Part shown: positions 1-64,000 of the stretch, piece by piece
How positions within the stretch are numbered: the stretch's first letter is position 1
How the letters are laid out: each line of letters opens with the position of its first letter
Source: an uncultured Flammeovirgaceae bacterium
GTDB lineage: Bacteria; Bacteroidota; Bacteroidia; Cytophagales; Cyclobacteriaceae
Length of the DNA: 64,000 bases
Direction: 5' to 3'
Assembly (NCBI GenBank): GCA_937883755.1
Contig: CAKZYA010000015.1
Coordinates: forward strand, 1-64,000
The notes under the pieces: generated by a model
What the model was told of the DNA's origin: nothing
The model's database searches: none
What the model saw: only the letters and a program-made list of their open reading frames with translations
Translations under genes and position numbers: made by a program

Positions 1-1099
1 ACTTGATCGTTTCGGGCTTACTTTTACCTAAGTATTCATTAGGGTGCCCAATCCGGCCGTCCATCGCGCACATTAACTCACACAGTTGCTTAATGTGCCG
101 CAGTTGAGAACCACCGCCTGTGATAACAATCCCTCCGGCCAGACGATCTTCGTAACCAGAAGAGATTACTTCAGCGTGAACTAGTTCAAATATTTCTTGC
201 ACCCGAGCCTCGATAATGTAAGCCAAATTTTTCACTGAGATTTCCCGGGGTGGACGATCGCGCAATCCCCGAATTGATACAATCTCATTAATGTTAGCTT
301 CCTCAGCAATGGCTCGCCCAAACTTCACTTTCAGCAACTCCGCCTGCTCATGTAACACTGAACAGCCTTGCTTAATATCCGAAGTAATAATATTTCCCCC
401 AAACGGAATAACCGCTGTATGCCGGATAATACCATCGTGGAAAATTGCAATGTCGGTAGTTCCACCACCAATGTCTACCAAGCAAACTCCTGCTTGCTTT
501 TCTTCTTCGCTAAGCACGGCTAAGCTAGAAGCTAAGGGTTCTAAAATGAGATTATCAATCTCTAAACCTGCTTTACGCACACACTTATTAACATTGTTGA
601 TCGCGTTAGTTTGAGCCGTGATAATATGGAAGTCCGCTTCTAGTTTCACCCCTAGCATCCCTACAGGATCCACAATACCTTCCTCGTAATCAACAATATA
701 ATGTTGAGGCATCACATGAATGATCTCGCTACCGGGTGGGGTCACGATTCGATACATATCCTGAGTCAGCCGCTCTACGTCTTCTACGGTAATTTCCTCA
801 TCAGCAGAATTACGGGTGATGCCGCCGTGGTGAACCGAGCTACGAATATGTTGCCCGGCAATTCCGACATTGACGACATTAATTTCTACCCCCGACTGTT
901 CTTCGGCTTGCCGAACCGCCTGTTGGATAGCCTGCACGGTTTTGTCAATATTACTGACAATCCCACGAATTACCCCGTCAGACACAGCCTTCCCCATGCC
1001 CATCACCTCAAGTTTACCGTACTCGTTCTTCCGGCCTACAATGACGCAAATTTTAGTAGTACCGATATCTAGTCCAACTACCGGTTGTTCGTTGTACAT
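1..1099 (-). CDS. ftsA: Cell division protein FtsA (partial, 3' end beyond the window)
   Basis: Actin-like ATPase that tethers FtsZ filaments to the membrane at the division site. I translated it from the ATG at 1099-1097; 366 codons are present and the reading frame runs open off the left edge, so the C-terminal part is missing. Visible motifs are the first phosphate loop VVGLDIGTTKICVIVG near the N-terminus, the second phosphate loop VDIGGGTTDIAIF in the middle and the adenosine motif GGIVITGGGSQL towards the end of the visible part. It starts 11 bp after the ftsQ stop, as expected for the end of a dcw cluster, with ftsZ presumably just outside the window. The family assignment is secure; only the C-terminus is unseen. 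Confidence 0.95.
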   Translation of the reverse strand, partial: MYNEQPVVGLDIGTTKICVIVGRKNEYGKLEVMGMGKAVSDGVIRGIVSNIDKTVQAIQQAVRQAEEQSGVEINVVNVGIAGQHIRSSVHHGGITRNSADEEITVEDVERLTQDMYRIVTPPGSEIIHVMPQHYIVDYEEGIVDPVGMLGVKLEADFHIITAQTNAINNVNKCVRKAGLEIDNLILEPLASSLAVLSEEEKQAGVCLVDIGGGTTDIAIFHDGIIRHTAVIPFGGNIITSDIKQGCSVLHEQAELLKVKFGRAIAEEANINEIVSIRGLRDRPPREISVKNLAYIIEARVQEIFELVHAEVISSGYEDRLAGGIVITGGGSQLRHIKQLCELMCAMDGRIGHPNEYLGKSKPETIK

Positions 1100-1110
1100 A
1101 GTTTTACTGG

Positions 1111-1863
1111 TTAGTCACAAACAATTTGATTTTCATAGGTCAGGTTGACCCAATTATAATGATTCCATCCCTTTCGGGGTAGAATTTGCTGATAAAATAG
1201 TTCTAGCTTATCAAATTTTTCGGAAATCTGGGTAGGCTTGCCAAATTTAATGGTTTGCTTACCTACTTGCGGATATAAAGTTACCTCTCCGGCCTTATCT
1301 ATCTCCATCTGAGCAATCTGTGCTCGCCAGAAATCGTCTTGCTCGATATGTTGTGCCAAGGACAGAAACTGTTTTCCGAGGCTATCTTGCTCCCAATCTT
1401 TTTGAATTAATTTTGGGATGAGGTCGCCGCTGACCAGCATTACCCGGGCGGTATGTTGCTTAGAAAGAGGTAACAGTTTACCAGTTGCACTGACGTAAGC
1501 ATCGGGTAATGTAGCATGTACCACCCGAGCGATCGGACGACTCTGCTGGATGGCTACGTGTATCTTTCCTTCCAAATCGTAGTGGATATTGGCATGCTTT
1601 ACGTAAGGATTACCCTGTACCTTTAACTCCAGTTGCTTAAGCTCCAGAGCCATTAGTGGTAAGCCAATAATAGATGCTTCACTTTGTTTTAGTAAATTTC
1701 GTATTTCTCTTTCGCTTATAAAGGCCTCAGCCCCATCGTGTTTAATAGCAATGTCTATTTGCGTACATACTCGTTGCTGCCGACGGTACTCCGTAGCTCC
1801 TACGGCTGCTACTAAGAAAGTAAGCATAACAAGTATGTATATTGGTCTCTTTAGACGTTTCAT
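1111..1863 (-). CDS. ftsQ: Cell division protein FtsQ/DivIB
   Basis: Bitopic divisome protein of 250 aa that links early and late division proteins. It has a short basic cytoplasmic tail (MKRLKR), one membrane helix at about residues 8-24, then a POTRA-like region from about residue 32 to 105 and a periplasmic beta domain. Sequence conservation of this family is low, so the call rests strongly on position between murG and ftsA. Its ATG overlaps the murG stop by 4 bp, implying coupled translation. In most Bacteroidetes murC sits between murG and ftsQ; here there is no room for it. Confidence 0.88.
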   Translation of the reverse strand: MKRLKRPIYILVMLTFLVAAVGATEYRRQQRVCTQIDIAIKHDGAEAFISEREIRNLLKQSEASIIGLPLMALELKQLELKVQGNPYVKHANIHYDLEGKIHVAIQQSRPIARVVHATLPDAYVSATGKLLPLSKQHTARVMLVSGDLIPKLIQKDWEQDSLGKQFLSLAQHIEQDDFWRAQIAQMEIDKAGEVTLYPQVGKQTIKFGKPTQISEKFDKLELFYQQILPRKGWNHYNWVNLTYENQIVCD

Positions 1864-2996
1864 TGCTTTTCCTCAATTAAGTTTACTACCTCCTGGGCAA
1901 TATGCTCCGCCGCCTCAGGCCGTGCCCACTGCTGAATATTTTTCTGCAACTGCCGCTGCTGATCTTCGTTAGCTAGTAGTTCCAGTGTACGTTCTATAAG
2001 TAATGTGGGAGCCTCGGTGTCGGTAACCATCTTAGCTGCCTGAACCCGTACCAATGCTTCGGCATTTTTTCGCTGGTGATCTTCTGCCACGTTGGGGGAG
2101 GGCACGAAGATAACGGGTTTTTGTACTAATGCCAACTCTGAAATTGACAATGCTCCAGCCCGAGAAATTACCACATCCGCTACCGAGTAAGCTAAGTCCA
2201 TGCGACTTAAAAACTCCCATAAATGAATACCCTCGTGGTTAGGAGTTACCTCTAATTGTTGCTTCATCTGAGGGTAGTAATACTTCCCACTTTGCCAAAT
2301 AACCTGAACCTCAGCATCTACCAGTTTTTGCACATTGTTGATCACACTCTCGTTCAGCGTTTTAGCCCCCAAGCTTCCGCCGATCACCAGCAAAGTTTTC
2401 TTCTGAGGATCGAGACCAAAATATTCTAAGGCTTCTTTCCGGTTTTTATCTAGCCCCTGATGAGCAAGCTCCACAATTTCTTTTCGGATAGGATTTCCGG
2501 TGAAAACTAGTTTATCAGATGGAAAGAATTTTTCCATACCGGGGTGGGCCACACAAATTTTATCTACCTGATTTGCCAGCATTTTATTAGTCAGCCCTGC
2601 GTAAGAATTTTGTTCTTGAAGTAGTGATGGAATCCGGCGTATACTGGCGACATATACCAATGGACCACTAGCATACCCCCCTACTCCAACAGCGGCCTGT
2701 GGTTTAAACTTGTTAATGATTTTATGAGCCTTCCATGAACTAGAGACAATCTTAGCCGGAAACGCCAGGTTATCGACCGTTAGCTTACGTTGCAGCCCAC
2801 TAATCCATAACCCCTCAATGGGATAACCTGCCTCGGGTACTTTCTGCATTTCCATTCGGCCTTCGGCTCCTACAAATAGAATATCAGTATCCGGGTGATT
2901 AGATTTTAAGGCATTGGCAATAGCAATGGCTGGGTAGATATGCCCACCGGTTCCCCCGCCGCTAATAATCACTCGATATGGTTTTTTCTCTGCCAA
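1860..2996 (-). CDS. murG: UDP-N-acetylglucosamine transferase MurG
   Basis: Membrane-associated glycosyltransferase that adds GlcNAc to lipid I to make lipid II. The N-terminal domain has the GGTGGHIYPAIAIANAL loop, and the C-terminal domain holds the UDP-GlcNAc site with GGSLGAKTLN and SRAGALSISEL. Length 378 aa is normal. The only workable start is a TTG at 2996, six bases after the ftsW stop; no ATG lies upstream in frame before that stop. It overlaps ftsQ by 4 bp. The tight packing to ftsW and ftsQ indicates one operon. Confidence 0.95.
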   Translation of the reverse strand: MAEKKPYRVIISGGGTGGHIYPAIAIANALKSNHPDTDILFVGAEGRMEMQKVPEAGYPIEGLWISGLQRKLTVDNLAFPAKIVSSSWKAHKIINKFKPQAAVGVGGYASGPLVYVASIRRIPSLLQEQNSYAGLTNKMLANQVDKICVAHPGMEKFFPSDKLVFTGNPIRKEIVELAHQGLDKNRKEALEYFGLDPQKKTLLVIGGSLGAKTLNESVINNVQKLVDAEVQVIWQSGKYYYPQMKQQLEVTPNHEGIHLWEFLSRMDLAYSVADVVISRAGALSISELALVQKPVIFVPSPNVAEDHQRKNAEALVRVQAAKMVTDTEAPTLLIERTLELLANEDQQRQLQKNIQQWARPEAAEHIAQEVVNLIEEKQ

Positions 2997-3001
2997 TATT
3001 C

Positions 3002-4123
3002 TTATGCTGCCACCTCTTGGCGGTCGAACTCTTTAGTTGTACTTAAAATAATCCCGATGGCAATGCTAGTAAAAAGCAACGAGGTTCCTCCCATACTCAC
3101 CAAAGGCAAAGGCAACCCAGTAACCGGAAGTAACCCTACGGCCACTGCCATATTAATCATAGCTTGAATGGCAATAGCAAAGCTCAGTCCCGCTGAAAGT
3201 AGCCCGCCAAATGCCCGTTCGCTACGAGATACTGCTCGCATACCTCGGTACAGTAATACGAGAAACAGCAGCACAACTCCTACTCCACCAATTACTCCGT
3301 ACTCTTCTATAATGATAGCGTAGATAAAGTCGGCGTACGACAGGGGCAAAATGTTACGTTGCTCACTTTTCCCAATGCCTTTGCCCGATACTCCGCCCGT
3401 AGCAATAGCAATGTAAGCCTGCTGATTCTGAAAGGTTACCTGCTCTTCACTCATAAAAGAATCGATCCGGCTCATAGCAGTTTCGCCTCGCTGCCCCCAA
3501 CTCATAGCGGCGTATCCTAGTAAACCTCCAGCGATTACCAGCATCGCCAAATGTTTAATCGGAACTCGCCCGATATACATCAGCAATAAGCAGGTAAAAA
3601 ATAGCATAGCTGCTGAGGAAATATCGGTCATGGCAATAATTCCACAGATCGTTCCACACCATAGCATCACTGGCAACACAGTGCGGGTAAAATCATGTAC
3701 TACTTGCTGGCGACGAGAGAGCATTCCAGCTAGATGGGTAATCAATGCCAGCTTTGCTAAGTCAGAAGGTTGAAAGGTCTGATTGATGACAGGTAATGTA
3801 ATCCAGCGAGAGGCTTCGTTAATGGTTGCTCCAAACTTCCAGGTGTAGAGTAGTAATGGAATGGATAGCAGCAATAAGAACGTAGATAGCCGAGCAAAAT
3901 ATTGGTAGTTAATCTTATGAACGAACCACATGGCTCCCAGACTTAGCACCAGCAAAATAACGTGTTTAAAAAGATAATACTCCGTGTCGCCTCCGCGCTC
4001 GCGATACGCCAATGAACTGGACGTACTGTATACAACCAGCACTCCGATGGCTGACAGAGAAAGAACCACTAGCCAGATAATAGCATCCCCTTCTAAATAT
4101 CGTTTAGCCCAACTGCGTACCAT
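3002..4123 (-). CDS. ftsW: Lipid II polymerase FtsW
   Basis: SEDS-family peptidoglycan glycosyltransferase of the divisome. At 373 aa, it has about ten hydrophobic segments and the conserved LPLPLVSMGGTS element near residues 338-350, plus the EEYGVIGG segment near 270. The ATG at 4123 lies 2 bp after the mraY stop, with no room for murD, which is usually encoded between these two genes in Bacteroidetes. It is followed by murG after 5 bp. FtsW rather than RodA is favoured by its place in the dcw cluster. Confidence 0.94.
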   Translation of the reverse strand: MVRSWAKRYLEGDAIIWLVVLSLSAIGVLVVYSTSSSLAYRERGGDTEYYLFKHVILLVLSLGAMWFVHKINYQYFARLSTFLLLLSIPLLLYTWKFGATINEASRWITLPVINQTFQPSDLAKLALITHLAGMLSRRQQVVHDFTRTVLPVMLWCGTICGIIAMTDISSAAMLFFTCLLLMYIGRVPIKHLAMLVIAGGLLGYAAMSWGQRGETAMSRIDSFMSEEQVTFQNQQAYIAIATGGVSGKGIGKSEQRNILPLSYADFIYAIIIEEYGVIGGVGVVLLFLVLLYRGMRAVSRSERAFGGLLSAGLSFAIAIQAMINMAVAVGLLPVTGLPLPLVSMGGTSLLFTSIAIGIILSTTKEFDRQEVAA

Positions 4124-4125
4124 CG

Positions 4126-5379
4126 TTAGCGAATTTTAAGGGTTACTAATGAGAAAATAGCCAGCATAATTCCGACCAGCCAAAAACGGCTTACGATTTT
4201 TGCTTCGTGCAGATTTTTCTTCTGAAAGTGGTGATGCAGCGGTGCCATCGCGAAGATACGTCGCCCGGTACCGTACTTTCTCTTGGTATATTTGAAATAA
4301 GATACCTGGAGCATCACCGAAAGGGTTTCAATCAAAAAAATACCACAAATTAGCGGCAGCAACATTTCTTTTCGAACCGCTAAAGCCATTACCGCAATGA
4401 TTCCTCCGATAGATAGGCTTCCGGTATCGCCCATGAATACCTGAGCCGGGAAAGCATTATACCACAAGAATCCGATACAAGCTCCCACAAAAGCAGTAGC
4501 GAAAATTACTAGCTCGCCCAAGTCAGGGATATACATGATATTGAGATACTGAGAAAAGAGCAGGTTACCCGATACGTAGGCAAAGATTGCCATGGTTAAA
4601 CCAATAGTAGCCGAAGTTCCTGCTGCAAGTCCATCTAACCCGTCGGTGATATTAGCACCATTGGAAACTGCCGTGACAATAAAAATGACAATGGCTACGT
4701 ATACAACCCAAGTCCAGGCATCAGGTAGCTCAACCAAACCGAAGGTGATAAATGAGAAAAAGTTTTTGTAGTCAGCCTCATTATTTTTGATGAACGGAAT
4801 GGTAGTCTGGGTAGTCTTAACATCTTCGTAAGATCCTGCAGGTAGTTCCTGAAGAGCTTCGCTAACATTAGTCACGCTACTCATCAGTTCTTCATCAAAC
4901 TGCCGCACCCGCACATCTTCGTGGAAGTAAAGTGTCAGTCCTACGATCAGCCCTAAGCCTACCTGCCCTACAATTTTAAATCGTCCGGCTAGCCCTTCTT
5001 TATTCTTCTTAAACGTTTTGATGTAGTCATCAATAAAACCTACGGTTCCCATCCAGACTGTAGCAATCAGCACCAACGCGATATATACATTATCAAGACG
5101 AGCGAACAGCAAAGTAGGAATGACAATCGCACTTAGGATAATGATACCACCCATGGTAGGCGTCCCTTTTTTCTGAAGCTGACCTTCCAGTCCCAAGTCT
5201 CGCACTACTTCACCAATCTGCTTCTTTTGCAAAAACTGAATGAGCCGCTTCCCAAATGTAATGGTGATGAGCAACGAAAGTAACGTAGACATACCTGCCC
5301 GGAACGAGATAAACTGGAATAGTCCCGCCCCTGGTATGTTAAATTCTTGCTCTAAATAATCAAACAGATAATACAGCAT
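4126..5379 (-). CDS. mraY: Phospho-N-acetylmuramoyl-pentapeptide-transferase MraY
   Basis: Integral membrane enzyme that transfers phospho-MurNAc-pentapeptide to undecaprenyl phosphate, giving lipid I. Key motifs are KKGTPTMGG (about residues 70-78), the FIDDYIK aspartates (D117, D118), the [13 protein letters not shown] loop and the C-terminal MAPLHHHFQ loop. It is 417 aa, about 55 residues longer than the E. coli protein. The extra length sits around residues 153-210, a hydrophilic stretch between membrane helices that is known as an insertion in Bacteroidetes MraY. It starts 15 bp after murE and is followed 2 bp later by ftsW. Confidence 0.96.
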
Positions 5380-5394
5380 AATTATCGCTTGGTG

Positions 5395-6876
5395 CTAACG
5401 CTCACGTAGCTGATGGAAAATTTCGGTTAGTACTTGTTTATCGTCAAAGTCATGCTTCACGCCTTGTATCTCCTGATAGGTCTCATGCCCTTTACCCGCC
5501 ACTAAAATTATGTCACCACTTTCAGCCATCATACTGGCGGTTTTTATGGCTTCTTTTCGGTTAGTAATAGCAATTACTTTTTTGTAATGCGAAGCAGGTA
5601 CCCCAGTTTGCATATCTTGGATAATTGTTTCCGGATCTTCACTACGTGGATTATCCGAAGTCAGAATTACTTTATCGCTTAATGCGGTAGCAATAGCCGC
5701 CATCTTGGGTCGTTTGGCTTTGTCACGGTCACCCCCGCAGCCCACTACGCAAATCACAGTCTCGTTTTTAGTACGAACATTCTGAATGGTCTTCAGCACG
5801 TTTTCTAGAGCATCAGGCGTATGGGCGTAATCTACGATCGCAGTCACTCCGTCGGCGGAATGTACTTGCTCGAACCGCCCACTGGCCGGCTGCACTCCCG
5901 ACAGTTGGGTTAATACTTCCTCGGATTCTTCTCCCAGTAGCACTGCCGTTCCGAAAGTCGCTAGCAAGTTGTAGGCATTAAAATCTCCAATAAGCGGAAA
6001 CCACACCGACTGTGCCGCAATGGTATCACCACTGATCTCCAGTTCTAGACCTTGCAATGAGTTGGTCAGTACCTTGGCCTTGAAATCGCTCACTCCCTTG
6101 AGGGAAAAAGTTTTTACAGAGGAAACAGTATTCTGCACCATAATCTTCCCGCGCTTATCATCAGTATTCACTAAAGCGAAGCTAGACTTGGGTAGATCAT
6201 CAAACAGCTTCTTCTTAGCTTTGATGTATTCTTCAAATGTTTTGTGATAGTCCAGATGATCGTGGGAGATATTGGTAAAGATTGCCCCAGCTACTTTTAA
6301 CCCCGCCATCCGGTGCTGCACAATTGCGTGGGAGCTAGCTTCCATAAAAGCGTGGGTGCAACCCTGCTTCACCATATCCGCCAACAAAGCATTGAGTTGC
6401 ACTGCGTCGGGCGTAGTATGGGTAGACGGAATAATAGCGTTGTTGATTTTATTATTTACCGTAGATAGCAACCCAGTCTGATAACCCAACCGCATAAATA
6501 GCTGATGTAGTAACGTTACTACGGTAGTTTTTCCATTGGTTCCGGTAACCGCTACTAGCTTTAATTTCGCGGATGGATTGTCAAAAAAGTTAGCTACCAT
6601 CTGCCCCAGTGCTTGAGCACTGTTTGCTACCTCTACGTAGGTTACCCCAGCTTGTCTTTCATCCGGCATATGCTCGCACACTACTGAAGTAGCTCCTTTT
6701 TCAACCGCTACCTGAATATACTGATGTCCGTCTACCTGTGTACCTGATACCGCTACAAACACACTGCCTTCTTCTACCTTACGGGAGTCAAAGTGAACGG
6801 CATTCACCGATAAGTCAGTAGAACCTTCTACCGCCTTCAGCGAAACTCCGTACAGTATTTCTTTGAGTGTTTTCAT
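5395..6876 (-). CDS. murE: UDP-MurNAc-tripeptide synthetase MurE (meso-diaminopimelate adding)
   Basis: Cytosolic Mur ligase, 493 aa, adding the third residue of the stem peptide. The ATP loop TGTNGKTT is at residues 111-118. The motif DNPR at 408-411 is the hallmark of the meso-DAP-specific enzymes, so the peptidoglycan is predicted to be DAP type. The ligase C-terminal domain with VVGCGGDRDKAKRP is present. Starts 60 bp after the ftsI stop with an ATG. It is the only Mur ligase in this cluster. Confidence 0.96.
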   Translation of the reverse strand: MKTLKEILYGVSLKAVEGSTDLSVNAVHFDSRKVEEGSVFVAVSGTQVDGHQYIQVAVEKGATSVVCEHMPDERQAGVTYVEVANSAQALGQMVANFFDNPSAKLKLVAVTGTNGKTTVVTLLHQLFMRLGYQTGLLSTVNNKINNAIIPSTHTTPDAVQLNALLADMVKQGCTHAFMEASSHAIVQHRMAGLKVAGAIFTNISHDHLDYHKTFEEYIKAKKKLFDDLPKSSFALVNTDDKRGKIMVQNTVSSVKTFSLKGVSDFKAKVLTNSLQGLELEISGDTIAAQSVWFPLIGDFNAYNLLATFGTAVLLGEESEEVLTQLSGVQPASGRFEQVHSADGVTAIVDYAHTPDALENVLKTIQNVRTKNETVICVVGCGGDRDKAKRPKMAAIATALSDKVILTSDNPRSEDPETIIQDMQTGVPASHYKKVIAITNRKEAIKTASMMAESGDIILVAGKGHETYQEIQGVKHDFDDKQVLTEIFHQLRER

Positions 6877-6936
6877 TTTTTATTTTGTTTGGGCTGCTAT
6901 ACGCTCTGTTCGGGCGTATTGCGATACGTCCTTACC

Positions 6937-9027
6937 CTATCCTAGCTCTAGCCACACTTTATTTCCTTTTTTTAGTGAGGCATTGGGCTCAAGTGATTGT
7001 TTGGTTACCCGTCCAGTTCCCTGATATTCTACTTGTAAACCTTGTCGTTCTAGCAGGTATAGGGCATCACGCAAAGTCATTCCTTGCACGTTAGGCATTT
7101 GGTTTTCTTTTACGGCTTCTTCTTTCCACCGAATTTTTTGATTGATCGGCTGAGCCCGCAACCACTCGTTCATATCCTCATCAGCGTGTTGATCAATTTG
7201 TAGGGCAGCGCATATCTTTTGTAGGTCGTCACCGTAGCCTGCTTGAATGACTGGATACGTTCCTGCCTCTCGGGCAAACTGGGGCGATAACGGTTGGTGC
7301 AGTGATAAATCAGTCGCGTAGATTTTATCAGCAATATCTTTAAATACCGGAGCAGCCACATCACTACCGTATTGCTGGTAGCCCTTGGGATGATTGATGA
7401 CAATGATACAACTGTACTTAGGGCGATCAGCCGGAAAATATCCCGCAAAGGACGTATAATAATTACTGGTATATTCTCCGTTTACTAAGATTTTAGCCGT
7501 CCCGGTTTTCCCAGCTACGCGATAGTACTCATTCCGAATATTATTGGCAGTGCCTTCTTCTACTACACTTTCCAGTAAGGTTTTTACTTTACGTAAAGTG
7601 ACAGGTGAACAAATCTGATCTCGCAGCACCGCTGATTGAAACGATTGCTCTTCTTCACCTATTTCAGTCACTTTTTTTACCAGAATAGGTTGAATAAGCT
7701 TACCATCGTTTGCCACTGCATTGTATACACTTAAGGTTTGTAACGGAGTAAGCTTAAGTCCGTAGCCAATTGACATCCAAGGTAAAGTGACACCACTCCA
7801 GTTTTTATTGTTTGGATTAGGAATATACGGATGACCTTCCCCAGCTAGTTGAAATCCCAATGGTTCCGTCAGTCCCATTTTCTGTAAGTACTCTATATAT
7901 CGATTCGGCTTCATACCGAAGTAGCGGTCTACCCAGCGGGAAATCGCAATATTCGATGATTTAGCAAAAGCTTCTTCCAGGTTAACCGTTCCAAAACCAC
8001 CTCGTTTATAATCCCGCATAGTACGGTCATAAAAGCGATGTAAACCATCGCCCGTGGCAATAGTATCTTCCAGTTGCAAATTGGCCTCTTCTATTAGAGC
8101 AATTACTGAAGGCAGTTTAAAAGTAGAACCAGGTTCGGTTAATCCACCGACGGCGTAATTATAAATTTCCGCGTACTTGCCGTCCTTGCGTTTCGTGAGG
8201 TTAGATATGGCCTTAATTTCTCCGGTTTGTACTTCCATGACTACTGCACAACCGTACTCAGCATCGTGTTCGTACAGCGCATTAAGCAACGAAGCCTGAG
8301 TTACATCCTGAAGATTAATATCGATAGTAGTCTCAATATTCAGTCCGTTGACAGGCTTTATCTCCGAGCCATCGTAGACTGGCTTCCAGTGATTGCCTTG
8401 CATTTTCTGGAATAGCCCTTGTCCATTCTGCCCACTTAAAAATTTGTTAAAACTATATTCTAACCCCGCACCTTCTCCTTGAGCATTAACGAAACCGACC
8501 GTTCGCGCTCCCAGAAAACCGAAAGGTTTGTAACGTTGCTGCACTGGCTCGAAAATTATTCCACCTCGGTAGCGTCCCTCCCGAAAGATAGGCCACTGGG
8601 CTAATTTTTCTTTTTCCAGATGATTGATTTTCTTTCTACCCAATCGTAAGTAACGCCTTCCGTTTCTCCGGGCTTGGGTAATTTTCCGCTCGTAACTTGC
8701 GGCGGAAGAACCAAAGTAATTGGCTAGCTTCACACTTAGTGCCCGGATATTTTTTCGGAACAATGTATCATGGGCTACTTTAGGATCAAACGCTACACGA
8801 TAGTAGGGCAGCGATGTTGCCAGCAAACTTCCATCGTCAGCGTAAATATTGCCTCGGGTAGCAGGTACTGCCCGATACTGCACCGTCACTTGCTTAGATA
8901 GCTCCCGCCAGCGTTCACCTTCTTCGGATTGCAGTATCGAGATTCGATAGACTAACAACCCTGCCACTACCAGGATTGCCAGAAAAGCAATGCGTACCCG
9001 CAGTAATATGGAGTTTTTAATATTCAC
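6937..9027 (-). CDS. ftsI: Peptidoglycan D,D-transpeptidase FtsI (PBP3) with PASTA domain
   Basis: Class B penicillin-binding protein of the septum, 696 aa. It has one N-terminal membrane helix (about residues 8-27), a dimerisation domain, and a transpeptidase domain with STFK at 301-304 (catalytic Ser301), SSN at 357-359 and KTG at 507-509. A single PASTA domain occupies the last 65 or so residues (PNVQGMTLRDALYLLERQG onwards). The start is a GTG at 9027 inside a GTGA overlap with the ftsL stop, so translation is probably coupled. In line with the family, it should work with FtsW. Confidence 0.95.
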   Translation of the reverse strand: MNIKNSILLRVRIAFLAILVVAGLLVYRISILQSEEGERWRELSKQVTVQYRAVPATRGNIYADDGSLLATSLPYYRVAFDPKVAHDTLFRKNIRALSVKLANYFGSSAASYERKITQARRNGRRYLRLGRKKINHLEKEKLAQWPIFREGRYRGGIIFEPVQQRYKPFGFLGARTVGFVNAQGEGAGLEYSFNKFLSGQNGQGLFQKMQGNHWKPVYDGSEIKPVNGLNIETTIDINLQDVTQASLLNALYEHDAEYGCAVVMEVQTGEIKAISNLTKRKDGKYAEIYNYAVGGLTEPGSTFKLPSVIALIEEANLQLEDTIATGDGLHRFYDRTMRDYKRGGFGTVNLEEAFAKSSNIAISRWVDRYFGMKPNRYIEYLQKMGLTEPLGFQLAGEGHPYIPNPNNKNWSGVTLPWMSIGYGLKLTPLQTLSVYNAVANDGKLIQPILVKKVTEIGEEEQSFQSAVLRDQICSPVTLRKVKTLLESVVEEGTANNIRNEYYRVAGKTGTAKILVNGEYTSNYYTSFAGYFPADRPKYSCIIVINHPKGYQQYGSDVAAPVFKDIADKIYATDLSLHQPLSPQFAREAGTYPVIQAGYGDDLQKICAALQIDQHADEDMNEWLRAQPINQKIRWKEEAVKENQMPNVQGMTLRDALYLLERQGLQVEYQGTGRVTKQSLEPNASLKKGNKVWLELG

Positions 9028-9449
9028 GGCTTAGTAACAATAATCTTATAAGGTGGCGTATCACTCTCCATCAACCCCAAACGTTCCACTCGTTTAGCTA
9101 CTTCTGACTGCTTACTTTCTAGCATATAGTCAGCTTTCAGAGTAGTATAGTTAGCGCGTAAGTCTTCTACCTCCCGCTCCAGTTGATTGCGCTTTCGAAC
9201 CATGCGCTCAGCGTAGTGATTGTTACCAATGTAAAACAACCCAATAATTGTGAAGTACAGAATATAAGGAGCGAGGCGTACCGGAAGCCCCCGCTCAAAG
9301 GAAGTGTCAATACGAACCGCATCTTCCATACGGGAAAACAAACTACGACTGGATGAGGCATCCGACTTCGATACTTTTCGCATCCGATTTCGGGATGCTT
9401 TTCCCGATTTCTTTCTAGTTTGGTATTTGTTCTTTACGGCAGTCTTCAT
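9024..9449 (-). CDS. ftsL: FtsL-like cell division protein
   Basis: Small bitopic divisome protein, 141 aa. The first 60 residues are basic and cytoplasmic, a hydrophobic helix spans about residues 62-77 (LAPYILYFTIIGLFYIGN), and an acidic and basic coiled-coil stretch follows (YAERMVRKRNQLEREVEDL). FtsL proteins share little sequence; the layout and the position between rsmH and ftsI make the call. ATG at 9449 lies 11 bp after the rsmH stop, and its stop overlaps the ftsI GTG by 4 bp. Confidence 0.82.
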   Translation of the reverse strand: MKTAVKNKYQTRKKSGKASRNRMRKVSKSDASSSRSLFSRMEDAVRIDTSFERGLPVRLAPYILYFTIIGLFYIGNNHYAERMVRKRNQLEREVEDLRANYTTLKADYMLESKQSEVAKRVERLGLMESDTPPYKIIVTKP

Positions 9450-9460
9450 AGCCTCCTGTT

Positions 9461-10360
9461 TTAGCTTAGTATTCGTTCGGCAACTCGTAGTTTAGCACTT
9501 CGGGCTCGGTTATTATCAGCAACTTCTTTCGATGAAGGGACAATCGGCTTTCGGGTAATCGGCTGGAAGGGTCGCTGAATATTTCCGTAGAAATCTTGCT
9601 GCACCTCCCCTGACAAATTACCTTTAGTCATCAAATTCTTAACCAATCGATCTTCTAACGAATGGTAGGAAATAATAACGAGCCGCCCCTGAGGCAGTAG
9701 CACCTCAGCACACTGCTCTAGCATCTCTTCTAACACCTTTAGTTCTTCATTCACCTGTATACGTAACGCTTGAAACACCTGGGCGTAGTATTTAAACTCT
9801 CTACCTTTTGGAGCAAAACGGTTTAAAACCTGCTTTAGCACATCTACCGTTTGTAGAGGGGTTCGTACCCGTTCGGCAACAATAGCACCTGCCAGTGACT
9901 TAGCGTTTTTCACTTCGCCGTATTTACCGAGAATCTGGTGAAGGTGCTCTTCGGTATAGGTATTTAAAATATCAGCCGCGGTGACTGAACTTGCCGGGTT
10001 CATCCGCATGTCCAACGGTGCCTCAAAGCGAGTAGAGAATCCCCGATCAGGAATATCAAACTGATGAGAAGAAACTCCCAGGTCAGCCAAAATTCCGTGT
10101 ACTTGTGATGCACCGTACAGCCGAAGATAACGCTTGAGAAATCGGAAGTTTGCAGGAACAAATGTCAGGTTCAAGCCTTCGGTATTTTCAGCTGCTTCTG
10201 GATCTTGATCAAATGCTAACAGCCGCCCCTTTGGACTCAATCGATCTAAGATTGCCCGGCTGTGTCCGCCCCCTCCGAAGGTAAGATCAACGTAAGTGCC
10301 GTCAGGATTCCAGACCAATCCCTCTACGCTTTCTTTAAGCAATACCGGCTGGTGATACAT
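9461..10360 (-). CDS. rsmH: 16S rRNA (cytosine1402-N4)-methyltransferase RsmH (MraW)
   Basis: SAM-dependent methyltransferase modifying C1402 of 16S rRNA. The SAM-binding motif DLTFGGGGHS, the YADLGVSSHQFD-type motif (ILADLGVSSHQFD) and the late YHSLEDR motif are all seen. The frame extends upstream to 10393, but I choose the ATG at 10360 (MYHQPVLLKES), because family members begin with this pattern. With this start the gene overlaps the end of mraZ by 26 bp. The enzyme is then about 299 aa, which fits the family. Confidence 0.94.
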   Translation of the reverse strand: MYHQPVLLKESVEGLVWNPDGTYVDLTFGGGGHSRAILDRLSPKGRLLAFDQDPEAAENTEGLNLTFVPANFRFLKRYLRLYGASQVHGILADLGVSSHQFDIPDRGFSTRFEAPLDMRMNPASSVTAADILNTYTEEHLHQILGKYGEVKNAKSLAGAIVAERVRTPLQTVDVLKQVLNRFAPKGREFKYYAQVFQALRIQVNEELKVLEEMLEQCAEVLLPQGRLVIISYHSLEDRLVKNLMTKGNLSGEVQQDFYGNIQRPFQPITRKPIVPSSKEVADNNRARSAKLRVAERILS

Positions 10361-10829
10361 AACCGTTTCCATTAAACTCATCTTGCTGAACATCCAAGTA
10401 TTTTTCTGCTAATTCCGAGTATTCCTCCGGCGTGTCGACGATGTACCTATCGTATACATCCGGGTTCCAAATTTCCAGTACGCTACCTGCCCCCACAATT
10501 AAAATTTCTCGTTCTAATTTGGCGTACTGCATTAGGCGTTTAGGGATTAAAAATCGTCCCAAGCTATCCATCTCTACATCTGAACTCACCCTAAAAAATG
10601 TGCGTAGTAGTCGACGCTGTTCCGGATTGTAGGTACTTAGTGTAGAAAACTTCTCGTGAACTTTAGTATACTCTTCTTTGGTGTAGATAGTGAGGCAAGG
10701 CTCGAATCCCCGAGAAAGTATGAATTCATGCTTAGAGCATTCGGGCAACCGACCTTTGATTTTGGCCGGCATAGATACGCGCCCTTTCGCGTCCATCTTG
10801 CATTCATATTCCCCAGTGAAGACTGCCAT
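10335..10829 (-). CDS. mraZ: Transcriptional regulator MraZ
   Basis: First gene of the dcw cluster, 164 aa, encoding a ring-forming DNA-binding protein of the SpoVT/AbrB fold. Both half-domains carry the DxxGR signature: DAKGRVSMPAK near residue 13 and DSLGRFLIPKR near residue 90. MraZ represses its own operon in E. coli and acts on repeated GTGG-type boxes; such boxes are present upstream here (10888-10913). The start ATG at 10829 is clear. Overlap with rsmH indicates one transcript for the whole cluster. Confidence 0.95.
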   Translation of the reverse strand: MAVFTGEYECKMDAKGRVSMPAKIKGRLPECSKHEFILSRGFEPCLTIYTKEEYTKVHEKFSTLSTYNPEQRRLLRTFFRVSSDVEMDSLGRFLIPKRLMQYAKLEREILIVGAGSVLEIWNPDVYDRYIVDTPEEYSELAEKYLDVQQDEFNGNGYVSPAGIA

Positions 10830-10859
10830 GTTATTTTCATCCGAGACAACTTATTAGAA

Positions 10860-10867
10860 CAAAGCTA
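10860..10867 (-). promoter_or_regulatory. Predicted -7 box of the mraZ/dcw promoter
   Basis: TAGCTTTG on the minus strand is an exact match to the Bacteroidetes TANNTTTG -7 consensus. It lies about 31 bp upstream of the mraZ ATG, leaving a short leader. No clear -33 TTTG is visible; the nearest MraZ box occupies that region, which fits direct repression. The call is inference from consensus and position. Confidence 0.55.
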
Positions 10868-10887
10868 CGAATTGTTTATGTAATATC

Positions 10888-10913
10888 CTCCACTTTCTCC
10901 CACTTTTCTCCAC
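10888..10913 (-). promoter_or_regulatory. MraZ operator: three direct GTGG boxes at 10-bp spacing
   Basis: Reading the minus strand there are three direct repeats, GTGGAG, GTGGGA and GTGGAG, beginning at 10913, 10903 and 10893, i.e. exactly one helical turn apart, each preceded by A-rich bases (AAAGTGG in the last two). This matches the architecture of MraZ-binding repeats known from E. coli and the AAAGTG-type boxes of mollicutes. They lie 26 bp or less upstream of the predicted -7 box, so binding would overlap the -33 region and give autoregulation. Confidence 0.8.
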
Positions 10914-11102
10914 CAATTTCTCTTGTTTTCTTACAATCTAACCTTCGTTTTTTAGCTGGATTCTTTGCTGTACTTATTAAAAGTACAATTTGACACTTCC
11001 AAACCACTAATTTTTACTAGTGGGAAAATAGCAAACGTTAGTGCTTGACTAACTTTGTTACTTTTTTGGTTTTTATGAAAATAACAGGTAAAATAACTTG
11101 AA

Positions 11103-11116
11103 GTTATCATGATAAC
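11103..11116. promoter_or_regulatory. Perfect 14-bp palindrome, possible operator
   Basis: GTTATCATGATAAC reads the same on both strands. It is about 90 bp upstream of the lipoprotein gene at 11204 and about 55 bp upstream of a predicted -7 box. No regulator gene is adjacent, so the binding protein is unknown. Such a dyad in AT-rich DNA could arise by chance. Confidence 0.35.
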
Positions 11117-11170
11117 AAATGAGGGTGCTAGGGTAAATGATATAAATTTTATTTATTCTTAATAGACCTT

Positions 11171-11178
11171 TATCTTAG
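11171..11178 (+). promoter_or_regulatory. Predicted -7 box for the TlpA-like lipoprotein gene
   Basis: TATCTTAG differs from TANNTTTG at one position and is followed by an A/T-rich leader of about 20 nt before the ATG at 11204. There is no convincing -33 element. This is a weak prediction; TAACTTTG at 11050-11057 is an alternative with a longer leader. Confidence 0.4.
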
Positions 11179-11203
11179 CACTTTTTATTGACTTTTTCAA
11201 ACG

Positions 11204-12460
11204 ATGAACCTACGTACCAAACCACTCATTTTTGCTCTTGCTATTGTGCTAGTTGCCTGCTCGACTTCAGCAGAAAAGCCGCCTACCGACACCACTTTGA
11301 AGACCGGAACCTGGCGGGCTACTCTAGAAGTACAAGGGCAAATTTTACCTTTTACGTTTAACCTAAAGGAAGCAGTAACCAAGCCAGAAATCGAACCTCA
11401 GTATGAGCTGTATTTACAAAATGCTGGAGAGCGTCTGCGAGTTGATGAATTCTACCTGGAGGGAGATTCCATTCGGATTCCGATGCACATTTTCGATACC
11501 GAAATCGTCGCCAAAGATGAGGGTGACAGATGGGTAGGACATTGGGTAAAAAACTATGAAGAAGACTACCGGCTTTCGTTCGAAGCTACGCAGGGAGAGG
11601 ACTATCGATTTGTACCCACTGCTATTGAAATCTCTACAGACATTAGCGGAAAATGGGCAGTACAATTTGCTGATGATAGCTTGAGCGCAGTCGGTATTTT
11701 TGAGCAGCAAGGCAACCAAGTAGTGGGCTCATTTTTGACCTCTACCGGGGACTACCGTTTTCTGGAAGGTAACGTAGTGAATGATGAATTAATGCTTAGT
11801 ACTTTTGATGGTGAACACGCCTTTCTATTCAAAGCGAAAATAGAAGGAGACGGAACTTTAAGCGGTGATTTCTGGTCGGGCTCACACTACCATATTACCT
11901 GGACTGCCGAGCGAGATGAGAACGCCAAACTAGCCGATGCCAACTCTCTTACTTATCTAAAAGAAGGCTACGATCGATTAGCTTTTACCTTTCCAAACCT
12001 AGCAGGTGACAGTGTTTCACTAGATGATTCTAAGTACCAAGACAAAGTAGTGCTAGTACAAATTTTCGGAACCTGGTGCCCCAACTGTATGGATGAAACT
12101 AAATTTCTGACGCAGTGGTATCAGGATAATCAAGACCGAGGAATAGAGATTGTTGGGCTAGCTTATGAACAGAAAGATGACTTTGAGTACGCCCGCAACC
12201 GAGTGCAAAAAATGGTTGACAAACTAGATGTTCCCTACGACTTTCTGATTGCGGGAGTCTCCGATAAAGAGAAGGCTGCCGAAACTTTACCGATGCTCAA
12301 CCGAGTAATGTCATTCCCTACACTAATCTACATTGATCGGAACGGTAAGGTAGCCAATATCCATACCGGATTTAGTGGACCGGGTACTGGAGTTTACTAC
12401 GAAGAGTTTGTGCAGGAGTTTAATGAGCGAATGGACGCATTACTTGCCGAACCAAGTTAA
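11204..12460 (+). CDS. Lipoprotein with C-terminal TlpA-like thiol-disulfide oxidoreductase domain
   Basis: Predicted outer- or inner-membrane lipoprotein of 418 aa facing the periplasm. The signal ends in a lipobox LVAC with the modified Cys at residue 20. Residues about 28-245 form a beta-rich region with no motif I recognise. From about 265 on there is a thioredoxin fold of the TlpA/ResA type with the redox motif W291-C292-P-N-C295 and the cis-proline-type segment VMSFPTLIYID near 370. TlpA proteins reduce or isomerise disulfides, often for cytochrome maturation, but no such genes are next to it. It converges on the DsrE-like gene with a 4-bp overlap of stop codons. Confidence 0.85.
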   Translation: MNLRTKPLIFALAIVLVACSTSAEKPPTDTTLKTGTWRATLEVQGQILPFTFNLKEAVTKPEIEPQYELYLQNAGERLRVDEFYLEGDSIRIPMHIFDTEIVAKDEGDRWVGHWVKNYEEDYRLSFEATQGEDYRFVPTAIEISTDISGKWAVQFADDSLSAVGIFEQQGNQVVGSFLTSTGDYRFLEGNVVNDELMLSTFDGEHAFLFKAKIEGDGTLSGDFWSGSHYHITWTAERDENAKLADANSLTYLKEGYDRLAFTFPNLAGDSVSLDDSKYQDKVVLVQIFGTWCPNCMDETKFLTQWYQDNQDRGIEIVGLAYEQKDDFEYARNRVQKMVDKLDVPYDFLIAGVSDKEKAAETLPMLNRVMSFPTLIYIDRNGKVANIHTGFSGPGTGVYYEEFVQEFNERMDALLAEPS

Positions 12461-12996
12461 AACTTCAACAAAGCGTAGCCCTTTAGCTGATACTCGGTTT
12501 GTATAGTAAGGGCTGAAACGGAGATGGTAATATCTGAATGCAATGGTTTGGGGTAAAAATCCCGAGCCAATAGTGACTGACCGCAGACAAATAGACTAAC
12601 GCCCGCTTCACTCAGAGCTTTTATCAATTCGTCATTCGGGTTATCGCAGCCAAACTTTTCTCGGTAGGCTTCATTAGCCAATACCGTAGGAGTAGCCTTA
12701 GAGTGAATTACGGCAACTACCTCTAGTTGTTCTTTAGTTACCCCACCTAACCCGTGTAGGTTTAGCATCCGGGCAATATTATTCAGTGCCGGGTTTATTT
12801 GATCAGGCTCGTCAGCTCCCAGAGTCACATCAATAACAATGCGGTATGTGAGTGTTGTGTCTGGCTTCTTTTCTACTTCAGGAATTTGATAGATACCGCC
12901 AAATTTGGGTACGATAGGGAATTGGGGTGGAAATTCCTGGGCTAATACTCCGAGTGGAAGCCAGAGAAAGAAAGCTACTTTAGTAACAAGTTTCAT
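12457..12996 (-). CDS. Secreted DsrE/DsrF-like family protein
   Basis: 179 aa, with an N-terminal signal peptide (MKLVTKVAFFLWLPLGVLAQ). The rest resembles the DsrE-like fold, which in other proteins handles sulfur transfer or hydrogen sulfide chemistry: a parallel sheet starting at YRIVIDVTLG, a Leu-rich helix, then VVAVIHSKATPTVL and the Cys-bearing turn SLFVCGQSLLARD. Cys residues at about 118 (FGCDN) and 138 (FVCGQ) are visible. The exact role of exported DsrE-like proteins in Bacteroidetes is not known to me. It is convergent with the TlpA-like gene. Confidence 0.75.
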   Translation of the reverse strand: MKLVTKVAFFLWLPLGVLAQEFPPQFPIVPKFGGIYQIPEVEKKPDTTLTYRIVIDVTLGADEPDQINPALNNIARMLNLHGLGGVTKEQLEVVAVIHSKATPTVLANEAYREKFGCDNPNDELIKALSEAGVSLFVCGQSLLARDFYPKPLHSDITISVSALTIQTEYQLKGYALLKF

Positions 12997-13105
12997 ATTA
13001 GTGATTTGAAATCGACTGTAAATATAAGGAAGTTAACAGATACCAGTTTCTTGCTAAAATGGCTTCTAGCATTTAGCTAAACTTTGATTCACTTATACCT
13101 GCATT

Positions 13106-15748
13106 TTACTCGTACTTCAACGTTTCAGCCGGATTAGTAGCAGCGGCTCGTAGGGTTTGGGAGGCCACCGTGGCTCCGGCTAACAGCAGTAAAATAAAGA
13201 CACTCAATAAAATAGAGCTTACACTAACATCGGGTCGGTACTTTAGAATGAAGGGATTCATTAGGTTGAATAATGCGTAGGTGAGCGGTACTGCGATAAC
13301 CACCGCAATAGTTATCATCTTAAGATAATCTTTAGTGAGCAGAATAAGTATCCGGCCAGAGGAAGCACCGTGTACCTTTCGTATCCCTACTTCTTTAGTA
13401 CGGTTCTCCACAGTCAGCACTACCATGCCCAGCAGCCCCAGGCAGGATACGGAAATGGCCAATAGCCCCAGAAAACCTACTATTTTTAGTAAGGGCCAAT
13501 ACCAACTGTAAGCTTCTCCAATAGTGTCTGACAAAAACTTAGCTGATAACTTACGATCGCTTAACTGCCCCCAGGCTTCACGCACCTTATACATGGTAGC
13601 GAATAAGTCAGTAGTACGCATTTCTACGTTGGCGTAACGAAACTGCTCGGGCTGGTAGCGGAAGAAGAACGGCTGGATGGAATCTTTTAGGGTAGCATAG
13701 TTGAAGTTTGCCGTAATTCCAATAATGCGGACTTCTTTTCCATCGCTAAGTTTCAGAGTATGATTTAGGGCATCCACCTGATTTCCGTCGAGCAGCTTTT
13801 CTACTAATTTATCATTAACAATAACCACAGACTCGTCGTGGGTAGCTGACTCAGGAAACGATTCGCCCACCAGTAAATTGATACCGTGAAGAGAGAGATA
13901 TGACTGATCCACGAATTGGTGAAACACCTCGCTGGAATCCTGGGTATCCTCATTCATCACCCAGGTTTTATCCGCTCGGCTCGCCCCAATTATCTGAGAA
14001 GAATGAGCCACGCGTTCTACCTCCGGCATCTTCAGCAGTTCGGTTTCCAGCAACCGATAATCTATCCCTTGCAAATCAATATTCAGAATATTATCCTGGT
14101 TGAACCCCATTTCGTAGTTGAGGGTATAGCGGTACTGATCAATAAAAAATACCACCGTCATAATGAACCCCAATGATATCGTAAACTGTCCTACCAACAG
14201 TGCTTTCCTAAGCGAAAGCTTGTTTGATCGGGAAATGAACACATTTTGCTTAAGCGCCGTTAGTGGTTCTATTTTAGCGAAGTGCCAGGCAGGAAATAGT
14301 CCAATGGCTAACCCGGCCACTACCACAAATGCCAGAAAGAACAGCACGGTAGTGGGAGTAAGTTGTAGCGTTAGTCCCTGAGCCGAACCCGGAGCCAGAA
14401 CACCGATAAACTCATCGCGAATATAAGTAAAGAGTAGGTACGCCCCAGCGAATGACAGTAATGTTACCAGTACTGCCTCCACCAAAAACTGATAGAAAAT
14501 CTGCGACTTGCGACTGCCTATCGCTTTACGAACGCCAATTTCGCGAGCACGACTGAGCGAGCGGGCAATGGAGATATTAGCATAATTGAAACAGGCCGGT
14601 AACAGTATTAGCAAGGAAAGCACCAGAAAAATCATCATTGGGTAAAGCTCCCATATCGGACCGGGGGAATTATAAATTGTTCGGCCAAAGTTAAAATCGC
14701 GCATGGGCTGCAATAAGTAAGTCACCTTGGTATCTGGATTGATTGCCTGCTTTTCTTCACTGATGCGATGCAGCCCACTATTCAAGCCTGCCAAAGCAGA
14801 TTCTTGGCTTACCTTCAGATACGTATATCGGTTGCGAAACTGATCCCATCGGTCGGCTCCCTTCTCCAGCACTCCCTGATTTTCCAGCAGAGGCACCTTG
14901 GCATAAGAGCCAATCAGATCAAAATGCAGGTGCGACTTCTTAGGGTGATCCTTCAAAATACCGCTGATGATAAAGTCACCCATTGGCTCAATGGATACAG
15001 TCTTGCCTATCGGATCATCGTAAGAAAAAAGCTTTCTGGCCTCCGAGGCAGTAATCAATAAATTATTAGGATGAGCTAAGGCTGTTTTGGGATTGCCTTC
15101 CAACAGCTCAAAACTAAAGGTTTCAAAGAAAGAAGGATCGGTGAAGAAGCCCGACATGGGGATAAACTTATTTTGGTAGTTTACTTCTCCGCTAAGACGC
15201 TTATCCAGCTGAACTACCGCTTCTACTTCCGGATACTCCTTCAATATATCGGCTAAGGGCACGGGCGATGAGGCGTACTCAGTCACCCGTACCGGATCGG
15301 CTACTCGGGTACTAATCCGATAAATTTGATCGTGATGAGCGTGGAATTTATCGTACTCGTATACATCGGCTATTACCGCGATTAGTAGCAAGCTAATAGA
15401 CATGCCAATAGCTAGGCCGAGCACGTTGACAATGGTGAAGAATTTTTGTTTAGCTAAGCTACGATAGGCTACTGTAAAATAATTTTTTAGCATCACGATA
15501 TGATTAGATGAGTTAGCGTAAGGGTGCCATGCGGCATCTTTCTTTCGCTTCTTTAGCGCGTAGGAAAAAATAAGACTTAACACCTCCTGGTAGTAGTACC
15601 CAGTAGCAAAAGTGATTGACTGATGTTTACAATGAGCGTAGAACTGTTCTTCCAGATCGCCTAGCAAATCCTCAACGAGTTCTGGAGAACAAAAGCGAGT
15701 CAGTAGCCAATTGGCTAATCTTGGAGGTTGATATTTAGGGTTGATCAT
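13106..15748 (-). CDS. ABC transporter permease of the MacB/FtsX type with permease-prefix domain
   Basis: 880-aa inner-membrane protein. Residues 1-80 or so match the helical prefix domain that precedes such permeases in Cytophagales (PPRLANWLLTRF, then LVEDLLGDLEEQF). After a helix near residue 100 comes a MacB-like periplasmic domain, three FtsX helices at about 375-500, a second periplasmic domain, and three more helices in the last 120 residues. Both FtsX blocks are followed by the coupling motif: REIGVRKAIGSRKSQI and KEVGIRKVHGASSGRI. No ATPase gene is adjacent, so the nucleotide-binding subunit must be encoded elsewhere. Its ATG overlaps the PadR stop by 4 bp. Substrate unknown; lipoprotein or peptide export or a mechanotransmission role is typical of the family. 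Confidence 0.88.
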   Translation of the reverse strand: MINPKYQPPRLANWLLTRFCSPELVEDLLGDLEEQFYAHCKHQSITFATGYYYQEVLSLIFSYALKKRKKDAAWHPYANSSNHIVMLKNYFTVAYRSLAKQKFFTIVNVLGLAIGMSISLLLIAVIADVYEYDKFHAHHDQIYRISTRVADPVRVTEYASSPVPLADILKEYPEVEAVVQLDKRLSGEVNYQNKFIPMSGFFTDPSFFETFSFELLEGNPKTALAHPNNLLITASEARKLFSYDDPIGKTVSIEPMGDFIISGILKDHPKKSHLHFDLIGSYAKVPLLENQGVLEKGADRWDQFRNRYTYLKVSQESALAGLNSGLHRISEEKQAINPDTKVTYLLQPMRDFNFGRTIYNSPGPIWELYPMMIFLVLSLLILLPACFNYANISIARSLSRAREIGVRKAIGSRKSQIFYQFLVEAVLVTLLSFAGAYLLFTYIRDEFIGVLAPGSAQGLTLQLTPTTVLFFLAFVVVAGLAIGLFPAWHFAKIEPLTALKQNVFISRSNKLSLRKALLVGQFTISLGFIMTVVFFIDQYRYTLNYEMGFNQDNILNIDLQGIDYRLLETELLKMPEVERVAHSSQIIGASRADKTWVMNEDTQDSSEVFHQFVDQSYLSLHGINLLVGESFPESATHDESVVIVNDKLVEKLLDGNQVDALNHTLKLSDGKEVRIIGITANFNYATLKDSIQPFFFRYQPEQFRYANVEMRTTDLFATMYKVREAWGQLSDRKLSAKFLSDTIGEAYSWYWPLLKIVGFLGLLAISVSCLGLLGMVVLTVENRTKEVGIRKVHGASSGRILILLTKDYLKMITIAVVIAVPLTYALFNLMNPFILKYRPDVSVSSILLSVFILLLLAGATVASQTLRAAATNPAETLKYE

Positions 15749-16074
15749 TTGGAAAACCCAAGCTTAATTTGAGCCGAATGCCACAATTCATCCCGAAGCG
15801 ATTTCATAGCGGCTAGTGCCTCTACTGCTTCCCGCGTCAACTCAAAAAATCGCTTTCGCCGCCCGCCCCGCTCAGCAGTTGCCCCACCCATGTAAGACGT
15901 CAAGAAACCTTTATCCTCGAGCCGGGAAATGGTAGCGTGCAAAGCACCAATACTAATTCGGCGGTTAGCCCGCTTTTCTAGTTCCTCCTTAATAGCTACT
16001 CCATACGCCTCCTTCCCCAAAGTTGCGATGGTAAGCAAAACTAGTTCTTCAAATTCACCAAGGTATCCCTTCAT
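15745..16074 (-). CDS. PadR-family transcriptional regulator
   Basis: Winged-helix regulator of about 109 aa. The frame extends to a TTG at 16110, but the ATG at 16074 (MKGYLGEFEELVLLTI) fits the family start. It shows the typical helices ending in GALHATISRLEDKGFLTSYMG and a wing with GGRRKRFFELT. PadR genes paired with prefix-domain permeases are common in this phylum, and the 4-bp overlap with the permease gene says the two are cotranscribed. It likely controls its own operon; the ligand is unknown. Confidence 0.9.
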   Translation of the reverse strand: MKGYLGEFEELVLLTIATLGKEAYGVAIKEELEKRANRRISIGALHATISRLEDKGFLTSYMGGATAERGGRRKRFFELTREAVEALAAMKSLRDELWHSAQIKLGFSK

Positions 16075-16154
16075 GAAAGCAAATATATTACTTTCTACTT
16101 TTAAGAACAAATAGACAAAAAGAGAGATAATTTATTTATTATTCTACATGGGCA

Positions 16155-16192
16155 TAAAAAAAGCCTTCCCGGAAATATCTCTGAGGAAGGCT
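16155..16192 (-). terminator. Rho-independent terminator downstream of the small TPR gene
   Basis: Arms AGCCTTCC (16162-16169) and GGAAGGCT (16185-16192) form an 8-bp stem with a 15-nt loop. On the minus strand the stem is followed by a run of seven T. It sits about 22 bp past the stop of the gene at 16214. Confidence 0.8.
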
Positions 16193-16213
16193 CTTTAATC
16201 TGTTTATTTATCA

Positions 16214-16630
16214 CTAACCTAATTGTCGTACTAGAGTTAAAATTTTCTCCTGAGTATCAGCATCCATGTACGAAGGGTCTTCCAGTTTACCTACCCGAAT
16301 ACTCTTGCTATAGTATTCCAGCGCTTTTTCAGGCAACTTGTTGTGTACATAGTAATCGCCTTTTACTCTTAGGTTAAAGGCTGACTCATGAATTGCCAGC
16401 GACTTGTTTAACCATTCAGCCGCCTCCTTAAGATTTACCTTTTTGGCAATGCACTTCTCAGCCGCTTTAGCCAACGTATACCAATCATCAGGTGAGGCGT
16501 TTTCTACAGCTTCGCGAGCTCGCTGAGTAGTCTTATCAGTATTATTATTGGCAAATGCACCTAGCGATACTGTAAATAGGAAGGCTGCTGCAATGAGGGT
16601 TCGAGAAAAAATGTTCATTGTGTTTTTCAT
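16214..16630 (-). CDS. Small secreted TPR-like protein
   Basis: Starting at the ATG 16630 (MKNTMNIFSRTLIAAAFLF) the protein is about 138 aa with a signal peptide ending near AFA. The longer frame to 16669 would put 13 extra residues before the signal and is unlikely. The mature part is helical with two or more tetratricopeptide-like units (WLNKSLAIHESAFNLRVKGDYY, LPEKALEYYSKSIR). A clear terminator follows. It is monocistronic; function unknown, probably periplasmic protein-protein contact. Confidence 0.75.
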   Translation of the reverse strand: MKNTMNIFSRTLIAAAFLFTVSLGAFANNNTDKTTQRAREAVENASPDDWYTLAKAAEKCIAKKVNLKEAAEWLNKSLAIHESAFNLRVKGDYYVHNKLPEKALEYYSKSIRVGKLEDPSYMDADTQEKILTLVRQLG

Positions 16631-17003
16631 GATGTCTTGCTTTTGGATATTAGTAATGTTGTTCAGCATTAATAAGTCTAAAGGTATGCCGAAAACACAA
16701 ACATCTGATTATCAAAATTTTATACGCAAGTCAAAAATACTTAACTGTCCGCAAATAACACAATAGTGTCCGTTAAAGAACACTATTCAATCTCTACACT
16801 ATATCTGATTTCACTTCCTTGGCGAAGGTTGGAATTACACTGAGCTATTTTGGCTATTCTTGGTCGTTATATGAATATACAACATCCATCACTCATGCCA
16901 GCCGAACATACTAACTTTGTTTCTGACCTTTATTTCTTAATTTAGAGAAAATACTTGGATAAAAGTATTTTTTTACTGGCAAAAGTAAACACAGGAAGGC
17001 ACT
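16631..17003. other. Divergent intergenic region, no gene seen
   Basis: About 370 AT-rich bases between the small TPR gene and the SpoIIE phosphatase gene. I see no RNA gene or credible ORF. A TAACTTTG box at 16912-16919 is the best promoter candidate for the phosphatase gene. Confidence 0.6.
16912..16919 (+). promoter_or_regulatory. Predicted -7 box for the SpoIIE-type phosphatase gene
   Basis: TAACTTTG matches TANNTTTG exactly and lies 84 bp upstream of the ATG at 17004. No -33 TTTG is visible at the right spacing, so this rests on the -7 match alone. Confidence 0.4.
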
Positions 17004-18266
17004 ATGGAGGTGAATGACACATTACAAAATCAATTTGAGCTTAAAGAGCTGGAATTGAACTCGCTCTTGGAAGTTACGCAGGCAATTAATAATAACTTGC
17101 CTGAAGCATCGCTGTATAAAATTTACAATTTTACTCTGCGAGCCAACCTTAACATTAAAAAGCTGGCGTTGTACGTGATGCAAGAGCAGGAAGGACAGCC
17201 TGACCGATGGGAGTGTAAAACTAATTTTGGTACGGATACTGATTTTAATAAGGTACTACTTCATGAGCATTTTCTGCCCATTCAGCAGATTAGCTACGTA
17301 AAAGATTTAGACGAGCCGGGTCACTTTGCTGAGTTTGATATTTTGGTTCCAGTCTCTCATAAAGACCGAATGCTAGCCCTTGTTTTCGTCAGCGGACTAA
17401 AGAAGGATATTGATGCCTCTTCAACCCAAACTGGTACTACTTTTATCCAAGCTCTCAGTAACATCATTATTGTTGCTATCGAAAACAAGAAACTTGCCCG
17501 TCGCCAACTAGCCCAAGAAGCCATTCGTAAAGAGATGGAAATTGCTCAGCAGGTACAGCAGTTCCTCTTTCCTAAAAACCTGCCTCAGCAGCCGGGGCTT
17601 TCGGTAGAGGCAAGCTACGTTCCTCACTATTCAGTGGGGGGTGACTATTATGACTTCATTCGGCTGACAGCCAACTTCTTCTTGGTATGTATTGCCGATG
17701 TGTCAGGAAAAGGTATCCCGGCAGCATTGCTCATGTCTAATTTTCAGGCCGCCTTGCGAACGATTGCCCGGCAGACTATGAATCTTAAAGAGATTGTGCG
17801 GGAATTGAACTATCAGGTAATGCAAAGTGCCAATGGCGAAAATTTTATTACCTTCTTTGTTGCTATCTTTGATCAGGAGGCGCGAAAACTGTGGTACGTA
17901 AATGCTGGCCACATTCCTCCCCTACTAATTCATCAAAATCAAGTTCAGCAGCTAGACCAAGGAACTGTAATGTTGGGCAGCTTCCAACCCTTACCATTCT
18001 TGAACCAGGGAGTAGTTTATGATCTCGACGACTTCTTACTTTTCGCGTATACTGATGGTCTTACCGAAACATTTAATTCGGAAGGGGAGGAATTCGGTAT
18101 AGAACGTCTAGGTAAATTACTGACCGAGCAAGTCTCGGCAAACCTACCTACTCTACACCAATCAGTATTTGACAGCCTTACCAATTTTAATGGTGGGCAG
18201 GCTTACGATGATGATATTACGTTTCTCTCAACCCGCGTAAACACCTCCAAACTGACTAGTGGCTAA
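17004..18266 (+). CDS. GAF-like/SpoIIE-domain serine/threonine phosphatase (RsbU-like)
   Basis: 420-aa cytosolic signalling protein. Residues about 1-160 look like a GAF-type sensor domain; a coiled-coil linker (AIRKEMEIAQQVQQFLFPK) leads to a PP2C-type SpoIIE phosphatase domain at about 190-415. Metal-binding aspartates are visible in GGDYYDF, ADVSGKGIPAALLMSNFQ, AYTDGLTETFN and AYDDDITFL. Family members dephosphorylate anti-anti-sigma (STAS) proteins in partner-switching systems. No STAS or kinase gene is adjacent, although a SpoIIAA-like protein is encoded at 59275. It is followed 12 bp later by a polysaccharide deacetylase gene, so the two may form an operon. Confidence 0.9.
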   Translation: MEVNDTLQNQFELKELELNSLLEVTQAINNNLPEASLYKIYNFTLRANLNIKKLALYVMQEQEGQPDRWECKTNFGTDTDFNKVLLHEHFLPIQQISYVKDLDEPGHFAEFDILVPVSHKDRMLALVFVSGLKKDIDASSTQTGTTFIQALSNIIIVAIENKKLARRQLAQEAIRKEMEIAQQVQQFLFPKNLPQQPGLSVEASYVPHYSVGGDYYDFIRLTANFFLVCIADVSGKGIPAALLMSNFQAALRTIARQTMNLKEIVRELNYQVMQSANGENFITFFVAIFDQEARKLWYVNAGHIPPLLIHQNQVQQLDQGTVMLGSFQPLPFLNQGVVYDLDDFLLFAYTDGLTETFNSEGEEFGIERLGKLLTEQVSANLPTLHQSVFDSLTNFNGGQAYDDDITFLSTRVNTSKLTSG

Positions 18267-18278
18267 CCTACTCTAGGC

Positions 18279-18920
18279 ATGAATTTCTTTAAAACTCCGT
18301 CGGTACTCAAACGGCTTTACCCTAGTCTAACTTGGGATAAATTCCAGGACGTTGGCTTGACCGAGGAAAGAAAGATTTACCTCACCTTTGATGATGGTCC
18401 CATTCCTGATCTCACCCCTTGGGTACTGCAAACCTTGAAAAGCTATCAGGCTCGGGCTACTTTTTTTTGTGTTGGCGATAATATTCGGCAGCACCCAGTA
18501 CTGTACCAGTCAGTACTAGCTGCAGGACACCGGGTGGGTAACCATACTTACCACCACCTGAACGGCTGGGATACTGATAACTTTCGTTACTTAAAGAACA
18601 TACTCCAGTGCGAGGCTTTGCTCCCTCTGGAACGTCAATCCGAAAAAAAACTGTTTCGTCCTCCCCACGGAAAAATCAAGTTCAAGCAAATTCAGCAGCT
18701 ACTACCCCGCTATCAGATTATTATGTGGGATATTTTGTCGGGCGACTTTGATGCTGACTTTAATCATGAAGTTTGCTTAGAACGTTCTATCTACCACACC
18801 CAGTCTGGTACAATTATTATTTTCCATGATAATTACAAAGCTCAAAAGAATCTAATGTACGTACTGCCTCGCTACCTTGAGCACTTTACTGAACAAGGAT
18901 ATTCGTTTGAAGTATTATAA
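18279..18920 (+). CDS. Polysaccharide deacetylase family protein (NodB domain, CE4)
   Basis: 213 aa, a bare NodB catalytic domain. Family motifs are all present: TFDDGP at residues 36-41, the metal-binding HTYHH, RPPHGK, the WDILSGDFD segment and the terminal HDN. The enzymes remove acetyl groups from GlcNAc-containing glycans. There is no obvious signal peptide, so the substrate may be an intracellular glycolipid or an undecaprenyl-linked sugar rather than the wall; this is inference. Starts 12 bp after the phosphatase gene. Confidence 0.9.
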   Translation: MNFFKTPSVLKRLYPSLTWDKFQDVGLTEERKIYLTFDDGPIPDLTPWVLQTLKSYQARATFFCVGDNIRQHPVLYQSVLAAGHRVGNHTYHHLNGWDTDNFRYLKNILQCEALLPLERQSEKKLFRPPHGKIKFKQIQQLLPRYQIIMWDILSGDFDADFNHEVCLERSIYHTQSGTIIIFHDNYKAQKNLMYVLPRYLEHFTEQGYSFEVL

Positions 18921-18936
18921 AGTGTTTATGTGCTCA

Positions 18937-19017
18937 AGTATTCAAGTGTTCATGTAAATTCGCGTGATCCTAATACTTCCCAACCTAAACACACGAATAC
19001 TCTAACACTTGAACACT
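18937..19017. repeat. Intergenic inverted repeat between deacetylase and tatD genes
   Basis: AGTATTCAAGTGTT (18937-18950) and the reverse complement of AACACTTGAACACT (19004-19017) match at 13 of 14 positions. Around them the words AAGTGTT, TTCAAGTG and ACACGAATAC recur in imperfect form, giving a stuttering, low-information spacer. The right arm contains the TTG that could be misread as the tatD start. Related word-repeats fill other gaps in this window. Confidence 0.7.
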
Positions 19018-19023
19018 ACGCCT

Positions 19024-19791
19024 ATGGAATGGATTGATACCCACGCTCATATTTACGACGAAAAGTTTAAAGACGATATTGATGATATACTCAACCGATG
19101 CCAGGAAGTAGGGGTACGCCAAATTTATATGCCCAACATCGACCAAACCACTATTGATGCAATGTTGGAATTGGAGCACCGCTACTCAGAGCAGTGTATC
19201 CCAATAATGGGATTACACCCATGTAGTGTCAGGAAGGATTTTGAACGTGAATTATATCTAGTAGAAGATTGGCTAAATCAGCGAGATTTTGTAGCCGTTG
19301 GCGAGATCGGCCTCGACTATTATTGGGATACTACCTTTAAAGAGCAGCAACTAGAAGCCTTTCGCATTCAGATTGACCTTGCCAAGAAGTATAGCCTTCC
19401 TATTGTTATTCACACCCGCGATTCGTTTGAGGACGTTATTCAGATAGTAGAAGAATTGAACGAAGACAATTTTACCGGAATATTTCATTGCTTTACTGGA
19501 AGTGCGGAAGAAGGAAAAAGAGTGACCGAGGCAGGATTCTATCTAGGCTTAGGCGGAGTCAGTACATTTAAAAACGGTGGCCTAAACGACGTGATCCCGC
19601 AGCTTGACCGAGATAAAATTGTCCTGGAAACCGATAGTCCGTACTTGGCTCCTACTCCCCACCGAGGCAAACGCAACGAGCCCACCTACATTCCATTAAT
19701 TGGTGAAAAGGTTGCTGAATTCACCAAAATACCTCTTGAAGAAATTGCCGAGCTAACTACCCAAAACACCCGACATTTGTTTGTAAAATAG
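19024..19791 (+). CDS. TatD family metal-dependent hydrolase (DNase)
   Basis: TIM-barrel metallohydrolase of about 255 aa. Metal ligands and family motifs: DTHAHIYD at the N-terminus, VGEIGLDYYWD, HTRDSFEDV, FHCFTGSAEEGK and LETDSPYLAP near the end. TatD proteins are 3'-5' exonucleases or tRNA/DNA repair factors. I start at the ATG 19024 (MEWIDTHAHI); the frame continues to a TTG at 19009, but that codon is part of the intergenic inverted repeat. Confidence 0.93.
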   Translation: MEWIDTHAHIYDEKFKDDIDDILNRCQEVGVRQIYMPNIDQTTIDAMLELEHRYSEQCIPIMGLHPCSVRKDFERELYLVEDWLNQRDFVAVGEIGLDYYWDTTFKEQQLEAFRIQIDLAKKYSLPIVIHTRDSFEDVIQIVEELNEDNFTGIFHCFTGSAEEGKRVTEAGFYLGLGGVSTFKNGGLNDVIPQLDRDKIVLETDSPYLAPTPHRGKRNEPTYIPLIGEKVAEFTKIPLEEIAELTTQNTRHLFVK

Positions 19792-19864
19792 TCATTCCCG
19801 ACTTTCGTTATAATTACTCTCAATTGTATGTACCTTTGGGCTTATTGCCTACGGTTGCCGCGTA

Positions 19865-20938
19865 ATGGAAAAGACGAAGTATAAAATAGTAAATATTAGT
19901 ACAGCTACCTCAACTCAAGCCAAAGCGTCTATTCTGATTATCTACACCGGAGGTACGCTCGGAATGACCTATGATGAATCGGGAGTACTAGCTCCATTTA
20001 ATTTTTCCCGAACGGTAGAGAAGATACCCGCCTTGCGGCAGTTTGATCTGCATCTAACGGTAATTTCTTTTCCCCAATTGGTTGATTCGTCCGATATTCA
20101 CCCTCGGCACTGGGCAGACTTAGGCTATATTATACACGAAAACTACCAACGCTACGATGGATTTGTGGTCGTACACGGAACTGACACCATGGCTTACAGT
20201 GCCTCCGCTCTTAGTTTTATGCTGGAAGGACTGAACAAGCCCGTTATTTTCACGGGAGCTCAACTGCCCATTGGCTCTAAACGATCCGATGCCCAGGAAA
20301 ACTTTATCACCGCACTGGAGATTGCCAGCGCCCAGGTAGACGGTCACCCGATTGTACCTGAAGTTTGTATCTATTTCGGCGGACATCTACTGCGAGGTAA
20401 CCGGAGCAGTAAACGCCAGAGTATCCACTTCGATGCATTCACTTCTGAAAACTACCCCAGTCTAGCCGAAGCAGGAGTGGTTATTGATTATAATCTTCCA
20501 GCCATCCATCCGTACACCCCTGAGAGTCAACTTATCTATCATAAACAGGTTGATGAAAATGTCGTTATTCTCAAGCTCTTTCCGGGCATCAATCGAAAAG
20601 TAGTAGAAAGCGTACTACAAATCCCTGACTTGAAAGGGCTGATCCTAGAAACCTACGGCTCGGGTAACGCTCCTACCGATGCGTTTTTACTTTATACCTT
20701 AGAAGATGCTATTCAGCGTGGGCTGACCATTCTCAATATATCACAATGTTCCGGGGGACGTGTCATTCAGGGACGTTATAAAACTAGCAAAAGCCTGGAA
20801 AATATTGGGGTAGTCAGTGGCAAGGATATGACTACCGAGGCTGCTGTAACCAAACTCATGTTCTTGTTAGGTACGGAAACCTCCTCAGAGCGGATTCGTC
20901 ATCGCCTTCCCTTATCTATTTCTGGTGAGACTTATTGA
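19865..20938 (+). CDS. ansA: Type I L-asparaginase
   Basis: Cytosolic amidohydrolase making aspartate and ammonia from asparagine. It has 357 aa, with IIYTGGTLGM around residues 25-34 (catalytic Thr), VVHGTDTMAYSASALSF (second catalytic Thr and Asp), the QLPIGSKRSDAQEN segment and the C-terminal EAAVTKLMFLLG. The lack of a signal peptide and the motif pattern favour type I over the periplasmic type II enzyme. About 20 residues precede the first strand. It is monocistronic. Confidence 0.93.
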   Translation: MEKTKYKIVNISTATSTQAKASILIIYTGGTLGMTYDESGVLAPFNFSRTVEKIPALRQFDLHLTVISFPQLVDSSDIHPRHWADLGYIIHENYQRYDGFVVVHGTDTMAYSASALSFMLEGLNKPVIFTGAQLPIGSKRSDAQENFITALEIASAQVDGHPIVPEVCIYFGGHLLRGNRSSKRQSIHFDAFTSENYPSLAEAGVVIDYNLPAIHPYTPESQLIYHKQVDENVVILKLFPGINRKVVESVLQIPDLKGLILETYGSGNAPTDAFLLYTLEDAIQRGLTILNISQCSGGRVIQGRYKTSKSLENIGVVSGKDMTTEAAVTKLMFLLGTETSSERIRHRLPLSISGETY

Positions 20939-21373
20939 TAGCTTATCTTCAATTTTTGTAAAACATATTTGGATGGTGGTAAACAGTTCTACAAAAGAGT
21001 AAACATTGCTAACTGTTTACCACTTTTCGTTACAATAGAAGCCTTTTTTGTAAGATCATCAAGATAAACGCTGTTGTAAATTTATTGTAAAACTGTCTAC
21101 TACTAGTTGCACCTAATATAGCAAGTAACATTTTGCTCATTTTTTTATAATTTTAAAACAAAAAGCGTTATTTCATGAACTAATTATCAGCATATTCACT
21201 AGATATATTTATTTTTATCAGTAAAATCAGCACTTTATTCAAAAGTCATTATATGGTATTACCTTAGACTAACATTGCAAGCCGAATTGGGCAAATTACT
21301 TGCATATGGCATAGATTATTGATTTATTTGTATTTGGGCTGTGCCTAAACTGACGATAATCAGCCTACGTTAG
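20939..21373. other. Gene-free region between asparaginase and tRNA-Ser
   Basis: 435 bp, strongly AT-rich, with the 13-bp inverted repeat near its left end. I find no ORF with coding character and no recognisable structured RNA. The tRNA promoter should lie near the right end but is not clear by eye. Confidence 0.6.
20976..21023. repeat. 13-bp perfect inverted repeat, 22-nt loop
   Basis: GTGGTAAACAGTT (20976-20988) pairs fully with AACTGTTTACCAC (21011-21023). It begins 38 bp past the asparaginase stop. There is no T-run right after the stem on either strand (only ACTTTTCG on the plus strand), so it is a weak candidate terminator; it could also be an operator or an RNA structure. The word GTAAAC or GTAAAAC recurs nearby. 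Confidence 0.6.
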
Positions 21374-21464
<91 letters not shown>

Positions 21465-21540
21465 GATTTCTAAAAAAGCTTTTTATTAAATTCTATCTTT
21501 AATCATTTCGTAACACTACAAAACTGACTACTGAACACTT

Positions 21541-22383
21541 ATGAAAAAGTTATTTGCACTAATTTTCATGGTCGGCTTCCTTGCTTTCGGTCAAGCCAAC
21601 GTACTACTAGCCCAAGATGCGGCCGAAGATACTACGGCGATGGCTGAAGACTCAACCATGATGGAAGAGCCGGAGCCAGAACCAGAGCCAGTACAAGAAG
21701 CTGCTATTGAGGATGATCCACTGACTCCTCCTGCTTCTGATCAAACTTTCCACCAAGCGGTGAAGGAGAAATTCATTGAAGGGGATTGGAAATTTATGAC
21801 TCCCGTACTTCTCTGCTTGATCTTGGGATTAGCTATTGCCATTGAGCGTATTATTACGCTGAACTTGGCTACTACCAATAGCAAGAAACTTCTTGCCAAC
21901 GTAGAGGATGCTCTGAATTCAGGTGGGGTTGACGCTGCTCTTGATGTTACACGTAACACTCGTGGTCCAGTAGCTTCCATCTTTACGCAAGGACTCATGC
22001 GTATGTCAGAGGGTATTGACATGGTAGAGAAGTCAATTATCTCTTACGGCTCAGTAGAAATGGGACGCTTGGAGAAAGGACTAGTTTGGATTTCACTGTT
22101 TATCTCTATTGCACCGATGCTTGGTTTCATGGGAACAGTAATTGGTATGATTGGTGCCTTCGATGCGATTGAAGCAGCCGGTGATATTTCCCCTTCACTG
22201 GTAGCAGGTGGTATTAAAGTGGCACTCTTAACTACAGTAGCGGGTCTAATTGTAGCGATTATCCTCCAATTATTCTACAACTACTGCGTATCTAAAATTG
22301 ATGGTTTGGTCAATGATATGGAAGATGCTTCTATTGCTCTAGTAGACCTATTAGTTAAGCATAAGCTAACTAACAAAGCGTAA
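21541..22383 (+). CDS. exbB: MotA/TolQ/ExbB proton channel family protein
   Basis: Inner-membrane proton channel component energising TonB-dependent transport or a related process. 280 aa: a signal-like N-terminus ending at about residue 25 (LLAQ), an acidic Pro/Glu-rich periplasmic stretch (residues 26-68), a first helix at about 85-105, a cytoplasmic loop, and two helices at about 183-210 and 224-246 carrying IAPMLGFMGTVIGMI and the conserved TTVAGLIVAI. It leads a four-gene set, exbB, a small membrane gene, exbD and exbD, with no tonB present. The processed N-terminus with EPEPEPEP is typical of Bacteroidetes versions. Confidence 0.93.
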   Translation: MKKLFALIFMVGFLAFGQANVLLAQDAAEDTTAMAEDSTMMEEPEPEPEPVQEAAIEDDPLTPPASDQTFHQAVKEKFIEGDWKFMTPVLLCLILGLAIAIERIITLNLATTNSKKLLANVEDALNSGGVDAALDVTRNTRGPVASIFTQGLMRMSEGIDMVEKSIISYGSVEMGRLEKGLVWISLFISIAPMLGFMGTVIGMIGAFDAIEAAGDISPSLVAGGIKVALLTTVAGLIVAIILQLFYNYCVSKIDGLVNDMEDASIALVDLLVKHKLTNKA

Positions 22384-22434
22384 GCTTACCGGACTACGGA
22401 AGTAAATTGATTGACTAAACTTTGAAAAATTACT

Positions 22435-22767
22435 ATGGCTGAATTTGTTTCAACATACGGATTAATTGCAGCATACGCCCTGGTAGGTGTTGCCTTGGTA
22501 GCTGCTATTGTACTACCGATCATTCAATCTATCAGCGATCCAAAATCACTGCTAGGAACGGTAGTTGGACTTGTAATCATTGCGGTAATCTTTTTCATAG
22601 GATTCTCTATTGCGTCTGATGAAGTTACCAATGTGTATATGAATAATAACGTAACCGAAGGAGCCACCTCTAAGATGATTGGTGGGGCTATCATGACTAT
22701 GTATATCATGGTTATTATTGCTCTTGTCGGTATCGTTATCACCGAAGTCACTAAAGTTTTTAAGTAA
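22435..22767 (+). CDS. Small three-helix membrane protein of the ExbBD cluster
   Basis: 110 aa, with hydrophobic segments at about residues 8-32, 40-60 and 84-106 and a short polar loop (SDEVTNVYMNNNVTEGATS). No known domain. It lies 51 bp after exbB and its stop is 1 bp before the exbD start, so it is part of the operon. A gene of this size at this place recurs, as far as I recall, in Cytophagales ExbBD clusters, suggesting a structural or assembly role for the energiser complex. Function unknown. Confidence 0.8.
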   Translation: MAEFVSTYGLIAAYALVGVALVAAIVLPIIQSISDPKSLLGTVVGLVIIAVIFFIGFSIASDEVTNVYMNNNVTEGATSKMIGGAIMTMYIMVIIALVGIVITEVTKVFK

Positions 22768-22768
22768 T

Positions 22769-23338
22769 ATGGCTAGAAAAAAACGCAGCGGAGGCGAAGT
22801 AAGTGCCGGTTCAATGGCTGATATTGCCTTCCTACTACTTATTTTCTTCTTGGTTACCACTACCATTGCATCGGATAAGGGGCTAGCAATTTCGCTTCCT
22901 CCTAAGCCTGATCCGAATGAACCCCCACCAGATATTAAATTCAATGAACGCAATATCTTTAAGGTGCTAGTAAATTCTCAGGATCGGATGCTAGTAGAAG
23001 GCGAACCAATGGATGATGCTTCCCAACTACGGGATATGATACAAACGTTTGTTAATAATAACGGACGTGACCCGGAATCATCGGATAATCCTCAAAAAGC
23101 TGTGGTTTCCTTTAAAACTGACCGAGGTACCAGCTATGAGCGTTATATAGAAATATTAGATGAACTGCAAGGAGCTTACTACGATATGTACTCCAAGCGA
23201 ATGGGGCTCACCGTTAAAGAAATACGGGAGATTAATGATCAAGAGCCAAGCGTTCAAGATGCATACAAGGAGTTAAAGAAGGAACTACCTATGAATATTT
23301 CCATTGCTGAACCATCTAAAGTAGGAGGAGGTAGCTAA
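22769..23338 (+). CDS. exbD: ExbD/TolR family biopolymer transport protein (first copy)
   Basis: 189 aa from the ATG at 22769 (MARKKRSGGEVS). The frame is open to 22718, inside the previous gene, but that start gives no sensible N-terminus. A single helix at about residues 16-38 (MADIAFLLLIFFLVTTTIA) carries the key Asp of the proton path (MADI). The periplasmic domain follows. The stop overlaps the next exbD start as TAATG, so translation is coupled. Confidence 0.92.
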   Translation: MARKKRSGGEVSAGSMADIAFLLLIFFLVTTTIASDKGLAISLPPKPDPNEPPPDIKFNERNIFKVLVNSQDRMLVEGEPMDDASQLRDMIQTFVNNNGRDPESSDNPQKAVVSFKTDRGTSYERYIEILDELQGAYYDMYSKRMGLTVKEIREINDQEPSVQDAYKELKKELPMNISIAEPSKVGGGS

Positions 23339-23805
23339 TGTCAAAATTTAAGAAAAAAACATCGGCCAGCCAGGATATTCCTACCTCAGCTCTACCCGAT
23401 ATTATATTTATGCTACTGTTCTTTTTCATGGTAACTACTGTTCTTCGAGAAACTGATATTCTGGTAGAGCAAAACTTACCCCGAGCTGAGCAGCTAAGGA
23501 AAATGCAAAAGAAATCGCTAGTAAGCTATATCTACATCGGTAAACCTAGGGATACTGAAAAGTACGGAAGTGAACCTCGCATTCAGACGAATGATGTATT
23601 AATTACTACCGATAATATTGTACAGTTTGTGGAAGCTGAACGTAGTAAACTCAGCGAAGCTGAGCGTAATCAGATAACTATGGCAATGAAGGTTGACGAT
23701 GAAGCCAAAATGGGAATCGTCTCCGACGTTCAGCAAGAGCTTCGTGAAGCGAATGCCTTGAAGGTTCTCTATAATACGCCTCCTGAAACAGGAGCAGTAG
23801 AGTAA
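23338..23805 (+). CDS. exbD: ExbD/TolR family biopolymer transport protein (second copy)
   Basis: 155 aa, with the same plan as its neighbour: basic N-terminus, one helix at about 18-38 with ALPDIIFMLLFFFMVTTVL (Asp in LPDI), then a periplasmic domain. Paired, diverged ExbD genes are usual in Bacteroidetes and probably form a heterodimer in the ExbB pentamer. A strong terminator follows, closing the operon. Confidence 0.92.
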   Translation: MSKFKKKTSASQDIPTSALPDIIFMLLFFFMVTTVLRETDILVEQNLPRAEQLRKMQKKSLVSYIYIGKPRDTEKYGSEPRIQTNDVLITTDNIVQFVEAERSKLSEAERNQITMAMKVDDEAKMGIVSDVQQELREANALKVLYNTPPETGAVE

Positions 23806-23825
23806 CTTTATCCAACATGGAATAT

Positions 23826-23858
23826 AAGCCTTCTTACTTCGGTGAGAAGGCTTTTTTC
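23826..23858 (+). terminator. Rho-independent terminator of the exbB-exbD operon
   Basis: AAGCCTTCT (23826-23834) pairs with AGAAGGCTT (23845-23853): 9-bp stem, 10-nt loop TACTTCGGTG, followed by a T-rich tract. It starts 20 bp after the second exbD stop. Confidence 0.9.
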
Positions 23859-23940
23859 TTTTTGTAAGAAAAAATTATAAATAATATGGTTACATCCTTA
23901 ACCGAAGCAGCTACTAATAGTAAAATAACCTTCAACTATT

Positions 23941-24105
23941 ATGAAAAAGATTATTGTAATGCTTCTAGCCTGGGCGGCAATCTGCCTACTTTCAGTGCCC
24001 CGAACAACTGAGAATATTTCTGCTTCTAACGAAGAAGAAACATCATCTACCTCTTCACTCTCCCTGGCTGAAGTAAAGGCTGAATTGTTTAGTAAGTTGC
24101 CTTAG
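23941..24105 (+). CDS. Small ORF, predicted 54-aa exported or membrane peptide
   Basis: ATG AAA AAG start, then MKKIIVMLLAWAAICLLSVP: a basic start followed by a hydrophobic helix, i.e. a signal peptide or anchor. The rest is polar and Ser/Glu-rich (NEEETSSTSS) and ends in a helix-like AEVKAELFSKLP. It lies after the exbD terminator and stops 14 bp short of the convergent kinase-like gene. No family recognised. The signal-like start makes it more credible than a chance ORF, but expression is unproven. Confidence 0.5.
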   Translation: MKKIIVMLLAWAAICLLSVPRTTENISASNEEETSSTSSLSLAEVKAELFSKLP

Positions 24106-24119
24106 CCCTGCAAGAGCGA

Positions 24120-25112
24120 TTAGATTTCTATATCAACATCATTGTACTCTAACCAGGACTTAATCATTCCTATATAGTGCTTCAGATAATTCTCAGTTAG
24201 AAAGATATTAGACCAATCGTCAAATCGCTGCGATTGCACCCCTAAGTAAAACATCCATACGGCCAGACCAGCCAGTGGTAATAGCTCTTTTTCTTCATCG
24301 CTCACAAATGCATATGCCCCATATCCCTCAAAGAACTTTTTCATTTTTATCTGAAATAAGTTTTTATCCGGTTCAGTATGAAATAGCTGCATGCAGAAGT
24401 AGGATAGGTCAAGTATTAGCCACGCATTACCGCAAAAATCAAAATCAAAGAGGGTAATAGTTGAGTCCTTGTCAACACTAAAATTATCATACCAAACGTC
24501 AAAGTGTACTATACCATACCGTAGCTGACTTACATTGGTTCGATCAAATCTTTCAGCAAGATATCCCCCAGCCTTCTTAAGAAACTTTATTTCGCTAAGC
24601 GATTCGGAAAAATGCTCAGTAATGTACTCGTAGGGATGTTTAGCTAAGGTTTCCATGCTGTAATTGGCTCTCTTTAAAGAATGTCCCTCTGATGTATTGT
24701 GCATTCTCGCCATCAACACTCCCACGCGCTGACAATGATCTTCACTCAGGTTTCTCAGCTTACGCCCATCAGCAAAAGAAAAAAGTACTGCATATCGCCT
24801 TCCTTCTGGAGCATCTATTAGCTGAATATAACTTCCTGAACTATCTGATAATGGATAAGAGACCTCGACTGCATTTGTCTTAAGCAGATTTAAGAAACGA
24901 AGCTCTTCTAGGATTTCTGTTTCTGACCGCCAACTATGACTATATACTCTCAGAACGTATTTCGTGCTTCCATCCGAAATAAGATAGCTATGATTGATTC
25001 CGGTTCTCAGAACTCTGCAAGTAGTAGAATCACTTAAATCATATTTTTTTCTAATTAAGGAAAGAAGTGAAGCTGGTACCAGAATAGAACTTACTACCGA
25101 TAATTTTTTCAT
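24120..25112 (-). CDS. APH/choline-kinase-like phosphotransferase
   Basis: 330-aa protein-kinase-like fold. It has a nucleotide-binding N-lobe (GINHSYLISDGSTKYVLRVYSHS), the catalytic loop HFDVWYDN with H203, D205 and N210, and the metal-binding DFD at 223-225 followed by CGNAWLILDLSYF. This arrangement is shared by aminoglycoside phosphotransferases, homoserine kinase II-like and choline kinase-like enzymes; the substrate cannot be told. One family member type, near stress-response genes, is also called Ser/Thr kinase RdoA-like. The neighbourhood gives no clue. Confidence 0.85.
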   Translation of the reverse strand: MKKLSVVSSILVPASLLSLIRKKYDLSDSTTCRVLRTGINHSYLISDGSTKYVLRVYSHSWRSETEILEELRFLNLLKTNAVEVSYPLSDSSGSYIQLIDAPEGRRYAVLFSFADGRKLRNLSEDHCQRVGVLMARMHNTSEGHSLKRANYSMETLAKHPYEYITEHFSESLSEIKFLKKAGGYLAERFDRTNVSQLRYGIVHFDVWYDNFSVDKDSTITLFDFDFCGNAWLILDLSYFCMQLFHTEPDKNLFQIKMKKFFEGYGAYAFVSDEEKELLPLAGLAVWMFYLGVQSQRFDDWSNIFLTENYLKHYIGMIKSWLEYNDVDIEI

Positions 25113-25145
25113 CTTGACCTCCAGTCTGGTTGAATACGCTCAAAC

Positions 25146-26513
25146 CTAATTCTGCGTAAAAATCAAGTACTGCCAAGACTCTAATATAAGCGGGGCATCC
25201 GCTGATAACTCATAAGATTGACCCGTAAAGTAGTCAGAATAAATTCCAGCAACACTGGCATCTGTAAGTTGCAACTCTTGTGGTTCGCCTGAGAAATTCA
25301 TCACCCCAATTACTGTATTATTATCTTTTTCCCTTTTGAAGGCGTAAACATCAGAACCTTCGTTAATGCGTTGTGGAAAACCTCCCGCATCGCTCGCCCA
25401 CAAAGCGGGGTTCTCTTTTTTTAACGTTATTAGCTTAGTGTAGAAGGGTTGCAGCTGCTGAGGATCGCTCCAATCAATGGTATCTTTCTTGAAGAACTTT
25501 AGCCGCTTATCTAAGCCTACTTCCTGCCCACTGTACAGCATTGGAATACCATAGGCGGAGAATATAAACGCTGCAAAGGTTTTATGCCCATTACCATAAC
25601 GTTCAAACACAGTTCCGTTCCAGGAGTTCTCATCGTGATTAGTCATCATTGTCATCCTTAGTGGTTGCTGACCATATTCCTGAAGATCCTTTTGAATCCA
25701 ATTAGCTAGTGTATCAGCATTAGCCTCCCCTTTACCCACTTTATCAGTCAGATGCAGTAATTCCCAAGCATAGGTAGCATCAAACTCCAGGTGCATCCGG
25801 GCACCATTCCACTCCGCTAACCAAAATAAATCTTTTATGGGATCAAGCTCAGCCGTGGCTTCCTCCCAAAAGTAAAGTGGAATTTCGTGCCCAGCATGAT
25901 CACAGCGAAAGCCATCAATATTAAATTCTTCTATCCAATACTTCATGTCAGCAATCATCGCCTGACGGGTCTCAGGATTGGTGTGGTCAAGTAACGCAAT
26001 ATCGGTCCAGTCGGCTTCATAAGTAATATTACCTTCTTCGTCTTTGGCGTAGTAATCGGGGTGTTCAGTAATCCAGGGATGATCCCAAGCAGTATGGTTA
26101 GGTACCCAATCCAGGATGAGATACATTCCCATTTTGTGGGCAGTGTCTACCAAGCGTTGAAAATCTTCAGCAGTACCGAACTCAGGGTTTACCGTCCGAT
26201 AATCGCTGATTGAATAATAGCTACCTAACGACCCTTTACGATTTTTTTCACCAATAGGCTGCACAGGCATAATCCATAAAATACCGACACCCATCTCCTG
26301 CAATCGGGGCAGGTCGTCAATAAAGGCATTGATCGTTCCTTCGGGTGTATGCTGACGAATATTCACTTCATATACAGTGAGTGCGACTGCCTTTTCCGGA
26401 AATTGTTCAGTAGCAACGGGACTTTCAGAAGCTTCAGTTGTCGGACTTGCCTGGGGTTGGCAAGCCACTACAGCAATGGTTAGGATAAGCCCTAAGATAA
26501 TAATCGATCTCAT
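25146..26513 (-). CDS. GH13 alpha-amylase family lipoprotein
   Basis: Start at the ATG 26513 gives a signal MRSIIILGLILTIAVVAC with a lipobox (VVAC), then a GH13 barrel; about 455 aa. Catalytic residues by family alignment are D205 (DGFRCDHAG), E234 (WLAEWN) and D294 (TNHDENSW). The early DWVPNHTAWDHPW motif is present, as is a C-terminal beta domain. The frame runs on to 26555, but those residues (LCCCTDRN) precede the signal peptide and are unlikely. It hydrolyses alpha-glucans or oligomaltosides in the periplasm or at the surface. No susC/susD genes are nearby, so it is not part of a visible starch locus. Confidence 0.92.
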   Translation of the reverse strand: MRSIIILGLILTIAVVACQPQASPTTEASESPVATEQFPEKAVALTVYEVNIRQHTPEGTINAFIDDLPRLQEMGVGILWIMPVQPIGEKNRKGSLGSYYSISDYRTVNPEFGTAEDFQRLVDTAHKMGMYLILDWVPNHTAWDHPWITEHPDYYAKDEEGNITYEADWTDIALLDHTNPETRQAMIADMKYWIEEFNIDGFRCDHAGHEIPLYFWEEATAELDPIKDLFWLAEWNGARMHLEFDATYAWELLHLTDKVGKGEANADTLANWIQKDLQEYGQQPLRMTMMTNHDENSWNGTVFERYGNGHKTFAAFIFSAYGIPMLYSGQEVGLDKRLKFFKKDTIDWSDPQQLQPFYTKLITLKKENPALWASDAGGFPQRINEGSDVYAFKREKDNNTVIGVMNFSGEPQELQLTDASVAGIYSDYFTGQSYELSADAPLILESWQYLIFTQN

Positions 26514-26634
26514 ATCTAGTGTAGTATAATTCCTATCAGTACAGCAACATAACAAATATTTACTTGGAAAAATGCGAACTCACTCGCTAGAAGATCACCA
26601 AACCTTGAGACGTTCCTGACTCGAAATGAGCCTT

Positions 26635-27378
26635 TCAAATGAAATACTCACGGGAGTTCTGGTGATGCGCCACAAAAGCCTCGGCATAAGGACAACCATA
26701 TTCCATACCCCGGAACTCTTCCATCTTGCCGTGGTCATTAAAATATACCCCCTCAATTTTCTGACTTACATGCGCAAAGCAGGATCGATGCTTTTTCTCT
26801 CGTACCGAGCTTATATCCAGATAGTGGGTAGGAGAAAAGTTCTGAGTCTGCCCACCCGATACTACTTCGTAATAGTATAGTGCTGCCTTCTGCCCAGTTC
26901 GTAGCCAAGCATCGTAAATTAACATTGAACAGACTCGATGATCGCGATGAGTGTCAATTGGCCAATGAGTGAAGATCATTTCAGGTTGCGTCTCTTGCAG
27001 ATAATCGCCCACTTTCTGATACCACTGATTGTCAATCTCCGTACTGCCATCAATTTGCCCCAGAAAATAAGGCGTAACTCCCAGTATTTCGCAGGCGGTA
27101 ACTGCTTCTTTGGTTCTAATTTCAGCAGCATCGCTAGCCGAGGTGTTGGGAATACCTGCTTCGCCCCGCGTGAGGTAACAAGAAATAATTTCATGCCCTT
27201 CTTCGGCCAAAAGAGCCATCAAGCCACCACAGCCCGTCTCAGGATCGTCGGGATGCCCGCCCGCTACCAGTATTTTTTTGACTGTTTTTTGGGCAGAGGA
27301 AGCAGTAGTAATACCGAATGTGGCCAAGGCAGACAAACCAGAAGTTTTTAGTACTTGCCTTCGGGATAGTTGTGCCAT
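26635..27378 (-). CDS. PIG-L (LmbE-like) deacetylase with Tat signal
   Basis: 247 aa with a twin-arginine leader (LSRRQVLKTSGLSALATFG) and cleavage near SSAQ, so it is exported folded. Zinc motif H42-PDD is followed by ETGCGG, and a second His cluster is in THWPIDTHRDHRV. PIG-L enzymes deacetylate N-acetylglucosamine conjugates or related amides. Exported versions in Bacteroidetes probably act on sugars or glycoconjugates; substrate unknown. It sits downstream of, and on the same strand as, the SDR gene but 243 bp away. Confidence 0.9.
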   Translation of the reverse strand: MAQLSRRQVLKTSGLSALATFGITTASSAQKTVKKILVAGGHPDDPETGCGGLMALLAEEGHEIISCYLTRGEAGIPNTSASDAAEIRTKEAVTACEILGVTPYFLGQIDGSTEIDNQWYQKVGDYLQETQPEMIFTHWPIDTHRDHRVCSMLIYDAWLRTGQKAALYYYEVVSGGQTQNFSPTHYLDISSVREKKHRSCFAHVSQKIEGVYFNDHGKMEEFRGMEYGCPYAEAFVAHHQNSREYFI

Positions 27379-27621
27379 AATCTTTTTAGTAGAATGGCTA
27401 AAATACAGAATTCTTCTTGAATACAGTCTCCAATGAAAAGTTACTTCACCAAGGTTACTTTAGCCGTTGGTACGTTGACTAACCTTCGATTGCATTGATA
27501 AAAACTGATCTTGATTTTAGGATAACTATCCATTAATCAACCACAAAATAGAATAGATCCATCAGTAGGTAGGTGACGAAGGGGCTTTTGGGATATTTAT
27601 CACCAATTTCCCCTTCTCTTT

Positions 27622-28626
27622 TTAAGAGCGGGATAAGTATACTAACCCGGCAATACCCAAAGCTACGCCAGCCACCAAGGCAGCAGCCATTCCTCGATGA
27701 GTTGTAGCCTCTAACTCTAGGCTATTTTCTTTCGCCTCATTATCAAATGAACCATGCGCTCCTCGATCTTCAGCAATAGGTTCCCAAAGATTATCTGGAC
27801 GATTGAAGTTTTCAGGCTGGTCGGTTTGTTGCCCTGAATAACCAATCTTGGCTAAGATACGATCTAGTGTACCCGGAATAAACGCATTGCTAAGGGAAGT
27901 CTGTAACGGCGCCGTACCCACAGTTACCGAACGCCGTTTATGGTGGGCCGCATAATAAATGGCTCGAGCGGGTACTTCGGGTTGATAAATTTTTCCTATC
28001 GGCTTACTTTTCTTGGGTAAATAAGATTTCACCCAGTTAAACTGAGTGGTATTCACCGCTGAAGGGTGTACTATTGTAAGGTGTACGTCGCTTTTATCGT
28101 GAAGCAACTCGGCTCGCACTGAGTCAAAAAACCCGTTAGTAGCGTGCTTAGAGGCACAGTACGCTGATTGCAGTGGAATCCCCCGGTAGGCTAATGCTGA
28201 GCCCACTAATATAATAGTCCCCCTGTTGCGCGGTTTCATCCGTTTTAGTGCCACCATCGTACCATACACCATCCCTAGAAATGTCACATCCACTACCCTT
28301 TCAAACTCCTTGGCTTTTATCTGATCAAAGGAGGAAAACACATTTTGCATAGCGTTATTGACCCAAATATCAATTGAGCCAAGTTCCTTCTCTACTTGCT
28401 GGGCTGCATTTTCTACCTGTGTGTAGTCAGATACATCGGTTTTGATTACTAAAGCTTGACCGCCCAGTGCTTCGACATCGCGACGGGCACCTTCTAATCC
28501 TTCTTCGCCCCGAGCAAGCAGGGCAACTTTATATCCGTTTTTAGCAAATTCGCGAGCAGTGGCACGACCTACTCCACCGGAGGCTCCGGTAATGACTACT
28601 ACCGAAGAGGCAATACGTTCTGGCAT
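27622..28626 (-). CDS. SDR family oxidoreductase with C-terminal membrane anchor
   Basis: 334 aa. The Rossmann fold has TGASGGVG at 13-20, NNAM in the fourth strand region, and the catalytic set S143, Y156 and K160 (YCASK). After the SDR domain comes a polar 60-residue linker and a hydrophobic helix at about 313-331 (AALVAGVALGIAGLVYLS) ending in RS, so it is probably tail-anchored. This extended SDR type with a C-terminal helix is found in many bacteria; substrate not known. Confidence 0.9.
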   Translation of the reverse strand: MPERIASSVVVITGASGGVGRATAREFAKNGYKVALLARGEEGLEGARRDVEALGGQALVIKTDVSDYTQVENAAQQVEKELGSIDIWVNNAMQNVFSSFDQIKAKEFERVVDVTFLGMVYGTMVALKRMKPRNRGTIILVGSALAYRGIPLQSAYCASKHATNGFFDSVRAELLHDKSDVHLTIVHPSAVNTTQFNWVKSYLPKKSKPIGKIYQPEVPARAIYYAAHHKRRSVTVGTAPLQTSLSNAFIPGTLDRILAKIGYSGQQTDQPENFNRPDNLWEPIAEDRGAHGSFDNEAKENSLELEATTHRGMAAALVAGVALGIAGLVYLSRS

Positions 28627-28699
28627 AAACAGCTAGATTATGTAAGTCAAAAAAATCTTATACGTAAAAATGTGCTGAACGGATATTCATCCGACTCAT

Positions 28700-28870
28700 T
28701 TACTCGTGATCACCACCCTGACCTTGATCTTGGCTTTCGGGCTCCACAAAGCTTAAATTATATAGCACCATAATCAAAATGACCAAAGGCACTACGTGAA
28801 GCACAAAGTCCTGATGAAATTCTAAAAACAACAGCACATCATTCAAACTATACAGATTGAACCATTCCAT
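28700..28870 (-). CDS. Small ORF, predicted 56-aa single-pass membrane protein
   Basis: Translated by hand from the ATG at 28870: MEWFNLYSLNDVLLFLEFHQ, then a helix FVLHVVPLVILIMVLYNLSF at about residues 22-41, then an acidic tail with FVEPESQDQGQGGDHE. One helix with a polar C-terminus and a clean start and stop within a gap of about 590 bp makes it a fair small-protein candidate. No family recognised. It lies 73 bp upstream of the SDR gene on the same strand and could be cotranscribed with it. Confidence 0.5.
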   Translation of the reverse strand: MEWFNLYSLNDVLLFLEFHQDFVLHVVPLVILIMVLYNLSFVEPESQDQGQGGDHE

Positions 28871-29216
28871 TATACCAGAAATTATCTACCTACTGAATAA
28901 AAATACCTACTGACTATATAAGTAGTATATGGTATTCTGATATAAAAAGTTGCATTTTCGATCTAGTCTCTCCTAAACATATTGTAAGAAAGTGGCAAAT
29001 TTATCGCAGTTAAAAGAATAATATATTGTACATAAGATCGAAAATGATTAAAATCAGAATAATATTCTGATGGCTATCAAGGGTTATAGGATATAAGTAA
29101 GGCAATAGACCTGTTTTCTAGTAATATTCTAATACTATAATTATCTATTATACAATATTCCAAATCTACTCTGTTTAGCTATAAAAATGGGCGAATGTAC
29201 TATTTCACCAAACTTC
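28871..29216. other. AT-rich gene-free stretch
   Basis: About 345 bp of very AT-rich DNA between the PorU-like gene and the small ORF. No coding frame, RNA gene or clear hairpin is seen; it should contain the promoter of the small ORF and possibly the end of the PorU-like transcript. Confidence 0.55.
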
Positions 29217-32200
29217 CTACTGAAAGATCAGTCGCCCGGTGCGACTAACCACCTGGTTTTGTTCTCCGTAGAGGTAAAACCGATAGAGGTAAATGCCGGG
29301 CACTAATGTCTGTGGAACATCTGTAATTAGTGATCTACGAAAAGTTGACTCATCAATATCATTAGAAAAATTTTCTTCCCACTTGGTCATCAGTTCTCCC
29401 GTTGGGGAAAGTAAATGGACTTCAATACGATCAGGATCACTATCAGGATTCACCGAGAAATTAAATGACACTTCGTCAAAAGTTGGGTTAGGATAAACCG
29501 CGAAGGTTTCTAGGATAAATACTGAGTCAGGAACAATCGTAAAGTCCAGCGTTTGCTGAGTGGTATTCAAGTAATTGTCGGACGCCTGCAATATTAGACT
29601 ATGGTTACCTGGTGGTAAGTACGGCAATGGAAACGTAATATGCCCAACGGATGGATCATCTAATTCGGTTTCGTACCAATCTTGAATTTCTTGCTCGGCT
29701 TCACCATCAATTGACAAACGAATGGCATACTCGCCTGGTAACGTATTGATTCCACTAGGGTCAGCTAGTTCTACTAGTAACATAGGTTTATCGTACACCA
29801 CAGTAGTAGCTGGGTAGCTGATCTGATTTAAGAATAACTGCACTTTCGGTGGTGCTGAATCAGCGTCAGCTTCTAGAGGCAAACCTCCTAAACTCAACTC
29901 GTCAAAACGCCCCATAGCATCCACCTGCCGCTCTATATCTTCCGCATACATCCGAATATTACCGCTTCCTACTTCCGGTGAAAGATTCTTAGGAACACGA
30001 AGAGTAGCCGTGAACATCCCGCTATTTACACTAGCCTTTCCTTGAAAGATTCGAGCATCACGATCGTTATACTCCAGCACTTCCGTACCTTCGGTTCCTA
30101 ACGTAGATTTGGGTTGAGGCTGGGCAAAAAAATCTATAAAAACAGTGCCATTGAACTGAGTATCCGTATTATTCTCATCTTGAATTTCCCCTTGTAAAGT
30201 AACTACTTGCAGTGGACGTAAAGTGTCACCCGAAGTGGGGTTTGCCTGCCAATCGGTAATCACTGCTTCTCGTTGAGGAATAGCAAGAGACATAGAAGGA
30301 TCGCCCAGTAAAGTAAAGTTACGATTGGAGGTACCCGAGATACCTTGGTTCTTGGTTTCTCGAAAAATATCTCCTAAGCGGAATTGGCTTAGATCACTAC
30401 TTACTAGCACTTGATAGAAGGCTGAGCTAATCTCAAAATTAGCTCCGGTAAATACCGGACGAGCCGTTGTCAGCATGGCAATCGCCCCCCCCTCCGGATT
30501 TAATAATGCTCGTTCGGCTCCCGATTGTCGTCGAGGATCGTCGTAACGCCCAAACTCACAAGTAGCTGTTAGGAAAATAGGAAGTTGATCGTAGTTCTCC
30601 CAGGCATCAATCATGGGTAAATCTAGAATACGCTCGTCGGCCCAGGCGGTTTCCCCACCGTGCCCAATAAAATCTACTAAGAATATGCCTTGCCTTATCT
30701 TTTGATCTAACTTGTTACGGATTAGTGGTGCTGACCGTTCTGCCTGAGGATAAGCATCCATGAACAATCGCTCCGCCTGAAAAACAGTTTGAGACTCTGC
30801 TTGTGAAGCCAGGAAATCGGAACGCCGTTGGTGCTTATTTTCATCGCCATCATCGGCCACAAACAGCAGGTGCTGCTTCCATTTACCGAGTGTTGCTGGA
30901 TGAGTGGCGTAATGAATCAGTTTGTCTACCACAACCTTCGCCTCTTCCTGACTATTCACTGGAAGCCGTCCGATAGCTATATCTAAATCGTGGGGAAGGG
31001 CTTGAGTAGATTCCCGCCACTGCCCTTCCTGAGCATCCAGAAACCCAAAATAATCATCGGAAGCGTAACTGTGTACGTTGTGTAACGACTCGTAAGACTG
31101 ATAGGTAGGCACCACGTTGGTATTCCCTTCCGCTTTCAGATAATTATAGGAAGCATCGCCAAATAACAAAACGTAGCGTAGCGAATTATCTTGATTGTAA
31201 AGATGCCGAATATAATTACGAATCGCGGTTACATCCTGCCGCCCGGCTGAGAATGTACGATAAACATCGGAAAGTAGTGAGACCTGTACGCTTAGTTGGT
31301 CATGTTCGCGCCTAAACTGAGCTAACCGTTCAGCTTCACTTTGTAGAGCTTCGGTAGTAATGATGAGTAATTCAGGGGCATCGGCGTTGAGTATGTCACG
31401 ATGCGTTACTTTTCCGGTAAACGTCGGACGAAGCGTAACATCATCAGGCATAAACATGATATACTGACGAAGAGTGTCAGCAAACACCTGGAATGTGGCT
31501 CGTTCGTTTACTAAATTCCACCGCTGCTGCTCTACTTGCAGTGGGTCGGTAATATCCCAAACCAGCATATTGTCATTAGGTTGCTGAATTCGGAACTGCG
31601 AAATGCTCTGGACACTCATCATCGGATTGCGGAACAAGGCAGGTTGCCCTGCGTACCGAAGCGGATGTTCCAAATTCAACGTTACGTAGTCTAGGTAGCC
31701 TACTCCTCCATCATCAATTGAATTGATTTGCACAGTTGGCGAACCTAGCTCTTCACTCTCGAGACGAGCATTGTACTGAACAGTAGCAGAACGCCCCCGA
31801 TAACCGTACAGCGTTTGCTGGGCAGCATTGGGTTCAACCGTACCGACAGCTTGCTGATTTAGAGAAACCTCGTAGCTAGATTTGGTGCTAGCAATAGATA
31901 CGATTGATGTTTTTAGTTTAGCCTCACTTCCGGCTACCACCGCTGCGGTCTGAAAAGGAATAATCAGCGTAGGATTTTCTTCTTCAAAGGCTTCACCAAA
32001 CCACTCTCTACCCGAACTCACAATGTTTGTTTCCTGCCTCTCGTGATGGTAGACACCCACGTAAGTCTCAACGGGTGAACCCCAGCCAAAGGCCAGACTG
32101 GGTTTCTTAGGAATGATATTCAGTGGTTTATCTTCAATTACCAAGAACAGAAAATTCTCTCGGGCGTAAGGGTTTTGCTGAATTTCATAAAAATTATTCA

Positions 32201-32636
32201 GTGGATCGTAGACCATCTGGTCAGGCCCTTCAGCATACACTAGAAAGTAGTCTTCTTGATCAAAGGTACTATCCGTAAAACCCAACGGATAAATAGCCAA
32301 CTCGGTAAGCTGAGGTACTTCCATTAAATTACTCTGCGGTACAGCTCCCCCTCGTTGACTGTAAACATGAATCTGGTTTGGATCAAGCTGATTAACCGCT
32401 ACACCAGCTTCTTTCAACAATTCATAGTCAATCCGGTATACGCCATCTTCAGTGACATGAAACTGATACACCTCTCCTGCGGGCATCTGCCCCCAGCTCG
32501 GGGTAGTTAGTACTAAAAGAAAAACAAAGATGTAAGGTAACGGCACGAAGAAAAAAAACAACGAGCTGCTCTCCCCCTTCTCCAAAGAGGGCAAGGGGGA
32601 TTTAAAAAATTCGCAACTATCTCCTGAGCTACCCAA
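29217..32636 (-). CDS. PorU-like C25 (gingipain-family) peptidase with T9SS sorting domain
   Basis: Up to 1139 aa, exported and predicted to be at the cell surface. The C25 domain occupies about residues 420-790, with a catalytic His at about 659 (DFIGHGGETAWADE) and Cys at about 693 (TATCEFGRYDDP). Ig-like modules follow, and the last 90 residues form a type A T9SS sorting domain (FAVYPNPTFDEVSFNFSV and a terminal GRLIFQ). PorU is the sortase that cleaves T9SS signals and attaches cargo; PorU2-like paralogues exist, and no porV gene is adjacent, so I do not assign the symbol. The start is uncertain: the first available codon is a TTG at 32636, no ATG precedes the signal peptide (LPYIFVFLLVLTTPSWGQ), and a GGGGGA palindrome lies in the leader. 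Confidence 0.82.
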   Translation of the reverse strand: MGSSGDSCEFFKSPLPSLEKGESSSLFFFFVPLPYIFVFLLVLTTPSWGQMPAGEVYQFHVTEDGVYRIDYELLKEAGVAVNQLDPNQIHVYSQRGGAVPQSNLMEVPQLTELAIYPLGFTDSTFDQEDYFLVYAEGPDQMVYDPLNNFYEIQQNPYARENFLFLVIEDKPLNIIPKKPSLAFGWGSPVETYVGVYHHERQETNIVSSGREWFGEAFEEENPTLIIPFQTAAVVAGSEAKLKTSIVSIASTKSSYEVSLNQQAVGTVEPNAAQQTLYGYRGRSATVQYNARLESEELGSPTVQINSIDDGGVGYLDYVTLNLEHPLRYAGQPALFRNPMMSVQSISQFRIQQPNDNMLVWDITDPLQVEQQRWNLVNERATFQVFADTLRQYIMFMPDDVTLRPTFTGKVTHRDILNADAPELLIITTEALQSEAERLAQFRREHDQLSVQVSLLSDVYRTFSAGRQDVTAIRNYIRHLYNQDNSLRYVLLFGDASYNYLKAEGNTNVVPTYQSYESLHNVHSYASDDYFGFLDAQEGQWRESTQALPHDLDIAIGRLPVNSQEEAKVVVDKLIHYATHPATLGKWKQHLLFVADDGDENKHQRRSDFLASQAESQTVFQAERLFMDAYPQAERSAPLIRNKLDQKIRQGIFLVDFIGHGGETAWADERILDLPMIDAWENYDQLPIFLTATCEFGRYDDPRRQSGAERALLNPEGGAIAMLTTARPVFTGANFEISSAFYQVLVSSDLSQFRLGDIFRETKNQGISGTSNRNFTLLGDPSMSLAIPQREAVITDWQANPTSGDTLRPLQVVTLQGEIQDENNTDTQFNGTVFIDFFAQPQPKSTLGTEGTEVLEYNDRDARIFQGKASVNSGMFTATLRVPKNLSPEVGSGNIRMYAEDIERQVDAMGRFDELSLGGLPLEADADSAPPKVQLFLNQISYPATTVVYDKPMLLVELADPSGINTLPGEYAIRLSIDGEAEQEIQDWYETELDDPSVGHITFPLPYLPPGNHSLILQASDNYLNTTQQTLDFTIVPDSVFILETFAVYPNPTFDEVSFNFSVNPDSDPDRIEVHLLSPTGELMTKWEENFSNDIDESTFRRSLITDVPQTLVPGIYLYRFYLYGEQNQVVSRTGRLIFQ
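32572..32600. repeat. CCCCC/GGGGG inverted repeat at the start of the PorU-like gene
   Basis: TCCCCCTT (32572-32579) pairs with AAGGGGGA (32593-32600). It falls inside the N-terminal codons of the annotated frame (residues about 13-22) upstream of the hydrophobic signal. Similar C5/G5 palindromes are scattered in Bacteroidetes genomes in my recollection. Its position suggests insertion into the leader, or an mRNA hairpin over the start region. Confidence 0.6.
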
Positions 32637-32651
32637 TTACCCTATTTATTT

Positions 32652-34598
32652 TTAGTACGCACCGCCAACCTTGCGTTGGTTCCAGTCTTCGTTATCGGCA
32701 AAAGTAGGTAATTTCTGGGGTACTTGATTTACCTGAGCCGTATCTGTCAGGGACCCCATAAAGGCCACAAGATCAGCTTGCTCTTGGTCAGTTAGGTTGA
32801 GCGGATCAGGCGGCAATGTTTGGTAAGGCACATCCAATCCCATACCTTCCCCTCCACCTTGATTGTAGAAATCAACCACTTCTTCCAGCGTTTCATATAC
32901 CCCATTGTGCATATAGGGAGCAGTCAGGGCAACATTTCGTATGGTGGTGGTTTTAAATGAGTGCTTGTAGAAATCTACATATTCCTTAATTACGCCTAAG
33001 GCCCTTCCTAAATCATCGTCCATCACCATCGATGCGGTATCCGTTGTATTAGGTACTCCCAACACTTCTGATTCTGACTCATGGTAGATTGGAGGAACTA
33101 AACCATTGAAAGTGGGAGCGAAGTGACAAGTACCACAAGCCGCTTTGCCCATGAACAAATTAAATCCTCGCTTCACTGAGGCATCCAGCAATTCTTGTTC
33201 ACCCCGAACGTACTGATCAAAAGGAGATGATAAACTTTTCAGGGAAACGATGTACGTAGCTAATGCTGTCGTTAGCGTGTGCTTGTTTACTGGATCATCC
33301 TTCATTTCGGAAAAAGCCTCAGAAAACATGGCTAGGTAGTCTTCGCTTCGCTCGATTTTTTCAAATACCGCCAAGTAGCTGGTCTGAAACTCCCGATGAT
33401 CGTAAACAACGTGATCCATCTGATCTTCTAATACTTCCGAACGTAAGTCGTAAAAGTAACGATCAGCGTAGGCTGCATTAAGCAAGGTTGGAGCATTTCG
33501 TTTTACGGTTCCCTCGCTGTTGGTTGCCAGACTTTTCGCCAGACCATCCGTAAAAGCTTTCTCCGGCTGATGACAAGAGGCACAGGAGCGTTCGTTATTA
33601 TTAGACAGAATAGGATCAAAGAAGAGCGTTCGCCCTAGCTGCACTGTAGCATCAGTATAACTTTGAGAAGACATCCGAGTGTAGTAAAACGGGTTCAGAA
33701 AATCTTCGTCAAAAATATTTTTAGCAAAGTAGTTAATCGCGTGTTTACGGTAGGGTGAAGTAGTTTCGTAGTAGGTTTCAATTTGTAGCGCTAACTGAGC
33801 GTCCAACAGGTCAGCGTACAGCGGATTAATATAATCCTTTAGAAAACCAAGGCGATCAAACGTATTGAAATCTTGATTTTTTGCCAGATAATCTACTGCT
33901 TCGGCGACCGTACTTTCTAACTCTCGAGCAAGCTTAGCATCTTTCGCCTCTACCAACGGAATGTAAAGTTGAATAGCATTTTGCAACGAAATTAACACTC
34001 GAGAAGCCTCCGGTAATGAGTTAGCTAGCACCGGCGAATCAAACCCAGTCACTCCTAACGTAAATACCCGGATCAACGCCATGCGTGCGGCTTCAATTAC
34101 CTGACGGTCGGTAAGATACGTTTGGCGCAAAAACGATAGCTCCTGAGCACTTCGGCTCAAGGCTTCACTATAAGCTACAATTGCTTCTTTTTCTTCTAAG
34201 GGATTATCGCTGAATAGTGTCTCTTCTAGTATCTGGAATCCCTCCGGCTCCACAATACTTAGCTGAGGAGCATTAGGTTCTAGCGACAATAGTGGCGCAC
34301 CATTGATGTAGTTACCAATAAACTCTTCATCAAGATAAGCCGCCAGAAACTCAATGGTTTTATAAGCGTAGCGAGCTTCTATAAAATCCTGCTGAGCCTG
34401 CTCTAGGTTAGTTTCAGCTAACTGAAGGGTATTCTGATGCAGTCGCTCGCAAGCTGATTGGAAAGTACGTAGATCATCTAAGAACTGGGTCTTGATTTCT
34501 GCGGCTGGACTTAACACCTGCTTTTTTTCCGGTCGGAAAGAAGTAGTTAACGCACCAGCGAATATTAGTATAGATAGTAGTAGTAATAATCTTTTCAT
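32652..34598 (-). CDS. Di-haem cytochrome c peroxidase (CcpA/MauG family) with N-terminal helical domain
   Basis: 648-aa exported protein (signal MKRLLLLLSILIFAGALTTS). The C-terminal 340 residues form a bacterial di-haem peroxidase: first haem motif CASCH at about 339-343 and second CGTCH at about 488-492, then the MHNGVYETLEEVVDFYN segment typical of the family. The first 300 residues are helical (KTQFLDDLRTFQSACERLH, then LDEEFIGNYINGAPLLSLEP) and look imelysin-like, though the usual GxHxxE metal motif is not visible. Such fusions are found in Bacteroidetes. It probably reduces H2O2 or oxidises a protein or metal substrate in the periplasm. It may be cotranscribed with the PorU-like gene 15 bp downstream. 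Confidence 0.88.
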   Translation of the reverse strand: MKRLLLLLSILIFAGALTTSFRPEKKQVLSPAAEIKTQFLDDLRTFQSACERLHQNTLQLAETNLEQAQQDFIEARYAYKTIEFLAAYLDEEFIGNYINGAPLLSLEPNAPQLSIVEPEGFQILEETLFSDNPLEEKEAIVAYSEALSRSAQELSFLRQTYLTDRQVIEAARMALIRVFTLGVTGFDSPVLANSLPEASRVLISLQNAIQLYIPLVEAKDAKLARELESTVAEAVDYLAKNQDFNTFDRLGFLKDYINPLYADLLDAQLALQIETYYETTSPYRKHAINYFAKNIFDEDFLNPFYYTRMSSQSYTDATVQLGRTLFFDPILSNNNERSCASCHQPEKAFTDGLAKSLATNSEGTVKRNAPTLLNAAYADRYFYDLRSEVLEDQMDHVVYDHREFQTSYLAVFEKIERSEDYLAMFSEAFSEMKDDPVNKHTLTTALATYIVSLKSLSSPFDQYVRGEQELLDASVKRGFNLFMGKAACGTCHFAPTFNGLVPPIYHESESEVLGVPNTTDTASMVMDDDLGRALGVIKEYVDFYKHSFKTTTIRNVALTAPYMHNGVYETLEEVVDFYNQGGGEGMGLDVPYQTLPPDPLNLTDQEQADLVAFMGSLTDTAQVNQVPQKLPTFADNEDWNQRKVGGAY

Positions 34599-34611
34599 AG
34601 ACGGATAGATT

Positions 34612-34650
34612 AGGAGAAAAAAAGGCTAAAGCGCACTACACTTTAGCCTT
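34612..34650 (-). terminator. Rho-independent terminator after the PhoX-like gene
   Basis: AAGGCTAAAG (34622-34631) pairs with CTTTAGCCTT (34641-34650): 10-bp stem, 9-nt loop, and on the minus strand a run of seven T. It ends 18 bp after the PhoX-like stop and 13 bp before the peroxidase ATG, so the peroxidase gene must have its own promoter or depend on readthrough. Confidence 0.88.
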
Positions 34651-34667
34651 CCGATATGTCTGAAATG

Positions 34668-36548
34668 TTATTCTAAGATAAATTTAGCTCCTACTGCCTT
34701 CTGGGACTCGAGGCCATAAGCTTTCATGATGTAGGCACCCGGCTGAAGATCGTGAACATCAACCTCCGTTACGTTACGAATCACTCGTAGACGACGCCCC
34801 ATCACATCGTACAATGCCATATCTACGCGCTCGTTAGTCCGAAGCACGCGCTGAACATGATCAGCCCAGAATTTTAGACCCTCTACTTCAGTTACTTGGT
34901 CGTCAATAGAAGTAATAGCAGCTACGGCATCGTCCCATCCGGTGATAGCGTAGGTAAGCGAGTTATTGTAGGGGAAAGGGTTGTCAGTAGATGGATGCTG
35001 AGAGTTCAGCAATAATGTTTTTCCATCAGGAGTAGCCTGAGCACCGGTTACTTCAGCACCTACTGGTACAATAGAGATACGAACCAAATCATCTACGGTA
35101 GGATTTGACTTATTCATATCCAGTAAAAATGCTTCACAGGTACGGTTATTGATTCCAGCGGGAACTCGGGCATTAGAAGTACCGTTCAGGTCTTCATTGA
35201 TAACCATGTACGGCTGACCGTTTACCACCATTACGTTCAACCCATCAGGATTAGTTAGATGCTTATTGGGATAAGCAGCTACCTCTGGCGATTCTTCGTA
35301 GAAAGGTCCACCATCTAGGTAAGTTTCTACTTTGTCGGTAGCGATGTCGTATACTAGAATTCTTCCGTAGTAATCGTTAAAAAAACCAGCCTCAACAAAG
35401 TCCAGTACTTGACCGTCAGTCTTAGCTTCCAGATTAGGGTGACGAGCGCGCACCGGCTCTAGCCAGTGGTAATCTAAAACACCGCCCATAGCAGTAGCAT
35501 CTACAAATCGGGTACCTAAGTTGTCGCGGCCTGTCTCGCTCATGTAGACTTTCCCATCGTAGTAAGTAAGCCACTCGAGCCGGTTATACATAGTAGCTCC
35601 TCGGGAAAGTGCTGAATCAGCAAAATACAGCATTTCATCGAGCGACATGTTATCCATCATGAGCCAGTTACCGTTGATGGTGTCGTTAAGATCATGTTTG
35701 TATACGTAAGTAGTTCCGCGAGTAAAATCGCCCGGAGTATCAGCTACAAATTTGGTAAACAGACCAGGAGTAGCATCAGCTCCCAGATAAACCGTTTGGT
35801 TATCAGGCAAGACAACCCCACCTTCAAACGGCTGACGACCCCAGTTATACTGCTTACGGATGGCCTTGGCTTCGCGGGGATCAATCTCTACCATATAATT
35901 GAAATTCTGGTACTTCTCAATAGTGGACCCAGCGAACTCACCAGGAAGATCAGTAGTAATCGTAAAATCCGATGTGTCGGTAACTCCACCACCGTCGCGA
36001 TAAATTGAACCATTGCTGGTGCGGAACCATTCTTCGGCAGTCCAGATACGACCGTCGTAAGCCGAGGTGATACCACCGCAGTTCATACCAGTTTCACCCA
36101 CAGTGTTTACGAAATCCACATTGAAGAACTTACCACTTCTTCCATCAGAAAGAATTTGTTCTACTATTTCTAATGTATCGGTATTCGGGTCACGACGTAC
36201 TTTGAAAACGGTCATACCACCGCCGTCACCGATGCTATCGTTAGCTAAAATCATTTCATGGTTAACAGAAACCCAACCTAGATCATCACTATCAGGGTCA
36301 GGGGTAAACCCAATGAAATCGTGCCACTGCTTCGCCAGAGCTTCACCAGCAGCATTGCCATAGGTAGCAGTAGTTTGAACTTTATCGGACTGGCCAACAA
36401 ACAGAACTTGATACTTGAGCGGCGAAGGAGGCATCACCACGGTTTCGGGCAGCCAAGTGGTGTCTACTTCAACATCGAAAAAAAACTGAGCGTGAGAGTT
36501 ATAGCAGAAGAATACAACTGCCAAAAGAGACAAGTAATACTTTTTCAT
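34668..36548 (-). CDS. PhoX-like (DUF839) secreted protein with T9SS sorting domain
   Basis: From the ATG at 36548 (MKKYYLSLLAVVFFCYNSHAQ, a clear signal peptide) the protein is about 626 aa. The main part is a DUF839/PhoX-like beta-propeller; PhoX enzymes are Ca/Fe-dependent alkaline phosphatases. Recognisable stretches are DDLGWVSVNHEMIL, GMNCGGITSAYDGRIWTAEEW and the EGGVVLPDNQTVYLGADATPG region, and the Cys in MNCGG is reminiscent of PhoX. The last 80 residues (VEGLKFWADHVQRV to AKFILE) form a T9SS type A domain. So it is probably surface-displayed or released. The frame upstream to 36590 adds residues before the signal and is rejected. Phosphatase activity is inference. Confidence 0.85.
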   Translation of the reverse strand: MKKYYLSLLAVVFFCYNSHAQFFFDVEVDTTWLPETVVMPPSPLKYQVLFVGQSDKVQTTATYGNAAGEALAKQWHDFIGFTPDPDSDDLGWVSVNHEMILANDSIGDGGGMTVFKVRRDPNTDTLEIVEQILSDGRSGKFFNVDFVNTVGETGMNCGGITSAYDGRIWTAEEWFRTSNGSIYRDGGGVTDTSDFTITTDLPGEFAGSTIEKYQNFNYMVEIDPREAKAIRKQYNWGRQPFEGGVVLPDNQTVYLGADATPGLFTKFVADTPGDFTRGTTYVYKHDLNDTINGNWLMMDNMSLDEMLYFADSALSRGATMYNRLEWLTYYDGKVYMSETGRDNLGTRFVDATAMGGVLDYHWLEPVRARHPNLEAKTDGQVLDFVEAGFFNDYYGRILVYDIATDKVETYLDGGPFYEESPEVAAYPNKHLTNPDGLNVMVVNGQPYMVINEDLNGTSNARVPAGINNRTCEAFLLDMNKSNPTVDDLVRISIVPVGAEVTGAQATPDGKTLLLNSQHPSTDNPFPYNNSLTYAITGWDDAVAAITSIDDQVTEVEGLKFWADHVQRVLRTNERVDMALYDVMGRRLRVIRNVTEVDVHDLQPGAYIMKAYGLESQKAVGAKFILE

Positions 36549-36841
36549 GATAAAAATTAAGGTTGTACTATTGATGAAAACTGGGCTCAATTTAGTACTA
36601 AGCCTCTGCCGAACAGTTACCTCAATTTTACCATTCTGTGAATGAATTATTACCTATGTTAACTGAATATTATATTTCAAGAAAATTTCAGACAAACTAC
36701 TTACGACAAAAGTAAATTTGTGTTTAATCGGAAATACTTATTAAAAAAGCATGTATTACTCCAAGCTAATATTTGCCTAGAATGATCACAATCATCAATT
36801 AGGATCTGTATTTGATCGTGTGACTACAGAGATAGCTCGTC

Positions 36842-37402
36842 CTACTTCTTGTTCTTTTTCTTCTCGATAACATCACGGATACGAGCCGCACTTTGGTAAT
36901 CTTCTTTAGCAATTAGTTTAGCTAGCAAAGCTTCCAGTTCTTTTAGTGGGTAGTCAGAGAAAGGTCCCTTTTTGCCTACTACTGCGGATAACTCATTAGT
37001 AAATCCTACTGCATTAAGCACCTCTGAAGTGGTATAAATAGGGCAAGTGAAACGCACCGAAAGCGCGATGGCATCGGAACTTCGGGCTTCTATGGTGATG
37101 GCCTTTCCTGATGAATTCTTTAGCTGGAGCTGCGCGTAAAATATATTTTCCTCTAGCTTGTATATAAACACTTCTTTTAACGTAACCTGGAGAGCTTCTA
37201 ATGTTTGCTTAAATAGGTCGTGGGTAAGCGGCCGCTGAGGCTGCATATTTTCCAAAGTCATAGCAATGGCTTGCGCTTCACCTCTACCAATTACGATCGG
37301 CAAACGACGTCCATTAGGGCGTTCCTCTAGTATCAGGGCGAAATTACCTGGGTGCGATTCGCTATCGGTAAGTGCTACTACGTCTAAGGCTATTTTTTCC
37401 AT
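36842..37402 (-). CDS. Bifunctional nuclease family protein (DUF151) with UVR motif
   Basis: 186 aa. Residues 1-130 match the DUF151 fold (LPIVIGRGEAQAIAMTLENM, then RPLTHDLFKQTLEAL and SSDAIALSVRFTCPIYT). The C-terminal 35 residues (LKELEALLAKLIAKEDYQSAARIRDVIEKKK) are a UvrB/UvrC-type motif. Related proteins in plants and bacteria show nuclease activity, but the bacterial role is not settled. It lies 143 bp downstream of the hydrogenase locus on the same strand, separated by two palindromic repeats. Confidence 0.88.
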   Translation of the reverse strand: MEKIALDVVALTDSESHPGNFALILEERPNGRRLPIVIGRGEAQAIAMTLENMQPQRPLTHDLFKQTLEALQVTLKEVFIYKLEENIFYAQLQLKNSSGKAITIEARSSDAIALSVRFTCPIYTTSEVLNAVGFTNELSAVVGKKGPFSDYPLKELEALLAKLIAKEDYQSAARIRDVIEKKKNKK

Positions 37403-37421
37403 AATCCGGGTTTTACGGTAT

Positions 37422-37445
37422 CCGGAGTCTGGAAACTGGAGACCG
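37422..37445. repeat. GGAGTC-type repeat copy 1
   Basis: The stretch begins CCGGAGTCTGGAAACTGG and ends GAGACCG. It shares GGAAACTGGAG and GAGACCG with the copy at 44353-44376 and the GGAAAC/GGAGTC words with the hairpin at 37523-37545. It lies just upstream of the DUF151 ATG. Confidence 0.7.
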
Positions 37446-37522
37446 TAATACTGTGCTTACTATTTAATTTTACCTTGATTACTTTTCCTATTTAAGGCAT
37501 ATTACCTGCTTTTTCCAATCTC

Positions 37523-37545
37523 CCGACTCCGGAAACCGGAGTCGG
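37523..37545 (-). repeat. Perfect 10-bp hairpin directly after the NHL gene
   Basis: CCGACTCCGG (37523-37532), loop AAA, CCGGAGTCGG (37536-37545). It abuts the NHL-gene stop codon at 37546-37548. The stem is GC-rich and very stable, but the minus strand lacks a T-run after it, so it is not a textbook terminator; it may still stop or protect the hydrogenase transcript. Its words match the repeats at 37422 and 44353. Confidence 0.75.
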
Positions 37546-38628
37546 TCAATTAATCAACACCACTCGGTGATTTCCGGTATCAGCAATAGCCATTGTCTGC
37601 TGGCAAATAGCTATCGAGAATGGCCAGTACAATGCTCCATCCGTTCCGCTAATTGTCTCGGCATTTTCGCTGCCGGTAGTAAAATCTTTAGGCCCGATTA
37701 AGCTATCGGCCGGTTGATTATGTTGTTGAGGCAGTTGACTAAATCGTAGTAACCGACTATTACCGGTATCAGCTACCCACAAACCACCTTCATCAAAACA
37801 ACTATCGTAGCACCAGTTTAGCGTATTGGCCTGAGGAAATAATCCGAACTGATTTTGACCATTACCTTCCCAGTTAGGTTGACCGATAATTACCGAGGCT
37901 GATTGATCAAAAGCCTCCTGCCAACGATCCCATAGTAGTACTCGATAGTACTGTGTATCGGTTATGGCTAATTGTCCCTGTGAACTGAGTTTCACTGAAT
38001 AGGGCCAAATAGGTTGCGTGTGATCGTAGTCCCGTTCCTGAAAGTTATCCTTGCCAATCAACTTATCTGCCGAGGTATTATTTTTAATCGGAATTTGATC
38101 GTAGTACAAAACGCGACGGTTGCCTGTATCAGCTACCCATAAATGCTCTCCATCTGAAGTGAGACCGTAGGGCCAATATAAAGTATGTTCAGAAGGCGCA
38201 CTTCCTACTCCCTTTTGGTTAGGCTCATTACTTGAGAAATCCGTTTGCCCCAGCACTACATCTGCTGGTTGCCCTGACTGAGTTGGGAAATTATGCCAAA
38301 TGAGTATCCGGTGATTCCAGGCATCGGCTACGGCTAATATTTTTCCGTCACTCCATAACCCGGAAGGATATTGCAAAGTAGAAGCACTCGCACCGCTTCC
38401 CTGATTACGTTCAGTGCCTGTAGCTATATCCTGGCCAAGAACTATATCGGGAGGCTGAAACTCTTCGGTAGGTAGTTGGTTCCAGATAAAAACTCGATTC
38501 TGCCCGGTATCCGACACTAGTAATTTATTATCTAACAAGTGTACTCCACGTGGAGCCAGAAATGGACTGTCGGGTGCTCCCTTAAAAGTACGAAGCTTGG
38601 CGCTGGCATCAGGCAGATGGATAGGCAT
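37546..38628 (-). CDS. NHL-repeat protein of the hydrogenase locus
   Basis: 360-aa predicted beta-propeller with five or six NHL-like units, each ending in a variant of VADTGNHRVL (ISDTGQNRVFIW, VADAWNHRILIW, VADTGNRRVLYY, ITDTQYYRVLLW, VADTGNSRLLRF, IADTGNHRVVLI). No signal peptide, so it is cytosolic. The ATG lies 2 bp after the hypE stop, which ties it to hydrogenase maturation. In heterocystous cyanobacteria an NHL protein is likewise encoded in the extended hyp operon and has been proposed to help mature the uptake-hydrogenase small subunit. That role here is inference. Confidence 0.88.
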   Translation of the reverse strand: MPIHLPDASAKLRTFKGAPDSPFLAPRGVHLLDNKLLVSDTGQNRVFIWNQLPTEEFQPPDIVLGQDIATGTERNQGSGASASTLQYPSGLWSDGKILAVADAWNHRILIWHNFPTQSGQPADVVLGQTDFSSNEPNQKGVGSAPSEHTLYWPYGLTSDGEHLWVADTGNRRVLYYDQIPIKNNTSADKLIGKDNFQERDYDHTQPIWPYSVKLSSQGQLAITDTQYYRVLLWDRWQEAFDQSASVIIGQPNWEGNGQNQFGLFPQANTLNWCYDSCFDEGGLWVADTGNSRLLRFSQLPQQHNQPADSLIGPKDFTTGSENAETISGTDGALYWPFSIAICQQTMAIADTGNHRVVLIN

Positions 38629-38630
38629 AG

Positions 38631-39680
38631 CTAACAGATTCGGGGTAGCTGTTCTCCAGCTAGCATATTCACTACTCGTCGGCCACCAATACCACTGGTG
38701 AGAACTACCTGACGAGGGTGTTCGCTGGTTACTTCACCAATACAGGCCGATCTTGAGAAACCACTGGCTTGCAATTGTTCTAATGCGGCTTGGTAAATAT
38801 TGTCCGCCACGATTGCCAAAAATAAACCTTCATTGGCAACGTAGAGCGGATCCAACCCTAGTAGCTCACAAGCCCCGGCTACCTGTTCATCTACCGGAAT
38901 ATCTGCTTGTCGTAGATTAATGCCCAGATGAGCGCTGCGGGCAATTTCATTAAGTACAGTGCCTACTCCACCCCTAGTTGGGTCGCGCAGTAGGTGTACC
39001 AATGAACCAAATTCGTCTAAAAGGTTTTTCACGGGTTGATGAAGTGGTGCAGAGTCTGTCTGAATTTCCGTTTCAAACTCTAAGCCCTCCCGCACCGACA
39101 TAATTGCCATTCCGTGATTTGCTAATGGCCCACTCACGATAATCTTATCACCTGCTTGTACACGGTTGATACCAATATCTGCTTGCGGGTGTACTTTCCC
39201 TATTCCGGCGGTGTTGATGAAAAGTTTATCGCCTTTGCCTCGCTCAACCACTTTAGTATCGCCGGTTACTACTTTCACTCCGGCTTGCTTACAACATTGC
39301 TGAATAGTTAAAAGAACTTCCCAAAGCTCAGTCATGGGTAAACCTTCCTCAATAATTAGGCTGAGGGAAAGATACTGCGGAACAGCCCCACACATGGCTA
39401 AGTCATTGATGGTTCCGTTAACTGCCAAATCACCAATATTTCCTCCTGGGAAAAAAAGTGGTGAAACCACAAAACTATCAGTAGTGAATGCGGTATTTCC
39501 TTCTAGCGAGAGCTGCGCTCCGTCGTGACGCTCACTTTCTAATTCATCAGAAAATAGGTTGAGAATAACATCATCCAGTAGCTTATTGGTTAGTAATCCG
39601 CCACTGCCGTGCCCCATCGTGATTACGTCGAAGTCGAGTTCAGGTAGCGGGCAGTTCAGTTGCATTCGGAATTGAGTCAT
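38631..39680 (-). CDS. hypE: Hydrogenase maturation protein HypE (carbamoyl dehydratase)
   Basis: 349 aa. Dehydrates the carbamoyl group on its own C-terminal Cys to make the cyanide ligand for the Fe(CN)2CO centre. Motifs: MGHGSGG near the N-terminus, TTDSFVVSPLFFPGG, GDLAVNGTINDLAMCGA, LRDPTRGGVGTVLNE, and the essential C-terminal PRIC ending in Cys349. Works with HypF, whose gene lies upstream in the same locus. The ATG is 9 bp after hypD. Confidence 0.97.
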   Translation of the reverse strand: MTQFRMQLNCPLPELDFDVITMGHGSGGLLTNKLLDDVILNLFSDELESERHDGAQLSLEGNTAFTTDSFVVSPLFFPGGNIGDLAVNGTINDLAMCGAVPQYLSLSLIIEEGLPMTELWEVLLTIQQCCKQAGVKVVTGDTKVVERGKGDKLFINTAGIGKVHPQADIGINRVQAGDKIIVSGPLANHGMAIMSVREGLEFETEIQTDSAPLHQPVKNLLDEFGSLVHLLRDPTRGGVGTVLNEIARSAHLGINLRQADIPVDEQVAGACELLGLDPLYVANEGLFLAIVADNIYQAALEQLQASGFSRSACIGEVTSEHPRQVVLTSGIGGRRVVNMLAGEQLPRIC

Positions 39681-39689
39681 AGCCGATAA

Positions 39690-40775
39690 TTAGGCTTCCT
39701 GATAGTGAAAATAGGCCGCGCAGGCTCCCTCAGATGAAACCATGGGTGCACCGAGCGGAGTAGAAGGCGTACAAGCCTTACCGAACTGCGAACACTCAAA
39801 GGGCTTCTTCAGTCCTCTGAGTACCTGCCCGGCAATACATGCTGCACATTCTTGCGCGTGATGAATATTGACTGAGAACTTTTTATTAGCATCAAAAGCC
39901 GCTAGTTCCGGGCGCACCTCGTAGCCACTTTGCGGAATGGTGCCGATTCCGCGCCACTCTCGGTCCGCTATTTGAAATACCTGCTCAATGGCTTTTTGCG
40001 CGGCTAAATTTCCTTCGGGACGAACCACTCGTTTGTACTGATTCTCTAACTCATGCTGATTACGCTCCAACTGCCGTACCGTCATCAGAATACCTTGAAG
40101 CAAATCGACCGGCTCGAAACCCGTTACCACAATAGGAATTTGATATTTCTCAGCAATGGGGTAGTAGGCATCAATACCCATGATCGTGCAAACGTGCCCG
40201 GCAGCCAGAAATCCCTGAATCACATTTTCATCGTCAGCTAACACCGCTTCCATTGCCGGAGGTACCAGCACATGCGAAGCCAGAATAGAATAGTTGGTCA
40301 ATCCGGCGCGTTGCGCGTGCAGTACCGAAAGCGCATTGGCGGGAGCCGTTGTTTCAAAACCTACGGCGAAGAAAACCACTTCACGGTCAGGATTTTCCTG
40401 CGCCAGCTTTACGGCTTCTAAGGGCGAATACAAGATGCGAACGTCCGCCCCCTTAGCTTTGGCCTTCAGTAAGCTACGTTCCGAACCTGGCACCCGCAGC
40501 ATATCGCCAAACGAGCAGAGGATCACGTTTTTCTCCTCAGCTAGGTAAACAGCTTTATCAATTAGATGAAGGGGAGTGACGCAGACCGGACAACCGGGGC
40601 CGTGTACCATCGTAATTTCGTCAGGAAGCAGACCCAACAATCCGTTTTTTACAATACTGTGGGTTTGCCCGCCACACACTTCCATAATTGTCCACGGGCG
40701 AGTCACAGTTTTACGAATCTCTTCCAAATAAGATTGGGCTAATTCAGGGTCGCGGTATTCGGTTAGGAATTTCAT
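39690..40775 (-). CDS. hypD: Hydrogenase maturation protein HypD (Fe-S)
   Basis: 361 aa, normal length. Iron-sulfur scaffold protein on which the Fe(CN)2CO unit is built together with HypC. Family motifs: [24 protein letters not shown] (active-site thiols), [19 protein letters not shown] and the C-terminal cluster Cys residues in [17 protein letters not shown] and [23 protein letters not shown]. Followed closely by hypE. A 116-bp spacer separates it from hypC. Confidence 0.97.
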
Positions 40776-40827
40776 AGTAGGTAACTTAAAATTATGGAAT
40801 AACAGTCAAGGCGACTGACGCTTTCTA

Positions 40828-40859
40828 AGATTATCTTGAGACTCTATCTTTAAGATAGA
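40828..40859. repeat. Two small AAGAT/ATCTT dyads between hypC and hypD
   Basis: AAGATTATCTT at 40828-40838 and TCTATCTTTAAGATAGA at 40843-40859 are odd-length palindromes sharing the ATCTT word. They could be short hairpins or binding sites; nothing adjacent decides. Confidence 0.35.
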
Positions 40860-40891
40860 AAAGAACCAAGTGTATTCAATTCAATGCGAGT

Positions 40892-41146
40892 TTACACTTC
40901 TGGGTTCAATTCATCCAGTTCGCCGACTTCTTTTAGGTACTGAAAGGTCTCCTTCGCTTCTTTCTCATCGACGACGCTAATCGCAACGCCTACGTGTACC
41001 AGCACGTAGTCTCCTTCTTGGGCGTGAGGAACCATCTCAAGCGTAGCTTCTTTGGTAATTCCACCGAACAGTACCTGCGCCATTCGCACCGTACCATCGT
41101 ACTGCATTTCTATTGATTTGATCTTTCCAGGAATTGCTAGACACAT
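40892..41146 (-). CDS. hypC: Hydrogenase assembly chaperone HypC
   Basis: 84 aa. Starts MCLAIPGKI with the essential Cys2 that carries the iron unit with HypD and delivers it to the large subunit. The VLVHVGVAISVVDEKEA core is typical. The ATG at 41146 is clear. It is flanked on both sides by repeat-containing spacers rather than tight operon joins. Confidence 0.96.
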   Translation of the reverse strand: MCLAIPGKIKSIEMQYDGTVRMAQVLFGGITKEATLEMVPHAQEGDYVLVHVGVAISVVDEKEAKETFQYLKEVGELDELNPEV

Positions 41147-41156
41147 AAGTTATTAA

Positions 41157-41209
41157 TTGACAGTGGATAGTTGATAGTTGATAGTTGATAGTTGATAGTT
41201 GATAGTGTA
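41157..41209. repeat. Tandem GATAGTT repeat between hypF and hypC
   Basis: Five full 7-bp units GATAGTT run from 41166, followed by a sixth as GATAGTG (to 41207), and preceded by TGACAGTG. Read on the other strand the words are CAACTATC and CACTGTCA. The same words appear in the gap before the DUF4494 gene (58713-58745). It looks like a slippage-expanded member of a dispersed family. Confidence 0.9.
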
Positions 41210-41236
41210 TAAAATACTACTTTTAAAATATAGTCG

Positions 41237-43579
41237 CTAGACTTCAATAGATTCATTCTTTACTATGGTAATCACCTGAGCTTTTTGTTGTATTTGATAG
41301 CAGGCTAGTTGGCCGAAAGAAATATTTTCATCGTTGGGCGATAGCTGTTGGTGGAAGAATAATTCGTAGTCATCCGCCATTAGTTTATAAATCATATCGA
41401 CTAGCAGAGCATTCTGGAACACACCGCCACTCATTGCTACTTTTTTAATACTCAGCTTATTGGCTACCTGCCGAATACAATCAGCTAGTGAGTAATGAAA
41501 GCGAGCCGCGATGAATCCATTGCTATGCTCTCCCTTATCTTGAAGAATACCATCTGCCAAAGATTGATAAGATATAGTTTTCTCTACCTCAAACTCACTG
41601 AAGTAACTGGTTAGTTTCCCATAACCATGACGTTGGATATAATCAGTAGCCAATGTTTCTAGCAATAGCGCAGCTTCACCTTCATAGGTAGCCCGATCAA
41701 TCAAACCTAAAACACTGGCTACGCCGTCAAATAAGCGACCTACACTAGAAGTTCGTAATCTATCGGTTTGGTGCAATTGTCGGGTGTAGTACTGCCATTC
41801 AATTGCAGAAAATTTCTCCTTAGAAACATCACTTCCATTGGTTAGGGATAGAGCCGACAGGCGAGGCTCATAAGCCATCTTATCGCCCATCAAATGTGGA
41901 AAATAGTCGAAGTGAGCTACTCGCTCGAAAGAATAGTTACTATACTGAAAGAACTCGCCACCCCAGATTTGTCCGTCGTCGCCTAAACCGGTTCCGTCCC
42001 AGATTACTCCCAGCACAGATTCACCAAGATCAATCAATTGGTTCTCACCTAACACTGCTGCGAAATGGGCTTGGTGGTGCTGAACGGTTGCTACGGATAC
42101 TTGAAACTCCTCGGCTAACTGATTGCCGAACTGCGTAGAGAAATACTGCGGATGCTGGTCAGTTAAGATCACCTCTGGCTGAGTATCAAATAATTCAAGA
42201 AGATGAGATAATACTTTACGGTAGCTTTGTTGCGAATCATAGCTGGCTAAGTCGCCCAGGTACTGGCTAATGTATTGGTTTCCGTAGTGCGTGTAAGCAA
42301 AAATGCTTTTTAGGTCGCTACCCATCGCCAGCACATTCTTTTCAGAAACAGTTGACTGAGGTAGCACCAATGTAGGTGCCATTCCTCGTGAGCGTCGTAG
42401 TACAATTTTTTGGTGGGTTTCAGAGCTAAACCGAACCACCGAATCATCTTGGGGAATGACAATCTCCCGATTATACGTCAGGCGAAAATCAACTAATGAG
42501 GATAGTTGGCGTTCGGCATTTTCTTCAGTATAAATAATGGGTGAACCACTGATATTGGCACTGGTAGCAACCACTGGTTTGCCTACTTCCTGCATTAAAA
42601 TTTCAAATAGCGGAGCGTAGGGCAACATTACTCCTACTTGCTGTAAGTCGGGGGCAACCTCTTGAAATGCCAACCGCTTTTTCACCGCATCAGTTGCCGG
42701 AAGCAGTACGATGGGTGCTACTGAACCCGTTAGTAGTTTCTCAACTTCATGATCCACAAACATATCCTGCTGCAACTGTGCCAACGACGGGTACATCACT
42801 GCAAAGGGTTTAGTCGGGCGATGCTTTCTCTTTCGTAATGTACTTATTGTTTTAGCATTGGTAGCATCGCAAACTAGTAAATAACCACCTACTCCTTTGA
42901 TAGCGATGATCGCTCCACCCCGCAGCTTTTCAGCAGCCTTTTTAATGACTAATGATTGACCTGTCCCGGACTCCGTTCCGGGATGATTAGTGATTAAACT
43001 TCCTTGGGCATCGTAGAGTGTGAGCGTGATTGGACACTGAGAACAAGTATTAGCCTGAGCGTAATATCGACGGTCGACAGGGTTATTATATTCCTGCTGG
43101 CAATCCACGCATAATTCAAATGGAGCCATAGCAGTAGTGGCTCGGTCGTAAGGCAGTTCATTGATAATGGAGTAGCGAGGGCCACAGTGAGTACAATTCG
43201 TGAAGGCGTATTGGTGGCGGCGACTGTCTTGCTGGGCTATCTCAGATCGACAGGCAGAACATAAACCCAAATCAGGCGTGAGCAAAACGTCTCGGCGGTG
43301 GGTACTTTCACTGTGAACGATTGAGAAACTATGAAACTCTTGCCAAGCTATCTCTTGAAGGCTATGGTTAGTAATTTGGGCTACCACTGGATGCTCCTCT
43401 AGAATTGCCTCGAGAAATAACTGCACTACTGATTGTGAAGCATTTAATAAAACCCGTACCCCATCACTACGGTTACTTACCTGTCCGGTAAGGTTAAACC
43501 GTTGAGCAAGCTGATAGACAAAGGGACGGAATCCCACCCCCTGCACTTGACCTTGAATATGGATTTGATAGGTTGGCAA
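41237..43579 (-). CDS. hypF: Carbamoyltransferase HypF
   Basis: 780 aa. Makes the carbamoyl group from carbamoyl phosphate and ATP and passes it to HypE. Domain order: acylphosphatase (residues 1-90, GQVQGVGFRPFVY), two zinc-finger units (C107, C110, C129, C132 and C157, C160, C179, C182), YrdC-like (about 214-385, GAIIAIKGVGGY) and the Kae1-like domain (VQHHQAHFAAVLGE, GTGLGDDGQIWGGEF, MSGGVFQNALL). The only suitable start is a TTG at 43579, 6 bp after the hypB stop. Residues about 194-212 (SLITNHPGTESGTGQSLVI) appear to be an extra stretch encoded by repeat-like DNA at 42940-43000. Confidence 0.96.
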   Translation of the reverse strand: MPTYQIHIQGQVQGVGFRPFVYQLAQRFNLTGQVSNRSDGVRVLLNASQSVVQLFLEAILEEHPVVAQITNHSLQEIAWQEFHSFSIVHSESTHRRDVLLTPDLGLCSACRSEIAQQDSRRHQYAFTNCTHCGPRYSIINELPYDRATTAMAPFELCVDCQQEYNNPVDRRYYAQANTCSQCPITLTLYDAQGSLITNHPGTESGTGQSLVIKKAAEKLRGGAIIAIKGVGGYLLVCDATNAKTISTLRKRKHRPTKPFAVMYPSLAQLQQDMFVDHEVEKLLTGSVAPIVLLPATDAVKKRLAFQEVAPDLQQVGVMLPYAPLFEILMQEVGKPVVATSANISGSPIIYTEENAERQLSSLVDFRLTYNREIVIPQDDSVVRFSSETHQKIVLRRSRGMAPTLVLPQSTVSEKNVLAMGSDLKSIFAYTHYGNQYISQYLGDLASYDSQQSYRKVLSHLLELFDTQPEVILTDQHPQYFSTQFGNQLAEEFQVSVATVQHHQAHFAAVLGENQLIDLGESVLGVIWDGTGLGDDGQIWGGEFFQYSNYSFERVAHFDYFPHLMGDKMAYEPRLSALSLTNGSDVSKEKFSAIEWQYYTRQLHQTDRLRTSSVGRLFDGVASVLGLIDRATYEGEAALLLETLATDYIQRHGYGKLTSYFSEFEVEKTISYQSLADGILQDKGEHSNGFIAARFHYSLADCIRQVANKLSIKKVAMSGGVFQNALLVDMIYKLMADDYELFFHQQLSPNDENISFGQLACYQIQQKAQVITIVKNESIEV
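42940..43000 (-). repeat. Repeat-like insert within the hypF coding region
   Basis: On the plus strand TTTTTAATGACTAATGATTG is followed by the palindrome CCCGGACTCCGTTCCGGG (42965-42982) and then GATGATTAGTGATTAA. The flanks are an imperfect inverted repeat, the word TTAATGACTAA recurs in the hypA-hypB spacer, and GGACTCCG echoes the GGAGTC palindromes. The segment is a multiple of three in effect, as the frame stays open. Confidence 0.6.
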
Positions 43580-43585
43580 AAGAAT

Positions 43586-44308
43586 TTATACAGCTGCTTC
43601 TTGAGTCTGACTTTCTTGTTTCTCTCGAACTTTATCCAGCAACCACTCACACCAGGCATCAATACCTTCGCCGCTGGTGCTAGAAATCTGGATCATTTCA
43701 ATATCAGGATTTACCTCCCGGGCGTCCTGGGTAACCGCTTCTACCGAGAAGGGCAGATAAGGTAGTAAGTCAGCTTTCGATACTAGCATCAAATCGCTGG
43801 TTAGGAACATTCGGGGATACTTCTTCGGCTTGTCATCGCCCTCGGTAGTCGCCATCAGCGTCACCCGATAATCCTCTCCCAAATCAAAGGAAGCTGGGCA
43901 TACTAGATTGCCTACATTTTCTACAATCAGCAGTTCTACTCCGTCCAGATCAACCTGATCCATCGCCTGCCATACCATTTGAGCTTCTAGATGACAAATA
44001 CCTCCAGTTACAATTTGTAATGCATCTACTCCGGCATCGCGGATTCGGGCGGCATCTCGCTCAGTTTCCAGATCTCCTACCAGCACTTTCATTTTTACCT
44101 GGTTGCTAATACGACGAGCCGTTTCCTGCAACAAAGTCGTTTTTCCACTACCAGCCGACGAAGTGATATTAATCATCAGAATGTTCCTCCGTTGCATTTC
44201 TTTACGGATATTCTCGGCCACAAAGTCGTTAGCTTTTAATAGGTTAAGCGAGGTATTTTCGCACTGTACGCTTCCTCTTGCTCCCTTGCTTGATTTTTCT
44301 ATTGCCAT
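43586..44308 (-). CDS. hypB: Hydrogenase nickel incorporation GTPase HypB
   Basis: 240 aa. GTPase that, with HypA, inserts nickel into the large subunit. P-loop SAGSGKT at 51-57, GDLETERDAARI switch region, ENVGNLVCP with the metal-binding Cys, and SKADLLPYL as the guanine-specificity motif. There is no His-rich N-terminal nickel store and no CxxCGC site, so it is the short form. The ATG at 44308 is preceded by a 213-bp repeat-rich spacer after hypA. Confidence 0.97.
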   Translation of the reverse strand: MAIEKSSKGARGSVQCENTSLNLLKANDFVAENIRKEMQRRNILMINITSSAGSGKTTLLQETARRISNQVKMKVLVGDLETERDAARIRDAGVDALQIVTGGICHLEAQMVWQAMDQVDLDGVELLIVENVGNLVCPASFDLGEDYRVTLMATTEGDDKPKKYPRMFLTSDLMLVSKADLLPYLPFSVEAVTQDAREVNPDIEMIQISSTSGEGIDAWCEWLLDKVREKQESQTQEAAV

Positions 44309-44352
44309 GATTGTTACTAGGTTTTGGGGGTTAAGGATTATGTGTTGTAGAA

Positions 44353-44376
44353 CGGAAACTGGAGTCGGGAGACCGG
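44353..44376. repeat. GGAGTC-type repeat copy in the hypA-hypB spacer
   Basis: Reads CGGAAACTGGAGTCGGGA then GACCGG. Shares the GGAAACTGGAG and GAGACCGG words with the copy at 37422-37445 and, in inverted form, the CTCCCGACTCCGG words with the hairpin after the NHL gene. Confidence 0.75.
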
Positions 44377-44445
44377 AAAAGTAGATAGTAGCTAAATTTT
44401 CGCTTTCTGTCCTTTATCTTTTCCATCTTTCACTTTCCATTAGTT

Positions 44446-44540
44446 ATTAGTCATTAATCATTATCTAACTTCTCATCTTTCATATCTCATATCTCACATC
44501 TCATATTTTCATTACTCATTGCTAACTGCTAACTGCTAAT
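44446..44540. repeat. Stuttering word-repeat in the hypA-hypB spacer, reaching into hypA
   Basis: A run of near-identical short words: TTAGTTATTAGTCATTAATC, then TCATCTTTCATATCTCATAT and CTCACATCTCAT, then ATTACTCATTGC and the tandem CTAACTG. The last part (GCTAACTGCTAACTGCTAAT) overlaps the 3' end of hypA and encodes its final residues LAVSS and its stop codon. Confidence 0.8.
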
Positions 44541-44887
44541 TGTTCGTCGAAGTGTACTTGATGAATCAGTAGTTCAGTTCCCTGAACTACGTTGTTGTTT
44601 AGTTGGCCGCATTCTTCGCACACAAATTTATACTGATGTACCTCTGACTTACGGTCGCAGGATGAGCAGTAGATGGCTACGGGCACGGTTTCAATCTCTA
44701 ACTTTACTGCTTCGTACTGCTTTTCGGTTTCGGTTAGAGCTTGGAAGGCGTTTTGCATTAGAATAGGTTCTACATTCGCGAGCAACCCTACCTGCAAGTT
44801 TACTTGTACTAATCGATTCATTTTATCGGCTGAAAACTCATCTTCCAGCGTTCGAAAGATGCTACGAACCAAAGACATCTCATGCAT
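44522..44887 (-). CDS. hypA: Hydrogenase nickel incorporation protein HypA
   Basis: Nickel metallochaperone. I start at the ATG 44887, giving MHEMSLVRSIF, because the N-terminal Met-His is the nickel site; the frame extends three codons further to 44896. Structural zinc is bound by the two CxxC pairs in CSSCDRKSEVHQ and FVCEECG. The C-terminus (EQLAVSS and stop) is encoded by the tandem GCTAACT repeat, so the original end may have been replaced. The start overlaps the TPR-gene stop by 8 bp (ATGCATGA). Confidence 0.95.
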   Translation of the reverse strand: MHEMSLVRSIFRTLEDEFSADKMNRLVQVNLQVGLLANVEPILMQNAFQALTETEKQYEAVKLEIETVPVAIYCSSCDRKSEVHQYKFVCEECGQLNNNVVQGTELLIHQVHFDEQLAVSS

Positions 44888-46385
44888 AGCCTTCACTTTT
44901 AGCTTCCTGTTCTAAGCGAAATAACTCCTTCAAATGACGCTCGGCTTCAGCTAGTAAATCAGGAGCATCTACTAGCGACTTCACTTCTTGAGCTTTATTG
45001 AGCATATCCTGATACCGAACCTGATTAAAATCATCTTCTCCATTATCCAGAAACCAACTGGCTTCTAAATAATTGAGCAGCGTGATTGCCCGCTCGTAAG
45101 GGTACGCCGAGGTACGAACCGTTAAAGCTTCTTTATAAAAATCTAACGCTTTTTCGTAATTGTCAATTCGCAAAGCAGTTGGGTACTTCGTTAGAGCATT
45201 AGCGTAGTTGTTACAAACCAGTCCGTATTCATACGGATGCGCTTCTTTGGTAAAGAAACGTAAGGCTTCCTGAAATGAAGTAGCCGATACCGCTGCCCAA
45301 ATCCCTTTTTTCTGCTGCAGATCTGACATTTCTGCGTAAAGCACTCCTAAGTGAGCGTGAATTTGAGCGAATGTTTCCGGAGCCTCATCCCGCTTGAAAA
45401 CTTTTAAAGCTTCCTGATAGGTATCAATGGCTGGCTTATAAAACTGAGGATTACCGTTCTGCGCCCAAGTGTACAGCAGCGCGCCTTTTCGAAGCAGACT
45501 GCTTCCGGCTAGTTCAGGTAAATCCTGCGCCCGAAAAATATCTAATGCCCGATTGACATATCCTAGTGATTCCGAATAACTCTCAGAAATATTGGCTACT
45601 TCGGAAGCATCAATTAGTAGTAAGCCTACCTCCGCCAGTCTTTCCTGTCGCTCCAGGTACGTCAGTGTATCCCAAAGCAAATCTTTAAGGTCATCAATAT
45701 GCTTCGGATCATAAGGAACGGACAATCGCGCCATCCAGGTACTAATTAGTACCGACTTCAGCGCGTAAGAAGCCTCTTCCGATAAATCTTGGGAGAGGTA
45801 CTGCTGCAATAGTTTTTCCGCTTCTACCCCCTGGTCGGTGTCGGTATCCAGCAACAAAGTAGCGTACTGCTTGAGCGTAAAGGCATAGTGTTCATTATCA
45901 GGAGACGATGCTAACGCTTTCTGGTACATCTGCTGCACATCAGCCAGTGCTACCAAAGAAGGCCAAAGACCATACTGCTGAAGCAAAGCTCTGTTGTGTT
46001 CGGAACGATAATCTTCTTTATCCAGAGTATCAGCTACTTCTACTGGTAGCCGTTGATTGGTTTGTAAGCAACCAAGACTAACCACTTCATTGTAGAGTTG
46101 GGGATACTGGGCAAAGTAACGCTGAGCTTCGGCGTAGTTACCTAAGGCAATGAAAATGTAGCCCAGCAGGGTTTCAGAACTAAATGCTACCGGACTGTTC
46201 ATTAGAAAAGGCGGGGCATTATTATCCCAATTTAGTGGCATGATGATACCTCGTTCGTCCACGATTAAATCTGCCACTAAAGCGTCTTCGGTAGTAATCG
46301 TTATTAACTCCGATAGCCGAGGCACCGAATCGATGATTTGTGCTACTTCGGTCTGATAGGTTTTATTTAGGTAGATGGTTATCAT
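44880..46385 (-). CDS. TPR-repeat protein of the hydrogenase locus
   Basis: 501 aa, cytosolic and all-helical. Several tetratricopeptide-like units are visible from residue 75 on (LGYIFIALGNYAEAQRYFAQ, SYSESLGYVNRALDIFRAQ, KPAIDTYQEALKVFKR, NYEKALDFYKEALTVRTS). The first 60 residues are non-TPR. It overlaps hypA by 8 bp and starts 5 bp after the 104-aa gene, so it is firmly in the hydrogenase operon. A TPR gene also occurs in the cyanobacterial extended hyp operon. A scaffold role in small-subunit maturation or enzyme assembly is a reasonable inference. Confidence 0.88.
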   Translation of the reverse strand: MITIYLNKTYQTEVAQIIDSVPRLSELITITTEDALVADLIVDERGIIMPLNWDNNAPPFLMNSPVAFSSETLLGYIFIALGNYAEAQRYFAQYPQLYNEVVSLGCLQTNQRLPVEVADTLDKEDYRSEHNRALLQQYGLWPSLVALADVQQMYQKALASSPDNEHYAFTLKQYATLLLDTDTDQGVEAEKLLQQYLSQDLSEEASYALKSVLISTWMARLSVPYDPKHIDDLKDLLWDTLTYLERQERLAEVGLLLIDASEVANISESYSESLGYVNRALDIFRAQDLPELAGSSLLRKGALLYTWAQNGNPQFYKPAIDTYQEALKVFKRDEAPETFAQIHAHLGVLYAEMSDLQQKKGIWAAVSATSFQEALRFFTKEAHPYEYGLVCNNYANALTKYPTALRIDNYEKALDFYKEALTVRTSAYPYERAITLLNYLEASWFLDNGEDDFNQVRYQDMLNKAQEVKSLVDAPDLLAEAERHLKELFRLEQEAKSEGYA

Positions 46386-46390
46386 TGTTC

Positions 46391-46705
46391 TTACAAATTA
46401 ATCTTCAAAATACCCGAGGTATCCTGAACAGTATACGCCAACTCACGATCCTCATCATCAAGTGCGTTGTCAATCAGGATTTCATGCAAAGCAATGGTTT
46501 TGTCTCCCTGCAAATTTCTCGTTTTGAGTAGATGCTGACTCGGCTTATGCATTTTGTAAAACCACTGTTGAGAAACCGGGGCAACGAGTAGGGTACCACG
46601 CTCGGCCTGATAAGCCAAATAAGCTTGCGGATCATCGCCAAATACTTTCGTGGCGATCTCACCTGGGATGTATAAATGAGACGATTTTAGGGTGATGCTA
46701 TCCAT
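46391..46705 (-). CDS. Conserved-context small protein of the hydrogenase locus (unknown)
   Basis: 104 aa with no recognised domain and no signal or membrane helix. Sequence begins MDSITLKSSHLYIPGEIATK and is mixed alpha/beta, with a HEILIDNALDDEDRELAYTV acidic segment towards the end. No cysteines, so it does not hold an Fe-S cluster. Its ATG lies inside the endopeptidase gene (19-bp overlap) and its stop is 5 bp before the TPR gene. The tight coupling argues for a function with the hydrogenase; small unknown genes stand at the same place in cyanobacterial hup/hyp clusters, but I cannot claim homology. Confidence 0.75.
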   Translation of the reverse strand: MDSITLKSSHLYIPGEIATKVFGDDPQAYLAYQAERGTLLVAPVSQQWFYKMHKPSQHLLKTRNLQGDKTIALHEILIDNALDDEDRELAYTVQDTSGILKINL

Positions 46706-47190
46706 GTTACCTCCTCTAAAATATATTCTACTACCCGGTCGCCCGCTTGTTGCACTACTTCGGACATACCTACTTCTAGTCGGGTGTTATCAATTGCAAT
46801 TAAGTATACCTGAATATCCTCGGGGTACTCATCCTGCATCAGTTTCTTGGCATACGAAAGGGCTTGATCCCACTTGATGCTGTGCAGAAAAACCATAGGG
46901 TCATCTTGAGGTGCTTTTCGGACTTCCTCGGCCGGAACTCGGTACAATGTCCCTATCGGATCACCGGTATTAACTACCGCATCCACCAAGATAATTTGCT
47001 GGTGCCCTTTCAATTGAAAGAGCACCTCAAAGGCTGAGGTACCCATGTCAAACAGGCTAACGTCTTCCCTATCGGAAAGGGCGCGCTGAAGTTGCTGAAT
47101 TACGTAAGTTCCCACCGCATCGTCGCTTCGGACTGGATTTCCGAAACCCATAATGGCGATACGGTGAGAGGTGCTTCCCGTCATAGTCAT
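46687..47190 (-). CDS. Hydrogenase maturation endopeptidase (HupW/HyaD family)
   Basis: Aspartic-type endopeptidase that trims the C-terminal tail of the large subunit after nickel insertion. Motifs: IAIMGFGNPVRSDDAVG near the N-terminus with the metal-sensing Asp, ILVDAVVNTGDP in the middle and a late HSI and RLEVGMS. I take the ATG at 47190; an in-frame GTG at 47196 is possible. It follows the large-subunit gene by 40 bp. The large subunit does carry a cleavable tail, so the pair is coherent. Confidence 0.93.
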   Translation of the reverse strand: MTMTGSTSHRIAIMGFGNPVRSDDAVGTYVIQQLQRALSDREDVSLFDMGTSAFEVLFQLKGHQQIILVDAVVNTGDPIGTLYRVPAEEVRKAPQDDPMVFLHSIKWDQALSYAKKLMQDEYPEDIQVYLIAIDNTRLEVGMSEVVQQAGDRVVEYILEEVTWIASP

Positions 47191-47230
47191 ACTCACTACT
47201 TCTCGTTAAAGAAAATCTTCCGCTACAGAG

Positions 47231-48823
47231 CTACAGCTTAAAACGAGCTAATTCTTTTTCGTCTTTAGCATCGTGGGCGTGTACGGTACACACCAGACAA
47301 GAATCAAAGGATCGAGCGACCATACCAACTTCTACCGGATCATGAGCATCTTCGATCTCAGTTCCTTCTAAAGCTGCCTCAATCGGCCCAGGCTTGCCTT
47401 CGCCATCGTTCGGACCAACATTCCAGGTAGTAGGGGCTACTACTTGGTAGTTTTCAATCACACCATTCTTAATTTCAATCCAGTGCGCTAACGCTCCGCG
47501 AGCTGCCTCGGTGGCTCCCCAGCCTTTTCCATCGCGCTCTTCGGGTTTGATGTAGAATTCCGAATCCAGATCGATCTGGCCAAGCCATTCGTTGATATAC
47601 TCGTAGATGCGCGGGGCTTCGTGCATTCGGGCTAAAGTACGAGTGAATACGCTTGGGCCTTTTTCTTTCATAATGTCCCCGAACAACGGATCACGGTTTT
47701 GGTGCTCTAAATTAGCCGGATTAGCTGCCATAATTACTCGTGATAAAGGCCCCGCTTCCGCCGCATGAGTCATATAGCGAGGAGATTTTGACCAACTGTA
47801 TTTTCCAGTAAAGTCCGTTTCTGTGAGTATGGTAGACGTTTCTACCGGGGTGGGTATAGGCTCTTCCCAAGGATGCGCCGGAGCGTGATCCTTAAACCAA
47901 GTATGCTCCACGTGCTCAGCGATCTGCATATGATCAAGAGCATGATAGTTTTCACCATCATGAAAACCACCGGCACTAATCAGCGCATTATTACGAGCTT
48001 CAATAGTAGGGTTGTTATACATGTCCTTATGAAGGTAGGTTCCGTACGCTACGTATTTACCTACTCCCTGACCAAAGGTGTCTAACCCAAACTCCAGAGA
48101 AGCTCGAATAAATAACCCTAAATCACTATTTCGCTGCGATTCGTTTTCATCTACCCAAGCCATCAGATCATCCCAAGACTTAATCTGTAGGTAACGCTCA
48201 ATGGAGCAACCTAGCCAAACTGGCTCTAACCAATCATTTCGGAACTGGTTCATAATGGCGTGCGCCCGAGTAATATCTTTCAGTGTCGGGGCACACATCA
48301 CTCCACCCGGTACCATATAACTGGAGTGAGGCCACTGTCCACCGAATAAAGCATAAACCTCTACTGGACGACCACTCGCCGTTACTCCCGTCTGGAAAGA
48401 AGTACCTACGTAAGCAGCAAATCGCTTTACCACTTCCTGATACAAAGGCTTGCTGGCAAACTTCTTATTCGCCATATCGGTGGCGAAGATCGCGTAAAAC
48501 CAACGAGGGATACTTTGAATAGTTTCGGTAGCCTGACCGATTGCTCTCAGTAATAAAGCATTAGGAGGAAGCTGTGTTTTCCAGGCAGTATCCAGTGCCG
48601 AAGAAGCACAATAGAGATGCGAGCCCCCGCAAATCCCACAGATACGCGGAGTTACAATCAAACCTGACTGAGGATCTTTACCCTGCATAATTTTCTCAAA
48701 GCCCCGGAACATAGCGGCTTGTGTATGGGCACGGGTTACAACCCCATCTTCCATGTACACCTTCACATCCAGGTCACCTTCTACCCGACCTACGGGCGAA
48801 ATATTTAATTCTTTTGATTCCAT
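47231..48823 (-). CDS. hupL: [NiFe] hydrogenase large subunit (group 2a-like)
   Basis: 530 aa, catalytic subunit binding the Ni-Fe centre. N-terminal ligands C62 and C65 in RICGICGGSH (H69), C-terminal ligands C509 and C512 in SFDSCLVCTVH with His515. The 15 residues after His515 (AHDAKDEKELARFKL) are the tail removed by the endopeptidase. DSCLVCTVH in place of the DPCxxCxxH of group 1 enzymes is characteristic of the cyanobacterial HupL/mycobacterial Huc type (group 2a). No Tat signal, consistent with a soluble enzyme. Lies 10 bp after the small-subunit gene. Confidence 0.96.
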   Translation of the reverse strand: MESKELNISPVGRVEGDLDVKVYMEDGVVTRAHTQAAMFRGFEKIMQGKDPQSGLIVTPRICGICGGSHLYCASSALDTAWKTQLPPNALLLRAIGQATETIQSIPRWFYAIFATDMANKKFASKPLYQEVVKRFAAYVGTSFQTGVTASGRPVEVYALFGGQWPHSSYMVPGGVMCAPTLKDITRAHAIMNQFRNDWLEPVWLGCSIERYLQIKSWDDLMAWVDENESQRNSDLGLFIRASLEFGLDTFGQGVGKYVAYGTYLHKDMYNNPTIEARNNALISAGGFHDGENYHALDHMQIAEHVEHTWFKDHAPAHPWEEPIPTPVETSTILTETDFTGKYSWSKSPRYMTHAAEAGPLSRVIMAANPANLEHQNRDPLFGDIMKEKGPSVFTRTLARMHEAPRIYEYINEWLGQIDLDSEFYIKPEERDGKGWGATEAARGALAHWIEIKNGVIENYQVVAPTTWNVGPNDGEGKPGPIEAALEGTEIEDAHDPVEVGMVARSFDSCLVCTVHAHDAKDEKELARFKL

Positions 48824-48833
48824 AATATGCTCG

Positions 48834-49793
48834 TTATTTGGATGTTACAGTAAGTTCTTTATTCGTCGGCAGTATTTTTTCCCAACCGGCGCGAGCGTAG
48901 TACATTAGTTTAGATTGCCCGGTAGGCACATCTTGGGGGAATACGCCCAGATACTTCATAGTATTGAAGACACTACCCTTCTGTAAATCGTGGTGAGGGA
49001 AGCCCGGCTCGGTACAACCCAAACAAGGGTGATTTGCCCGAGTCTTACTTGACTGACGGTTCCAAAGAATACGGTTACAACTGGCGTGAGTCATCGGCCC
49101 TCGGCACCCAACTTCATAAAATAAGCAGCCACCCCGCTTACCGAAGTGCCCATCAACCTTCTGAGCGAAGTTATTCACATTAGGGCAGCCACTTTGTACA
49201 AAATCAGTGAAAAAGGTTTTAGGACGGTGATAATCATCTAGCAGAATATCTTTAGCCCGTCCGGTAGCAATTCCGACCAGTATTTGGGTGATCCAATCGG
49301 GGTGAGCTGGGCAACCCGGAATGTTGATTACGGGCAGTCCGGCTTGCGATTTGTAGTCGGCTCCTAAAAAGCCACCTTTGCTTTTCTTCAAAAACTGCAT
49401 TCCGGTAGACTCACTGGGGTTAGGTGGTACGGCAGGAATCCCTCCCCAAGTAGCGCAGTCGCCAATAGCTACGGTAAATTGGGCAACTTCGGAAAGCTCT
49501 TTTACCCAGTCTTTCATAGGTCGGTCGGCAAAGTAGTTCATCGTGCCTTTTCCGTTAGGTCCCTGAACAATAGAACCTTCAAACACTAATATGTCAAGCT
49601 GGACTTTTTTGGAAATACAATCTTTAAGAAGATCCGAGACTTGTTCGCCTATTTCTAGACCGATGGAGGGATGCCAGAGGATATTGATGCCGAAATCGGT
49701 CACCAGTTCCACCACAGTGGGTTCTTCAGCGTTGAGGAACGACATGGTGTTGCCGCTGCAAGCTCCGCCCTGAAGCCATAATACGTTAATCAT
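48834..49793 (-). CDS. hupS: [NiFe] hydrogenase small subunit (group 2a-like)
   Basis: Electron-transfer subunit with Fe-S clusters. The ATG at 49793 gives MINVLWLQGGACSGN; the frame also has a TTG at 49799. There is no twin-arginine leader and no C-terminal membrane anchor, so the enzyme is cytosolic. The N-terminal cluster motif has a single Cys (C12), unlike the CxxC of standard small subunits; the group 2a enzyme Huc, as I recall, has three [3Fe-4S] clusters. Other Cys motifs are AIGDCATWGG, INIPGCPAHPDWI, FVQSGCPNVN, GGCLFYEVGCRGPMTHASCNR and HPCLGCTEPGFP. The protein closely resembles cyanobacterial HupS as remembered. About 319 aa. Confidence 0.96.
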   Translation of the reverse strand: MINVLWLQGGACSGNTMSFLNAEEPTVVELVTDFGINILWHPSIGLEIGEQVSDLLKDCISKKVQLDILVFEGSIVQGPNGKGTMNYFADRPMKDWVKELSEVAQFTVAIGDCATWGGIPAVPPNPSESTGMQFLKKSKGGFLGADYKSQAGLPVINIPGCPAHPDWITQILVGIATGRAKDILLDDYHRPKTFFTDFVQSGCPNVNNFAQKVDGHFGKRGGCLFYEVGCRGPMTHASCNRILWNRQSSKTRANHPCLGCTEPGFPHHDLQKGSVFNTMKYLGVFPQDVPTGQSKLMYYARAGWEKILPTNKELTVTSK

Positions 49794-49813
49794 AATCAAG
49801 TAGATTGGTTGAC

Positions 49814-49821
49814 AAAAGGTA
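49814..49821 (-). promoter_or_regulatory. Possible -7 box of the hydrogenase operon
   Basis: TACCTTTT on the minus strand, followed by G, is one base off TANNTTTG and lies about 21 bp upstream of the small-subunit ATG. It would leave a very short leader. No -33 box is evident. Low-confidence call. Confidence 0.3.
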
Positions 49822-49885
49822 GCAATTTACTGCTCTTGTTTGAGCACTATTTTTAACGAATTGATAATATATAGGAAAGCTGCTT

Positions 49886-49907
49886 AATTAGAAAATATTT
49901 TCTAATT
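49886..49907. promoter_or_regulatory. 22-bp perfect palindrome, candidate TetR operator
   Basis: The core TTAGAAAATATTTTCTAA is extended by AA/TT on both sides to a 22-bp fully self-complementary site, centred at 49896/49897. A further half-site-like TTTCTAAAG follows. It lies 47-68 bp past the tetR stop and 93-114 bp upstream of the small-subunit ATG. TetR dimers bind palindromes of this size, and the adjacent regulator gene makes it the obvious candidate. An all-A/T stem is a poor terminator. Confidence 0.65.
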
Positions 49908-49953
49908 TTTCTAAAGTCTGTATTGGTTCTAAATAAGAGAAAATTGTTCACTA

Positions 49954-50577
49954 CTACTCTTTTGGCGCAAGCAGGGGTTGTATTAACTCATTGTACTCAG
50001 CTAGCCCACGAGAAGTAAAATAGGGCAGGAACTGACTCCAGATAGCTCTCTTATATTCCTTCTCATTGTCTGCTAACTTACCCTGTAATCCCCGGTACAA
50101 CGGCCATAGAGTAACCGTCATACCAATCGTTTCAGCTACTACTCGATAATCGCGCTGAGCAGTATCGGGTTGGACAGCTCCACGTTTACAATGAAAATCG
50201 AACCGCTTTTGAATTTGGCACACCAAACGAGAAAATAGCTGCGTTCGTAAGCGTTGAAGTTTTTTTTCAGGCCAAGGAGTGTTATCGGAGAAATAAAAGG
50301 CATATCGTTGCTGAAAGGAAAACCATTTACCGAGTTGCTGATCAAAATCTAAAAAATCAGAGGATTGTCGAAATACGTTTAGAATCTGCCTAACCTCATC
50401 CGTTAGCTTTTGAAATACGGCAAGGGTAATTGCCTCTTTGTTCTTGAAGTGATAAGCCAAATTTCCGATACTCAATTCAGCCGAGTCGGCTATTTGCTGT
50501 AGCCTTACTGATGCTACACCGTGGGTATTGTAAAGTTCGGCCGCAGCCTGAATAATCTTTTGCTTGGTATTGACCAT
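49954..50577 (-). CDS. TetR/AcrR family transcriptional regulator
   Basis: 207 aa. N-terminal helix-turn-helix (KIIQAAAELYNTHGVASVRL, QQIADSAELSIGNLAYHFKNKEAI) at about residues 6-50, ligand-binding helical C-terminal domain with no recognisable ligand motif. It stands immediately upstream of the hydrogenase genes on the same strand, with a 22-bp palindrome between them, so it is the best candidate regulator of H2 oxidation here. In other organisms group 2a genes respond to carbon or oxygen limitation, but the signal sensed by this protein is unknown. Confidence 0.88.
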   Translation of the reverse strand: MVNTKQKIIQAAAELYNTHGVASVRLQQIADSAELSIGNLAYHFKNKEAITLAVFQKLTDEVRQILNVFRQSSDFLDFDQQLGKWFSFQQRYAFYFSDNTPWPEKKLQRLRTQLFSRLVCQIQKRFDFHCKRGAVQPDTAQRDYRVVAETIGMTVTLWPLYRGLQGKLADNEKEYKRAIWSQFLPYFTSRGLAEYNELIQPLLAPKE

Positions 50578-50673
50578 TGATAATAGGCGATATTAGGTCA
50601 TTTTCTTGGTTGTGAGCCAAAAAATCAAATTGGGCATTGGGTACTTTCTCTAATCCAGAGCTGCTGGAACAGC

Positions 50674-51033
50674 TTAGTTACCATTATATTGAAATAGATT
50701 TTTATCTACTTGTAATGTTCCACGCTGGTCTTTAGCCGCTAACCGTCTCATATAATGCGCACAGGTTTCAGCCTTCGATTTACAAAAGCAGCTGGTAATC
50801 TTACGTTTAATCAGACGATAAGGGTTTTTATAATGAGCAAACACTAAATACACTTCCCATTCCCCCTTAGCAAATCTGATATTCTCGATAACGGCGGAGT
50901 CTTGCAGCCAGTAATCGTCGTACAATAAATTGAAATCTACCACTCCGCCCACAATTTCGGTAAAGTGCATATTATTGCAAGCATCAAGCAGTACTTGATA
51001 CGCTTTTTCGTCTAAGTAGAAATCAGCGTTCAT
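50674..51033 (-). CDS. Protein with SWIM-like zinc motif (unknown)
   Basis: 119 aa. The C-terminal part contains C82-F-C84 followed by C91-A-H93, i.e. the CxC...CxH pattern of SWIM zinc fingers, which bind DNA or proteins. The N-terminal 70 residues are a mixed fold without a known signature. It is 96 bp upstream of tetR on the same strand. Function unknown; a relation to the hydrogenase genes is possible but unsupported. Confidence 0.65.
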   Translation of the reverse strand: MNADFYLDEKAYQVLLDACNNMHFTEIVGGVVDFNLLYDDYWLQDSAVIENIRFAKGEWEVYLVFAHYKNPYRLIKRKITSCFCKSKAETCAHYMRRLAAKDQRGTLQVDKNLFQYNGN

Positions 51034-51136
51034 TCAAAATTAGAGATTTCCCAACTCTAAAGGTAATATAGAGAAATAAAGTCGGGTTCCGAATTATTCA
51101 GCGAATCGGCTTATTGGTTTTTTTTAATCTTTGCCC

Positions 51137-51679
51137 CTACTCCACCAAGCGCGCATAAATTAATTCATCGACCGTGCGTCCCTCTTTAGTAACACTTTGA
51201 CGAAGGCGAGCCTCCAAGTGATAACCAGTTTTTTCCAGCACCCGGCTCGAGGCTTTATTGTAGTCAAACACTCCCGCGTACAAACGACAAATATCAAAGT
51301 GTTCTAATACATAGTCAGAAAGAGCTTGCACCGCGCGGGTGGTAATTCCTTGTCTCCAATAGGCTTCACCTAGCCAGTAGCCAATTTCAGCCGAACGGCG
51401 ATACACATCATCTTTAAAAATCACTCCTACCGCTCCCACTACTTCCTCTTCAACTACAATAGCCAGATTAATTGCCATAGGATCTTGATTTGCTATTTGA
51501 ACCCAAATCCGAGCATCTTCCATTGTATACGGATGAGGAAATCGATCCCGAACATTTTTCCAGATTTGATAATTATTACCGTGATTTACCAACCCTTCTT
51601 CGTCACCTTCCTGCCAAGGGCGTAGCAAAATATCACCCAAATTCAACTCTACTAGGGTTAGTTTTATGTTTTTGTTCAT
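51137..51679 (-). CDS. GNAT family N-acetyltransferase (RimJ/RimL-like)
   Basis: 180 aa. Typical RimJ/L-type layout: LGDILLRPWQEGDEEGLVNH at the start, YRRSAEIGYWLGEAYWRQGI with the acetyl-CoA-binding loop, then LEHFDICRLYAGVFDYNKASSRVLEKTGYHLEARLRQS. These enzymes acetylate protein N-termini or small amines; substrate unknown. Stands alone, with TerC divergent 209 bp away. Confidence 0.9.
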   Translation of the reverse strand: MNKNIKLTLVELNLGDILLRPWQEGDEEGLVNHGNNYQIWKNVRDRFPHPYTMEDARIWVQIANQDPMAINLAIVVEEEVVGAVGVIFKDDVYRRSAEIGYWLGEAYWRQGITTRAVQALSDYVLEHFDICRLYAGVFDYNKASSRVLEKTGYHLEARLRQSVTKEGRTVDELIYARLVE

Positions 51680-51888
51680 TATAATAGTCGTGCCATCGCT
51701 TTCTAGTTATAGAAACGGGTTTGACTAAGAAAAGATGGTCAAACGCAAAAGCAGTTTCAAGTTTCCAGGAAGCTCATATCTGATACAACCATTCTTTTGG
51801 AACTGAAACATATTTCAGCAATTTTTGTAATGGTGAGGAGGAAATAAGCTCCCACATCTTTTAAAGATCATAGTACTAGCTAAACCGT

Positions 51889-52665
51889 ATGGAAATTTTT
51901 GCCAGTGGCGAAGCGTGGATTGCCTTACTGACGCTCGCATTTTTAGAAATTGTGCTTGGAGTTGATAATATTATCTTTATCTCCATCGTCTCCAACAAAC
52001 TTCCGGTCGAGCAGCAAGCTAAAGCTCGTAATTTAGGGCTGATTCTAGCCCTCATTTTTAGAATTGGCTTACTGCTGGGTATCACCTGGATTATCGGATT
52101 TACTGAGCCTTTATTCACTCTGCTAGGGTTTGAAATCAGTGGTCGTGATCTTATTCTTGTGGCTGGTGGTATTTTTCTGTTGGCGAAGAGTACTACTGAG
52201 ATTCATCATAAAATTGAGGGCGAAGAGGATACCGAGGCGGGCAGTGGCCGTAAAGTATCGTTTTCCGCTACTATTTTGCAGATCATTCTGCTGGATATGG
52301 TCTTCTCTTTTGACTCAATCCTGACCGCCGTCGGGTTGACTGATCAGGTATTGATTATGATTGTGGCCGTTATTATCGCTATGGCAGTAATGATTACGTT
52401 AGCGGGTAAAATCAGCGACTTTATCAACAAGCACCCTACGTTGCAAATACTAGCGCTTTCTTTCTTAATACTTATTGGATTTATGCTGATTGTAGAAGGG
52501 CTGCATTTCCATGTACCGAAGGGCTACATCTACTTCGCCGTCGGGTTCTCACTGCTGGTAGAAGTACTAAACATGCGGTTGCGCAAAAGCCGAAATCCCG
52601 TACAACTACGTGGTCAGCGGATGCCTACCAGCCCTGAACAGGAGAAAGTAGCAGAAGGAAGCTAA
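51889..52665 (+). CDS. TerC family integral membrane protein
   Basis: 258 aa with seven to eight hydrophobic helices. The two repeated signature motifs, EIVLGVDNIIFIS and LDMVFSFDSILTAVG, carry the membrane-embedded acidic residues thought to move or bind metal ions. Related proteins act in tellurite resistance, manganese export or exoenzyme metalation. No ter operon genes are nearby. I looked at the 209-bp leader for a manganese riboswitch of the yybP-ykoY type and saw none convincing. It is followed by a small 81-aa gene. Confidence 0.9.
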   Translation: MEIFASGEAWIALLTLAFLEIVLGVDNIIFISIVSNKLPVEQQAKARNLGLILALIFRIGLLLGITWIIGFTEPLFTLLGFEISGRDLILVAGGIFLLAKSTTEIHHKIEGEEDTEAGSGRKVSFSATILQIILLDMVFSFDSILTAVGLTDQVLIMIVAVIIAMAVMITLAGKISDFINKHPTLQILALSFLILIGFMLIVEGLHFHVPKGYIYFAVGFSLLVEVLNMRLRKSRNPVQLRGQRMPTSPEQEKVAEGS

Positions 52666-52748
52666 AAAGTAGTAACATAGCTATGTACTAATTACTAAAC
52701 CTGGGATTGTTTTCTCACGTAATACCATGCATCTATTAATCAGTTGCC

Positions 52749-52994
52749 ATGTTCGGATTTTTTAAGAAAAAGAAAGAAACCCATACTCCTATTCTCGCTG
52801 ACTTAAATAATGAGCCTTTGCAAGAAGGGGATATCGTTGAATCGCTGCGCTATGACTTAGGAAAGTGCCGGGTAATTGCTACCGAGAAGGGGTTAGCTTA
52901 CGAATCAATGGAGAATGGTAAAGAAGTAGGTTGGCACCTGATGGTGGATGCTTCAACTGATCTACAAAAGGTCAAAAAAATCACTCAACACTAG
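52749..52994 (+). CDS. Small conserved-looking protein, unknown
   Basis: 81 aa: a basic N-terminus (MFGFFKKKKE), then a small domain with EGDIVESLRYDLGKCRV, YESMENGKEVGWHLMVDAST and a Lys-rich end. The EGD-V-LRYDLG pattern suggests a small beta-barrel. It lies 83 bp after terC on the same strand. No family recognised. Confidence 0.7.
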   Translation: MFGFFKKKKETHTPILADLNNEPLQEGDIVESLRYDLGKCRVIATEKGLAYESMENGKEVGWHLMVDASTDLQKVKKITQH

Positions 52995-53015
52995 TAACTG
53001 CCTGCTAAGATCATC

Positions 53016-55412
53016 TCACTCACTTAGTATTGTTGATTCTTCTGTAACGGAGAGTTCTCTCGGCTCATCACCTTGAGTAGAAAGAAGCTCCTTGAGATGA
53101 TTCAGTGCTGCTATGTTTTTTGGGTGGCGAATATTCTCAAAAATATTATTTTTTTCCCGACTAGTGAGTCGCCAACTGAGTGAAGGTCGCTCCAGGGTAC
53201 GCCGGTTCGGATTCAGTAACTTCCAGCTTTCCGGCACTTTTGAAGTGTATTCTAAGTAAACACTGTGTAGATTTACATCTAGCCAGGCCTGAGCCAGCTC
53301 AATTCGGTCATCGTTACTAATATCCTGAATGTTGAATAAGTTATCGTAGAAAAAGCGGAAAGGAGCAGTCATTCGCTCAATGAGAGATGCACTGGTCGGG
53401 CCCTTCACTCCTTCAATTTTTTCCGAATCGCGAATATTAAGTAAAACGACCCCGGAGGTGTGGGTGTTGATCCAATCCCGGAAAACGAACATAAACCGCA
53501 GGGCATCGGATATGCCAAAATTATCCGTCATACCGGCATCCATAATTTGAATGGCCGGCGAAGTAGGTAAAGTCACGTTCGGTGTCACATAAGGAAACGC
53601 AGCGTTCATCCGTAGAGCGGTCAGAAAGCGTAGGCTATCGGCCTGCTGCTCGTCCAACAAACGGCGAAAGTCTACGCCTTTAATAATTGAAGGATGATTG
53701 TGACTTTCATGAGGTAAGCGGATGTGCATATACGATACATGCTGAGGTGAGATGTACAGCTTACGACCATCATTTACAATAGCGGGTGTCAGTAGAATCA
53801 TCGGAATTTCAGCATTTCGTTCGGCAACTCGATAGTCACCCAGTCGCTTATCTAACAGATGATTAGTATTCTGATTGAACTGCTCCTCAAAGGCATAACC
53901 TCGATCTTTAGTATAGGTAAACCCTCCGTAAGAAAAGCTCTGATTGCGTACTAGCAGATCATTAACCAGTAGAGTAAGGATAATTGGGTTTAAATTATCC
54001 TGAGCAATCATTCTAGCATAGAAAGGATCATAAATGGATCGAGAGGAAACTTCTTCCTGCCGGGCTAGTACTACGGGAGGGGTTGCCTTTGGGTTAGGTT
54101 TGTGCTGCCAAGCCAATTCCCGAAAATAAGCTGCCCCAATCAGCCCTCCCGATGCTCCGGTAAACATCCGAGTATGATCCATCAATTTTCCCTGGGTGAT
54201 GCTATCGGCGTGTTGTAGAGCTACGGTAGTCCACATCGCCGAACGAAGTCCGCCTCCACTTGTGCAAACTAAGACCATTTTAGGTAGGTTCTTTTCAGTG
54301 TAACCGTACTGATTATGCATCCGCTCCGACCAGGTGTCTAGGATTTTCTGAGTAGCCTCGTAGTCCTGGTGGTAGTAGCTAGTATCGTTTAGAGCCTCTA
54401 GACGAGAGAGCGAATACTCAGTGGATGGTATAGAATAATCTAGCCCAAATGCTCGGTACGAATTTTCCCCCCACTCGTAGCGAACAAACATATTTAGCAG
54501 AAAAAATCCGACAATTACTGTGGTGGTAGCCCAACCCTTTAGCCAGAACGATACTGCTCCTGCCCCCATCATAATCATCGTCATCAGAAGTAATCCGCTC
54601 GCCGCCGCTGGAATCTGAAAGAAAGGAATGCCACTGAAAATACCCAGGACAAGTATTAGCACAAAGATGAACAGCTCAATAATTACCGAATTGAGATGGT
54701 TCTGATTGAATACCTGCAGTACTAGCGTTTTATCGTGCCGAACGTCTGGCGCTGGGCGCAAGCGCAATCCTAGATCAAGGTAGTAGTCTACCCGGCGGGC
54801 TCCCTTCTTGGCTTCCTTCCAGTTTGACATGATACGAACCCGGGAGAAACGAGCTTTCTTTAACTTCTTATTCACCGTTGATGCCAGTATCCGCACAATG
54901 TCTTGGTTCGTCCAACGGAAATACTCAAAGGTCAATAAGATGATCAGCACTAGTCCACAGAAAAACCCTGCGATTTTCTCAGCAATTCCCCAAAACGTAT
55001 TGTACTCATTAGCCAACTGAAAGTTGACCACATAGAGAAGGTACATGCCTACGAAGAAAATAGGGATCACACTGTTGTTAAGAGCAAATTTGGCAAAAGG
55101 GCGGGATAGTGTACCGACAAACCCAAAACCTGGTCCGTCAAGAATATAACAGGTAATGTGGTAGGCCATAGTAAACCCCCCAAAAGTCATACCTACCCAC
55201 AGAAAGCTGAAAAAATTAATTTGCCCTAAATACTCAGGGTCAAGAAAAAGATAGGGAATACCCAAGCTCTTGCCAAAGTATCCCGTGACGATAGAGATTA
55301 GCAGTATCCAGCAGAGCAATAGCAGTTGGTTCTTCCGCAGATGCAGGATGAGTAACTGCATCGGAAGTGAATAATACACGGGCTCTACTATCGTTTTAAA
55401 CAACTTTTTCAC
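53016..55412 (-). CDS. Membrane-anchored patatin-like phospholipase
   Basis: 798 aa. The first 330 residues contain about eight hydrophobic helices (for example LLLLCWILLISIVTGYFG and FVGMYLLYVVNF). The C-terminal domain has the patatin features: oxyanion loop CTSGGGLRSAMW, nucleophile elbow GASGG with Ser421, and the dyad Asp625 in IMDAGMTDNFG. It is therefore a serine lipase tethered to the inner membrane with its active site facing either side. The start is GTG at 55412. It is on the same strand as the upstream methyltransferase gene but separated by 142 bp containing an inverted repeat. Confidence 0.88.
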   Translation of the reverse strand: MKKLFKTIVEPVYYSLPMQLLILHLRKNQLLLLCWILLISIVTGYFGKSLGIPYLFLDPEYLGQINFFSFLWVGMTFGGFTMAYHITCYILDGPGFGFVGTLSRPFAKFALNNSVIPIFFVGMYLLYVVNFQLANEYNTFWGIAEKIAGFFCGLVLIILLTFEYFRWTNQDIVRILASTVNKKLKKARFSRVRIMSNWKEAKKGARRVDYYLDLGLRLRPAPDVRHDKTLVLQVFNQNHLNSVIIELFIFVLILVLGIFSGIPFFQIPAAASGLLLMTMIMMGAGAVSFWLKGWATTTVIVGFFLLNMFVRYEWGENSYRAFGLDYSIPSTEYSLSRLEALNDTSYYHQDYEATQKILDTWSERMHNQYGYTEKNLPKMVLVCTSGGGLRSAMWTTVALQHADSITQGKLMDHTRMFTGASGGLIGAAYFRELAWQHKPNPKATPPVVLARQEEVSSRSIYDPFYARMIAQDNLNPIILTLLVNDLLVRNQSFSYGGFTYTKDRGYAFEEQFNQNTNHLLDKRLGDYRVAERNAEIPMILLTPAIVNDGRKLYISPQHVSYMHIRLPHESHNHPSIIKGVDFRRLLDEQQADSLRFLTALRMNAAFPYVTPNVTLPTSPAIQIMDAGMTDNFGISDALRFMFVFRDWINTHTSGVVLLNIRDSEKIEGVKGPTSASLIERMTAPFRFFYDNLFNIQDISNDDRIELAQAWLDVNLHSVYLEYTSKVPESWKLLNPNRRTLERPSLSWRLTSREKNNIFENIRHPKNIAALNHLKELLSTQGDEPRELSVTEESTILSE

Positions 55413-55479
55413 TACACAGTGATAACGTGTCTCTTATGGCTTGAGTATTAATTTCTGTAGCAGGTTATAAGTTTAGAGA

Positions 55480-55517
55480 TTACAAGTTTCAGGTCAGTTT
55501 GGTCGCCTAACTTGTAA
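55480..55517. repeat. Inverted repeat between methyltransferase and patatin genes
   Basis: TTACAAGTT (55480-55488) pairs with AACTTGTAA (55509-55517). Further out, AAGTTTAGAG and CTTTAAACTCTT extend the symmetry imperfectly. The spacer shows the same stuttered-word character as other gaps in the window. Confidence 0.6.
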
Positions 55518-55554
55518 CCCGCAACTTTAAACTCTTAGCTTCAAGAACTGTACC

Positions 55555-56724
55555 CTACTTACTGCCAGTATATAATTCGTACTCTAAAAGCTGAGAAGGT
55601 AACTTTCCATTAACAAATTCTTGCTTTTTACTAGTTTTCAGGGCGATTTTTTTAGCGAGCGCCTTATTCGCGGTAAATACGTAGCCGTAGTAGCCTGCCC
55701 CTTGTTGCTTGAAAAAATCCCCGATACGGGCATAAAGTAATTCTAATTTACGCTCCTCGCCCAGTCGGGCACCGTAAGGAGGATTAATAACAATGGCTGG
55801 TTTCCCCGCAGAAGAATTTGTGGTATCAGGAATTGGGGTCTCCGAAAAATCACTTAGTTGAAACTGAATCAGATGGCTTACTCCTGCTGCTCGGGCATTC
55901 TTTTTTGCTGCGTCAATTGCGTCTGGATTATTATCCGTGGCCACAATGTTTCGCTGAGCATCTCGTCGCGATTGCTGATCAAGCTTCAAATCTTGCCGAA
56001 GTCGCCTCCAGATACCGCTTTGGTACGATTTCAGATGCATAAAGCTGTAATTTCCTCGAAGCAATCCAGGAGGAGTACGCTGTTGCATGAGCGCCGCCTC
56101 AATGGCAATGGTACCACTACCACACATGGGGTTTACTAGCGGTTGGGAGGGATGCCAATTGGTAGAAAGTAGCAAAGCCGCTGCCAATGATTCTTGCATA
56201 GGTGCCGCTACGGTTACCTCCCGGTAGCCGCGTTTGCTCAAACTTTCACCAGAAGTATCTAAGTAGATGGCTGCTTCCTGCTCAGTCCAGTAGAGAAATA
56301 GTACTGCCTGCTCGCTTTTGGGTCCCGAATCAGGCCGCCGCCCAAATTGCTTCATAAAACGATCAGCTATTGCATCTTTCACTTTCAAGTTAGCGAAACG
56401 GTTATCAGTGATTGAGGGATGGTTTACGTAGGACTGCACCGAAAAATAGCCATCGAGTGGAATCTGATTTTCCCAGGGATAATCGTAGATAGTCTGGTAA
56501 AGTTCGTCAGGCTGATTGACCGAAAACGTTTGTAGTTGGTAGAGTACTCGATGCGCGGTGCGTAGCTGGAGATTTAGCTTCATGGCATCTAGCAAAGTAC
56601 CTTCCGTTTCCACATCCAAACGATTTATACTTTTCACTGGCATACCTAGAGCCTCAACCTCCTGAGCCAAAATCGAACTAATAAGGGGAGCACAGGTTAC
56701 TACTATTTTTCGGGTGTACGACAT
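55555..56724 (-). CDS. THUMP-domain class I rRNA methyltransferase (RlmL N-terminal type)
   Basis: 389 aa. Residues about 1-160 hold the ferredoxin-like and THUMP RNA-binding domains; from about 175 on there is a methyltransferase with NPMCGSGTIAIEAALMQQ (SAM loop), ATDNNPDAIDAAKKNA and the NPPYGARLGEE catalytic motif typical of N2-methylguanine or adenine methylation. Similar to the RlmL/YpsC group that methylates 23S rRNA at G2445; exact site in this organism inferred. Confidence 0.9.
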   Translation of the reverse strand: MSYTRKIVVTCAPLISSILAQEVEALGMPVKSINRLDVETEGTLLDAMKLNLQLRTAHRVLYQLQTFSVNQPDELYQTIYDYPWENQIPLDGYFSVQSYVNHPSITDNRFANLKVKDAIADRFMKQFGRRPDSGPKSEQAVLFLYWTEQEAAIYLDTSGESLSKRGYREVTVAAPMQESLAAALLLSTNWHPSQPLVNPMCGSGTIAIEAALMQQRTPPGLLRGNYSFMHLKSYQSGIWRRLRQDLKLDQQSRRDAQRNIVATDNNPDAIDAAKKNARAAGVSHLIQFQLSDFSETPIPDTTNSSAGKPAIVINPPYGARLGEERKLELLYARIGDFFKQQGAGYYGYVFTANKALAKKIALKTSKKQEFVNGKLPSQLLEYELYTGSK

Positions 56725-56777
56725 ATTTCCCTACTTACGGAAAAAATCATTAGTTTTCCCAACACAAAAGATTTTTT

Positions 56778-58583
56778 ATGAGAATGTTTCGCAATCTACT
56801 CTTAACTACCCTATTGAGTTTTCTATTTTTTCCTCAGTTAATATCTGCCCAAACTGAGTGGCAGATCAGTACTGATTCTCTAAATAATATAGCAGATGAC
56901 CAGCAACGTATGCACCAATTATTTGAGCACTTCATGGACTGGTATTGGCAGCAGCATCCAGAATCAGCCACCCGGGCTGGTATCAATCAGTACAATGACC
57001 AATGGACGGATTTGTCCTTATCGGCGTATGAAGTTCGTAGGCAGGATACGGAAGCGTTTCTTCAAATGATCAATACCGTTGATACTACTGACTTTCCTGC
57101 GGATGATCAGCTTAACTACACCCTATTTCGCCAGACACTCGAGCGACAACAAGCCAGCTATTCTTATCCCGATCATTTGATTCCGCTCAGCAACACTGTG
57201 TTCTTGGGAAAGCATCACTATCTCACTACTACTCTGTCCATCCAGTCAATTACATCTCAAGAAGACTATGAGCAAGCAATGATGCGCCTCCAACGCATTC
57301 CCATATTTATCGATCAGCTTATTGCGCTGATGAACGAAGGGCTGCGTCAGGGCATTCTACCCCCTCGAATTACTGTGTCTGATATTCCCGATCAAGTGCA
57401 AGCTATCATGGGTGAAGTTGCCCAGGAAACACTACTGTCACCCTTTCGGAAGCTACCCAACTCTTTCACTCAGTCTCAAAAGGAGAACATAAAGAATAAC
57501 GTCGACCGTATTTTTCAGCGAGAAGTAAAGCCTGCTTATCAAAAGCTACATGATTATCTGATCGACACCTATATTCCCCAAACCCGCAGTACAATTGGAT
57601 TATCAGCACTACCAAACGGTCAAACCTGGTATCAGCACAACATTCAGCGGTATACCACCACTTCTTTGACCGCCGAGGAAATTCATCAGATCGGGCTATC
57701 TGAGGTGAAACGCATTCGAGAAGCCATGGATAGCGTAATTCGAGTGAGTGGTTTTGAGGGAAGTTTTGATGAGTTCACGCAATTTCTTAGAACCGATCCC
57801 CAATTTTATCATTCTAGCGCCGAAGACTTGCTTGCACACTACCGGGATATTTGCAAACAAATTGATCCTCAACTAATCGGACTATTCGGTAAGCTTCCGA
57901 GAATGCCCTACGGCGTAAAAGCCATTCCCGAATATACTGCCAAAACAGCTACTACGGCGTACTATAATCCAGGATCGTACCGAGCAGCCCGTCCAGGATA
58001 TTTTTATGCCAACACCTACGATTTAGCCAGTCGTCCAATTTGGGAAATGGAAGCACTAACGTTGCACGAAGCAGTACCGGGTCATCATTTACAGATTGCC
58101 CTTAGCAAGGAGTTGGATAACGTACCAATGTTTCGAGAAACCCTTTCTTTTACGGCCTTTGTAGAAGGCTGGGCGTTATACGCTGAAAGCCTAGGCGAGA
58201 CAATCGGGCTTTACCAGAATCCCTACTCAAAATTTGGGCAGCTTACCTACGAAATGTGGCGGGCTATACGACTGGTGGTTGATACCGGTATTCACGCGAA
58301 AGGCTGGACACGCGATCAGGCGATTGATTTTTTCCAGAAAAACTCGGCAAAAACTGAGCACGATATTGCAGTAGAGGTAGATCGCTACATTGCCTGGCCG
58401 GGTCAGGCGTTGGCCTACAAGGTTGGAGAATTAAAGATCAAGGAACTTCGCTCTCGGGCAGAAAGCCAACTGGGCGAAGCCTTTAACGTCAGAGTATTTC
58501 ACGATGCTTTATTGGAAGAAGGAGCATTGCCTCTCGACATGCTAGAAGCAAAAATACTGCAATGGATTGAGAATCAGCCGTAA
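56778..58583 (+). CDS. DUF885 family secreted metallopeptidase-like protein
   Basis: 601 aa with a signal peptide (MRMFRNLLLTTLLSFLFFPQLISAQ). The metal-binding motif LHEAVPGHHLQIALSKEL lies about three-quarters along, followed by FVEGWALYAESLGE, both diagnostic of DUF885. These proteins are periplasmic zinc peptidases or carboxypeptidases by resemblance. Divergent from the methyltransferase gene with only 53 bp between starts, so the promoters overlap. A stuttered spacer follows. Confidence 0.9.
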   Translation: MRMFRNLLLTTLLSFLFFPQLISAQTEWQISTDSLNNIADDQQRMHQLFEHFMDWYWQQHPESATRAGINQYNDQWTDLSLSAYEVRRQDTEAFLQMINTVDTTDFPADDQLNYTLFRQTLERQQASYSYPDHLIPLSNTVFLGKHHYLTTTLSIQSITSQEDYEQAMMRLQRIPIFIDQLIALMNEGLRQGILPPRITVSDIPDQVQAIMGEVAQETLLSPFRKLPNSFTQSQKENIKNNVDRIFQREVKPAYQKLHDYLIDTYIPQTRSTIGLSALPNGQTWYQHNIQRYTTTSLTAEEIHQIGLSEVKRIREAMDSVIRVSGFEGSFDEFTQFLRTDPQFYHSSAEDLLAHYRDICKQIDPQLIGLFGKLPRMPYGVKAIPEYTAKTATTAYYNPGSYRAARPGYFYANTYDLASRPIWEMEALTLHEAVPGHHLQIALSKELDNVPMFRETLSFTAFVEGWALYAESLGETIGLYQNPYSKFGQLTYEMWRAIRLVVDTGIHAKGWTRDQAIDFFQKNSAKTEHDIAVEVDRYIAWPGQALAYKVGELKIKELRSRAESQLGEAFNVRVFHDALLEEGALPLDMLEAKILQWIENQP

Positions 58584-58712
58584 GTGAATTCACCTCATAA
58601 TTTTCACCCCAAGCATGCGGGGATTTAATTGGTAACCCGTAGATTTGCTGCCCTTTTGAAGAAGATTGACTGAGTGAATAAAAAAAGTACCTATTCAAAC
58701 ATTCATTCTATA

Positions 58713-58747
58713 AACTATCAATTATCCGTTTTCAACTGTCAACTAAC
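58713..58747. repeat. Dispersed word-repeat before the DUF4494 gene
   Basis: AAACTATCAATTATCC then TTTTCAACTGTCAACTAAC sits directly before the ATG. Words CTATCAA, TATCC and ACTGTCA are the inverse of TTGATAG, GGATA and TGACAGT in the 41157-41209 repeat, 17 kb away. Confidence 0.65.
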
Positions 58748-59254
58748 ATGAATACCTGGTTTACCTGCAAGATTAAGTATCAAAAAATAGATGAGAAAGG
58801 AAAAGCGAAGAACGTATCAGAAGCCTACCTGGTTGATGCAGTTTCTTTTACTGAAGCTGAGCGACGTATTTACGAAAAAATGGAAACTATGATCCAGGGT
58901 GAGTTTTACGTTACGGGTATTGCCAAAGCCCGTCTCTCAGATGTATTTTACTACGAAGACAGCGATCAGTGGCACCGCTGCAAAATGACGTACACCCTGG
59001 AAGAAGAAGGAAAAGGCAAGGAGAAAAAAATTACCAATTATGTTTTACTCACCGCACCCAATGTGAAAGAGGCCTACGATAGAATGTATCAAAGCCTGAA
59101 CAATATGCTGGTAGATTTTCGGGTGACTGAGATTGTAGAAAGCCCCATTATAGAAGTATTTCCTTACGATTCCGAAGAAGAAGACACTAAGTTTCAAGAA
59201 GCCCCCGATAACTACCGCCCTCTTTCTGAAGTAAACGAAGATCAGTCAGTGTAG
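58748..59254 (+). CDS. DUF4494 family protein
   Basis: 168-aa cytosolic protein. It starts MNTWFTCKIKYQKIDEKGKAK and contains two similar halves: (VSEAYLVDAVSFTEAERRIYE) and (ITNYVLLTAPNVKEAYDRMYQS), each followed by a strand (GEFYVTGIAKARLSDVF, DFRVTEIVESPIIEVF). That internal duplication is visible by eye. DUF4494 is found widely in Bacteroidetes with unknown function. It runs convergently towards the small gene at 59275, 20 bp away. Confidence 0.88.
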   Translation: MNTWFTCKIKYQKIDEKGKAKNVSEAYLVDAVSFTEAERRIYEKMETMIQGEFYVTGIAKARLSDVFYYEDSDQWHRCKMTYTLEEEGKGKEKKITNYVLLTAPNVKEAYDRMYQSLNNMLVDFRVTEIVESPIIEVFPYDSEEEDTKFQEAPDNYRPLSEVNEDQSV

Positions 59255-59274
59255 TCTTTAATCCTTTAAGCTGG

Positions 59275-59688
59275 TTATGCTAGTTGCTCTCTAAGTGTCT
59301 GGTTATCTCCTACTTTTGCGAGTTTAGCATTAATCTCATAGACTTTATCTTCAGAAGATACTGTATTGATACGAAAGGAAGTAAAGATACTCATGATCTT
59401 TGCTCCAGCAACAATCAACTTAGAATCTGTTACCAACCAGATACTGTCTATTTGCCCCGATAATTCGGCGATAGTTTGCTGCCAAACCGATCGAGCAGAA
59501 GGCTCGTAGTTTATCATCTCTAGGGCGTCAAATATAACTTTTATCCGTTGCTCTGGCTTAGCTTGAAACTGCTCTTTCCACTGCTGACTTGCCCACTCTG
59601 CATCCTTGTAAGTGAAAATACCCACGAAACTAATCTTCAAATATTCTATATTTTCTCTCTGAATCCACGTAATATTTGTCATTCCCAT
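59275..59688 (-). CDS. SpoIIAA/STAS-like domain protein (unknown)
   Basis: 137 aa. The pattern IEYLKISFVGIFTYKDAEWASQQWKE, then RIKVIFDALEMINYEPSARSVWQQTIAEL, then DSIWLVTDSKLIVAGAKIMSIFTS resembles a SpoIIAA-like STAS fold. There is no clear phosphorylatable Ser within the usual motif. It could be a passive anti-anti-sigma-like protein or a binding domain. A SpoIIE-type phosphatase gene lies at 17004, but no link is shown. Confidence 0.6.
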   Translation of the reverse strand: MGMTNITWIQRENIEYLKISFVGIFTYKDAEWASQQWKEQFQAKPEQRIKVIFDALEMINYEPSARSVWQQTIAELSGQIDSIWLVTDSKLIVAGAKIMSIFTSFRINTVSSEDKVYEINAKLAKVGDNQTLREQLA

Positions 59689-59730
59689 AATATCTCGGCG
59701 TACAAGTATATAAACATTTTATAATGTACA

Positions 59731-59747
59731 AAGCATGTACCATGCTT
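59731..59747. repeat. Short GC-mixed hairpin upstream of the STAS-like gene
   Basis: AAGCATG, loop TAC, CATGCTT (17 nt). It is 43-59 bp upstream of the ATG at 59688 and could be an operator or a mini-hairpin. Followed on the plus strand by CTTTT. Confidence 0.4.
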
Positions 59748-59958
59748 CTTTTGAATAAACAATTATGTGTGAAATCTTATAGTATTAATAATGATTAAGC
59801 ACTTGACTATCAATCCAGTATTGGCACAGCAAAAACTATAAACAGTTATATTTTTTGAAAATATGGATTAATTAGTGCTGGTGGGTAAAATCCCAAAACG
59901 GGAAATTATATATGGCTTTTCCCAAATTGAGTTATCACTTTACAAAGCTTCGGCTAGT

Positions 59959-62900
59959 TTACTCAATCACTAATTTCCTTAGAAAAACTTTATTATCGCG
60001 TTGAAGACGAAGCAGATACAAGCCGGAGCGCAGGGGTTGAGTCAAGCGAGATAAATCAACAGGTAACGGAAATTCAGTGTAGAATAGCGATTGGTGGAGT
60101 ATAGTTTGCCCATCAGGCGAGAGCAAGCTGACCATAATATTCTTTTGATACCAAAGCAAATTTTCCAGGTAAAAGGTACTTTGTACTGGATTAGGATAAA
60201 TTTTCAATGCTCGATCTTCGGGGTCATAACGAACACTCGTCACACTGCGTACCGTGATTGTTTTGCTAATCAGGTTGGTACAACCGTCGCTGCGAGTGGC
60301 TAATAAGCGGACAGTATAGATTCCGGCTGAGTTAAACTCAGGAATAATACGCGACGATTGATGCGTGAAAGTACCACTGCCCAAATCCCACTGCCAACTA
60401 ATTGATGAATCATTCTCGTCAAGTGGAAATGCCTGGAATACTGCCATATCAGGCTCAGAAAGATAAATCGTATCTGCCAGGGTTTTAAAGTCAGCGAATT
60501 GATTAATCTCTACCGCTACGGCTACGGCTTCACTCTCTATAAATCCGTCTACGTTGGTAATGTAAACTGTGGTATTCATCACTACTGAATCCAGTAGCAA
60601 GGCTCTTCCTGCGTATATAGGATTCGTGAGATTAGCATCCTGATAAAAATAAAACACATCTCCATTGGTAGGCGAGAGAGTAACGGCTTCTCCCTGGCAA
60701 ATTCGCAGGTTAGTCAAATCTGGTTTAGTCGCCGGACTACGAATAATCGTTTCTTCCATTGTGTAGATGCAACTCAGACTGGCTGAATCTAGAGAATACT
60801 CCAACTTTATCTGCCAATCTTTTTCTGATAAGCCCGAAAAATCATAAGTGAAACTAGTCTCCTGACTGACTTCGGTATCATTCACTGACCAGGTATACTG
60901 ACTAATGTGGCTGGTATCACCAATCAAACTTATATTCAAGAGGTACTTGGTCGCCAGGTCAGTTGTGTCTAAGGCATAAGAAATTTGCAACCCAGGTTGC
61001 CATACTTCAATTGTCACGGGTTGGGGTCGGCTATCATATTCCTCGGCAACATTGACCATATAAAACATGGTATCTTGAGTAATCTCTCCGGTGATAAAGC
61101 TTGTGCCCTGATACAGCAGGTTGCTCAAGCTATCGTCAGCGTAGACCGCGATAGCATCAGTATTTGTCGCCTGTAATGTGACCGTTTCCCCGCTGCAAAT
61201 GAGCTTGCCTCTCACTTGTGGCATAACTGCCCGCTGCACTACCACAATTTCTCTAGAAATAGTCGCCTGACAACCGGGCGAACTGCTTACGGTTAATTTC
61301 AATGAGTATGTTCCAGGCTGAACGTAGGATGTTTGTGGGTGTTGCTGTGTACTCGAGAAGCCATTGCCAAAATTCCACTCCCAGGCTATGGCATTCATAC
61401 TTTCATCTCGGAAATTCAGCTCATAATTGTTAGTCTCATCCAGAAAAAGTGTATCATTCTGCCAACCCATATTCAAACTGTCTACTACCGAAAAAGCAGC
61501 GGTAGGCTCACGAATCAGAATATCTATTTTCTGAATTCTTCCTTCGTACCCGTCAGCAAGCGACGCAGCATAAATCGCAGTATCTTGGGTAATAGTGGTT
61601 GTGATCAATTCGTTGCTTTCAGTAATTAGATCAGTACCCAAGGCATCTTGGTAAAATCGGTGTTCATCAACTAATTGAATAGTTGCCGTGCTATCATTAC
61701 ATACAAATATCGCGGTGAGTAATTCAGGTTCCTGTCGATAGGTCTCGTAAAATTCCTGAGCTTTTTCTACGGCTGCCTGCAATTCAGCTAAACTATTTCC
61801 GGCTACCCAAACAAAAGCTACAGTAGCCCCTCGCTCGCTGGAAATATTGTCTATCGTAGCAGCTAGTAGTTGGGCTACATCGTTTCCATCACCATTAACT
61901 CCAGCTTGCGAACCACTCACTCCCTGGGAGGCCCAATCGTACTTTTCTCGCTCAGATACTTCTTCGCCAACATCGGCTGTATTTCCATTCAACCCCTGAA
62001 GGTTTAAGGGTTGGTGATTAACTGCTTGCTCCGTCAACAAGGCTAACCCAGCATACGTGTCTTCATCTGAATTATAGGAATAAGCTAGCGAACGGGCAGC
62101 ATCCCAACCTGTGCGATTTTCCAAAGCTTCATCTAAATCCCAATTAGCAAATAAACCAACGGCAACATCCGAAAGGGTGCTATCGGTTCGGTTAACTACT
62201 CGATATTCAGACACAATATAGTTTTCAGTATGAGTAGTGTCAGCCAGCCAGGTTTGTTCTATTCTTAAACTAAGCGGATTAGTGGCATTCGTGTCTGAAA
62301 AAACTGAGCGAAGCTGAAGCGCTGGGACTGCCGCCGACGTGAAACGAATATCTTCTTCTACCTGAAAATCCTGTTCTCTATTGAGCTCTGAGAAATCATT
62401 GATAAGATTATCGGAAACGTAGTTGGAATCTACTCCTACCATCAGTCCTGCTCCAGTACTGATTACCTGGTTCTGATAGCGGATATCTCCCGTAGAAAAG
62501 GTGGTAGGATCATGAGCAATTTCGCCACTACTGCCCACGGTAATTTGCAGGTCATTATTAGTAATCACCGGATTGCCCGAAGATGAAACAATAAAGAAAT
62601 ACTGATAGTCTCGATAGCTACCATCTTCCATTCCTAAACGAAAGTATAGTTGCTCGAAACTAGGGAGGTTGTCACTCAGTACCACCCGAAATAGCTGAGT
62701 AGCATTAGAAACCGTTCCTAAAGAATCAATTGCCCCGGGGCGAAATACGGAATCCAGTACCGTGGCGTATTCAGAAACTGAAGATAGGGTAATCTGGGTA
62801 TTAGCAGCAGAAGCCGAAAGAAAATTCTGTATATCTACGTTGATGGTAATCGTGTCGCCGTAGTAAGCGTACTGTCCCGCTTGGTTCTGATAAGAGAACG

Positions 62901-64000
62901 CTGTCATCCGCAATGCCGGAGAATTGATTGGCTTTAGTGCTTGGGCAGCTTGCAACATTCCCCGCCCCAGGGTTTCATCGTAACCTTGGTTGTCAGCTAG
63001 GTCGCTTACATCTTTGGCTGATAACCGCAAAATCTCCATTATCTGCTGGGCACTTAATTCGGGATGCCTGGATCGAACTAAGGCAGCGGCTCCCGCAACC
63101 AAAGGAGCTGAGAAAGAAGAACCGGAACTACTTCCGTAGCTATCACCATTTCTAGTAGTATACACTCCACTTCCGGGAGCCACTAAATCTACCGAGTAAC
63201 TGGAAGTGGTGTTCGCTACCCGATTACCGTCATTATCAGACATAGCTACTGAGATCACATTGTCAAATGCCGCCGGATAAAAATCTTCCTGTTCACCACT
63301 GTTGCCAGCGGCAGCAACCACTACGGCATCTTTTTCTAGTACCGCGTAATTAATCATATCCTGACCAAAGGCCGAATAAGCATCAGCCCCTCCCCAAGAT
63401 AAGTTAATTACTTTACAGCCTTGGTCGGCGGCGTAGGCAATTGCTTCATAACCAAATCCAAACAGATTATTATCAGACTGGAAAATCTTGATGGGCATGT
63501 AGGATGCGTTAAATCCTAATCCGGCCATACCCACTTGGTTATCAGCACTGGCACTTCCCATACCAATTACCAATGTTCCATGTTGGTTTTTATCAGCAGT
63601 AGGGTCGTTGTCATTGTCAGCAAAATCCCAGCCTACGTAGTTATCTATGTAACCATCACCGTCATCATCAATCCCGTTAATAGGATCAGCCTCGTTACGG
63701 TAGAGATTATCCGTCAAATCTTCATGACCAAATTCTACTCCAGTATCCAGGTAACCGATCAGCATATCTTCACTACTTCGTTCAATCGCCCATGCCTCAT
63801 AGGCTTGAACACTTTCCAGATAATCTTGCTGTCCATTCTCCGCCGCTTCGGGGTCGTTAGGAATGTATTCGTTGAGCGGTTTTAGTAGGTAGTAGGGTTC
63901 GGCATACACCACACCCTCCAGTTGCAGTAACTGATTAATTGTAGCTATTATATCTTGGTCGGTATGCAAACGATAGATTTGAGCAGTAGATTCTTGCCGC
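59959..64000 (-). CDS. Large S8 (subtilisin-like) peptidase with T9SS sorting domain (partial, N-terminus outside)
   Basis: The frame runs open to the right edge, so the signal and most of the propeptide are beyond the window; the first visible part (QEGVVYAEPYYLLKP type sequence) looks like the end of an I9 propeptide. The catalytic triad is complete: Asp in IGYLDTGVEFGHED, His in NQHGTLVIGMG and Ser in GSSFSAPLVAGAAALV. A long middle region follows, then PKD-like modules (NAIAWEWNFGNGFSSTQQHP and SSISWQWDLGSGTFTHQS). The last 90 residues are a type A T9SS domain (LKIYPNPVQSTFYLENL, RKLVIE). At least 1346 aa visible. Secreted protease with surface anchoring or release via T9SS. Confidence 0.93.
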   Translation of the reverse strand, partial: RQESTAQIYRLHTDQDIIATINQLLQLEGVVYAEPYYLLKPLNEYIPNDPEAAENGQQDYLESVQAYEAWAIERSSEDMLIGYLDTGVEFGHEDLTDNLYRNEADPINGIDDDGDGYIDNYVGWDFADNDNDPTADKNQHGTLVIGMGSASADNQVGMAGLGFNASYMPIKIFQSDNNLFGFGYEAIAYAADQGCKVINLSWGGADAYSAFGQDMINYAVLEKDAVVVAAAGNSGEQEDFYPAAFDNVISVAMSDNDGNRVANTTSSYSVDLVAPGSGVYTTRNGDSYGSSSGSSFSAPLVAGAAALVRSRHPELSAQQIMEILRLSAKDVSDLADNQGYDETLGRGMLQAAQALKPINSPALRMTAFSYQNQAGQYAYYGDTITINVDIQNFLSASAANTQITLSSVSEYATVLDSVFRPGAIDSLGTVSNATQLFRVVLSDNLPSFEQLYFRLGMEDGSYRDYQYFFIVSSSGNPVITNNDLQITVGSSGEIAHDPTTFSTGDIRYQNQVISTGAGLMVGVDSNYVSDNLINDFSELNREQDFQVEEDIRFTSAAVPALQLRSVFSDTNATNPLSLRIEQTWLADTTHTENYIVSEYRVVNRTDSTLSDVAVGLFANWDLDEALENRTGWDAARSLAYSYNSDEDTYAGLALLTEQAVNHQPLNLQGLNGNTADVGEEVSEREKYDWASQGVSGSQAGVNGDGNDVAQLLAATIDNISSERGATVAFVWVAGNSLAELQAAVEKAQEFYETYRQEPELLTAIFVCNDSTATIQLVDEHRFYQDALGTDLITESNELITTTITQDTAIYAASLADGYEGRIQKIDILIREPTAAFSVVDSLNMGWQNDTLFLDETNNYELNFRDESMNAIAWEWNFGNGFSSTQQHPQTSYVQPGTYSLKLTVSSSPGCQATISREIVVVQRAVMPQVRGKLICSGETVTLQATNTDAIAVYADDSLSNLLYQGTSFITGEITQDTMFYMVNVAEEYDSRPQPVTIEVWQPGLQISYALDTTDLATKYLLNISLIGDTSHISQYTWSVNDTEVSQETSFTYDFSGLSEKDWQIKLEYSLDSASLSCIYTMEETIIRSPATKPDLTNLRICQGEAVTLSPTNGDVFYFYQDANLTNPIYAGRALLLDSVVMNTTVYITNVDGFIESEAVAVAVEINQFADFKTLADTIYLSEPDMAVFQAFPLDENDSSISWQWDLGSGTFTHQSSRIIPEFNSAGIYTVRLLATRSDGCTNLISKTITVRSVTSVRYDPEDRALKIYPNPVQSTFYLENLLWYQKNIMVSLLSPDGQTILHQSLFYTEFPLPVDLSRLTQPLRSGLYLLRLQRDNKVFLRKLVIE

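Follow-up and report, generated by a model that had tools for sequence, protein, structure and literature searches.

The window analysed here, a 64,000-nucleotide stretch of DNA from an uncultured Flammeovirgaceae bacterium, carries an island of fourteen genes that is best explained, with fair confidence, as encoding a leaderless, cytoplasmic, Huc-like uptake [NiFe]-hydrogenase of group 2a together with a maturation module and TetR control. Hydrogenases of group 2a are of a type able to live on traces of H2 in air. Judged from sequence, the new elements are the fourteenth gene (u119), a u104/u119 module linked by gene fusions, a conserved palindrome, and the absence of HucE throughout the Bacteroidota branch.

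Layout of the island and class of the enzyme

An ORF check of positions 37546-50577 returned thirteen genes with intact frames, all on the minus strand and all placed as in the first-pass annotation; read from 50577 down, their order is tetR, hupS, hupL, hupD, u104, TPR, hypA, hypB, hypF, hypC, hypD, hypE, NHL (Table 1). Pfam and NCBIfam name the NHL, HypE (AIRS), HypD, HypC, HypF, HypB, HypA, HycI-type protease, NiFe large and small subunit, and TetR proteins; the TPR protein is barely above one TPR cut-off, and u104 has no match in either collection. The tight joints reported earlier were all recovered: hypE and NHL are 2 bp apart, u104 overlaps hupD by 19 bp, and TPR overlaps hypA by 8 bp when counted from an ATG three codons after the listed GTG start, or by 17 bp from the GTG itself. 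Gaps of 213 bp before hypB, 116 bp before hypD and 90 bp before hypC are also present, so a single transcript for the island cannot be assumed. The earlier view that the island is complete with thirteen genes did not hold, since u119 is a fourteenth and an operator-like palindrome lies at 49888-49905.

No Rfam family reached its gathering score in 36000-52000, and none of the island proteins shows a clear transmembrane segment (the top 19-residue Kyte-Doolittle mean, 1.47, is in HypE). The probable start of hupS is the ATG of MINVLW, two codons past the listed TTG, and no leader precedes MINVLWLQGG; HupL has a 15-aa tail beyond CTVH, the end of mature Huc. The previous observation that no cytochrome b, Tat leader or HucM lies beside the island agrees with the leaderless start of HupS and with the absence of DUF1641 (HucM) from the genome.

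Table 1. Coordinates of the island genes, the palindrome and one neighbouring gene in the window.
Feature	Coordinates	Strand	Evidence
u119, 119-aa protein, fourteenth island gene	50674..51033	-	family in 68/80 relatives; same 5/296 genomes as hupL; homologues in Mycobacterium and Sulfobacillus operons
TetR-family regulator	49954..50577	-	PF00440, PF13972; tetR in 53/63 relatives that have 2.5 kb or more of DNA upstream of hupS
Palindrome TTAGAAA-N4-TTTCTAA, putative TetR operator	49888..49905	no strand	one exact genome copy; kept upstream of hupS
hupS (hucS-like), small subunit	48834..49799	-	best PDB match 7uur; ligand and quinone residues
hupL (hucL-like), large subunit	47231..48823	-	best PDB matches 7uus, 7utd; tree
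hupD, large-subunit maturation protease	46687..47196	-	PF01750, TIGR00072
u104, 104-aa accessory protein, predicted MraZ-like (doubled AbrB-type) fold	46391..46705	-	AlphaFold2 model and VIA; HupD fusion in a Mycobacterium
TPR protein	44880..46385	-	PF00515; family profile matches TPR proteins of 5/5 other-phylum operons
hypA	44522..44896	-	TIGR00100, 67.3 bits, below the curated cut-off of 88.1, yet best match across the whole protein
hypB	43586..44308	-	TIGR00073
hypF	41237..43579	-	TIGR00143
hypC	40892..41146	-	TIGR00074
hypD	39690..40775	-	PF01924
hypE	38631..39680	-	PF00586, PF02769
NHL-repeat protein	37546..38628	-	PF01436; homologous to NHL proteins of 5/5 other-phylum operons
Bifunctional nuclease family gene, loosely linked neighbour	36842..37402	-	PF02577; a gene cluster of this kind is seen in 21/80 relatives

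In a sequence search of the PDB, the best solved relatives of HupL are the Huc entries 7uus and 7utd (E 3e-203 and 4e-203), and that of HupS is the Huc small subunit 7uur (E 1e-136). In an IQ-TREE phylogeny of 48 HupL sequences, covering 34 of the 80 related loci, the window's protein groups with 36 Bacteroidota sequences (support 100/99), and the Bacteroidota set joins eight group 2a references, labelled as such by their operons. HoxC, HupV and an Ideonella subunit, which stand for group 2b and one large subunit without a class, lie outside this grouping on long outgroup branches. On this tree the hydrogenase falls in the Bacteroidota branch of the group 2a [NiFe]-hydrogenases, in keeping with the first-pass annotation as to both the group and the phylum of the source. 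Culturable relatives that bear the operon include Spirosoma, Runella and Emticicia. The branch is already published: a Bacteroidota-associated radiation of group 2a HucL, counted in 34 Bacteroidota genomes, is reported in PMC7784904 (Islam 2020), and the window's HupL branch is very probably that clade. As far as our literature search of article text covered that paper, it mentions neither HucE loss nor u104, u119 or a TetR operator, and the search as a whole gave no report of HucE loss in Bacteroidota, of u104/u119 or of the operator; gene order may be shown in Fig. S4 of PMC7784904.

HucE, HucM and the small subunit in the Bacteroidota branch

In M. smegmatis, HucE is reported to be required for Huc activity (PMC6883350), and HucM to be needed for the Huc oligomer and the proposed quinone tube (PMC10017518; PMC6883350). 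Neither protein had a match in 82 Bacteroidota stretches (tblastn, E 0.01), and eight HucM/HucE queries against the ORFs of the 80 loci gave only four blastp matches, at E 0.19-0.78; in 63 of these loci the DNA upstream of hupS spans 2.5 kb or more, and 70 have both TPR and hypA, the slots elsewhere being partly unseen. Full-length HucE was found in all six plasmid records searched, against none of the five Bacteroidota genomes bearing this hupL; genome-wide, only short NifU-like or Rieske pieces turned up. The first-pass annotation was right that the island has no NifU-like gene (by Pfam, NCBIfam and tblastn) but treated this as a side detail. The missing protein is, by sequence, the NifU-Rieske protein HucE, apparently lost across the whole Bacteroidota branch, and because HucE is present in eight of eight other-phylum group 2a operons, its absence is, on this evidence, the feature that sets Bacteroidota apart.

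Loss of HucM is weakened as a distinguishing mark, DUF1641 also being absent from five of five alphaproteobacterial group 2a plasmids (plasmids only, with chromosomes outside the search). Of the five genomes with this hupL, four have no DUF1641 and the fifth has one such gene 70 kb away. Because there is no HucM in the window's genome, nor a match in the 82 stretches, the predicted enzyme is not classed as a HucSLM complex. Replacement of HucM by a small membrane protein was considered and rejected: the 15 hydrophobic small ORFs, in 13 of the 80 loci, are scattered over different gaps with no common place, and none is conserved.

The eight cysteine ligands of the HupS Fe-S clusters are present in all 88 aligned sequences, the proximal asparagine in 87 and the distal glutamine in 88, as in the Huc alignment; the window's HupS is identical to Huc at these cysteine, asparagine and glutamine positions and thus has the Huc-type ligand set, and its clusters are predicted to be [3Fe-4S]. 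It also has tyrosine at both positions aligned with the menaquinone-site residues Tyr229 and Tyr301 of Huc; Bacteroidota HupS sequences have the former in 81 of 82 cases and the latter in 73 of 82. The electron partner that the first-pass annotation did not find is indeed not visible, but the acceptor is less unclear than was then held, since HupS retains the tyrosines that bind menaquinone in Huc. The C-terminal tail W-x-x-ED(M/I)FV occurs in none of the 82 Bacteroidota sequences, compared with eight of eight from other phyla.

Accessory proteins and a putative operator

The TPR, NHL and 104-aa (u104) genes attributed earlier to the island also stand beside hydrogenases in related genomes: u104 comes next after hupD in 75 of 78 loci, and TPR after u104, directly or via u119, in 74 of 75, the succession u104, u119, TPR accounting for 29. 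Of the three exceptional hupD genes, those of L011 and L014 are at contig ends, and L038 has a u104 gene that was dropped by an overlap filter. Of 48 NHL matches, fragments counted, 42 come immediately after hypE, and u119 is missing throughout in three of 63 loci with long upstream DNA (L011, L024 and L047). Of 296 Bacteroidota genomes five have hupL, and the same five are those with u104 and those with u119. For the other-phylum operon proteins tested, the NHL homologues share 33-38% identity; the TPR protein has no match among sequences of solved structures. TPR, NHL and u104 evidently belong to group 2a operons in other phyla as well and are not local oddities; the kinship previously suggested for the TPR and NHL pair is borne out by homology to the pairs of other group 2a operons (five of five for each protein), but it is not specially cyanobacterial.

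In a Mycobacterium group 2a operon the homologue of u119 is an 85-aa gene. In Sulfobacillus it is the C-terminal half of a 165-aa protein, in which u104 and a u119-like domain are joined, and a Mycobacterium HupD protease carries u104 as a fused domain. Because of these fusions, HupD, u104 and u119 point to a joint maturation module, which to our knowledge is the first sequence-based hint of partners for the small genes without names in group 2a operons. Compared directly with the u104 profile, the Sulfobacillus protein gives no match (hhalign probability 0.2), and its N-terminal half is tied to u104 via a Thermus ORF (39% over 92, E 1e-13) and via the end of the Mycobacterium HupD (E 2e-8); the protein matches the u119 profile weakly (41.5, with all 16 control comparisons at or below 1.6) and the Mycobacterium 85-aa protein more strongly (E 3e-10).

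The AlphaFold2 model of u104 (mean pLDDT 95.4) aligns by VIA with five MraZ entries at Z 8.2-8.5 (rmsd 2.5-2.7 over 89-90 residues), the next unrelated entry scoring 4.4. Foldseek returned no significant match for this model (best E 0.2), a search of solved-structure sequences gave a single match (E 1.4), and none of 74 family members has an MraZ-named Pfam match. The u119 model (pTM 0.56) has nothing under E 0.001 in Foldseek and a best VIA Z of 4.9, and at its confidence (pLDDT 80) no fold is assigned.

The island is probably TetR-controlled. The putative operator forms the core of a perfect palindrome of 20 bp, stops 94 bp short of the ATG of MINVLW in hupS, and has no other exact copy in the 7.6-Mb genome. 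The palindrome lies upstream of hupS in 50 of 52 TetR-bearing relatives, compared with two of nine without TetR, and with at most one mismatch it is found in 41 of 53 loci next to a tetR, where 198 shuffled half-sites gave 0.015 on average and never more than 1. Its link to tetR follows in part from its discovery in tetR-bearing loci, and the relatives do not count as independent cases. For huc of M. smegmatis, no direct transcription factor is known according to a 2026 paper (PMC13098282); the TetR gene and palindrome are a concrete candidate regulator pair for a huc-like operon, in another phylum.

Proposed function, alternatives and related systems

The HypABCDEF proteins would make and insert the NiFe(CN)2CO site, HupD would cut off the HupL tail, and u104, u119, TPR and NHL may constitute a maturation and assembly module specific to group 2a, as conservation, co-occurrence and fusions suggest. 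Mature HupSL would oxidise H2 aerobically, electrons passing along three clusters that have the same ligands as in Huc, and to judge from its tyrosine pair HupS itself may reduce menaquinone there, working without HucE and without a HucM-type stalk. The local TetR may repress or otherwise control the operon via the palindrome, answering some ligand. The enzyme would most likely supplement respiration with environmental H2 rather than recycle H2 from nitrogenase, because the genome has no nitrogenase (best nifH score 30 bits, cut-off 394); the cyanobacterial recycling role is rejected for this genome. Scavenging of H2 from air, of which uptake below about 0.5 ppm would be the mark, is plausible for a member of this group, and no Bacteroidota group 2a enzyme was reported to oxidise atmospheric H2 in the literature covered by our search. 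A bolder reading, possible though short of probable, is that of a "stripped Huc", an air-stable, menaquinone-reducing enzyme without HucM and HucE, whose contacts would be replaced by a remodelled HupS end and a HupD-u104-u119-TPR module, with a dedicated TetR on a branch-specific palindrome; this TetR would be a kind of direct regulator that is not known for mycobacterial huc. If the enzymes of the branch are active, HucE and HucM are not part of the core Huc mechanism, and the branch offers a minimal hydrogenase form for biochemistry.

Electrons might instead pass from HupS to a soluble or membrane partner encoded elsewhere, such as a stand-alone Rieske or NifU-like protein, the quinone tyrosines being mere relics. 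Such a route, which seems rather unlikely, would fit the missing HucE, the HupS interface altered by loss of the tail, and the separate small NifU-like proteins of the window's genome; however, the main HupS copies show strong conservation of both tyrosines (11 of 11 copies adjoining hupL in two-copy loci), and no electron carrier is conserved among the neighbour clusters. It is improbable that u104, predicted to have an MraZ/AbrB fold, regulates the operon by binding DNA, perhaps along with u119, instead of acting in maturation: the predicted resemblance to the transcription factor MraZ and the frequent position of u119 beside tetR (51 adjacencies in 80 loci) favour regulation, but a common fold proves no function, and both the fusions of u104 and its fixed slot between hupD and TPR speak against it. 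That this strain carries the island as decayed or silent cargo is very unlikely indeed: the sequence shows no sign of it, only mobility, in the form of sporadic presence (five of 296 genomes) and plasmid-borne relatives, whereas every frame is intact, the active-site cysteine motifs are present, and HupL is 92% identical, over its full length, to that of an uncultured relative.

The Huc-like enzyme with its maturation module resembles Huc of M. smegmatis (7utd, 7uur, 7uus, 8dqv; PMC10017518), the best solved match of both subunits, in its ligand residues and menaquinone tyrosines, and homologues of TPR, NHL, u104 and u119 are also found in an operon on a related Mycobacterium plasmid. Unlike Huc, the island has no HucM, HucE or C-terminal HupS tail, its u104 is a separate gene rather than a HupD domain, and its tetR and palindrome precede hupS. 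The extended hyp operon of Nostoc, as described in PMC3126725, has TPR and NHL genes together with hyp genes, a likeness of gene content, and differs from the island by a NifU-like gene and by two small proteins for which membrane stretches are predicted. The group 2a plasmid operons of alphaproteobacteria such as Sphingopyxis alaskensis share the order hupS, hupL, hupD, u104, TPR-like, NHL, hyp and the absence of DUF1641, but keep HucE, the HupS tail, and one or two small hydrophobic proteins before HucE; S. alaskensis is reported to draw H2 down to sub-atmospheric levels (PMC10305171).

Gene content and affiliation of the hydrogenase island

The [NiFe]-hydrogenase island of the window is intact, real and ordinary in kind as a group 2a locus. 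What is new lies in the parts of its branch, which by sequence comparison appears to be HucE-free and to have a changed HupS tail, a module of two small proteins of 104 and 119 residues (u104 and u119), and a putative TetR operator of its own. The 13 minus-strand genes of the first-pass annotation, with their coordinates and tight joints, were confirmed in the window sequence, and family searches concur with the names; that list overlooked the u119 gene as well as a palindrome located in the tetR-hupS gap (see table). A di-haem cytochrome c peroxidase (MauG-like) gene and a PhoX-family gene downstream show no sign of belonging to the island.

Coordinates of features in the window and in other sequences compared
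Feature	Location	Remark
u104	46391-46705	104-aa accessory protein
u119	50674-51033	119-aa gene just upstream of tetR
Palindrome core	49888-49905	
7-bp-unit tandem repeats	41157-41206	hypF-hypC gap; 7.1 copies of TTGATAG
7-bp-unit tandem repeats	44438-44539	around hypA-hypB gap; three runs
MauG-like and PhoX-family genes	32652-36590	
Group 3b-like hydrogenase	contig C61:238000-256000 of the window's genome (G000)	positions 4653-9723 of stretch L108
RuBisCO large-chain family match	contig C67:7720-8544 of G000 (stretch L107)	213 bits; 425-aa frame
u104 ORF, Thermus thermophilus SG0.5JP17-16	between 16132 and 16413 of stretch L088	missing from gene table

In a search of all PDB chains, HupL scored best against the large subunits of Huc, the group 2a enzyme of Mycobacterium smegmatis (7uus, E 3e-203; 7utd, 4e-203; next family, 4e-57), and HupS against the small subunits of the same enzyme (E 1e-136, followed by 8e-35). 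A maximum-likelihood tree was built from 48 large subunits: the window, 34 of 80 relatives, two Bacteroidota plasmids, eight rows taken from group 2a operons of other phyla and three outgroups. The window HupL falls together with all 36 remaining Bacteroidota rows (100/99), and this set adjoins the group 2a rows, far from HoxC/HupV, across long branches of which the program warns; the proposed group 2a assignment is thereby favoured. Such membership is not new, because a Bacteroidota-associated group 2a radiation of 34 genomes with NHL genes nearby has been described by Islam and co-workers (PMC7784904). A Kapaibacterium genome (L025 / G283), from another class of the same phylum, has a hupL 83% identical to that of the window and inside the Bacteroidota clade, which would reflect either lateral transfer or mis-binning of the contig. 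Runella slithyformis and Hymenobacter psoromatis carry Bacteroidota copies of the island on plasmids (L085, L086), which is consistent with mobility.

The u104/u119 accessory module

The suggestion that u104, TPR and NHL genes belong beside such hydrogenases is borne out by conserved gene order in 80 loci of relatives from GTDB genomes. The u104 gene follows hupD in 75 of 78 loci, and TPR follows u104, directly or via a u119, in 74 of 75. Members of the u119 family occur in 68 of 80 loci; where at least 2.5 kb of upstream DNA before hupS is available, they are present in 60 of 63 loci. Often there is a second copy, placed between u104 and TPR (29 of 75). Among 296 Bacteroidota genomes, five have a hupL of this type, and exactly these five also have u104 and u119; the odds of a random pick of the same five are 5e-11, although the genomes are related by descent and the queries were drawn from such loci. 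A conserved nickel-transporter-like membrane gene, labelled urease accessory protein in the two plasmids, lies near the operon in 22 of 80 relatives; none was found in the window island.

The same accessory set is found in eight stretches with plasmid-borne group 2a operons from Actinomycetota, Deinococcota, Bacillota and Alphaproteobacteria, and the window NHL and TPR are homologous to their counterparts in all five other-phylum operons tested. In all three alphaproteobacteria tested, u104 matches a stand-alone gene; it also matches a Thermus ORF that lacks annotation and the C-terminal end of a 257-aa Mycobacterium HupD, next to which is a gene that matches u119 (85 aa, probability 95.8; 16 unrelated small proteins used as a control gave at most 1.6). 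A Sulfobacillus protein of 165 aa joins a u104-like half to a u119-like half. Such joining of neighbours, seen twice, makes a good case that HupD, u104 and u119 would act on one another.

The structure model of u104 is confident (pLDDT 95.4). Its closest resemblance is to MraZ, with a VIA Z of 8.2-8.5 across 89-90 residues against 4.4 for the next unrelated row. A Foldseek search by itself gave no significant match, and a search for a u104-MraZ sequence link found none. Because a DNA-binding fold would be odd beside a protease, a chaperone or assembly role is the preferred prediction for u104.

HucE, the HupS tail and the electron path

Comparison confirmed a gene for HucE (NifU-Rieske protein), loss of which is reported to abolish Huc activity in M. 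smegmatis (PMC6883350), between TPR and NHL in all eight other-phylum operons. Neither HucE nor HucM (DUF1641 scaffold subunit) has a match in 82 Bacteroidota stretches, nor a full-length one in the five hupL-bearing Bacteroidota genomes; one of the five carries a DUF1641 gene at a distance of 70 kb. Absence of HucM alone is not special to this branch, because it is also missing from five of five alphaproteobacterial group 2a plasmids, including that of Sphingopyxis alaskensis, reported to draw H2 below the atmospheric level (PMC10305171). Whereas the eight other-phylum operons have both HucE and a HupS ending in W-x-x-ED(M/I)FV, the Bacteroidota sequences compared have neither (tail in 0 of 82 rows); 73 of the 82 terminate in SK. 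In this small sample the presence of the tail tracks that of HucE rather than that of HucM, so we would guess that it may be part of a HucE contact.

All Fe-S ligand positions of the window HupS equal those of Huc in the alignment, and the two menaquinone-holding tyrosines of Huc (PMC10017518) are both present, so the electron path is best read as direct menaquinone reduction. Recycling of nitrogenase H2 is unlikely, because no nifH was found above the cut-off in the window's genome. On another contig, the same genome has a second [NiFe]-hydrogenase of group 3b-like (sulfhydrogenase-like) layout. It is accompanied by a cyclic-nucleotide-binding protein and a protease of its own, and the ORFs listed there include no hyp genes. 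The genome also has a match that may be RuBisCO or RuBisCO-like.

Two full-length hupS genes stand in tandem in 11 of 80 loci (L034, L050, L052, L056, L060, L062, L066, L070, L073, L079, L083). Ten of the 11 first copies form one clade (100/98), and hupS of L034 was doubled separately. At the position aligned with the menaquinone residue Tyr301, eight of 11 first copies have Phe or His and all 11 second copies have Tyr, so that these loci, judged by this residue, carry a second small subunit with a predicted change in the quinone site.

A putative TetR operator

The sequence ATTAGAAAATATTTTCTAAT sits in the window between tetR and hupS. Its palindromic core, TTAGAAA-N4-TTTCTAA, was discovered by word counts over 54 tetR-hupS stretches and has one exact copy in the 7.6-Mb genome (control, zero). 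If one mismatch is allowed, 41 of 53 tetR-adjacent loci have this core upstream of their first hupS; the 198 shuffled half-sites used as a control averaged 0.015 loci, with a maximum of 1. In 11 of 11 tetR-adjacent loci without it there, hupS is doubled (one copy being broken in one locus), and in all nine two-copy loci that were checked it precedes the second hupS, next to hupL. It is found at any hupS in 50 of 52 loci with tetR versus two of nine without, a contrast that is not independent of its discovery in tetR-bearing loci. The palindrome is most naturally read as a putative TetR operator that serves the island. Outside the discovery set, further copies lie no more than 300 bases ahead of hypB (18 of 47), hypA (12 of 70) and u119 (8 of 82).
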